Both the position numbers and the translations under genes were made by a program. Below the pieces are notes generated by a model. That model searched no databases, was not told the origin of the DNA, and saw only the letters and a list, made by a program, of their open reading frames with translations. A stretch of DNA of 34,457 nt from Gammaproteobacteria bacterium (GTDB taxonomy: Bacteria > Pseudomonadota > Gammaproteobacteria > Steroidobacterales > Foliamicaceae): the NCBI GenBank assembly GCA_028821145.1, contig JAPPHC010000066.1:1-34457 (forward strand), written 5' to 3'. This document shows positions 1-34,457 of the stretch, piece after piece (position 1 is the stretch's first letter; every line of letters starts with the position of its first letter).

Positions 1-412
1 CCAGCAGCCCGTCCTCGGGCTCCACCACGTCGCCCGAACCCGACACCAGCAGCGTTTTCTGACGATCGGCGACGCACAGCATGGCTTCAAGCCGGCGTAG
101 CCGGCGGTCGGTACGCCAGTCCTTGGCCAGTTCGACCGCGGCCCGGGTGAGGTTTCCGTATTGCGTGAGCTTGCCTTCGAACAACTCGAACAGGGTGAAG
201 GCGTCGGCCGTGCCGCCGGCGAATCCCGCCAGCACCGAGTCGTCCGCCAGCCGGCGAATCTTGCGGGCATTGCCCTTCAGGACGGTATCGCCAAGACTTA
301 CCTGTCCGTCTCCGCCCATGGCGACCGTTTCGTTCCTGCGAACGCAGAGTATGGTCGTGGAGCGGACCCTTTTGCCTGCGGCGGGGATTTTCGTATGGTC
401 CGGAGAGTTCAT
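1..412 (-). CDS. hslV: HslV, ATP-dependent protease proteolytic subunit (partial, C-terminus off the window)
   Basis: This is the peptidase subunit of the HslUV (ClpYQ) cytoplasmic protease, which degrades unfolded and regulatory proteins with the ATPase HslU. About 137 codons are present. Clear family marks are the mature N-terminus [11 protein letters not shown], then [32 protein letters not shown] and [12 protein letters not shown], and the frame is open to the window edge. The ATG at 412 overlaps the xerC stop as ATGA, which suggests translational coupling; hslU would be expected just outside the window. Oddity: the catalytic Thr (first T of TTILC) lies at residue 19 rather than directly after the initiator Met as in E. 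coli HslV, so an N-terminal propeptide of about 18 residues would have to be removed. No ATG, GTG or TTG sits closer to that Thr. Confidence 0.93.
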
Positions 413-1323
413 GGCTTCGTCGACGCCTTGCGCCGGGCTCGGGGGTGGGCGCGATCGTACACCCTTGAGAGGTGCTGGAAGTCCAGGTGGGTGTAAACCT
501 GTGTCGTGGATATGTCGGCATGGCCCAGCAGTTCCTGCACCGCGCGCAGATCGCCGGACGACTCCAGCAGGTGCGTGGCGAAACTGTGGCGAAGCATGTG
601 CGGGTAAACATGCCCGGGCAGGCCCGCGCGGCGGGCCCAGTAATCGAGGCGCGCCTGGACGCTGCTGGCGCCGATTCGCCGGCCCCTCACGCCCACGAAC
701 AACGCGTTCTCCCCGGCCGCCGCCAGCTCGCCGCGGCGGCGCATCCAGGCCTTGAGCGCATCGATCGCCTTGCTGCCCACCGGCAGGATGCGGGTCTTGC
801 GGCCCTTGCCCGTGACCCGGATCAAGCCCTCGCGCATGTCGACGCCCCCCAGGTCGAGTCCGGCCAACTCGGCCAGCCGCAATCCGGAGGAGTACATCAG
901 TTCCAGCATCGCGCGATCGCGGCAGGCAACCGTATCGCCATCCGGGATGTCCAGAAGCCGCGTCACCTGGTCGAGGTCCAGGGTTTGTGGAAGGCTGCGC
1001 GGCGGCCGCGGAGCCTTGACCCCGCGCGCCGGATTATGGCTTATCGCACCCTCGCTCTCCAGGTAGTTGAAGAAGCTGCGGGCGCCGGCCAGGCGGCGCT
1101 GAACGGTGCGAGGCGCCAGGCCGCGGCGATGGGCGCCCGCGGCGAAACGGCGCAGATCGCCGGTGGACAACCCGGACCAGTCGGCGAGATTGCGCCCGGC
1201 GCAATACTCGCCAAGCGCCGCGAGGTCGCGGCGATAGGCGCTGACGGTGTGTTCCGACAGTCGCCGCTCGAATCGGATGTGGTGCAGGAACGCGTCAACC
1301 TGCCGTTGCGCCACGGCCCGCAT
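409..1323 (-). CDS. xerC: XerC site-specific tyrosine recombinase
   Basis: XerC works with XerD at the dif site to resolve chromosome dimers before cell division. The 304-residue length is normal. An N-terminal SAM-like DNA-binding domain (about residues 5-90) precedes the catalytic domain. All catalytic residues are visible: Arg149 in SSGLRLAEL, Lys173, His242 and Arg245 in [10 protein letters not shown], His268 in [11 protein letters not shown] and the nucleophile Tyr277 in VYTHLD. The ending [17 protein letters not shown] is typical of XerC rather than XerD. The ATG at 1323 shares one base with the stop of the upstream DUF484 gene (TGATG). The same dapF-DUF484-xerC order is known from other Gammaproteobacteria. 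Confidence 0.95.
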
Positions 1324-2027
1324 CAGGAGCTTTCCGGCGATACCGCCGCCGCCACGATGGCGCTGACGCGGCCCAGGAACTCGGTGCTCTTGGCGCGGTG
1401 ATAGTGATCGGGGTCGCGGCTGCCCAGGGCCAGCAGGCCCAGCTTGCCGCGATGCCCCAAGGGGGCGAGCGCCACCGACGCCACTTCGCCGGCGTCGGGG
1501 CCGAACAGGAATTCGCGCTGCTCGGAACTGTAGCGGCCGCAGCGCGGCGTATTGGCCTTCAGGACCGCGCTCAGGCCCTCGGTCATCAGGTCTTCGCGCG
1601 GTGTCGCCGACAGGCCCGGCACGTCGGCATAGTCGTCGCGCGCCGCGTCGAACAGCAACAGGCGAACGAAATCCAGCGAAAAAATATCCCGCAGATTCCC
1701 GGGCAATGTGCGCAACCTTTCGTCCGGGTCGGGGCAGGCCAACAGCTTCGTTACGAGCCGGTTCAGCTTGCCGGCGAGTTCATCGCTGGCCCGGCCGTTG
1801 GCAACGTACTCGTCGAGCGTGCGGCGCATTTCCTCGTTGCGCCGGCGCAGCAACTCGATCTGGCGCTCGACCAGCGACACGGCCCCTGCGCCGCCGTCGT
1901 GCGGCACGCTCAGCTCCAGCAGCAGGTCGGCATGACGCTCGAAAAAGTCGGGATTGTCCCTGAGGTAGGCGGCCACGCTTTCCGGACTCAGGCCGGAGCG
2001 GCGGGTTGCCTTGCGCGGCGGGCTCAT
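1323..2027 (-). CDS. DUF484 family protein
   Basis: This 234-residue protein lies between dapF and xerC, the usual position of the DUF484 family in Gammaproteobacteria. Visible features are an N-terminal helical stretch LSPESVAAYLRDNPDFFERHADLL, a probable coiled coil (SLVERQIELLRRRNEEMRR, about residues 51-69) and a C-terminal GAF-like domain (about residues 95-230). The family has no firmly established biochemical role; some authors treat it as a GAF-fold regulatory protein. The start at 2027 was chosen because its ATG overlaps the dapF stop (ATGA), the same coupling seen at xerC/hslV. An upstream in-frame extension exists but lies wholly inside dapF. Confidence 0.88.
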   Translation of the reverse strand: MSPPRKATRRSGLSPESVAAYLRDNPDFFERHADLLLELSVPHDGGAGAVSLVERQIELLRRRNEEMRRTLDEYVANGRASDELAGKLNRLVTKLLACPDPDERLRTLPGNLRDIFSLDFVRLLLFDAARDDYADVPGLSATPREDLMTEGLSAVLKANTPRCGRYSSEQREFLFGPDAGEVASVALAPLGHRGKLGLLALGSRDPDHYHRAKSTEFLGRVSAIVAAAVSPESS

Positions 2028-2848
2028 AACTCCACCCGGCCCTCGAACACGGAATCGATCCGCCCGGTAAGCCAGACCGGTTCGCCGCCACCGGCCCAAT
2101 CGACCCGCAAATCGCCTCCGGGCATTTCCACTTTGACGGGAGACCGCACCCGGCCCTGACGAATGCCTGCAACCGCGGCCGCACAGGCGCCCGTGCCGCA
2201 GGCGGGAGTTTCGCCCACGCCGCGCTCGTACACGCGCAGCTTCAGTTCCTGCTCGCCAAGCGTCTCGGCAAAGCCCACATTGCAGCCGCGCGGAAACCGC
2301 TCGTGCACGGAAAGGCCGGCCCCCAGTCCCGCAACCGGAGCGGCGGCGGCATCGGCGACGGCAATGACCGCGTGCGGGTTGCCCAGCGATAGCACTTCGA
2401 CCTGCCAATTCTCTCCATCGACAGCAATCCCGTAGGACGGCTCCTGCCCAGCGGCGACAAACGGGACTCGCTCCGGGTTCCATTCAGGGCGGCCAAGCGA
2501 GCAACTGACCGAATCATCCCCGGCGAACCTTGCGCGCACCTCCCCGCCACGGCACTTCAGTGAGATTTCGCCACCGTCCGGCCGACGATCGGCCACCAGG
2601 GCCGCGATGCACAAGGCTCCATTGCCGCACTGGCCGGCCTCCCCGCCATCGGCATTGAATACCCGGTAGCCGACCGCGTCGACGCCGTTTCCGGGCTCGT
2701 CCACCCACAGAAGCTGGTCGAAGCCAACGCCCCGGCGGCGGTCCGCCAGCGCGCGGATCCGTTGCCGTGAGGGCGCCGGCAGCGACCGGCCGATCACGAC
2801 CATGAAGTCGTTGCCGGCGGCTTGCATCTTGGTAAAGGCCTGGAGCAT
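2024..2848 (-). CDS. dapF: Diaminopimelate epimerase
   Basis: DapF converts LL- to meso-diaminopimelate in the cytoplasm, giving the lysine precursor and the cross-linking residue of peptidoglycan. It has 274 residues, the usual length. The N-terminal FTKMQAAGNDFMVV block, the VGFDQLL block and both catalytic cysteines of this PLP-independent epimerase are present: Cys74 in NADGGEAGQCGNGALC and Cys217 in ETPACGTGACAAA. It is the first gene of a four-gene minus-strand operon with DUF484, xerC and hslV. A TATAAT lies about 28 bp upstream of the start codon. No strong Shine-Dalgarno sequence is visible before the ATG. Confidence 0.96.
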   Translation of the reverse strand: MLQAFTKMQAAGNDFMVVIGRSLPAPSRQRIRALADRRRGVGFDQLLWVDEPGNGVDAVGYRVFNADGGEAGQCGNGALCIAALVADRRPDGGEISLKCRGGEVRARFAGDDSVSCSLGRPEWNPERVPFVAAGQEPSYGIAVDGENWQVEVLSLGNPHAVIAVADAAAAPVAGLGAGLSVHERFPRGCNVGFAETLGEQELKLRVYERGVGETPACGTGACAAAVAGIRQGRVRSPVKVEMPGGDLRVDWAGGGEPVWLTGRIDSVFEGRVEL

Positions 2849-2875
2849 TTCTGAAAGACGGCGGGCGTTATGAAA

Positions 2876-2904
2876 ATTATAGTCCTGCGGCGACTTTCAG
2901 CCGT
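2876..2904 (-). promoter_or_regulatory. Putative promoter of the dapF-DUF484-xerC-hslV operon
   Basis: Read on the minus strand, a perfect TATAAT -10 hexamer occupies 2881-2876. The expected -35 position (2904-2899) reads ACGGCT, a poor match, so only the -10 is convincing. Transcription would begin near 2869, leaving a leader of about 20 nt before the dapF ATG. Confidence 0.45.
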
Positions 2905-2995
2905 GGCCGCCGCCCGACGATCAATTGACCGAAAATAGGCACGGCCCGGCGGTATAGGCCGGCCCCTTTTGACCCAACAATCAGGAGAACAAAGC

Positions 2996-3457
2996 ATGAC
3001 GTACAACAGCAGAACACTCCCGCTGGCCGGCCTGGTATTCGCCCTGCCGGTGGCGGCGGCAACCGAAATCGAGCGCTTCAACCCGGAAGGACTCTCGCAG
3101 CCCGACGGCTACTCGCAGGTGGTCATAGCCAAGAACCCGGGGCGCTTCATCTACCTTGGGGGCAAGGCCGGCATCTACCCCGACGACAGTTTCCCCGAGA
3201 GCCTGGCCGAGCAGTCGCGCCTGACCTGGGTCAATATCGACCGCGCGCTGAAGGCGGCCGGCGCCACGCGCGAGGACGTGGTCGAAATCCAGATCTACAT
3301 CGTGGACCTGGAGAACGTGGACCCCAACCCCGTTTACCAGGACGTGCGCGACTTCTTCCCCGCCGGACACAAACCGGCATCCATGGTCATCGGAGTCTCG
3401 GCGCTGGCGTATCCCGGGCTGCTGGTGGAAATCAACGTGCGGGCGGTCACCGACTAG
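2996..3457 (+). CDS. Secreted RidA/YjgF-family protein
   Basis: This RidA-fold protein of 153 residues carries an N-terminal signal peptide (about residues 1-22, hydrophobic LPLAGLVFALPVAAA). It is therefore probably periplasmic, unlike classical cytoplasmic RidA, which hydrolyses reactive enamine/imine intermediates. Family marks are GGKAGIYPDD, the helix SRLTWVNIDRALKAAGATREDVVEIQIYIVD and the C-terminal strand GLLVEINVRAV. The conserved Arg in the RidA PARS motif is replaced: the site reads KPASMVIG. Members lacking this Arg are not expected to act as imine deaminases, so the role is unknown. The ATG at 2996 is preferred over an upstream TTG at 2969 because AGGAG lies at 2983-2987. The 3' end faces an S9 peptidase gene across 6 bp. 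Confidence 0.85.
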   Translation: MTYNSRTLPLAGLVFALPVAAATEIERFNPEGLSQPDGYSQVVIAKNPGRFIYLGGKAGIYPDDSFPESLAEQSRLTWVNIDRALKAAGATREDVVEIQIYIVDLENVDPNPVYQDVRDFFPAGHKPASMVIGVSALAYPGLLVEINVRAVTD

Positions 3458-3463
3458 AAGGCC

Positions 3464-5440
3464 CTACTTGGCGGCGGCCGCGGTGGCCTTGAGGTTGCAG
3501 GTGTTGTCCAGCCAGTCGATCATGGCCGGATACATTTCCATGTAGTGGCGATAGTAGATCGTGCCGAAGAAGTGGTTCGCACCTTCGAGCTCGATGTACT
3601 TGTGGCGCTTGTCGTATTCCTTGAGTCCGGCAACGAACTTTCGGCTCTCGGCCACCGGCACGCGTTCGTCGATATCGCCGTGGATCACCAGAATGGGGAC
3701 ATCGACGCTGTCCACGTGCTCGAGCGGGTTCAGGCCGTCGACCGTGGGGCGATAGGCTTTCTCCGCCAGGGTGCCTGAATCGGCCAGCCAGGCCCTGAAG
3801 TACGGAAGGTCGGCGACGCCGGCACCGGCAATGGCGCAACGAAACGGATTGGGGTCGCGCAACGAGCCCACGAACGCCGCGTAGCCTCCGTAACTCCAGC
3901 CGAATATGGCCGCGCGACGAGGATCGCCCAGCCCCCGTTCGGCCAGGTAGGCGATCGCGTCTTCAAGGTCGTCCTGCATCTCGTGCCCCCAGCGCGCATA
4001 GCCGGCCTCCAGGTGCTTGCGTCCGAACCCTTCGGAAATCCGGAATTGCGGCTGGATCACCAGATAACCGTGGAAGGCCAGCAACTGCGCCCACACGTCA
4101 AAGCCCCAGTAATCCCTCGCCACCGGCCCGCCGTGCGGCAGCACGACCAGCGGGAAAGGCCCGTCACCGCGGGGAACGGTCACCAGCGCCGGAATCTCCA
4201 GCCCGTCACGCGCCTCGTAGCGTGTCCATTCGACTTCGGCCAGCATGTCCGCGGTCAGAAACGGCATCGAGCGTCCGAGCAGGTCCAGCCGGTTGTCCCT
4301 GAGCAGATACCAGGACGGCGGCATCCTGGGGCCTTCGGCGCGAATGACCCTCGTATTGCCGTCGTGTGAACGCGACGCGATGCGGTTGTGCGTGTCCGGG
4401 AGGATCGCGTCGATCGCGTCGTAGAGCGCCTTTTCTTCCGGATCGACCAGATAGACGTCGCCCGCCTTGCCCGTGTAGGTGAAGCCGATGATCACCTCGT
4501 TCCTGTCTTCGTCGAGGCGGGTCCGCACGCCGGTCGCATCGTATTGCGGGTGCATGAACTGCATTTCGCCGAACTCGCGCGTTTCGAGGTCGAAGGTGTA
4601 GATCGCCACGGTGTCCGTCTCGTGGTTGGAGCGGACGTAGAACTCGTTGCTCGACGGCGGCCCCACGAGGCGGAAAGCCTCGAAAATGCTGCTCACGCTG
4701 TCCACATTGGCCTGGGTCCGGCCGATCTCGATCCATTCCGTTTCGCCCTTCAGGCGGGCCAGTTCGATGATGGCCTCGTCACCTTCGTCGAAGCGGGCGG
4801 CCAGCCTGGGATCGCCGTCATCGTCCATATACGTGATCGAGATCCGGTTGCTGTTTCTCCCCACCCGCTGCGCCGAACCCGTTTCGACGTTGACCCGAAA
4901 GATGTCCGCCACCCGGTTCTGATCGTCGTCATAGGTGATCAGTATGTGGTCGTCGTCCCTGGGCAACAGGTCGAAGATCGACGCGCCCGCGAATTCCTGC
5001 ATGGTCCTGGCCGTTTCGCGACGCCGATCGGCCCGGCGGCGCGGGATTTCCAGCCAACGCCTGCCTTGCCTGTCCACGGTGGCCAGCTTGCTCACCTGGC
5101 GCGTATCCGCGCCCAGCCGCTGCAGCGTGTCCACGTCCTGGCGGAAACGCACGACAAGCCGCTCGTCGTTGGCCCAGGCGGCGGAAACGATGTCCATCCT
5201 GTCGGAACCCAGCGTAACGGGCCTCTTGGCCATGTCTGCCAGCTCATAGATCAGCAGGAGCTGCTTCCCGTCCTTCGCGAAGCGCTGCAGCGTGGCCAGG
5301 TGCCTGCCGTCGGGAGAGACCGCCGCGGAACTCATGGCCGGCTCTTGGGCAAACGCTTCGAACCCCGTCAGACCCTGTTGTTCCTGCGCCGCCGCCAGAA
5401 GGGGCAACGCAAGGCACGCGAGCGGAAGAAACCGGTTCAT
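3464..5440 (-). CDS. S9 family (prolyl oligopeptidase-type) serine peptidase 1, secreted
   Basis: This 658-residue serine peptidase has a signal peptide (MNRFLPLACLALPLLAAA) and probably acts in the periplasm or outside the cell, releasing short peptides. Residues about 20-400 look like a beta-propeller (repeated strand and D-rich turn pattern, for example AAWANDERLVVRF). Residues about 410-650 form the alpha/beta-hydrolase domain with HGGPVARDYWG, nucleophile Ser516 in GWSYGGYAAF, Asp591 in HGDIDERVPV and His623 in EGANHFF. The ATG at 5440 was chosen because it begins the signal peptide; the open frame continues upstream into the receptor gene. It lies 10 bp after the TonB receptor stop, so the two are almost surely co-transcribed. 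The exact specificity (dipeptidyl, acylaminoacyl or oligopeptidase) cannot be read from sequence. Confidence 0.9.
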   Translation of the reverse strand: MNRFLPLACLALPLLAAAQEQQGLTGFEAFAQEPAMSSAAVSPDGRHLATLQRFAKDGKQLLLIYELADMAKRPVTLGSDRMDIVSAAWANDERLVVRFRQDVDTLQRLGADTRQVSKLATVDRQGRRWLEIPRRRADRRRETARTMQEFAGASIFDLLPRDDDHILITYDDDQNRVADIFRVNVETGSAQRVGRNSNRISITYMDDDGDPRLAARFDEGDEAIIELARLKGETEWIEIGRTQANVDSVSSIFEAFRLVGPPSSNEFYVRSNHETDTVAIYTFDLETREFGEMQFMHPQYDATGVRTRLDEDRNEVIIGFTYTGKAGDVYLVDPEEKALYDAIDAILPDTHNRIASRSHDGNTRVIRAEGPRMPPSWYLLRDNRLDLLGRSMPFLTADMLAEVEWTRYEARDGLEIPALVTVPRGDGPFPLVVLPHGGPVARDYWGFDVWAQLLAFHGYLVIQPQFRISEGFGRKHLEAGYARWGHEMQDDLEDAIAYLAERGLGDPRRAAIFGWSYGGYAAFVGSLRDPNPFRCAIAGAGVADLPYFRAWLADSGTLAEKAYRPTVDGLNPLEHVDSVDVPILVIHGDIDERVPVAESRKFVAGLKEYDKRHKYIELEGANHFFGTIYYRHYMEMYPAMIDWLDNTCNLKATAAAAK

Positions 5441-5450
5441 CCGGCTTCGC

Positions 5451-8400
5451 CTAGAACCTTCTGGCCAGCGAAAGGAAGGCGCGCCGGCCCAGCAGGTCAT
5501 AGCCCGCCCCGAGAGGTATGTTGTTCAACTGGACTTCCGGCGCACCGGGGTCCATCAGGGGAGGCTCCTTGTCGAACAGGTTGACCACTCCGAGCGTGAC
5601 CGACCAGTCGCGCGGCTCCCATGTCACCGAGGCGGTGTGCGTCCAGTAGGAGTCGGTCCTCGCGATGGGACGGCAAAGGACGGACAGCGTGTCGCAGGGA
5701 GCGCCCTCGAAAAACTCGCCGGGGTCGTCGTATTCGCCGTGTATGTAGTTGGCCCGCCAGTTCAGGCGGAAGTCCCCGTAGCTGGCGAACAGCAGCGCCG
5801 TGCCTTCCCACTCCGGCGCAACCGGCGTGCCGGCGTCGTCTTCCTCATCGTCGCCGAATACGAACTTGTTCTCCAGCAGACGCGTAACCCGCAGGTCCAG
5901 CTCCAGGTTCAGGTTCCGGTCGAAGACAACGAAGTCGCGCTGGAAATACAAGTTGTAGTCGATGCCCCTGGAGGTAATGGCGTTGATGTTGATGAAGCTG
6001 GCGTCGACCTCGTCGATCAGGCCGTTGGCGCCGCGCCTGATGAACCGGCAGAAGGCGCTCGTGTTGTCGGGGTTTTCCACGTAGCAGTCGTTGACGATGA
6101 AACCGGTGCCCAGCAGGCTGATCGTGTCCTCCACATGCACGTCGTAATAGGTCACGCCGGCGCGCAGGATGAAGTTGTCCCAGAAGGGCTGGTCCAGGAC
6201 CACGCCGTAGGTATAGGACGTCGAGGTTTCCGGGTCGATATCAAGCTGGACCTGCTGGCCGCCCCTGCGGATACGCTCCACGGAGTACGTCGTATTGAAT
6301 CCGTCCAGTCCCAGCATGGTCGGGTCCACGCCCTGCGCCCGGCAGTTGTCGAGCGTTTCCTGCTCGCGCCGGTCGTCCTCGGGATTGTAGGTGGCCGGTT
6401 CATTGGGGTTCAGCGATTCGGTCCGGGCCGCGATCGGCACCACGCAGGGGTCGAAAATGGTGGCGAAGCCGGAAGTGCCGGCCAGGAACTGCTCGTGCGT
6501 GTTCGGCGCGCGGAACGAGGTGCCGTAGGTACCCCGGAAGCTTATGCCGGTAACCGGCGTATAAACGGTCTTGGCGCTGTAGGTAGTGTCGCTCCCGTAG
6601 GTGCTCTCCTCGGTCCAGCGAAGCGCGAGGTTCAGGGAAAGTTCCTCCGCAAGGCTGACGCCCTCGAGCAGTTGCAGTTCGGTTTCGAAGAACAGTTCGG
6701 TGATGTCGCGCTTGCCCACCGCTCCGCCATCCTTGAAGAAGGCGATCAGGAGTCCCTCGCGGGCCACGTCGTTGGGCACGGAGTTGATTTCGTCCTCCCG
6801 GTACTCGAGGCCCAATACCAGGGGAATGGGCGTATTGTTCCACGGCAACAGGGCCAGATCGCCCTGCAGTATTCCGCTGAATATCGACTGGTAGATTTTG
6901 GTGTCGAAGGTGCGCACGCCGAAAACGTAATCGCGCTCCTCCGGCGTTGCGAAATCGCCCCCTCCGGGTTTATACAGTGAGCCGGCGAACATGTTCACGG
7001 GCACGCAGGGCTGGCCGTTGCCGCAGGTGATTTCCCCGGTGACGGGGTCCATGACCGAGGTCTCCAGCGAGAAAGTCAGTTCAGGCTCCAGAATGCCGGT
7101 CTGGAAATCGGTGCCGTTCGAAGACGAGTGGCTGAAGTAGAAGTCGTAACCCCAGTTGCCGAACCCCGAGTCGTTCCGCCAGCCCGGCAGATCGCCGCGC
7201 ATTCCCGCCACGGCGCGGATCTGCGAGATCTCCACGTCGTTGTTGTCCCGGTCCCCGCGCACGGCAAGGATTGGCGTTACCTCGAAGTTTCCGAAGTTGA
7301 AGCCGAAAAAGCCCAGACAGTTCGCGCCGTTGGGCTGGAACTGGTTGCAGGGGTTGTAGGGATTGCTTGCCGGCACGTCGGGGAAGATCTGCGCGCCGGG
7401 CGAAAAAACCACCGTCTTCCGATTGGCGTACAGCACCTCGAAATACGCCTGCGAATTGCTGGCGTTGCCCAGGTCATGCTCGCCGTAGGCGTAGAAATTG
7501 ATGCGCTCGGAGCCCGGAATGAGGTCGCCGGCGCGGTCGCGTTCCGAACCGTTGTAGTTCCAGGCGTCCGTCTGCAGGTCGATCTCCGACATGCCGTTGC
7601 GGTCCGGATCGACGAGTCCGGTATCGGGAATGCCGTCGCTGTCCTGGTCGATCGGCACGATGGCGGCCGGATTGAACCGAGTGAACCCCACCGGGACCTC
7701 GGTTTCGGAGAAGTTGGGGACCCCGATGTTCGTTTCGCCCGGCGTGTACCAGATGTTGCCGAAGCCGACCGGCACGAACACCCGGTTGATGGTCGACAAC
7801 CGGCAGGGGCTCAAGGTCGTCCCGGGCACCAGGCCCAGCAGGTTGCTCAGCGGATTGCCGTTCTCGTCCTCGTAGAAGTAACGGTCGCAGCGCTCGGTAT
7901 AGGCCCGGTCGCGCAAGCGGACCCGCTGGCGTCTGTAGTATTCGGCGGCGACTCCGAAGGTCCAGTTGTCGGCGGTCCTGCCCCAGGCAATCCCCAGGGT
8001 CTGTTCCGAGCCTCCGGTGGCGTCGGTCTCCTCCAATATCGCTTCGAATTCCGGACCCTCGAAGTCCTTTCTCATGATCACGTTGGCCACGCCCGACACC
8101 GCGTCCGATCCATAGATGGACGACGCGCCGTCAAGCAGAAACTCGATCCGGTCGATCATCACGTTGGGAATCGTCGAGAGGTCCGGCGAGGTCGGTGCGC
8201 CGCCGACTCCGCCCGGCGCCAGACGCCGGCTGTTGAGCAGGAGCAGCACGCGCTCCGCGCCCAGGCCGCGCAGGTTGATCTGGGCGGCGCCCGGACCGTT
8301 GTCCACGACAAAGGCGGTAAAGGTGCTGTCGATCTGCGTGCCGGTGGCCTGGGTAGCGCTCTGCAGCAGCGAGGCCGTGTCGATCAGGCCCAGTTCGCGG

Positions 8401-8606
8401 GAAACCTGCCCGTCGATGATCTGGACCGGCGCGGCGGTTGAAAACTCGTCGCGCCGGATTCGCGAGCCGGTCACGACGATTTCATCCATCGCCTCCTCTT
8501 CCAGGACGGCATCGCCGGTTTCGTCTTGCGCCTCGTCCTGTTGTGCATGCAGACCTTGCGTCAACGCCAGCGCCAGAATCAGCGGCATCAAGCGAAATGG
8601 CCTCAT
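5451..8606 (-). CDS. TonB-dependent outer-membrane receptor 1
   Basis: This large receptor (1051 residues) would import a ligand across the outer membrane using TonB-ExbBD energy. It has a signal peptide (about residues 1-22, ending LHAQ), a TonB-box-like DEIVVTGSR at 41-49 and a plug domain with INLRGLGAERVLLLLNSRR and IEFLLDGASSIYGSDAVSGV. A beta-barrel follows, ending in the outer-membrane C-terminal pattern LSLARRF. Long loops contain several cysteines and a DQDSDGIPDTG segment like a calcium-binding type-3 repeat. The start at 8606 was chosen because it begins the signal peptide and a GAGGGGGG ribosome-binding stretch lies just upstream. The ligand is unknown; the S9 peptidase 10 bp downstream suggests peptides. 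Confidence 0.93.
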   Translation of the reverse strand: MRPFRLMPLILALALTQGLHAQQDEAQDETGDAVLEEEAMDEIVVTGSRIRRDEFSTAAPVQIIDGQVSRELGLIDTASLLQSATQATGTQIDSTFTAFVVDNGPGAAQINLRGLGAERVLLLLNSRRLAPGGVGGAPTSPDLSTIPNVMIDRIEFLLDGASSIYGSDAVSGVANVIMRKDFEGPEFEAILEETDATGGSEQTLGIAWGRTADNWTFGVAAEYYRRQRVRLRDRAYTERCDRYFYEDENGNPLSNLLGLVPGTTLSPCRLSTINRVFVPVGFGNIWYTPGETNIGVPNFSETEVPVGFTRFNPAAIVPIDQDSDGIPDTGLVDPDRNGMSEIDLQTDAWNYNGSERDRAGDLIPGSERINFYAYGEHDLGNASNSQAYFEVLYANRKTVVFSPGAQIFPDVPASNPYNPCNQFQPNGANCLGFFGFNFGNFEVTPILAVRGDRDNNDVEISQIRAVAGMRGDLPGWRNDSGFGNWGYDFYFSHSSSNGTDFQTGILEPELTFSLETSVMDPVTGEITCGNGQPCVPVNMFAGSLYKPGGGDFATPEERDYVFGVRTFDTKIYQSIFSGILQGDLALLPWNNTPIPLVLGLEYREDEINSVPNDVAREGLLIAFFKDGGAVGKRDITELFFETELQLLEGVSLAEELSLNLALRWTEESTYGSDTTYSAKTVYTPVTGISFRGTYGTSFRAPNTHEQFLAGTSGFATIFDPCVVPIAARTESLNPNEPATYNPEDDRREQETLDNCRAQGVDPTMLGLDGFNTTYSVERIRRGGQQVQLDIDPETSTSYTYGVVLDQPFWDNFILRAGVTYYDVHVEDTISLLGTGFIVNDCYVENPDNTSAFCRFIRRGANGLIDEVDASFININAITSRGIDYNLYFQRDFVVFDRNLNLELDLRVTRLLENKFVFGDDEEDDAGTPVAPEWEGTALLFASYGDFRLNWRANYIHGEYDDPGEFFEGAPCDTLSVLCRPIARTDSYWTHTASVTWEPRDWSVTLGVVNLFDKEPPLMDPGAPEVQLNNIPLGAGYDLLGRRAFLSLARRF

Positions 8607-9031
8607 GATCACCCCCCTCTTTTTGTTCTCTCCACCGCGCTCCCGGCAAGCGTTTACGGTTCCGGCGGCTTCGTCACGCCGATGGTAATGCACTCTGCCC
8701 AAGTAGTTATCTTTCGCCTCCCAAGGCTGCGATAGCGCATCGGCAATGAAATACTTTCGGGATGCGAATGCTTTCGAAGTTCGCGTATGCGTAATGTTTC
8801 TAAAGGACGTATCGCTTTCGATTCTCGATTGCCTGCAGAGAAAGATGGGAGGGCGGGACGCCCTCCCGCCCTGCGATCTTGCCTACATTCCTGCGTTTGG
8901 CGGCTTCGCTTGTGATAAAGTGCCCCACCATACGGATACGGGTAAACGGCAAGGTTTGCCTGTTTCCATCAATGCGACCGTGCGGTGTGGGTGCCACACC
9001 CGCCCGCGCAATTACCAGTGAGGGGACAAAG
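8607..9031 (+). other. Divergent intergenic region between the two TonB receptor genes
   Basis: This 425-bp gap must hold the start signals of both receptor operons. It contains four copies of CTTTCG on the plus strand (8711, 8754, 8771, 8815), three of them preceded by an AT-rich triplet. A GC-rich pair of alternative hairpins lies at 8842-8880, and a 7-bp hairpin GGTGTGG-GTG-CCACACC at 8984-9000 lies shortly before the ribosome-binding site of receptor 2 (AGGGGA, 9021-9026). No convincing sigma-70 promoter was found by eye in either direction. An open frame on the plus strand at 8746-9021 looks like chance. Confidence 0.6.
8842..8880. repeat. GC-rich REP-like hairpin with two alternative stems
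   Basis: GGGAGGGCG (8847-8855) pairs with CGCCCTCCC (8859-8867) across a 3-nt loop. Alternatively GGGCGGGA (8851-8858) pairs with TCCCGCCC (8864-8871) across 5 nt. The two stems share bases, so they exclude each other. AAGAT (8842-8846) and ATCTT (8876-8880) form an outer pair. No T-tract follows, so it is not a simple terminator. Confidence 0.6.
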
Positions 9032-11770
9032 ATGAAACCTGAGAATAATGCTCTGGAGAGAGCAGTGCGTTCGGTACTTTTCACCGGCGCAATCACGGCC
9101 TTCGCCGTCTCGCCGATGGCCATGGCCCAGGAGGAGGGCGACGAAGACGAGGACCAACTGGAACTCGGACGCCAGGTGGTCACCGGATCGCGCATCAAGC
9201 GCATCGACCTCGAGGAAGCCCGACCCGTAGTGGTCATCACCCGCGAAGAGATCGAGTTGAGCGGCCAGGAATCGGTGGCCGACGTGCTCCGCAACAGCCC
9301 GGTCAACACCTTCGGCTCTTCGCGCGAAGTGTCCGGCAATTCGTTCGTCGGACAGGCGACCATAAGCCTGCACGGCATCGGCTCCACCCGCAGCCTCGTG
9401 CTGCTCGACGGGCGGCGGGCGCCGCGCTCGCCGGTCACCGCCAACCAGGCGAATGACCTGAACATCATTCCGCTTTCCGCGGTGGACCGCATCGAGATCC
9501 TGACCGACAGCGCTTCGGCGATTTACGGTTCGGATGCGATCGCCGGCGTGATCAACGTCATTCTGCGGAAGGACTACGACGGTCTGGAAGTGGGCACGTC
9601 GCTGCAGCGCCCGACGCGCGAGGGGGCGGACTCGGACGCCGGCGTGATCACTCTTGGCGGCAGCACCAATCGCGGCCGTTTCCTGTTCACGGCCGACTTC
9701 CGTAACAAGGGGCACATCGCCTCCAAGGACCGCTTCTACTCCGCGGGAAATCTCGGCTACGACGAAGGTCCGGTGGACTTCCCGGACGCGCCGTTTGAGG
9801 CTACCTGGTACGCCTGGGAGAACACGGACAACGTCAGTTCCTGGGGCAACACCATCTGGCCGCTGTATCGGATTCCGTCGAATTGCGAGACGGTGGTGGG
9901 CCCGGACGGCGAGCGCTTGCTGGCAGGTCCCTATGTCGCCGCCAATGGACAACAGCGCTGCGGTTTCGACTACACCGCGTTCTCCTGGGAAACGGCGGAT
10001 CTCAAGCGCACCAGCGCGTTCCTGCACGCGGACTATGAACTGAACCCGGACCATGCGGTGCGCTTGCAGTCCATGTTCAGCACCATAAACAACCAAGGCC
10101 GGTATGCCCCCGCCGTGGGCTTTTTCCGCATCCCGGCGGATGCAGCGGAGTCATTGAAAGCGAACTTTGATTACGACGTCCCTTACGCGGAAAGGCTTCC
10201 GTACTTTCTGGGCCATCGCTTCATAGGGCTGGGCAACCGGAATTTCAAGGCTACCAACACCCTGTTCGAGAACGCCGTTCTGGCGTATGGAACCGTCGGC
10301 ATGTTCGATTACGAGTTCGAAGCGCGACACACGCGCTACGACGGGCGCGAGGACAGCTGCTGCTACGCGAAATCGTTTACGGCGTCCCAGTATGTTGCTC
10401 AGGGACTGTACAACCCGTTTGATCCCTTGAGTGCGGGTAACGCGTCCGCGTATGACGCTATTACCTCCAATGCGAACCGCGACATCCGCGCCGACTTCCG
10501 CACCTACAGCGGAAACGTGAGCTTCGACTTTCTCAACGCTCCGGGCGGCCCGGTTGGCTGGGCCGTCGGCTTCGATTACATCGACGAGCAGTTCTACGAC
10601 ATCTACGATCCGCTGAGCGCCGGCGGCGACCTGATCGGCAGCGCCGGCAACAGCGGCGAGGGCGAAAGAGTCGTGAAGGCGGCCTTTACGGAAGCCTTGA
10701 TCCCGTTGTGGAACACCCTGGAAGTCAGCGCGGCGGCGCGTTATGACAGTTACGACGATGCGGCCGGCAACGAAACCAGCATTTATCTCTCGGCGCGCTA
10801 TCAGCCGACCGACTGGCTGCTGTTCCGCGCTTCCTGGGGCGAAGGCTTCAGGGCCGCCAACATGAACAATCTGTATGGCGCCCGGAGTTTCAGCGCCGAA
10901 GGCGGGACCGACCTGGTGCAGTGTCAGCGCGCCGGAGTGAGCCCGGAGAATTGCGTGGAGGAGCAATACGCCACATATACCGGCGGCAACCCGCTGCTCG
11001 CGCCGGAGCTGTCGGACAGCTACAACATCGGCGTCGTCGTGGACTGGGAGCCGATTACGGCCAGAGTGGATTTCTGGAGCCTGGATCTCGAAGACGGCAT
11101 CGGCCTGGCGTCCCTGCAGGGACTGATCGAAGCGGAACTGCTGGGTCAATGCGCGAACACAGGAAGGACGGAGAACACCATCCAGACGGGTTCGCTTGCG
11201 GAAATCATCGAGTGTTCACCCGGTAACGTCCTCAAGCGCGATCCGACTTCCGGCGCATTGATCGAAGCCGAAGCGGGCTGGGGCAACACCTTCAAGCAGG
11301 AAATCGGCGGACTGGACGTGCAACTGCGCTACGATCTCGAAACGGCGACGGCGGGCGATTTCACGTTCGCCCTGTACGGCGCCCGCTTGCTGCGCTACCG
11401 CAGCCTGTCGCGCACGGCCACGGAATGGAGCTCCAGCCTCGGCGAGGGCGTGGGCGACAGCGCAAGGCCCAAGTACCAGGCCCAGGGCCTGGTGCGTTGG
11501 AACTACACCGACCACACGGTCTCGGTGTATGCGCGACACATCGCGGGCTACATACGCCCCGACGCCGGGTTCGAGGCGCCTTCGCACACGGAGTACGACC
11601 TGATCTACCGCTGGACCACGCCGTGGGACGGCCGCGTCACGATCGGCGTGCTGAACGTCACCGACGAGGATCCGGAGATTGACAGCTTCGCATCCCCGCG
11701 TCCTGCCGTATATGACCTGTACAGCCTGGACGGGCGCGTTCCGTACGTGAGCTACCGCCACTTCTTCTGA
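9032..11770 (+). CDS. TonB-dependent outer-membrane receptor 2
   Basis: This second TonB-dependent receptor (912 residues) points away from receptor 1. The signal peptide spans about residues 1-33 (hydrophobic VLFTGAITAFAVSPMAMAQ), followed by an acidic linker EEGDEDEDQ. The TonB-box-like QVVTGSRIKRI and the plug follow, with ITREEIELSGQESVADVLRN, GIGSTRSLVLLDGRR and VDRIEILTDSASAIYGSDAIAGVINVI patterns, then a barrel ending VSYRHFF. The ATG at 9032 is preferred over an upstream in-frame start because it begins the signal peptide and follows AGGGGA (9021-9026). It resembles receptor 1 in plug organisation but the loops differ strongly, so the two probably take different ligands. Downstream are two tandem hairpins, then an S9 peptidase gene. 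Confidence 0.92.
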   Translation: MKPENNALERAVRSVLFTGAITAFAVSPMAMAQEEGDEDEDQLELGRQVVTGSRIKRIDLEEARPVVVITREEIELSGQESVADVLRNSPVNTFGSSREVSGNSFVGQATISLHGIGSTRSLVLLDGRRAPRSPVTANQANDLNIIPLSAVDRIEILTDSASAIYGSDAIAGVINVILRKDYDGLEVGTSLQRPTREGADSDAGVITLGGSTNRGRFLFTADFRNKGHIASKDRFYSAGNLGYDEGPVDFPDAPFEATWYAWENTDNVSSWGNTIWPLYRIPSNCETVVGPDGERLLAGPYVAANGQQRCGFDYTAFSWETADLKRTSAFLHADYELNPDHAVRLQSMFSTINNQGRYAPAVGFFRIPADAAESLKANFDYDVPYAERLPYFLGHRFIGLGNRNFKATNTLFENAVLAYGTVGMFDYEFEARHTRYDGREDSCCYAKSFTASQYVAQGLYNPFDPLSAGNASAYDAITSNANRDIRADFRTYSGNVSFDFLNAPGGPVGWAVGFDYIDEQFYDIYDPLSAGGDLIGSAGNSGEGERVVKAAFTEALIPLWNTLEVSAAARYDSYDDAAGNETSIYLSARYQPTDWLLFRASWGEGFRAANMNNLYGARSFSAEGGTDLVQCQRAGVSPENCVEEQYATYTGGNPLLAPELSDSYNIGVVVDWEPITARVDFWSLDLEDGIGLASLQGLIEAELLGQCANTGRTENTIQTGSLAEIIECSPGNVLKRDPTSGALIEAEAGWGNTFKQEIGGLDVQLRYDLETATAGDFTFALYGARLLRYRSLSRTATEWSSSLGEGVGDSARPKYQAQGLVRWNYTDHTVSVYARHIAGYIRPDAGFEAPSHTEYDLIYRWTTPWDGRVTIGVLNVTDEDPEIDSFASPRPAVYDLYSLDGRVPYVSYRHFF

Positions 11771-11777
11771 TCGAAAT

Positions 11778-11816
11778 ACGGATCGGTTACCGCTTCCAAA
11801 CCGGTAACCGATCCGT
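11778..11816 (+). repeat. 15-bp perfect inverted repeat after TonB receptor 2
   Basis: ACGGATCGGTTACCG (11778-11792) and its exact reverse complement (11802-11816) flank a 9-nt loop. It starts 8 bp after the receptor stop and is followed by an AT-rich but not T-rich stretch. It could be a first terminator hairpin, an mRNA 3'-end stabiliser or a protein-binding palindrome. Confidence 0.7.
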
Positions 11817-11828
11817 TACAATTTAACG

Positions 11829-11866
11829 GGCCGCCGGCACCCCCCGCGCCGGCGGCCTTTCTTTTT
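11829..11866 (+). terminator. Rho-independent terminator downstream of TonB receptor 2
   Basis: GGCCGCCGGC (11829-11838) pairs perfectly with GCCGGCGGCC (11848-11857) across a 9-nt loop. It is followed at once by TTTCTTTTT (11858-11866). This is a textbook intrinsic terminator, implying that the following S9 peptidase gene has its own promoter. Confidence 0.88.
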
Positions 11867-12002
11867 CCGCCGAAGGGATTAGGCTGGTGAGCCCGACGCA
11901 AGGGGCGGCGGTCATTAAGCATGGAAAGGCGTTAGAATCACGAAAACAAACGAAAGGCGCCGGAACGCGCGCCGACGATAAGACTACATACGGGAGCGGT
12001 TC

Positions 12003-14009
12003 ATGAAGGCAACAATCAAAAGCAGCCTGTTTCTTGCGATTTTCCTGCTCGGAAGCGGCGCCCAGGCGCAACAGGCAAAACAGTATCCAGTCAGCGATTT
12101 CTTCAAGAATTCGGAGTTCGCCTCGCTGCGGCTGTCGCCGAACGGTGAATGGCTGGCCGCCCTGGGACCGTACGAAGGCCGTCGCAACCTGTTCACGATG
12201 CGCCTGTCCGACAAGGCCGCCGCGCGCCTGACGAGCTTCGAGAGCAAGGGCCGGGACGACGCCAACCGGGACGTGGCGTTTTTCTTCTGGGCCAACGACG
12301 AGCGGCTCATCTTCGGCCTGGACTCGGCCGGCAACGAATCGTTCTCGTGGTTCGCCGTGAACCGCGACGGCACGAAGGGGCGGACCCTGGTCGAGGGCTC
12401 TACCGGCATCGTGCTCTTCCCCACCAACACCCGATTGCTCAGCCGGCTGGATCACGATCCCGAGCACGTGCTGGTGACGAACAACGAGCGCAACAAGTTC
12501 TATCCCGATGTGTTCCGGCTGAACGTGTACACGGGAAGAATGTCGCGGATCGAGACCAATCCCGGGCATTTCCAGGGTTACGGCGTGGACTGGGACGGTA
12601 ACGTGCGCCTCGCCGTGGGGCATCCCGACGCCACCGGACGAGCGCTGAGGGAAGGGGAGCTGCTGAAGCAGAACCTGTATTACCGGGCAACGCCGGACAG
12701 CGACTGGAAGATCGCGCATTCCACGCACTATTTCGACGGCCCGGTCTTCGCGCCGCTGGCTTTCGCGGCGGACAACAGGACCCTCTACGTATCGACCAAC
12801 GAGGGCCGCGACACCTCGGCCATCTACACCTTCGATCCCGAGACCGGCGAATTGGGCGAGCTGATCCTCGCCGACGACCGCGCGGATCTGACCGGCCTGT
12901 CGCTCTCTCCCAAGGACCATCGGCCGCTGTGGGTTTCCTGGCAATACGAACTGCCGGAAAAGGTCATGCTGGACGAGGAGTTCGCGGCGCTTCAAGCCAC
13001 GATCGACGACGCCTTCCCCGACAGGGTGAACAGGATCACCAGCATGAGCGACGACGAGAACCGGGCGATCATCTACTCGGGAAGCGACCGTGATCCGGGA
13101 ACGTACTATCTGTACGACAAGTCGGCGGGCACGCTCGAATTCTTCGCCCGGCCCCGTCCGTGGATCGAGCCGGACGACATGAGCGAAATGACGCCGGTTC
13201 GCTACGAGGCACGCGACGGTGAGACGATCCACGCTTATTTGACCGTGCCGGCCGGCAGCGAGGCGCGGGATCTTCCGCTGATCATCAATCCGCATGGCGG
13301 TCCCTATGGCATCCGGGATTTCTGGGGGCACAACAGCGAGACGCAGTTCCTGGCCAACCGGGGTTATGCCGTGATGCAGATCAACTACCGCGGCTCCGGA
13401 GGTTACGGCCAGCGCTTCCTCGATATCGCCTGGCAGAAGTGGGGCCTGGAAATGCAGGACGACATCACCGACGGCGTGCTGTGGGCGATCGGGCAGGGCA
13501 TCGTCGACCCGGACCGGGTGTGCATCTACGGCGGCAGTTACGGCGGCTACGCCACGATGGCCGGAATCACCAAGACTCCCGACCTCTACCAGTGCGCCGT
13601 CAACTATGTCGGCGTCGTCGACCTCATTGCGCTGCTGGACTACCATCACCGGTTCCGCAACGGCGACTTCATTCAGGCCTGGGGCAAGCGCGCCATCGGC
13701 GACCGCAGGGCGGACCGCGAGCGGCTGCTGGCGACCTCGCCCATCAACCATCTCGACAAGATCAAGGTGCCGCTGTACGTGGTGCACGGCAAGCGCGATC
13801 CGAGGGTACCGCACGACACACAGTACGTGCCGTTGGTGCGCAAGCTGAGGGGAACCGAAATCGACTACAAGACGATGCTCAAGAACAAGGAAGGCCACGG
13901 TTTCCGCAAGGAGGAGAACCGCATCGAGCTCTACACAGAGCTCGAGAAGTTCTTCGCCCAGCACATCGGCGGACGCAGTTCCCAGGTGGCCGCTGCCGGG
14001 GCCCGATAA
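12003..14009 (+). CDS. S9 family (prolyl oligopeptidase-type) serine peptidase 2, secreted
   Basis: This 668-residue secreted peptidase has a signal peptide (MKATIKSSLFLAIFLLGSGAQAQ) and the same architecture as S9 peptidase 1: an N-terminal propeller (residues about 30-390) and a C-terminal alpha/beta hydrolase. The triad reads as Ser512 in YGGSYGGYATM, Asp599 in HGKRDPRVP and His632 in EGHGF. Shared landmarks such as WANDERL, RYEARDG and the EMQDD helix mark the two as paralogues, but identity outside the core is low. GGGAG at 11992-11996 gives a good ribosome-binding site. A TAGAAT at 11933-11938 is a possible -10. A terminator separates it from receptor 2, so unlike S9 peptidase 1 it is transcribed independently. 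Specificity is unknown. Confidence 0.91.
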   Translation: MKATIKSSLFLAIFLLGSGAQAQQAKQYPVSDFFKNSEFASLRLSPNGEWLAALGPYEGRRNLFTMRLSDKAAARLTSFESKGRDDANRDVAFFFWANDERLIFGLDSAGNESFSWFAVNRDGTKGRTLVEGSTGIVLFPTNTRLLSRLDHDPEHVLVTNNERNKFYPDVFRLNVYTGRMSRIETNPGHFQGYGVDWDGNVRLAVGHPDATGRALREGELLKQNLYYRATPDSDWKIAHSTHYFDGPVFAPLAFAADNRTLYVSTNEGRDTSAIYTFDPETGELGELILADDRADLTGLSLSPKDHRPLWVSWQYELPEKVMLDEEFAALQATIDDAFPDRVNRITSMSDDENRAIIYSGSDRDPGTYYLYDKSAGTLEFFARPRPWIEPDDMSEMTPVRYEARDGETIHAYLTVPAGSEARDLPLIINPHGGPYGIRDFWGHNSETQFLANRGYAVMQINYRGSGGYGQRFLDIAWQKWGLEMQDDITDGVLWAIGQGIVDPDRVCIYGGSYGGYATMAGITKTPDLYQCAVNYVGVVDLIALLDYHHRFRNGDFIQAWGKRAIGDRRADRERLLATSPINHLDKIKVPLYVVHGKRDPRVPHDTQYVPLVRKLRGTEIDYKTMLKNKEGHGFRKEENRIELYTELEKFFAQHIGGRSSQVAAAGAR

Positions 14010-14072
14010 GCGCAGGCGGGTCCGGCCGGCGGCCAGACCTTACAATTCAGCGTTTTCCTGGGTGCCGGGCAA

Positions 14073-15101
14073 GTGGACGCAAAAAAACTTGAACGGCTGC
14101 GCGAAAGGTACGGGCGGCCGGACGGAGACCTGAAGGCGGATGTGCCCTTCAGGGAAGCGCTGAAGCAGGTTTTCGACAGCGACCTGCACCAGAAGAAGCC
14201 GTACGGCGATCCGCCGACGCTGCTCGATTTCCCCCACAGCGAGGACTGGACCGGGCTGGATACAGCCCTGATAGGCGTGCCGATGGACCTTGGCGTCACC
14301 AACCGGCCCGGGGCGCGTTTCGGCCCAAGGGCGCTGCGCGCGATCGAGAGGGTCGGTCCCTACCACCCCACCTACAACCTCGTTCCCGCCAACGTGCTTC
14401 ATTGCGCCGACGTGGGCGACGTGCCGTTTCGCTCGCGCTTCAGCCTCGAGAAAAGTATCGAGGACATAGAGGCCTTCTACGCGAAAATCGCGGCCGCCGG
14501 ACTCAAGCCGATCTCCGCCGGCGGCGATCATTCAATCACCTACCCCATCATGAAGGCGCTGGGCGCCGAAGCGCCTTTAGGCATGGTGCACATCGACGCC
14601 CACTGCGACACCGCTGGCCCTTACGACGACGAGAAATTTCATCACGGCGGCCCTTTCCGCCTGGCGGTGCTGGACGGCGTGCTGGACCCCGACCGCTGCG
14701 TGCAGCTCGGCGTTCGCGGCAGCGCCGAACTGGCCTGGGCCTTCAGCTACGATTCCGGAATGACCGTCATCCACATGGACGATTTCCATGACATGGGGCT
14801 GCCCGCCGTGATATCGCTGTGCCGTGAGAAGGTCGCTGGCGGGCCGGTTTACGTAAGCGTAGATGTCGATGGAATCGACCCTGCCTATACTCCCGGAACA
14901 GGCACTCCCGAGGTCGGGGGGCTGACGCCGCTGGAGGCGCAACGCCTGCTGCGCGGTCTTGCGGGACTGCCCGTAGTGGGCGGCGACCTCGTGGAGGTGG
15001 CGCCCCAGTATGATCCTTCAGCGAACACCGCCCATGTGGGCGCCACCATGATGTTCGAGATACTCGGCCTTCTGGCCGACCTCAAGGCGAACGGCGGCTG
15101 A
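14073..15101 (+). CDS. Ureohydrolase, agmatinase/guanidinobutyrase family
   Basis: This 342-residue manganese ureohydrolase would cleave a guanidino compound to an amine plus urea in the cytoplasm. The binuclear metal site is intact: His153 in GGDHS, Asp175/His177/Asp179 in HIDAHCDT, and Asp264/Asp266 in SVDVDGIDPAYTPGTGTPE. The GGLTPLEAQRLLRGL segment and the DLVEVAPQYDPS ending are typical of agmatinase, guanidinobutyrase and guanidinopropionase rather than true arginase. An N-terminal extension of about 60 residues precedes the catalytic fold. The substrate cannot be decided from sequence. The start is a GTG at 14073 with a weak ribosome-binding site; a TACAAT (14041) may be a -10. Its stop overlaps the next ATG by one base (TGATG). 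Confidence 0.88.
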   Translation: MDAKKLERLRERYGRPDGDLKADVPFREALKQVFDSDLHQKKPYGDPPTLLDFPHSEDWTGLDTALIGVPMDLGVTNRPGARFGPRALRAIERVGPYHPTYNLVPANVLHCADVGDVPFRSRFSLEKSIEDIEAFYAKIAAAGLKPISAGGDHSITYPIMKALGAEAPLGMVHIDAHCDTAGPYDDEKFHHGGPFRLAVLDGVLDPDRCVQLGVRGSAELAWAFSYDSGMTVIHMDDFHDMGLPAVISLCREKVAGGPVYVSVDVDGIDPAYTPGTGTPEVGGLTPLEAQRLLRGLAGLPVVGGDLVEVAPQYDPSANTAHVGATMMFEILGLLADLKANGG

Positions 15102-17029
15102 TGGCCGGCTCCCGGTCAACGCAAGACCACGTCAAGAGCCTTCTCGACGGCGCGATCTCGCGGAGGCAGTTCGGCAAGGCGCTGGCGGCGATCGGCTTTT
15201 CCGCCGCGGCGGCGGAATCGCTGACGCGGATGATTTCCGAGGCCGACGCCCAGACCCTGCCGGCGGAACGGGGCCGGAGCGTCGAGGGAACAGGCGCCGA
15301 AGTCCTCGTGGAAGCCTTGTTGGCGGCGGGCGTGGAGTACCTGTTCGCAACCACGGCGACAGGCATGACCGCGATCTTCGACGCGCTGGCCTCGCGGCCG
15401 CAACTCAAGTTCCTGCTGACCCTGCAGGAAGGCCAGGCGACGGCGATGGCGCACGGCTACGAACTGGCCAGCGGCAGGACCGCGGTCCTGCTGGTGCCCG
15501 GCGTCGCGGTTCCGTCGGCGATGAACAACCTCTACAACGCCTGGAAGGACCGCTCCGCGATCGTGGCCATTTCCGACTCGTCGCAGACCACCTTCGGGGG
15601 CCGCAACCAGTTCCAGCAGATGGACGACTGGCTGGAGCCGCTGCAGCAATTCACCAAGTGGCGCTGGCAGATCAATCGGCCGGAGCGGATCAGCGAGTTC
15701 ACCCGGCGCGCGATCAAGATGGCGGGAACTCCGCCGGGCGGCCCCGTGCACCTGCGCATCCCCATCAATGTCCTGGGCGAGCCCAAGCTCAAGCAGACCG
15801 TCTATCCCCAGCAGCTGTTTCGGGTTGACGTCAATCTGCCGCCGAAACCCGAGCTGCTCGAATCGGCGGCGCGGACCCTGCTGGAGTCGAACGCGCCCTT
15901 CATCAACGTCGGACACGAAGTGACGCGCAGCGGCGCGGTGGACGACGTGGTGCGGCTTGCCGAGAAGCTCGGCGCCCGCGTCAGCCAGGGCTATTCCGTC
16001 TATGGCGACTTTCCCTTCAAGCACCCGTTGTGGGCCGGGTTCTATGGACTGGGCGCCCCGAAACACCTGGGCCGGAGCGATGTCTTTCTCAACCTGGGCA
16101 CGGAAATGCCCGGCCCCGGGATCCTCGCGCCTTCGCCGCCGAGGAAGGCGACCGTCATTCACGCGCGCATGGAATACGAAGACATCGGCAACTTCCAGCC
16201 GACCGATATCGCCCTGGCCGGCGGCATCCGGGAAATCACCACCGCGCTGATCGACGCCATCGAGGGGATGGCTACCCGCGAACGGCTGGCAAAGCTTAGC
16301 GAACCCCGGATGGATGCCGCCCGGGAGGAATTCGCGAAGCGCCTGGAGGAGCAGCGCAAGACGGCCGAAGAGGACTGGAACGCGGCGCCCATCAGCTGGG
16401 CGCGCATGGCCTGGGAACTCGACCGGCACCTGGCAGAAGACGCGATCGTCGTCTCCGAACTCGACAACCGACTTCCCTATCACTGGATGGATTTCGCGCC
16501 CGGCAGGAAACGGCTGATCGGCCAGACCACGGGGTTCGCGCTGGGCTGGGGCGTGGGCGCCGCGCTGGGCGTCAAGGTGGCCCAGCCGGATCGGCAGGTC
16601 GTCTGCCTGGTCGGCGACGGCGCCTTCCTGTTCGGTCAGACGGAAGCGCTATGGGCGGCCGCGCGCCACGACATTCCGATCACCATCGTGGTGTTCAACA
16701 ACGAATCCTACGACGGCGAGCGGGAGCGCATCTACTGGTTCTCGCCGCTGGCCCGCAATCGCCAGACCCGCGACCAATGGAAGGACATCAGCTGTTATCT
16801 CGGCGATCCGCTGGTCGATTTCGCCGCCGTTTCACGGGCGTTTGGAGTAGAGGCCGAAACCGTGCTGGAACCGGCCGGAATGGAAGCCGCCCTGCAACGG
16901 GCGCAACTCGTCAACAGGGAGGGCGGAGCCTACCTGATCGACGCCCGGATCATGCAGCAGGGGCACGGCGCCAATTCCACCTGGCACCCGGACATCTCCA
17001 TCGCCCGCAACAGAAAACGCCTGATCTGA
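15101..17029 (+). CDS. Thiamine-diphosphate-dependent enzyme (acetolactate synthase/decarboxylase superfamily) with Tat signal
   Basis: This 642-residue protein has the three-domain plan of 2-oxoacid decarboxylases and acetolactate synthases. The N-terminal pyrimidine-binding domain has the catalytic Glu110 in LLTLQEGQATAMAHGYE, a middle domain spans about 250-400, and the C-terminal domain has the ThDP motif GDG (505-507) ... NN (533-534). In front is a canonical twin-arginine signal: SRRQFGK at residues 20-26, a hydrophobic ALAAIGFSAAAA, and a plausible cleavage site ADA|Q at 50/51. A cofactor-bound protein exported folded would need Tat, so a periplasmic location is likely. The reaction is unknown; known relatives include AruI (2-ketoarginine decarboxylase), benzoylformate decarboxylase and acetolactate synthase. 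It is translationally coupled to the ureohydrolase gene. Confidence 0.87.
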   Translation: MAGSRSTQDHVKSLLDGAISRRQFGKALAAIGFSAAAAESLTRMISEADAQTLPAERGRSVEGTGAEVLVEALLAAGVEYLFATTATGMTAIFDALASRPQLKFLLTLQEGQATAMAHGYELASGRTAVLLVPGVAVPSAMNNLYNAWKDRSAIVAISDSSQTTFGGRNQFQQMDDWLEPLQQFTKWRWQINRPERISEFTRRAIKMAGTPPGGPVHLRIPINVLGEPKLKQTVYPQQLFRVDVNLPPKPELLESAARTLLESNAPFINVGHEVTRSGAVDDVVRLAEKLGARVSQGYSVYGDFPFKHPLWAGFYGLGAPKHLGRSDVFLNLGTEMPGPGILAPSPPRKATVIHARMEYEDIGNFQPTDIALAGGIREITTALIDAIEGMATRERLAKLSEPRMDAAREEFAKRLEEQRKTAEEDWNAAPISWARMAWELDRHLAEDAIVVSELDNRLPYHWMDFAPGRKRLIGQTTGFALGWGVGAALGVKVAQPDRQVVCLVGDGAFLFGQTEALWAAARHDIPITIVVFNNESYDGERERIYWFSPLARNRQTRDQWKDISCYLGDPLVDFAAVSRAFGVEAETVLEPAGMEAALQRAQLVNREGGAYLIDARIMQQGHGANSTWHPDISIARNRKRLI

Positions 17030-17038
17030 CTTCCCAGG

Positions 17039-17896
17039 TTAGCGGAGCCGCGAAAGCAGGCTCTGAAGTTCGTCGAGGCTCTTGTAGCGCACTTCCAGAC
17101 GCCCTCCGCGCTTGCCGTGGCGAATGCGCACGGGAGCTCCCCAGCGCTCGCTCAAGTCGCGCTCCAGGCTGACGACGTTCGGGTCGCGCGGCGCCTGTGT
17201 CTTCGCCGGCCGGCCTTCCGCCTGCGCCAGGCGCTCCGCTTCGCGGACGGTCAGCCCTTTCTCGGCGATCAGCCGCGCCAGCGCGGCCTGCCGGGCCGGA
17301 TTCGCCACAGCCAGCAACGCGCGACCGTGTCCCATTTCCAGCTTGCGCTCGGCCAGCAGCTTCCTGGCCGTATCGCCAAGTTCGAGCAGCCTCAGGTGGT
17401 TGCTGACCGCGGCGCGCGACATGCCGATCGATCTGCCCACGTCCTTGTGGGTGCCGCCCGAAATTTCCAGAATCGCACGCAGCGCGCGGGCCAGTTCCAT
17501 GGCGCTCAGGTCCTCTCGCTGAACGTTTTCGACCAGGGCCGCGAGCGCGGCCTCGGCGTCGGACAGTGCCCGCACGACGGCCGGTACGCTTTCCAGGCCT
17601 GCATGCTGGGCCGCCCGCCAGCGGCGTTCGCCGGCGACAATCTCGTACCGCGCCAGCGAATCACCTCCCCCATCGACAGGTCGCACCAGCACAGGCTGAA
17701 CGACACCCTGGGCCCGTATGGATTCGGCCAACTCGGCAATGCGTTCGGGGGCCATGGCCTGGCGCGGCTGAAAGCGCCCCGGCCGCAGCAGGTCCAGCGG
17801 CAGTTCCCTGAGATCGCGCTCCGCAGCTTGCGGCTCCCGCCGAGGCCCCAGCAAAGCCTCGAGCCCGCGCCCCAGTCCCCGGTTGGGAGTGGCCAT
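17039..17896 (-). CDS. parB: ParB chromosome-partitioning protein
   Basis: ParB binds parS sites, loads CTP, spreads as a clamp and organises the origin region for segregation with ParA. It has 285 residues, a normal length. An N-terminal RGLGRGLEALLG ParA-contact motif is followed by the CTP-binding GERRWRA (89-95) and ENVQRED (123-129) boxes, a helix-turn-helix (about 150-172, THKDVGRSIGMSRAAVSNHLRLL) and a C-terminal dimerisation domain. The ATG at 17896 shares one base with the parA stop (TAATG). It is the last gene of the long minus-strand block and ends 9 bp from the convergent ThDP enzyme gene. Confidence 0.96.
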   Translation of the reverse strand: MATPNRGLGRGLEALLGPRREPQAAERDLRELPLDLLRPGRFQPRQAMAPERIAELAESIRAQGVVQPVLVRPVDGGGDSLARYEIVAGERRWRAAQHAGLESVPAVVRALSDAEAALAALVENVQREDLSAMELARALRAILEISGGTHKDVGRSIGMSRAAVSNHLRLLELGDTARKLLAERKLEMGHGRALLAVANPARQAALARLIAEKGLTVREAERLAQAEGRPAKTQAPRDPNVVSLERDLSERWGAPVRIRHGKRGGRLEVRYKSLDELQSLLSRLR

Positions 17897-18705
17897 TACT
17901 CGGCAAGCCCGCGGCGAATCATTTCGCCGGCGAGGGCCGCGTAGGCCAGCGCCCCGCTGGAGAGCCGGTCATGCTGCAGGACGGAAAGACCGAAGCCGGG
18001 CGCCTCGGCAAGGCGCACGTTGCGCGGAATGATCGTGCGGAACAGTTCGTTGGGAAAATGCTTCTGCAATTGCTCGGACACGTCCCGGGCCAGCCGCGTT
18101 CGGCCATCGTACATGGTGCGGATTATGCCGCTTATCTCCAGGTCGGGATTCGAACGCGCGCACAGCCCGTCGATCACGCCCACCAACGAAGACAGACCCT
18201 CCAGCGCAAAGTACTCGCACTGGATAGGCACCAACACGCCCTCCGCGGCCACGAGGGCGTTCAGCGTGAGGATGTTCAGGCTCGGCGGACAATCGAGCAG
18301 GATCGTCTGATAGTTCGACGCCACTTCCAGCAAGGCCCCGCGCATCTGGAGCTCCCGACCTTGCTCCACTTCCAGCAACTCGACTTCGGCGGCGGTCAGC
18401 CCCGCGGTTGCCGGCACCAGGTCGAACCCGGCCGATTCGATCCTGATCACGCTCTCCGACGCCCGCGCCCGGCCCATCAGGAGTCCGTAGACGGATTCTC
18501 CGATGTCGTCGCGGCCGACGCCGCAGCCGGTGGTGGCGTTGGCTTGCGGGTCGAGATCGACCAGCAACACCTTGCGATCCATTTGCGCAAGGCAGGCGGC
18601 CAGGTTGATGGCCGTAGTGGTCTTGCCCACGCCGCCCTTGCGGTTGGCGATCGCGAAAGTGCGTTTCAGTTGTCCACCCCCAGCGCCTTCGCACCTGTCG
18701 CCCAT
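17896..18705 (-). CDS. parA: ParA/Soj chromosome-partitioning ATPase
   Basis: This nucleoid-binding ParA-type ATPase drives movement of ParB-parS complexes. The deviant Walker A KGGVGKTT lies near the N-terminus, Walker A' is VDLDPQAN and Walker B is LLDCPPSLN. Coordinates use the ATG at 18705 (269 residues), which overlaps rsmG by 40 bp and adds a short unconserved [16 protein letters not shown] at 18669 would give the classical Soj start [13 protein letters not shown] (257 residues). It overlaps the rsmG stop as CTGA, the same geometry as the ATGA overlaps elsewhere here, and has a G-rich stretch just upstream; this may be the true start. It is co-transcribed with rsmG and parB. Confidence 0.93.
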
Positions 18706-19355
18706 GTAAAGACGGCGACATGACGTTGCGCATCCAGACCCGGCACACGCACCGGCTCGCAGGACCGGCATTCGACCGTCGGCAGGCCACGCAACTGCCG
18801 TCCGGACGGACGGCGGCCGAGCATTGCGACCAGCATCGACCCCCGACGCACAAGGTGATCGGCCAGCCGAACGAGTTGCGGCAGCGGCGCCAATGCGCGC
18901 GCCACGATCGCGCCGGGCGGTTCGGCAGGCCGGTAGCCTTCAAGGCGCTCGCGCACGACGCGCACGTTGACAAGGCCCAGTTCCGAGCAGGCATGGCGTA
19001 GAAAAGCCACCTTCCTGGCGGCCGAGTCCAGCAGCACCCAGGCGCTCTCGGGCCGCAGGAGCGCGAGGACCAGGCCCGGCAGCCCCGCTCCGCTGCCCGC
19101 GTCCAGCTTCGATCCGGAAGGCAGGAAGGGAAGCACCGCCGCGCTGTCCAGCACGTGGCGAACGACGAGTTCGTTGCGGGTCGCGCGGGCCGTCAGTCGA
19201 TACCTGCGGTTCCAGCGGGTCAACATGTCCAGGTACGCGTTCAGCCGATCAAGGTCGACGGCGCCCGCGGGCAGTCCCAGCTCCGCCAGGCCTGTCGCCA
19301 GCCGCTCGGACGGCGCGGCGGGGGTGGGATTCGCGGCGCCCGTGGTCATGGGCAT
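18666..19355 (-). CDS. rsmG: 16S rRNA m7G527 methyltransferase (GidB)
   Basis: RsmG methylates N7 of G527 in 16S rRNA using S-adenosylmethionine. The 229-residue protein shows [12 protein letters not shown] (about 45-56, usually WNxxxNLT), [13 protein letters not shown], and the SAM-binding [11 protein letters not shown] (84-94). An Ala-Thr-rich tail of about 15 residues precedes the conserved fold. A second in-frame ATG two codons downstream is equally possible as the start. The start directly abuts the stop of the upstream ABC ATPase gene (TGA then ATG). In most Gammaproteobacteria rsmG directly follows mnmG; here four opp genes lie between them. Confidence 0.94.
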
Positions 19356-21164
19356 TCATGCCCGCCCGGCCGCGATCGCTTCCGCGCGGTGGCAGGCCAC
19401 CATTCCGTGCGAAAGCCTGCGCAGCTCCGGCGTTTCCTGCCGGCAGCGGTCAACCGCGTAAGTGCAGCGCGCCGAGAACGCGCATCCCGGTGGCGGGTTC
19501 AGCGGCGACGGCGGTTCTCCCTGAAGCAGTTCGCGCTTTCGGGAGCGCTCCACCTGCGGGTCGGGAATCGGCGCGGCTTCGATGAGCGCTCTGGTATAGG
19601 GATGCATGGGCCGGGCGTACAGCTGCCCGCTGTCGGCGATTTCCATCGCCCGGCCCAGGTACATCACCACGACCCGGTGACTTATCTGGCGCACGACCGC
19701 CAGGTCGTGGGCGATGAATATGAGCGCCAGCCCAAGCTCGTCCTGAAGTTCCATCAGCAAGTCCACAATCTGCGCCCGGATGGACACGTCCAGAGCGCTG
19801 ACCGCCTCATCGCAGATCACGACCGCCGGGCCCGGCGCCAGTGCCCGGGCGATCCCGATCCGCTGGCACTGGCCGCCCGAGAACTCGTGCGGATACCGAT
19901 CCAGTTGCCCGTCCTTCAGGCCCACGCGGTTCAATATCCTGACCACCCGCTCGCCGCGCTCGGCCCTGGATAGGTCGGGCCGGCAGGCGCCCAGCGGCTC
20001 GGCGACGATCTGCCGCGCGGTCATGCGCGGATTCAGGGAGGCCAGAGGGTCCTGAAAAACCATTTGCATATTGCGACGCGCAGCCATCCAGGCCTTCTTG
20101 TCGGCGTCCTGCAGATCGCCTCCCAGCAATGTCACGCGCCCGGCGCTGGGCGGAACCAGCCCGATGACCGCACGCGCCAGGGAAGACTTGCCGCAGCCCG
20201 ACTCGCCCACGACGCCCAGCGTTTCCCCGGGCGAAATCGTGAAAGTCCCGGTCGTAACCGCCTTGAGCTTCGGCCTGGGGGCGAACAGCCGCGGGCGATT
20301 CAGGGAATAAACGACGTCCAGGCCCTCGACGTCCAGAACGGGCTCGGCGCCGGCGGCCCTCCTGCCGCGCGGGCGGGCGTCGCGGTCCAGCCGGGGGACG
20401 GCGGCCAGCAGGCGTCGCGTGTAAGGATGCCCGGGGGCGGCATAGACCCGATCCACGCTGCCGCGCTCCTTGCACTCGCCGTCCTGCATGACCAGCACGT
20501 CGTCGCAGAAGCCGGCGACCACGCCGAGATCGTGGGTAATGAAAATGATGGCCGCGTTGAAATCGCGCCTGAGTTCCTGCATCAGCGTAAGTATCTGCGC
20601 CTGCACCGTTACGTCCAGCGCGGTGGTGGGCTCATCGGCAATCAGCAGCGCGGGTGTGCACAGCAACGCCGTGGCGATGGTCACCCGTTGGCGCATGCCG
20701 CCGGACAACTCATGCGGCCAGGATTGAAGACGCTTGCCGGCGTCCGGTATCCGAACCGCCTCCAGCAGCTCCCCGCACCGCCTGAGCGCCTGCCGACGGC
20801 TCATGCCCTCGTGCAGTTCCAGCACCTGCGCCATCTGCACGCCGATCCTCAGATACGGGTTCAGCGAAGTCATGGGGTCCTGGAAGATCATCGCGATGCG
20901 GTTGCCACGAATGCCGCGCAGATCGCGATCGGCCATGCCGATCAGTTCGCGGCCCTCGAACCGGGCGCTTCCCGTACTGCGGCCGTTGTCGGCCAGCAGG
21001 CCCATGAGACTCAGCACCGTCTGGCTCTTGCCCGAACCGGACTCTCCCACGATGCCCAGGGTCCTGCCCGCCTCCAGGTCGAAATCTATCCCTCGCACGG
21101 CATGCACGACGCCGTCCGGCGTGCCGAAATCGACCTTGAGATCGCGGACCGAGATCAGGGACAT
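19356..21164 (-). CDS. Oligopeptide ABC transporter, fused double ATPase (OppD-OppF type)
   Basis: This single 602-residue protein carries two complete ABC ATPase domains that power peptide import. Domain 1 has Walker A GESGSGKS (40-47), signature LSGGMRQR (153-160) and Walker B LLIADEPT. Domain 2 has Walker A GESGCGKS (320-327), signature FSGGQCQR (428-435) and Walker [13 protein letters not shown]. The C-terminus has the oligopeptide-transporter extension with a Cys cluster ([17 protein letters not shown]). In E. coli OppD and OppF are separate, whereas GsiA and YejF are fused like this one. The stop of oppC immediately precedes its ATG and its own stop immediately precedes rsmG, so it sits in a continuous operon. 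Confidence 0.94.
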
Positions 21165-22067
21165 TCAGGCGCTCCTGTCGCGCGGGTCCAGCGCGTCGCG
21201 CAGCCCGTCGCCGATGAAATTGCAGCAGAACAGCGTGGCGGCCAGGAACCCGGCAGGAAAGATCAGCGTCCAGGGAGCGTTTTCGAGTTCCTTGGCCCCT
21301 TCGTTCACCAGCGCTCCCCAGGACGTCATCGGTTCCTGCACGCCCAGCCCCAGGAAACTCAGGAAAGACTCCACCAGGATCACCTGCGGGATCGTGAGCG
21401 TTACGTACACGACCACCACGCCGAACAGATTGGGGACGATGTGCCGCCGGATGATCCGGGGCGTGGACACGCCGGCCGCCTGGGCGGCCTCGACGAATTC
21501 GCGGCGCTTGATGCTCAGGGTCTGGCCGCGCACGATGCGCGCCATGTCCAGCCAGTTAATGGCGCCGATGGCCACGAAGATCAGCGCGATGTTGCGTCCG
21601 AACAGCACCATCAGCAGGATCACCAGGAACATGAAGGGCATCGCATAGAGGATGTCCACGATGCGCATCATCACCTGGTCCGTCCTTCCTCCCAGGTAGC
21701 CCGCCAGCGCGCCGTAGCTGATGCCGATGACGAGGCTCACCGCCGTCGCCACCAGGCCCACCATCAGCGAGATGCGGCCTCCGACCAGCGTGCGCACGAA
21801 CAGGTCCCTGCCGAGATCGTCGGTGCCGAACAGATGCCAGCCCTCCAGCGAGGGGGGGACCGATACGTAGTCCCAGTCGAGATAATCGAATTCCACGGGC
21901 GTCAGGGCCGGACCGAAGACACACAGGACTGCCACGACAGCCAGGATCGCCGCGGCGGTCATCGCGGCCCGGTTGCGGCGCAAGGCCCTCCATGCGTCGC
22001 TCCACAAGCCGCGGCCGCCACCCGCCGCCTGCCGGATCGCCGCACGGTTTGGACTGGTCTTCCTCAC
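21165..22067 (-). CDS. oppC: Oligopeptide ABC transporter permease OppC
   Basis: This is the inner-membrane permease partner of OppB. The 300-residue protein has an N-terminal cytoplasmic tail, a first membrane segment AAILAVVAVLCVFGPAL, the conserved HLFGTDDLGRDLFVR block, five further hydrophobic segments and the EAA-loop region EAAQAAGVSTPRIIRRHIVPN that contacts the ATPase. It ends DALDPRDR, typical of OppC. The start is a GTG at 22067 with no strong ribosome-binding site. It lies 20 bp downstream of oppB. Confidence 0.94.
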   Translation of the reverse strand: MRKTSPNRAAIRQAAGGGRGLWSDAWRALRRNRAAMTAAAILAVVAVLCVFGPALTPVEFDYLDWDYVSVPPSLEGWHLFGTDDLGRDLFVRTLVGGRISLMVGLVATAVSLVIGISYGALAGYLGGRTDQVMMRIVDILYAMPFMFLVILLMVLFGRNIALIFVAIGAINWLDMARIVRGQTLSIKRREFVEAAQAAGVSTPRIIRRHIVPNLFGVVVVYVTLTIPQVILVESFLSFLGLGVQEPMTSWGALVNEGAKELENAPWTLIFPAGFLAATLFCCNFIGDGLRDALDPRDRSA

Positions 22068-22087
22068 GACTTGGCGCTCACGACCTG

Positions 22088-23026
22088 TCAGTTACGTTGA
22101 CGGACCCTTGGGTCAAGCAGGCCATAGCAGATGTCCACGAGGAAGTTGAACAGGATGATCAGCACTCCGTAGAAAACGACGACGCCCATGACCAGGGTGT
22201 AGTCCCGGTTGAGCGCGCCCTGCACGAAATGGCGACCCAGGCCGGGTACGCCGAAGATCTGCTCGACCACCACCGAGCCCGTGATGACGGCCGCCGTCGC
22301 GGGGCCCAGATACGAAAGCACCGGCAGCAGCCCGGGCTTGAGCGCATGCCGCAGCAGGATGGTGGACTGCGCCAGACCCTGTGCGCGCGCCATGCGGATG
22401 AAATTGCTGCGCAGCACCTCGATCATGCTGCCGCGTGTAAGCCGGGCGATATAGGCGATCTGCGGCAACGCCAGGGCGATGACCGGCATCACCATGTTGG
22501 GCAGCCGGGCAAGCAACCCCTCGGTGGGCCAGCCGCCCGCCGGTAACCAGTCGAGGTGCACCGCGAATGCCAGGATCAACAGCGGTCCGACCACGAAGTT
22601 GGGGATCGAGATCCCCGTCATGCTGGCGGCCATCACCGCGTGGTCTGACGGGCGGTTCTGTCGCAACGCCGCCCAGCCCCCGGCCGTCACGCCAACCAGC
22701 AGGGCCAGCAGCATGGCGCAGGCCCCGAGCTGCAGCGATACCGGAAACCCTTCGCGGATCAGTTCGGTCACGCTGCGGTCGATGTACTGGAAGGAGGGGC
22801 CGAAGTCGCCCTGCGCCAGCCCCTGGAGGTAGCGGTAGAGCTGCTGATACAGCGGCTCGTCGAGATGATAGGCCGCGCGGATCTTGGCCTCGATTTCCGG
22901 ATGAAGCGTTTTCTCGGTGTCGAACGGGCCGCCGGGCGCGGCGCGAATCATGAAGAACGCCAGTGCGATGAGGATCAGCAGCGTAGGGATCGCCGCGAAG
23001 ACCCGCCTTAAGGCGTAACGGAACAT
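22088..23026 (-). CDS. oppB: Oligopeptide ABC transporter permease OppB
   Basis: This inner-membrane permease of 312 residues is strongly like enterobacterial OppB. It has an N-terminal membrane anchor YALRRVFAAIPTLLILIALAFF, then RAAPGGPFDTEK, YHLDEPLYQQ and GDFGPSFQYIDRSV. Later come SMTGISIPNFVVGPLL, the EAA loop (MARAQGLAQSTILLRHALKPG) and the ending LLDPRVR. It forms the membrane channel with OppC and is energised by the fused ATPase. Its start lies 36 bp after the oppA stop. Confidence 0.95.
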   Translation of the reverse strand: MFRYALRRVFAAIPTLLILIALAFFMIRAAPGGPFDTEKTLHPEIEAKIRAAYHLDEPLYQQLYRYLQGLAQGDFGPSFQYIDRSVTELIREGFPVSLQLGACAMLLALLVGVTAGGWAALRQNRPSDHAVMAASMTGISIPNFVVGPLLILAFAVHLDWLPAGGWPTEGLLARLPNMVMPVIALALPQIAYIARLTRGSMIEVLRSNFIRMARAQGLAQSTILLRHALKPGLLPVLSYLGPATAAVITGSVVVEQIFGVPGLGRHFVQGALNRDYTLVMGVVVFYGVLIILFNFLVDICYGLLDPRVRQRN

Positions 23027-23062
23027 CCGCGCATCATAACGGCCGGAACACCGCGCCGCCTG

Positions 23063-24700
23063 CTAGTGCTTCAGGATACGGAGGTGCCGGGTGTAGATGT
23101 GGTCCATGATGTTGCCTTCGTAGCCCTCGACCCACGGCTTGACCATCCGCTTGGTGACATAGAAATACAGCGGCATCAGGGGGTGGTCGGCAAGCAGGAC
23201 CCGCTCGGCCTCCTGCAGGTACCGCGCCCGTAGCGCCACGTCCGGTTCGGCCGACGCGGCGGCCAGCAGGGCATCGTAGCGTGGGCTGTCGTAACCGAAA
23301 TCGTTCTGCTCGTTGGTGGACTCGAGAAGTTGCGCGAAGGTGTAGGCGTCCTCATAGTCGCCGATCCATCCGGCGCGGTAGATCTGCGTGTCTTCCTTGC
23401 GCTTGCGCGTTTCCAGGAAGACCTTCCACTCCTGATTGGCCAGCGAAGCTTCCACGCCCAGCACCTGCTTCCACATGAAGGCCAGCGCGATAGCGACGCG
23501 CTTGTGGTTGTCGGAGGTGTTGTAAAGGACCTCCACCTGCAAGGGGTTCTCGGCCGAGTAACCGGCCTCGGCATAAAGGCGTCTGGCTTCCGCCTCGCGT
23601 TGTGCCTGGGTCCATCCGGCTTCCTCCGGCACCTGCTGCTCGTAGCCGCGCACCGGAGGGACCCAGCTGTAGGCGGGCAATTCGCCGGCGCCGCTTACGA
23701 CGTACGCGATGATGTCGCGATCTACCGCCAGCGACAACGCACGCCGCAAGCCTGGCCGGCCGACGAAAGGGGGTTGCGTTGTATTGAAGCCGAAATAGTA
23801 GGTGCCCAGGTAGGGCGTGACACGGAATTCGTCGGCCAGATTCTGCCGGATCCATTTGAGCTGCTTTTGCGGGATCGTGCTGGTGATGTCCAGCTCGTCG
23901 GCGCGATAGCGCTTGAGTTCGGCGTCCTGATTCTCGATGGCGTAGTAACGCACCTCGTCGATCGTGGTGTTGTCGTCGTCCCAGTACTGCGGATTGCGGG
24001 CGAGATGAATGTGCGATTGCACCACCCATGCCTCCAGGCGATAGGCGCCGTTGCCCACGTGCGTTTCGACCCGCGACCAGTTCGTCCCGTTCGTTTCCAC
24101 AACGCCCCGATGCACCGCATAGCAGGTCGAATGGGTGAGCAGCCCCAGCAGGTAGGGCGTGGGCGTTTCAAGTTGAATCACGAAAGTGCGCTCGTCAACC
24201 GCCTCGACGCCCAGCGCTTCCGGGGGCAGCTCGCCCGCGATCACCGCCCGGGCGTTGCGGATCGGCGCCAGCACGCTGGAGTAGCGCGAAAGCGTATTCG
24301 GGTCCGCGCTGCGGCGCAGACCGTACTCGAAATCGAAGGCGGTCACCGGATCGCCATTGCTCCAGCGACCGTCCGGGCGTATGGTGAATGTGTAGGTCAG
24401 ACCGTCAGCTGATATCTCCCAGGACTCGGCGGCCCCGGGTATCAGCTCGCCGTTGGGGGCCTCGGCCACAAGCCCCTCGAACAGGTCGCGCAGAATGTTG
24501 GATGACGGCACCCCTTCGGCGCGGTGCGGGTCCAGCGATTGAGGCTCGGTTCCGTTGCCACGGTGCAGGACCTGGACTTCCGCCAGTTCCTGACCCGTTT
24601 CTCCACCGATCGGGCCGTAGCTGACCGGCGCCTGTTCCTGGCCGCCGCCGCAGCCTCCGAGCGCGAGCGTGCTCGCCAATAGGATACTTTTCAGGCGCAT
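23063..24700 (-). CDS. oppA: Oligopeptide-binding lipoprotein OppA (SBP family 5)
   Basis: This 545-residue solute-binding protein captures peptides for the OppBC channel. It begins with a lipoprotein signal ([17 protein letters not shown]), giving a lipidated Cys17, so it is membrane-anchored rather than freely soluble as E. coli OppA is. Family landmarks are [63 protein letters not shown] and [11 protein letters not shown]. The ATG at 24700 lies inside the 3' end of mnmG (10-bp overlap), so translation of oppA is probably coupled to mnmG. The likely substrates are oligopeptides, although family 5 proteins also bind nickel, heme and murein peptides. Confidence 0.93.
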
Positions 24701-26562
24701 TGCAACTCCCGCTTCTTCAGGTGGACCAGTAACTGCGAAACCGCGGCGGGCGTCATCCCGGGGATGCGTTCGGCCTGACCGATGGTGCCCGGGCGGGCCA
24801 GGGCGAGCTTCTCGCGAACTTCATTGGACAGGCCCCGCACCATCGCGTAGTCCAGTTCCGCGGGCAGCGGCGTTCCTCTCATCCGGCGGTTGCGCCTGAT
24901 TTCCGCTCCCTGGCGCTTGAGATAGCCGGCGTAGCGGACCTCGATCTCCACTGCCTCTTCCACCTGCCGCATCAGTTCCGGCCACTCGCCGTCACCGGCG
25001 GCGCGCCGACCCACGCGCGGCAAGGCGGTCACGCGCCGGTAATCCCATTCGGGGCGGCGAAGCAGCGCAAGCGCGTTGCCGGCGGTGCTCGCGTCGCCGC
25101 CGGGGGCCGGCGCCGTGCAATGCTCAAGCCGGTCCCGTTCCTTCTCGATCGCCTCCTGCTTGAGATTGAAGGCCTTCCACCGTTCCTCCCCGACCAGCCC
25201 CAGGCGCCTGCCCTCGGGGGTCAGGCGGGCGTCGGCGTTGTCTTCGCGCAACCGCAGACGGTACTCGGCCCGGCTGGTGAACATCCGGTACGGCTCGGTG
25301 ACGCCGCGAGTCACCAGGTCGTCCACGAGCACGCCCATGTAGGCCTCCTCTCGCCCGGGCGTGAAGCCCGGTTCGCCGCGCCCGGCCAGCACCGCGTTGA
25401 TCCCGGCCAGCAGGCCCTGCGCAGCGGCCTCTTCGTAGCCGGTGGTGCCGTTGATCTGTCCGGCGAAATAGAGTCCCGCCAAGGCTTGCGTCTGCAGGTC
25501 GGCGCCCAGTTCCCGCGGATCGAAATAATCGTACTCGATCGCGTAGCCGGGCCGGGTCATGCGGGCCCGCTCGAATCCCGGAATCGTGGCCAGAAACTCA
25601 AGCTGTACGTCCGCCGGAAGGCTGGTGGATATGCCGTTGGGATAGACCTCCGCGGTGGTCAGCCCCTCCGGTTCAACGAAAATCTGGTGCGACCCGCGAT
25701 CCGCGAAGCGCACGACCTTGTCCTCCAGCGAGGGGCAATAGCGGGGGCCAACGCCCTCTATGGCGCCGCTGTACATCGGAGACTGGTCCAGCCTGGCCCG
25801 AACGATGTCGTGGGTGGCTTCGGTGGTGCGGGTGAGGTGGCATTCCACCTGCCGCGGGTGTTGCCCAAGGCGGCCCATGAACGAGAACACCGGCCTGGGC
25901 GTGTCCCCGGGCTGCCTCCGCATGACCGAGAAATCGATTGTGCTGCCGTCCAGCCGGGGCGGCGTTCCGGTCTTCAGCCTCCCCACCGGCAATTCGAGCT
26001 CCCTCAATCGCCGGGCCAGGCGGTTCGCCGGCGGGTCTCCGGCCCGGCCGGCGGCATGACGCTCGCTGCCCACGTGGATCTGTCCGCCCAGGAAGGTCCC
26101 GACCGTCAGCACCACGGCCCCGGCGCGGAACTCCTGTCCCGTGCGGGTCCTGACCCCGGCCATGCGGTGCCGTTCGATCACCAGGTCGTCGACGCTGTCC
26201 TGGAACAGCGTCAGTCCACGGGCCGATTCCAGCCCTTTGCGTATGGCCGCCTTGTACAGCAAGCGGTCGGCCTGCGCCCGGGTTGCGCGCACCGCCGGTC
26301 CCTTGCTGGCGTTGAGCCGGCGGAAATGGATTCCGGCGCGATCGGCCGCCGTCGCAATGGCTCCGCCAAGCGCGTCGATCTCGCGCGCCAGGTGGCCCTT
26401 GCCGACGCCGCCGATTGCCGGATTGCAGCTCATCTGCCCGAGCGTGTCCAGGCTGTGCGTAATCAGCAGAACGCGCGCTCCCATGCGTGAGCCCGCCAGC
26501 GCCGCTTCGGTGCCGGCGTGACCGCCACCCACAACGATTACATCAAATTCCGCCTGGCTCAT
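24691..26562 (-). CDS. mnmG: tRNA U34 carboxymethylaminomethyl modification enzyme MnmG (GidA)
   Basis: MnmG is the FAD-dependent partner of MnmE. Together they install cmnm5 (or nm5) on the wobble uridine of several tRNAs. The protein has 623 residues, a normal length. It has the FAD-binding [17 protein letters not shown] near the N-terminus, then [65 protein letters not shown] and a C-terminal helical MnmE-binding domain. The ATG at 26562 ([14 protein letters not shown]) is preferred over an in-frame start eight codons earlier. Its 3' end overlaps oppA; 69 bp separate it from mnmE. Confidence 0.97.
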
Positions 26563-26631
26563 CGATCCGGTTGCCAATTCCCGCAAGGCGCGGTCTTGCT
26601 CGAGGCCGACCCTGCGTCAGCCGGCAGGATT

Positions 26632-27975
26632 TTACTTCCCGATGCAGAACTGCGAGAAGATCTCGCCCAGCAGGTCGTCGCTGCCCACCGCTCCGGTGAT
26701 CTCGCCCAGGTGCTCCTGGGCGAGCCGCAGTTCCTCGGCCACCAGTTCCGCGGAATGGCCTTGACCGAACAGGGATCCCGCTGCGAGAAAACGCCGGTTC
26801 GCCTCCTTGAGGCTGTTGACCTGCCGGGACCGGGCCGAAAACACGCCCTCGGCGGACCCTCCGGCCGCCTCCGCCAGAATCTCCCTGAGCGAGTCCAGCC
26901 CGGCGCCGGTCCTGGCGCTGAGGCTTACGGTCCTGTCTCCCGCCGCTCCGGGGGTCTCGCCGGTCAGGTCGATCTTGTTGCGCACTACGATGGTCCGGCC
27001 GGCCGGGCGCGGCTGCCGTCCGCCCGCTGCGGCGTCCCAGACGTTGAGCACCAGGTCCGCCTCGTCGCGCGCCGCGCGAGCCCTGCGGACGCCTTCCCGT
27101 TCCACGCCGCCCCCGGCAGAACGCAAGCCGGCGGTGTCGATCAGTTCCACGGGAATGCCCTCGATACTGATCTCCGCCCGCACCAGGTCGCGCGTGGTGC
27201 CCGGCTCGTCGGCCACGATGGCGGCAGGTTCACCCGCCAGGACGTTCATGAGCGAAGACTTGCCGGCATTGGGACGCCCGGAAATCACGACGTTCAGCCC
27301 GTCGCGAAGAATCCGGCCCCGTTCGGCGGCCTCCGACACCCGCCCGAACCGTATCCCCAGCTCTTCGAAGCCCTCCTTGAGCGTGCGGTCCTCGAGCGGG
27401 TTGACCTCCTCGTCGGGGAAGTCCAGCGTGGCCTCCAGGTGGGCCCGCAGGCCGGTAAGGCGGGAAACCAGGGCCTCCACGGCTTCCGAGAAGGCGCCGC
27501 GCAGGCTGCGTGCGGCGGCCCGCGCGGCGGCTGCGCTGGCGGCGTCGATGAGGTCGGCCACGGCTTCGGCCTGCGCCAGGTCCATGCGGTCATTGAGAAA
27601 CGCCCGCCGCGAGAACTCGCCCGGGCCGGCGGGCCGCGCGCCAAGTTCGCAGATCCGGGCGGTGAGCAGGTCGCAGACTACCGGGCTGCCGTGCACCTGC
27701 AGTTCCAGCACATCTTCGCCGGTAAAGGAGTTGGGGGCCGGAAAGAACAGCGCCAGGCCGCGGTCGAGCAATTCTCCGGAGGAATCCGTGAGCGACACCA
27801 GGCAGGCGCTGCGCGCCGGCGGCACTTGGCCGAGTATTTCCACGGTCATGGCGCGCACGGCTTCGCCCGATACGCGAATCACCGCCACGCCGCCGCGCCC
27901 GGGCGGCGTGGCGCAGGCGACTATCGTGCCGCCCGCTTCCCGGGCGCCTTGTCGGTCCGGCGATTGATCCGCCAT
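26632..27975 (-). CDS. mnmE: tRNA modification GTPase MnmE (TrmE)
   Basis: MnmE is a potassium-dependent GTPase that, with MnmG, modifies wobble uridine. The 447-residue protein has an N-terminal tetrahydrofolate-binding domain (TIVACATPPGRGG at 17-29), a helical domain, an inserted G domain with GRPNAGKS (233-240), DEPGTTRD, DTAGLR (280-285) and NKID, and the invariant C-terminal FCIGK. The ATG at 27975 gives a 55-bp overlap with yidC and no visible ribosome-binding site. No ATG, GTG or TTG lies between it and the conserved TIVA, so either the overlap is real or a rare start codon is used. Confidence 0.95.
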   Translation of the reverse strand: MADQSPDRQGAREAGGTIVACATPPGRGGVAVIRVSGEAVRAMTVEILGQVPPARSACLVSLTDSSGELLDRGLALFFPAPNSFTGEDVLELQVHGSPVVCDLLTARICELGARPAGPGEFSRRAFLNDRMDLAQAEAVADLIDAASAAAARAAARSLRGAFSEAVEALVSRLTGLRAHLEATLDFPDEEVNPLEDRTLKEGFEELGIRFGRVSEAAERGRILRDGLNVVISGRPNAGKSSLMNVLAGEPAAIVADEPGTTRDLVRAEISIEGIPVELIDTAGLRSAGGGVEREGVRRARAARDEADLVLNVWDAAAGGRQPRPAGRTIVVRNKIDLTGETPGAAGDRTVSLSARTGAGLDSLREILAEAAGGSAEGVFSARSRQVNSLKEANRRFLAAGSLFGQGHSAELVAEELRLAQEHLGEITGAVGSDDLLGEIFSQFCIGK

Positions 27976-29603
27976 TGCTGCAGGGTGGAGAAGATCGAAT
28001 TGGTCAGCCAGTACAAGACCAGGCCGGAGGGGAAGAACATGAAGAACACGGTGAACATCACCGGCATCGCCGTCATGATCCGGGCCTGCATGGGGTCGGG
28101 CGGCTTGGGGTTCAGTTTCTGCTGCCAGAACATCGCCGCACCCATGAGCGCGGGCAGCACGAAGATCGGGTCGCGCGAGGACAGGTCGTTGATCCACAGC
28201 AGGAAGGGCGCCTGGCGGATTTCCACGCTCTCCACCAGCACCCAGTAGAACGCGATGAAGAACGGCAACTGTATGAATATGGGCAGGCAGCCGGCGGCCG
28301 GATTGACCTTCTCCGTCTTGTACAGATCCATCATGGCGCGGTTGCGCCCCTGCGGATCGTCCTTGAACCGTTCCTGAATCGACTTGAGCCGCGGCTGCAG
28401 CTTGCGCATGCGGGCCATGGACTTGCCGCTGGCCTCCGTGAGCGGGAACAGCACCGCCTTGATGATCAGCGTGGCGAGGACGATGGCCCAGCCCCAGTTG
28501 CCGACGCCCGCGAACAAGGTCTTAAGAAGCCAGAAAAGAGGCTGGGCGAATATCGTGAAAATCCCGTAGTCCACGGTCAATTCCAGTCCCGGTGCGGTCT
28601 CGCTGAGCTGCGATTGCAGCTTCGGGCCCACGAACAAGCTGGCGAAAAAGCGCTCTTCGCCGCCCGGCGGCACCGCCCGCACCGGACCGATCGCGCTCAG
28701 TCGGTAGGTGCGCCCGGAAACCCTGCCGTCGTACCGGTAGGGCTGTTCCCCATCGGGCACGGCCGCCGCGACAAAGTGGTGCTGTATGGACCCCACCCAG
28801 CCGGCCGTGATGTTGGCCTCGCTGAGCGGCTCTTCCTCGATATCGTCCACGTCCATCCGGTCGTAGCTGTCGCCGTCATAGTAGACAGGGCCGGTAATGG
28901 AGTAGGTGTCGACGTTGAACATCGAGCGCTTCTCCGGAAGGTGGACGCGGCGCAGCAGAACGTAGGGCGCCACGCCGTAATCGCCGCCGCCCCCGTTGCG
29001 CACCACCTGCTCCACCTCGACCGCGTAGCTTCCGCGGCGGAACGTGTAAAGCTTGGTCACGCTGACGCCGCCCTCGCTCCAGGTCAGCGGCACGACCAGT
29101 TCGTCTTCGCCCTCGAGAAGCCGGAACTCGCTGAGTTCGCTCAAAAAACGCTCGTGATGATTGGCTTCCGGGGCGTCATCCACCGCCCGCAAACCGGTGC
29201 TCAGGGTGTACTCGGCCCCGGGCGTGGCGCTCAACAGCCGCACCTTGGCTGCGTCTTCGTTCTTGTCAACCGGGTAGTCCAGCAGGATCGCTTCGACCAG
29301 ATCGCCGCCCACCTTGCTGATGGACAGGTCGAACACGTCGGTGACCACCCGCACCACCGGTGGCGGCGCCGACAGGCGGGCGGGCGATTCCGCCTGGTCC
29401 TCCCCGGGCTCGGCGCCGGAAACGGAGGGAAGAGCCGGCAGGTCCGTCTCGTCAGGTGCGGCCGGCGAAGACGGCGCCGGCAGGTCCCCGGAGACCGGAG
29501 CCGGCTCGGCGTCGCGGCGAAGCTCGTCCTGGTTCCACGCCTGCCAGCTGAACAGCAGCATGGCGCCGAACATGATCCAGAGCGGGAACCTCAGTCTTTC
29601 CAC
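27921..29603 (-). CDS. yidC: Membrane protein insertase YidC
   Basis: YidC inserts proteins into the inner membrane, alone or with SecYEG. The 560-residue gammaproteobacterial form has an N-terminal membrane anchor (FPLWIMFGAMLLFSWQAW), a large periplasmic P1 domain (about 90-330) and the conserved five-helix core with GWAIVLATLIIKAVLFPLT, AAGCLPIFIQLPFFIAFYWVL and LVLYWLTNSIFSTLQQW, followed by a basic tail. The GTG at 29603 was chosen because GGAGG lies just upstream. It overlaps the rnpA 3' end by 13 bp, so the small yidD gene usually found between rnpA and yidC is absent here. Confidence 0.96.
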   Translation of the reverse strand: MERLRFPLWIMFGAMLLFSWQAWNQDELRRDAEPAPVSGDLPAPSSPAAPDETDLPALPSVSGAEPGEDQAESPARLSAPPPVVRVVTDVFDLSISKVGGDLVEAILLDYPVDKNEDAAKVRLLSATPGAEYTLSTGLRAVDDAPEANHHERFLSELSEFRLLEGEDELVVPLTWSEGGVSVTKLYTFRRGSYAVEVEQVVRNGGGGDYGVAPYVLLRRVHLPEKRSMFNVDTYSITGPVYYDGDSYDRMDVDDIEEEPLSEANITAGWVGSIQHHFVAAAVPDGEQPYRYDGRVSGRTYRLSAIGPVRAVPPGGEERFFASLFVGPKLQSQLSETAPGLELTVDYGIFTIFAQPLFWLLKTLFAGVGNWGWAIVLATLIIKAVLFPLTEASGKSMARMRKLQPRLKSIQERFKDDPQGRNRAMMDLYKTEKVNPAAGCLPIFIQLPFFIAFYWVLVESVEIRQAPFLLWINDLSSRDPIFVLPALMGAAMFWQQKLNPKPPDPMQARIMTAMPVMFTVFFMFFPSGLVLYWLTNSIFSTLQQWRINRRTDKAPGKRAAR

Positions 29604-29968
29604 TTGCCCTCCGCTTCGGCCGCCCGCACAACCTCGCTCCAAAGGCGCGGCAACCGGGGCCTGAGATCAATCGCCCCGCCGGCCGGGGGCCGGTTGAGGC
29701 TCACCACGATGTCCAGCCCGGCCAGACGGTGCTGGTTGACCCGGAAACTCTCCCTGAGCTGTCGCCGTACCCGGTTGCGGACCACGGCCTTGCGGGTGGC
29801 CTTCAAGCTTACCGCCAGCCCCAGGCGGGCGGGCCCCTCGCCGTTGGGGCGAATGCGGGCGTGCAGGAGGCCGGCCCGGGCCCGGCGACCCGTGCGAAAC
29901 ACGGCGCGAAAATCGGACGCCTTGAGCAGGCGGGCTTCGCGAGGAAAACGCAGCCGTTCTGGTGTCAT
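29591..29968 (-). CDS. rnpA: Ribonuclease P protein component
   Basis: RnpA is the protein subunit of RNase P, which trims the 5' leader of pre-tRNAs. The 125-residue basic protein starts MTPERLRFPREARLLKASDFRAVF. It carries the family core GLAVSLKATRKAVVRNRVRRQLRESFR, whose RNRVRR motif contacts the RNA. The ATG at 29968 is used; an in-frame TTG nine codons upstream is unlikely. It follows rpmH after 108 bp and overlaps yidC by 13 bp. Confidence 0.95.
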   Translation of the reverse strand: MTPERLRFPREARLLKASDFRAVFRTGRRARAGLLHARIRPNGEGPARLGLAVSLKATRKAVVRNRVRRQLRESFRVNQHRLAGLDIVVSLNRPPAGGAIDLRPRLPRLWSEVVRAAEAEGKWKD

Positions 29969-30076
29969 GCCGTGCAAGTGCCGTGGGAACCGCAAAGTAT
30001 TGATTTTCCGGCGATTCTATCGCTTGTCACCGGCTCGCCCAGAATGCCGGCGACCGCTAGCCGCCGGTTGCGGCGA

Positions 30077-30211
30077 CTAGTGCGACAGCCTGGCCCGTCC
30101 CTTGCTCCTCCGCCTCTTCAGGACCAGCCGGCCGGCCCTCGTCGCCATGCGGGCGCGAAAGCCGTGAGTGCGCTTGCGTTTGATGCGACTGGGCTGGTAT
30201 GTGCGCTTCAT
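30077..30211 (-). CDS. rpmH: Large ribosomal subunit protein bL34
   Basis: This 44-residue highly basic protein begins [22 protein letters not shown] and ends [10 protein letters not shown]. It matches the L34 family along its full length. L34 is a structural protein of the 50S subunit. It lies immediately upstream of rnpA, the standard arrangement near bacterial origins, and is transcribed away from dnaA from a strong promoter in the shared intergenic region. It was found by reading the minus strand directly. Confidence 0.97.
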
Positions 30212-30228
30212 TGCTCTTGAATGAAATC

Positions 30229-30245
30229 GCGGCGGTCACCGCCGC
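30229..30245 (-). repeat. Palindrome in the rpmH leader
   Basis: GCGGCGGT-C-ACCGCCGC is a perfect 17-bp inverted repeat between the rpmH promoter and its start codon. In RNA it would form a 7-bp stem with a 3-nt loop about 18 nt before the ATG. It may be a leader hairpin or an operator. Confidence 0.5.
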
Positions 30246-30261
30246 CGCACAAGGGGCGCTC

Positions 30262-30290
30262 AGCATAGCCTCTGGCAGGCGCAAAGTCAA
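30262..30290 (-). promoter_or_regulatory. Promoter of rpmH-rnpA and probably the downstream block
   Basis: On the minus strand, TTGACT (30290-30285) and TATGCT (30267-30262) are separated by exactly 17 bp, a strong sigma-70 promoter. Transcription would begin near 30255, giving a leader of roughly 45 nt that contains the GCGGCGG palindrome. Confidence 0.75.
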
Positions 30291-30304
30291 TGAAGGCAAG
30301 GGGT

Positions 30305-30333
30305 TTGATTCCGGCGGCGAGTTGTGGAATAAA
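30305..30333 (+). promoter_or_regulatory. Putative dnaA promoter
   Basis: TTGATT (30305-30310) and AATAAA (30328-30333) are 17 bp apart and each matches four of six consensus bases. A TGTGGAATAA sequence at 30324-30333 overlaps the -10. It resembles a DnaA box with one extra base, which might reflect autoregulation, but this is speculative. Confidence 0.5.
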
Positions 30334-30377
30334 GTGCCTTACGAGGCTCATCCGGGACCCCTTCGACCACCAAGCCC

Positions 30378-31733
30378 ATGCCTGGCGCAACGCGTGAGAA
30401 AACTGATTTCTGGCACGAGGTTTGTCGGGAACTGAGACCCCTTCTGGCGGAGGAAAAGTACAACACCTACATCCAGCCCCTTGAGGCGCAGTTCGACAAC
30501 GGCCGGCTCAGGCTGATCGCCCCCAACCGCTTCGTTCGCGGCTGGATCGAGTCCAATTGCATGCACCTCCTGGCCGAGGCCTGCGAACGGCAGGGCGCCG
30601 AGGCCGATGTGGAGCTCCTCGACCGGCCGATCCCTCGGCGGGCCCCTGCCGCGGCGCCACCAGAGGCGGCGGCGCCGCCGCTGCCGGGTTCCAGGTTGAC
30701 GTCCCACTTCACCTTCGATGCGTTCGTTACCGGGCCGACCAACCAGGTCGCCTACGACGCCGCCCGCCACGTGGCCCGCCACCGGGCCTACAACCCGCTG
30801 CTCATCTATGGCGGCGTCGGGCTGGGCAAGACTCATCTCATGCACGCCATCGGCCACCAGCTCCTGGCGGACCGGCGCGGGCTGCGCGTCGCCTATGTGC
30901 ATTCGGACACCTTCATCAACGACTACCTGAGCGCCTTGCGCAAGGTGCGCGCTTCCTACGGCAGATCGGGTTCCGACCAGCTTGTCGAGCAATTCAAGCG
31001 CTCCTACCGCAGCGTGGACACGCTCCTGCTGGACGACGTGCAGTTCCTGGCCGGCAAGGAGAGTTCGCAGGAGCAGTTCTATCACACGCTCAACGTGCTG
31101 CTGCAGGACGGCCGGCAGATCGTTCTGACCTGCGACAAGCTTCCGCGCGAGGTGACCGGGCTGGAAACCCGCGTGATCTCGCGGCTCGGTTCCGGCCTGA
31201 TGGTCAACATCGAACCGCCGGACCTGGAAACCCGCGCCGCCATCGTGCTTGCCAAGGCCGAAGCGGCCCGCGTGGATTGCCCCGAAGACGTGGCGATGTA
31301 TATCGCGCAGCACGTCTTCTCCAGCGTCCGCGAACTCGAGGGCGCCTACCGCACCGTCGAAGCCATGTCGCGTTTCCGCGGCATGCCGATCGATCTCCAG
31401 CTGGCCAGGCAGGCCCTGAAGAATCACGTGGCTTCGGTGGCGCGCCGCATTACTCCGGAGGAAATTCAGAAGCTGGTCGCCAACTACTTTCAGATCCGTC
31501 CCTCCGACTTGCGCTCCGCCAGCCGCAAACGGGCGATCGTGCGGCCACGTCAGATCGCAATGGTGCTGGCGCGGGAATACACCGACTTGAGCCTGCCCGA
31601 CATCGGCGAGGCCTTTGGCGGGCGGGACCACACGACCGTAATCAACGCGGTCCGCCGGATTCAGGAATTGCGAGGTACAGACCACAATTTAGACCAGCAA
31701 TACAAGAGTCTGGCCAGTATCCTTGCACAATAG
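30378..31733 (+). CDS. dnaA: Chromosomal replication initiator DnaA
   Basis: DnaA is the AAA+ initiator that binds DnaA boxes and melts the origin. The 451-residue protein has domain I (FWHEVCRELRPLLAEEKYNTYIQPLEA), a short Pro/Ala-rich linker (about 83-105), and an AAA+ domain with Walker A GGVGLGKT (145-152) and Walker B LLLDD (216-220). Domain IV has the DnaA signature, ending SLPDIGEAFGGRDHTTVINAVRRI. The NTW of many relatives is NTY here. No clear Shine-Dalgarno sequence precedes the ATG at 30378. Transcribed rightward, divergent from rpmH. Confidence 0.97.
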   Translation: MPGATREKTDFWHEVCRELRPLLAEEKYNTYIQPLEAQFDNGRLRLIAPNRFVRGWIESNCMHLLAEACERQGAEADVELLDRPIPRRAPAAAPPEAAAPPLPGSRLTSHFTFDAFVTGPTNQVAYDAARHVARHRAYNPLLIYGGVGLGKTHLMHAIGHQLLADRRGLRVAYVHSDTFINDYLSALRKVRASYGRSGSDQLVEQFKRSYRSVDTLLLDDVQFLAGKESSQEQFYHTLNVLLQDGRQIVLTCDKLPREVTGLETRVISRLGSGLMVNIEPPDLETRAAIVLAKAEAARVDCPEDVAMYIAQHVFSSVRELEGAYRTVEAMSRFRGMPIDLQLARQALKNHVASVARRITPEEIQKLVANYFQIRPSDLRSASRKRAIVRPRQIAMVLAREYTDLSLPDIGEAFGGRDHTTVINAVRRIQELRGTDHNLDQQYKSLASILAQ

Positions 31734-31968
31734 CTTCCGCATGGGAGTTGCCTGGGGACAAGGCCGGTCCTGTTTGTGGATGAGCTGTTGAGCTGTCGTT
31801 CACCCACATTCCGCCCACAGGCGCCACTACCGCAAGCACACCCTGGCATCCACACCGAACTGGAACGCAAGCTGTTGATTTATAAAATCTTTTTGGATAT
31901 TCACACATATCCACCTACGTTATCGTCATCATCATCTTCATATATGAGATGGTGATAAAGGAGGACTC
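31734..31968 (+). other. Putative chromosomal origin (oriC) between dnaA and dnaN
   Basis: This 235-bp gap has DnaA-box-like 9-mers: TGTGGATGA at 31775-31783 (one mismatch to TGTGGATAA), TCACCCACA at 31800, GCATCCACA at 31846-31854 and ATATCCACC at 31907-31915 (two mismatches each). It also holds an AT-rich tract (31876-31900, with TTTATAAAATCTTTTT) that stands out in this GC-rich genome and would suit a duplex-unwinding element. No perfect TTATCCACA box was seen, so the rpmH-dnaA gap remains an alternative site. Confidence 0.55.
31928..31956 (+). repeat. Long imperfect palindrome before the dnaN ribosome-binding site
   Basis: The arms around the self-complementary TCATATATGA (31938-31947) pair over nine more positions, with one bulged T at 31937 and one T-G mismatch. 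The structure ends 3 bp before the AGGAGG Shine-Dalgarno (from 31959). It could be a leader hairpin controlling dnaN translation or a binding site at the origin edge. Confidence 0.6.
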
Positions 31969-33099
31969 ATGAAACTCAGCATTCCGCAAGAGGGCCTGCA
32001 CAGTCTTTTGCAATCGGTCACAAGTGCGGCCCAAAGCCAGGCGGACACCATGGCAATTCTTCGCAATGCGCTGCTGGATGCGGCCGAAGGGTTTCTGACC
32101 GCCACCTGCACCAACCTGGAACTGACGCTCGTGGCGCGGGCGCAGTTGATCGACATCGCGACGGAAGGCTCGGTAACCGTGCCGGCGAAACTGCTGCAGG
32201 GCATAAGCGCATCACTTCGCGGCGGAAGCAATATCGAACTGGAGCTTGACGGAAACCAGCTTTCCGTGAAGTGCGGGCGCTATTCGGGAACGCTGGAAAC
32301 GTTGCCTCCGGAGGACTTTCCACAGCTGGACCCGGGAAACGGCGTCGACGGAGTCACGATGAAGTCCGCCGTGCTGGCGAAGATGCTGTCGGAGACCCAC
32401 TTTGCCATGGCGCAATCCGATCCACGGTATTACCTCAATGGCATGCTGATTGAAGTCTCGGAAGAGGGCCTGCGGCTGGTGGCAACAGACGGCCATCGCC
32501 TGTCATGCTCGGAAACGACCGAATGCACGGCGTCGGGGGATTCCGGCTCCAGCAAGGGAATCGTCCCGCGCAACAGCATCAACGCCTTGCGCCCGCTGCT
32601 CGCGTTCAGCGAAGACGTGGAGTTGGCCATGGGGGACAACCAGGTTCGATTCAGCCTGGGTGATCGACACATGACTTCAAAGCTCATCGAGGGCCGCTAC
32701 CCCGAATACCGGCGAGTCATTCCCGAGCGGCAGGAAAAACCCGTGGTGGCCAACCGCGAAGCGCTGGAATCGGCCTTGAGCCGGGTGGCCCTGGTGGCGC
32801 GCGAGAGCCGCGGCGTAAGGGATCAGCGCATACCGCTGGTGTCGGTGCTGGTCAAGGAGAACCTGGTGGGCATCAGCACCGAGGGTGGCCAGGGCGCACA
32901 GGCGCAGGACGAAATCGAGGCCGGCTACCACGGCCCCGAGATCAAGGTGGGGTTCAACGCCATCTACCTGACGGACGTGCTGAAATCCCTGCAATCCGAT
33001 GAGGTTGAGATTCATGTGCGCGACGGAAACAGCAGCGTGCTCATCTGCGCGCCCGATGGGGAAGCCGTGCAGCACATCGTCATGCCCATGCGCCTGTAG
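31969..33099 (+). CDS. dnaN: DNA polymerase III beta subunit (sliding clamp)
   Basis: DnaN forms the ring that tethers DNA polymerase III and other enzymes to DNA. The 376-residue protein has the three-repeat clamp fold and recognisable blocks: TCTNLELTL, VPAKLLQGISASL, YLNGMLIEVSEEGLRLVATDGHRL, EGRYPEYRRVIP and the C-terminal IVMPMRL. It has a near-perfect AGGAGG ribosome-binding site just before the ATG. It lies between the putative origin and recF, the usual order. Confidence 0.97.
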   Translation: MKLSIPQEGLHSLLQSVTSAAQSQADTMAILRNALLDAAEGFLTATCTNLELTLVARAQLIDIATEGSVTVPAKLLQGISASLRGGSNIELELDGNQLSVKCGRYSGTLETLPPEDFPQLDPGNGVDGVTMKSAVLAKMLSETHFAMAQSDPRYYLNGMLIEVSEEGLRLVATDGHRLSCSETTECTASGDSGSSKGIVPRNSINALRPLLAFSEDVELAMGDNQVRFSLGDRHMTSKLIEGRYPEYRRVIPERQEKPVVANREALESALSRVALVARESRGVRDQRIPLVSVLVKENLVGISTEGGQGAQAQDEIEAGYHGPEIKVGFNAIYLTDVLKSLQSDEVEIHVRDGNSSVLICAPDGEAVQHIVMPMRL

Positions 33100-33148
33100 C
33101 GGGGAACGCCGCCTGCGGCGAATGCCGCCCATACGCAACGGGTGAGGC

Positions 33149-34210
33149 GTGGCGCAGTTGACGGAACTTAAGGTCCGCAACCTGCGGGCGCTGGAAGATA
33201 TTGATTTGTCCCCCGACGGGCGTGTCAACCTCATCACGGGACACAACGGCGCCGGCAAGACAACCGTTCTGGAGGCAATCTACTTGCTGTCGCGGGGCCG
33301 GTCTTTCCGGGGTAGCGACTTGCGGCAACTCGTTGCACACGGAAAGCCGGCGGCAGCGATCGGCGGCACGGTGGTGGTGGGCAAGGCGGGCCGGCGGCTT
33401 GGCCTGACGATTTCAGGAAGGAGCGCGCGGGCGCGGCTGGACGGCGCGGACGGTGCCCGACGTCCGGAAATCGCCCGCCTGCTGCCGGTGCTGAACCTGG
33501 ACGCGAGGCTGATGGACCTGGTGGACCGCGGCCCCGAGCGGCGCCGGCTGCTGCTCAACTGGGTGACGTTTCACGTGGAACCCGGGTTTAACGCCGCCTG
33601 GAGGCGGTTTCGTCGCACATTGAGACAGCGGAACGCCAGTCTCAGGCAAGGCGCGGCAGCAAAGGCCGTCGCGGCCTGGGACGGCGAGTTTTGTCGGGCT
33701 GCGCTGGAAATGGAGGCGCTGCGTAAGGCAGTGGCGGGGCGGCTTAGGCCGCGGTTTGCGAAGACCGCGGCAAGGCTTACCGGAATGCGGGCAGATTGGG
33801 ACTACCATCCGGGCTGGCCCAGGGAAGATTCTCTGGAGGAAATACTCAGGGCGGGCCTGGACGGGGACCGCAGGCAGGGAAACACCCGCTTCGGCCCGCA
33901 GCGGGCCGACCTGGTTCTGCGTCTGGAGTCCAGGCGGGCCAGGTACATTGCGTCGCGGGGGCAGCAGAAGCTTTTGGCCTCGTCGCTCATGCTGGCGGCG
34001 GCGGAAGTGCTTGACGCGGAGGGCGCCAACCGGCCGGTTCTGCTGGTGGATGAGCCGTTGGTGGAGCTGGATGCGGACCATGGGCAGGAATTGCTGCGGG
34101 CCTTTGTCGAACGGGACGCTCAGATCTTCATTGCTGCGGTGGATACGGCCCCATTCAGGCAGTTGATGGAGGCGCCGGAAATTCGCCTGAAAGAGGGCGC
34201 GCTGGTATAA
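33149..34210 (+). CDS. recF: DNA repair and replication protein RecF
   Basis: RecF is an SMC-like ATPase that with RecO and RecR loads RecA at gaps. The 353-residue protein has Walker A GHNGAGKTT (31-39), LNLDARLMDLVDRGPERRR, the ABC signature SRGQQKLLA and Walker B VLLVDEPLVELD. The start is a GTG at 33149 with a weak upstream GAGG; a small inverted repeat (CGCCGC-CT-GCGGCG, 33107-33120) lies in the gap after dnaN. A parS-like sequence is embedded at 33567-33582, and a promoter for gyrB overlaps its stop codon. Confidence 0.96.
   Translation: MAQLTELKVRNLRALEDIDLSPDGRVNLITGHNGAGKTTVLEAIYLLSRGRSFRGSDLRQLVAHGKPAAAIGGTVVVGKAGRRLGLTISGRSARARLDGADGARRPEIARLLPVLNLDARLMDLVDRGPERRRLLLNWVTFHVEPGFNAAWRRFRRTLRQRNASLRQGAAAKAVAAWDGEFCRAALEMEALRKAVAGRLRPRFAKTAARLTGMRADWDYHPGWPREDSLEEILRAGLDGDRRQGNTRFGPQRADLVLRLESRRARYIASRGQQKLLASSLMLAAAEVLDAEGANRPVLLVDEPLVELDADHGQELLRAFVERDAQIFIAAVDTAPFRQLMEAPEIRLKEGALV
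33567..33582 (+). promoter_or_regulatory. Candidate parS site (ParB-binding) inside recF
   Basis: CGTTTCACGTGGAACC contains the symmetric core GTTtCACGTGgAAC. It matches the conserved bacterial parS consensus TGTTTCACGTGAAACA at 13 of 16 bases, and the Pseudomonas-type form TGTTCCACGTGGAACC (from memory) at 14 of 16. It lies about 16 kb from parAB and less than 2 kb from the putative origin, the expected place for parS. Confidence 0.75.
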
Positions 34211-34211
34211 T
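34182..34211 (+). promoter_or_regulatory. Putative extended -10 promoter for gyrB
   Basis: TGGTATAAT (34203-34211) is a perfect extended -10 element that overlaps the recF stop codon. The -35 position (TTCGCC near 34182) is weak, as is common for extended -10 promoters. Transcription would start near 34218, about 67 nt before the gyrB ATG. Confidence 0.55.
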
Positions 34212-34284
34212 TTGGCATGTGCGCGGAGCGTCGGCAGGAACACCGCAGCAGCCTGATCAAGGAAGATTTTCGTAGTCGATAACC

Positions 34285-34457
34285 ATGCAAGATCCCGGCG
34301 AAGAACTCACCATGCCCACCGGGCAAGCTCCGGCGGATGCTTCCGAGTCCTATGGCGCGGACCAGATCGAGGTCCTGGAGGACCGGGAGTCGGTGCGCAA
34401 GCTGCCCGGGATGTATATCGGGGACACGGACGACGGCACCGGCCTGCATCACCTGAT
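34285..34457 (+). CDS. gyrB: DNA gyrase subunit B (partial, N-terminus only)
   Basis: GyrB is the ATPase subunit of gyrase, which introduces negative supercoils. Only about 57 codons are present. The [35 protein letters not shown] segment (read in pieces) is the start of the GHKL ATPase domain. The usual RKRPGMYIG reads RKLPGMYIG here. About 22 residues precede the conserved region; an in-frame ATG nine codons later ([11 protein letters not shown]) is an alternative start. It follows recF after 74 bp and runs off the window. Confidence 0.94.

Follow-up and report, generated by a model that had tools for sequence, protein, structure and literature searches.

Why does the gene for a ureohydrolase end within the start codon of a gene for a thiamine diphosphate (ThDP)-dependent enzyme that reads as if it carried an export signal? 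The question is posed by a 34,457-nucleotide stretch of DNA from a Gammaproteobacteria bacterium, hereafter the window. Known pairings of these enzyme classes include the arginine transaminase pathway, which couples the ThDP enzyme AruI with a ureohydrolase, and clavulanate synthesis, in which the ThDP enzyme CeaS and the ureohydrolase Pah occur together. The reading we prefer, with a probability of roughly 0.6, is that an uncharacterised exported ThDP enzyme, possibly redox-linked, has become attached in this lineage to a hydrolase of guanidino acids that stays in the cytoplasm, the substrates of both being putative.

Organization of the Locus

The pair and its neighbors are arranged as follows (window positions; strand as + or -):

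8879..11770, +, TonB-dependent receptor gene, 5' of the S9 gene (Pfam Plug, TonB_dep_Rec)
12003..14009, +, S9-family peptidase gene (Pfam Peptidase_S9, 161.6 bits), ending 63 nt 5' of the ureohydrolase gene
14073..15101, +, URE, a ureohydrolase grouping with guanidino-acid hydrolases (GTG start, 342 aa; Pfam Arginase, 280.5 bits)
15099..15103, +, TGATG stop/start overlap (TGA 15099-15101, ATG 15101-15103, base 15101 in common)
15101..17029, +, ThDP enzyme gene (ATG start, 642 aa; Pfam TPP_enzyme_N, M and C)
17039..17896, -, parB (Pfam ParB_N), convergent with the ThDP gene across a 9-nt gap

The real start of the receptor gene probably lies downstream of the listed TTG, and the S9 peptidase gene may share one transcription unit with URE; a sigma-70 scan of 11600-17400 returned no promoter-like site. 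On the 3' side of the ThDP gene, the convergent parB and parA are followed by an rsmG-like gene (named by eye). A reading of the letters alone (the sequence-only reading) had noted that the stop of URE and the start of the ThDP gene share a base, and this is confirmed at 15101. The TGATG junction is kept in all seven genomes of the genus that carry both genes, which supports translational coupling, and with it the claim that the two proteins are made together, within this genus. In two of the genomes (G001 and G005) a palindromic repeat is inserted in frame directly after the ThDP ATG, and the junction is retained. The GTG start of URE is common to 9/9 genus copies, and both genes are under purifying selection in the genus (mean dN/dS 0.079 for the ThDP gene and 0.100 for URE). 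A Pfam scan of the neighbors in the window bore out the stated absence of an aminotransferase, aldehyde dehydrogenase or beta-lactam synthetase gene adjoining the pair, which is flanked by the TonB receptor, S9 peptidase, parB and parA genes.

Identity of the Ureohydrolase

URE retains the metal-ligand motifs GGDH (residue 150), DAHCD (175) and DVDGID (264), as aligned with 3nip and 3nio, and has no signal by eye, as had been claimed. Its best match in the PDB is GpuA (3nip, 286 bits), compared with 188 bits for Pah. In our tree, the URE sequences of the genus and the f13 homologues form one group (95/95) that is joined with GpuA at moderate support (84/79), GbuA being next, while the solved agmatinases (SpeB 7lol, 4dz4) lie opposite URE across a 100/100 branch; the branch leading to the genus URE is long (1.03). 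This 100/100 separation makes the name agmatinase doubtful for URE. The score against the NCBIfam equivalog model Agmatinase TIGR01230 is barely above its cut-off (178.2 versus 174.3 bits), and the subfamily model PRK02190 is missed (242.4 versus 302). A Pah-like identity is not supported, given the separate tree branch and the lower bit score. URE thus groups with the guanidino-acid hydrolases, on the GpuA side rather than with SpeB or Pah, and its activity is predicted accordingly. It resembles GpuA (3-guanidinopropionase) and GbuA (guanidinobutyrase) of Pseudomonas aeruginosa, as well as the human guanidino acid hydrolase AGMAT (PMC9772407), in fold family and metal motifs, but differs from all three in its long branch, in about 40 additional N-terminal residues and in its own substrate loop, DTAGPYDDEKFHHGGPF, which is unlike that of all five solved references.

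The ThDP Enzyme and its Active Site

Three features of the ThDP protein are considered below:

15101..15250, +, N-terminal extension read as a Tat signal (SRRQF at 15158-15172, h-region ALAAIGFSAAAA, ADA/Q at residues 48-51, the slash marking the putative cleavage site)
15428..15430, +, Glu110, invariant in 38/38 rows of the family alignment
16613..16702, +, GDG...NN ThDP/Mg binding motif, residues 505-534

We examined 47 family members, 38 of which form the rows of the alignment (A2). The AlphaFold model of the window protein (pLDDT 87.1) and the alignment show the fold and ThDP-binding residues of benzoylformate decarboxylase (MdlC); Glu110 aligns with Glu47 of that enzyme, which we take to be the ThDP-activating residue. 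The catalytic residues of benzoylformate decarboxylase also include His70 and His281. The ThDP protein has no histidine at either aligned place (alignment by eye): the counterpart of His70, position 133, is proline in 32/38 rows and Pro133 in the window protein, and that of His281, position 340, is variable (Gly 11, Ala 10, Thr 10 and Ser 5 of 38). An export-like extension further sets the protein apart from both MdlC and the HKA synthase BbmA.

AruI belongs to the same ThDP superfamily, but the ThDP protein scores 143.9 bits against the AruI model (PRK07524, 5-guanidino-2-oxopentanoate decarboxylase, NCBIfam), for which the cut-off is 500, has an export-like signal and adjoins no aminotransferase gene. 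CeaS is not among the best 60 PDB matches listed for the protein, and the CeaS/Pah system differs also in that URE is not closely grouped with Pah and no beta-lactam synthetase gene adjoins the window pair. Escherichia coli PoxB, a pyruvate oxidase formerly called 'pyruvate dehydrogenase (cytochrome)', is an FAD-dependent enzyme of the cytoplasmic face that reduces quinone; members of the present family are probably exported, and some of them adjoin cytochrome c genes. A route from taurocyamine through a ThDP step of the sulfoacetaldehyde type was dropped, as the ThDP protein scores 184.6 against that model (cut-off 676.4). A plasmid search returned relatives at 29-30% identity only. We read the protein as a ThDP-dependent enzyme, probably exported, of an uncharacterised family.

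The N-terminal Extension

The N-terminus of the ThDP protein reads MAGSRSTQDHVKSLLDGAISRRQFGKALAAIGFSAAAAESLTRMISEADA followed by Q, and its SRRQFGK motif, hydrophobic stretch and ADA/Q site are as the sequence-only reading described them. A twin arginine is found near the N-terminus in 45/47 family members, the window protein included; by alignment row, R21 is conserved in 38/38, R22 in 36/38 and A50 in 30/38, and a twin arginine followed by Phe or Leu, an Ala/Gly-rich stretch and A-x-A occurs in 31/38, although this is a loose pattern in Ala-rich sequence. Two members from the Eremiobacterota have SRG in place of SRR, though they lie beside a cytochrome gene. In the genus, columns 20-48 of the alignment show almost the same constraint as the body of the enzyme (dN 0.029 versus 0.020), in contrast to columns 1-19 (0.133), and TatC was found in 9/9 genomes.

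Other observations fit a Tat signal less well. None of five N-termini reaches the cut-off of the NCBIfam Tat model (best 15.2 versus 16.7) or of the Pfam Tat model, short profiles of this kind being weak, and the h-region is weakly hydrophobic (best 12-residue mean 1.0-1.9). In the AlphaFold model the extension forms three short helices, which are predicted with low confidence. The n-region is highly conserved across the 38 rows, which is unusual for a Tat signal. Searched in 0.97 Mb of loci, the signal pattern matched the ThDP family only and is thus uncalibrated on any protein known to be exported. When a profile was built from the extension, it had weak matches elsewhere in the relatives (best E 2.9e-5). 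The earlier claim of Tat export draws on the twin arginines and TatC, the curated profiles being missed: Tat export is supported, not proven, and is probable, the cleavage site being putative. To our knowledge, ThDP enzymes are treated as cytoplasmic, and among the titles and abstract openings listed in searches of the open-licence literature, none concerned an exported or periplasmic ThDP enzyme.

Cytochrome c Genes beside ThDP Genes

An ORF of cytochrome c type, defined by a hydrophobic N-terminus and CxxCH and lying on the same strand no more than 90 nt from the ThDP gene, is directly beside it in 9/47 members; the other 38 have no such neighbor within 3 kb, and none is found in the genus of the window. 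Of six neighbor ORFs scanned with Pfam, five (L075, L090, L084, L097, L094) exceed a cytochrome-family cut-off and one (L091) does not, and those of L093 and L029 also exceed one; the neighbors in two near copies of L075 (L074 and L077) lay outside these scans. As a control, such a neighbor occurs at 8/36 testable ThDP genes versus 1/200 other conserved genes, kinship being ignored. Genes less than 250 nt from a locus end were omitted, which leaves out L074 and L075; the eight, as read from the lists, are L077, L084, L090, L091, L093, L094 and L097, plus a gene of L081 (its second copy). The association is found in the Acidobacteriota/Eremiobacterota branch and in one proteobacterial branch, so that the window's own branch may use another acceptor or none. 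Single loci place other redox genes downstream of the ThDP gene: a PQQ dehydrogenase in L082, and in L092 a molybdopterin oxidoreductase whose Tat match is sub-threshold.

In another subfamily of ThDP enzymes, which shows about 29% identity and has one member in the window's genome, a cytochrome c neighbor is found in 4/4 members with a Tat signal and in 0/4 without (in L135-L138 the lack of a signal was judged by eye); among other non-Tat ThDP genes the count is 0/9. From these neighboring genes, the ThDP enzyme possibly carries out redox chemistry.

Proposed Function and Alternatives

In the reading that we prefer, URE would be a cytoplasmic, metal-dependent hydrolase that releases urea from a guanidino acid, and the ThDP protein a separate enzyme that would fold and be loaded with ThDP in the cytoplasm before Tat export to the periplasm. 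There it would probably decarboxylate or cleave a 2-oxo or 2-hydroxy-carbonyl substrate and, in lineages with an adjoining cytochrome c gene, the ThDP-bound intermediate or the product would probably be oxidised with a c-type cytochrome as acceptor. We put forward only tentatively, and would not yet favor, a more specific form: a class of Tat-exported periplasmic ThDP enzymes in which a 2-oxoacid or aldehyde is oxidised and the electrons go directly from the ThDP intermediate to the cytochrome, with at least two diverged subfamilies in the Pseudomonadota, the first also in the Acidobacteriota and Eremiobacterota. If true, ThDP chemistry outside the inner membrane would be an entry point to respiration, 2-oxoacid or acyloin chemistry would take place in the periplasm, possibly tied directly to respiration, and 'thiamine pyrophosphate-requiring proteins' without assigned function would gain a role. 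Taken with the cytochrome genes next to some relatives, the likely export signal hints at a type of enzyme, active beyond the inner membrane, that has yet to be described.

The neighboring dehydrogenases and cytochromes could instead handle an aldehyde product rather than the ThDP intermediate, the exported protein being a plain periplasmic decarboxylase or lyase. This has a real chance of being correct, if somewhat short of even. Glu540 stands at what we take to be the place of the proton-relay Glu of pyruvate decarboxylase (alignment by eye), and the PQQ dehydrogenase of L082 and the aldo/keto reductase and luciferase-like neighbors of other ThDP genes are consistent with it; in several loci, however, whose genes are partly identified, the small cytochrome gene overlaps or abuts the ThDP gene with no dehydrogenase between.

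We consider it unlikely that the extension is a cytoplasmic helical segment, serving in assembly, chaperone or membrane contact, of an ordinary cytosolic decarboxylase or lyase. The three predicted helices, the unusually conserved n-region, the missed Tat profiles and the SRG variants would agree with such a segment, as would the aldo/keto reductase and ADH_N_2 genes adjoining some members, since these enzymes are usually cytosolic. Against it stand the signal-like pattern in most rows, loose as it is, the cytochrome c neighbors and the second subfamily, in which Tat signal and cytochrome are paired in parallel.

Conservation of the Pair

URE adjoins the ThDP gene in 7/9 genomes of the genus, and no ureohydrolase was found near a ThDP-family gene in 43 loci outside it, within the locus stretches examined. 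The URE-ThDP pairing was thus observed in just a single bacterial genus. The sequence-only reading had named a lack of conservation outside this genome as grounds for refuting it, which does not apply within the genus but does beyond it. The genes also occur separately: three genomes (G022, G035 and G056, 96-99% complete) have the ThDP gene, and a search of them for URE gave no match at E <= 1e-3; in two others (G003 and G008) URE is present and no ThDP orthologue was found. The conserved guanidino pathway that had been proposed to join both enzymes across the membrane, with the ThDP enzyme in the periplasm and URE in the cytoplasm or in the reverse order, is accordingly very improbable: the retained overlap, the grouping of URE and a TonB receptor and S9 peptidase that could feed such a pathway speak for it, but each gene occurs without the other, the pairing is absent from the loci beyond the genus, the AruI-like score is lacking and neither an aminotransferase nor a dehydrogenase gene adjoins the pair in the window. 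A search of the open-licence literature listed nothing on a pairing of guanidinobutyrase with ketoarginine decarboxylase.

An explanation through sponge guanidino compounds remained a guess and was not used; it was prompted by the isolate names COS2, CO36388 and SB0673, which resemble those of sponge metagenomes, and creatine degradation potential in sponge symbionts is described in PMC6742649.

In the preferred reading of two separate enzymes, the ThDP gene of the window's genus would have come to lie, or been kept, behind URE and beside parAB, so that both proteins would be made together without mutual need. By heuristic gene picks and family assignments rather than a gene caller, parB lies directly behind URE in G003 and G008 too, and an S9 peptidase homologue lies 5' of URE in G008, which is without the ThDP gene, and not in G003. 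In both of these genomes an ABC ATPase gene is found beside rsmG.

Distribution of the gene pair

The ureohydrolase gene (URE, 14073-15101, plus strand) and the gene for the thiamine-diphosphate (ThDP) enzyme (15101-17029, plus strand) lie where the sequence-only reading had placed them, with base 15101 common to the URE TGA and the ThDP ATG. URE begins with GTG, as do all nine copies in the window's genus, and encodes a full-length Arginase-family protein (Pfam). The ThDP protein contains all three TPP domains (Pfam), and the best 25 of the 60 NCBIfam models matched by it all score below their own cut-offs. Within the genus, dN/dS averages 0.079 over 21 pairs of ThDP genes and 0.100 over 36 pairs of URE genes.

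URE is present in 9/9 genus genomes and adjoins the ThDP gene in seven; in the other two (G003 and G008) it is followed directly by a convergent parB, and genome searches found no ThDP orthologue. When the window proteins were searched against 58 related genomes, ThDP orthologues were found in six further genus genomes (93-97%) and in five genomes from two other families (52-55%). A ThDP scan of genome contigs gave 49 loci, of which 47 (L051-L097) were kept after exclusion of the distant L098 and L099. By tblastn (E <= 1e-3), URE matches all four genus loci and none of the 43 non-genus loci, several of which are on short contigs. Both genes occur on separate contigs in G033 and G044, while three genomes with the ThDP gene (G022, G035 and G056; 99, 99 and 96% complete) have no URE match at E <= 1e-3, and L055, which the ThDP tree places as the closest sister of the genus, has no URE within its 16.8 kb. 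On this evidence, co-transcription of the two genes would be confined locally to the genus. The sequence-only reading, real in its anatomy and partly right in its interpretation, had suggested that both enzymes may belong to one guanidino-compound pathway; this is not supported, as URE is beside the ThDP gene in none of the 43 non-genus loci and each gene also occurs alone. The supposed pathway reflects either local coincidence or, at best, an arrangement at genus level.

Relationships of the ureohydrolase

A tree built from the genus URE, homologues from the f13 genome group and five solved reference proteins places URE with the f13 homologues (support 95/95) and next with GpuA (84/79); GbuA falls outside this cluster, and the agmatinases lie beyond a 100/100 branch. 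URE scores 4 bits above the agmatinase cut-off of TIGR01230 and does not reach that of PRK02190 (NCBIfam). A human 'agmatinase' has been shown to be a guanidino acid hydrolase (PMC9772407). The URE loop following DAHCD is unlike that of the five references.

In f13 genomes the URE homologue adjoins a diaminopropionate ammonia-lyase, near a dimethylarginine-hydrolase (DDAH-like) homologue (L104 5090-8298, L105 5272-8602, L106 4925-7941); a BioA-like aminotransferase, named by eye, is also nearby. A route from a 2-amino-3-guanidino acid by way of diaminopropionate is possible for this gene set.

Probable export of the ThDP family, and neighbouring cytochromes

What merits follow-up is the ThDP family, which is probably exported, together with its cytochrome neighbours. 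N-termini were compared for 47 members, 44 of them from the 47 loci and the others from the window, G002 and G006. A twin arginine is present in 45 (43 S/T-R-R, 2 G-R-R); the two Eremiobacterota members have SRG in its place. In a 38-row alignment, R21 is found in 38/38 rows and R22 in 36/38, position 24 is Phe in 34 and Leu in 4, and an A-x-A pattern occurs in 31. TatC is present in 9/9 genus genomes. Two observations point the other way: Tat signal profiles reached cut-off for 0/5 N-termini in Pfam and 0/5 in NCBIfam, and the n-region and an ALGFS stretch are conserved beyond the needs of a bare signal. The latter could be explained by a chaperone-binding role of the signal, such as that described for a different Tat protein (PMC3712460).

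In G001 and G005, a palindromic repeat (GGAGGGCGGGACGCCCTCC with a GAAGGCG partner) lies in frame right after the ThDP start codon; the insertions (L052 5371-5455; L053 7911-8001) make the N-terminus ~25 residues longer. The first motif also occurs at window 8848-8866, upstream of a TonB receptor.

A same-strand ORF with a hydrophobic N-terminus and CxxCH lies beside the ThDP gene in 9/47 members examined:

CxxCH ORFs beside first-family ThDP genes (all same strand)
L074, L075, L077: 24 nt upstream
L084: overlaps by one base
L090: 4 nt away
L091: 89 nt downstream
L093: overlaps by 4
L094: earliest possible start lies 65 nt within the ThDP gene, a later one being likely
L097: 9 nt away

In a scan of six of the nine, the ORFs of L075, L090, L084, L097 and L094 exceeded a cytochrome-family cut-off and that of L091 exceeded none; L093 exceeded one in a separate scan, and L074 and L077 were outside both. 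In G056 (L029, L081) a second ThDP-family copy is followed by a cytochrome. Across the 43 non-genus loci, 8/36 testable ThDP genes (including the L081 second copy) have a cytochrome neighbour, versus 1/200 other conserved genes (Fisher p about 1e-6, relatedness ignored), and the lone control gene adjoins the same G056 cytochrome. On the ThDP tree, the label falls on the Acidobacteriota/Eremiobacterota side and one proteobacterial branch, and is absent from the window's branch.

In the G056 cluster (L029 4079-13694 / L081), an M28 peptidase, a cytochrome c and a DUF1838 gene accompany two ThDP-family genes that have 37% and 52% identity to the window's.

A second ThDP subfamily, in part with Tat-like signals

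The window's genome encodes another ThDP protein, 29% identical, with a canonical-looking NRRDFLSS signal; it is closest to PRK08327, though below its cut-off:

L121 4030-6410 (G000, contig C56), minus strand: second Tat-signal ThDP gene of the genome, followed by a c-type cytochrome-like gene

A cytochrome c-like gene, called from CxxCH plus a signal, follows the ThDP gene in four members with Tat-like signals (C56, L017, L018 and L021; spacing about 0, -4, -4 and +8 nt); that of C56 has a lipobox-like LGC. Cytochrome neighbours were found for 0/4 subfamily members without a Tat signal by eye (L135-L138) and for none of nine other non-Tat ThDP genes. This contrast, in a small and partly related sample (L017 and L018 are close), points in the same direction as the first-family association. 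TauD-like and alpha/beta-hydrolase-like genes, named by eye, lie near the C56 gene.

Both groups are rare: the first family occurs in 4/369 class genomes (E <= 1e-100), counting the window's own and one non-Tat relative, and the second subfamily in 4/398 phylum genomes (E <= 1e-60), with Tat only in the window's own.

Surroundings in the window

The window is an entire contig of a 66% complete assembly.

Other features of the window
409-1323, minus: tyrosine recombinase (Phage_integrase, 171.5 bits)
3464-8702, divergent from the next module: second TonB receptor and S9 peptidase
8879-14009, plus, as URE and ThDP: TonB receptor, then S9 peptidase, upstream of URE
downstream of the ThDP gene, convergent: parB and parA
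beyond parB/parA, convergent: rsmG-like gene (named by eye)
19356-24700, between the rsmG-like gene and mnmG: peptide-type ABC transporter cluster (ATPase identified by eye)
beyond the transporter, convergent: mnmG

The S9 peptidase is separated from URE by 63 nt. The two receptor/peptidase modules point apart, as if by duplication with inversion. In G003 and G008, too, the rsmG-like gene has the transporter ATPase next to it. The recombinase, not far from diaminopimelate epimerase, is, judging by gene order, probably chromosomal XerC rather than phage.
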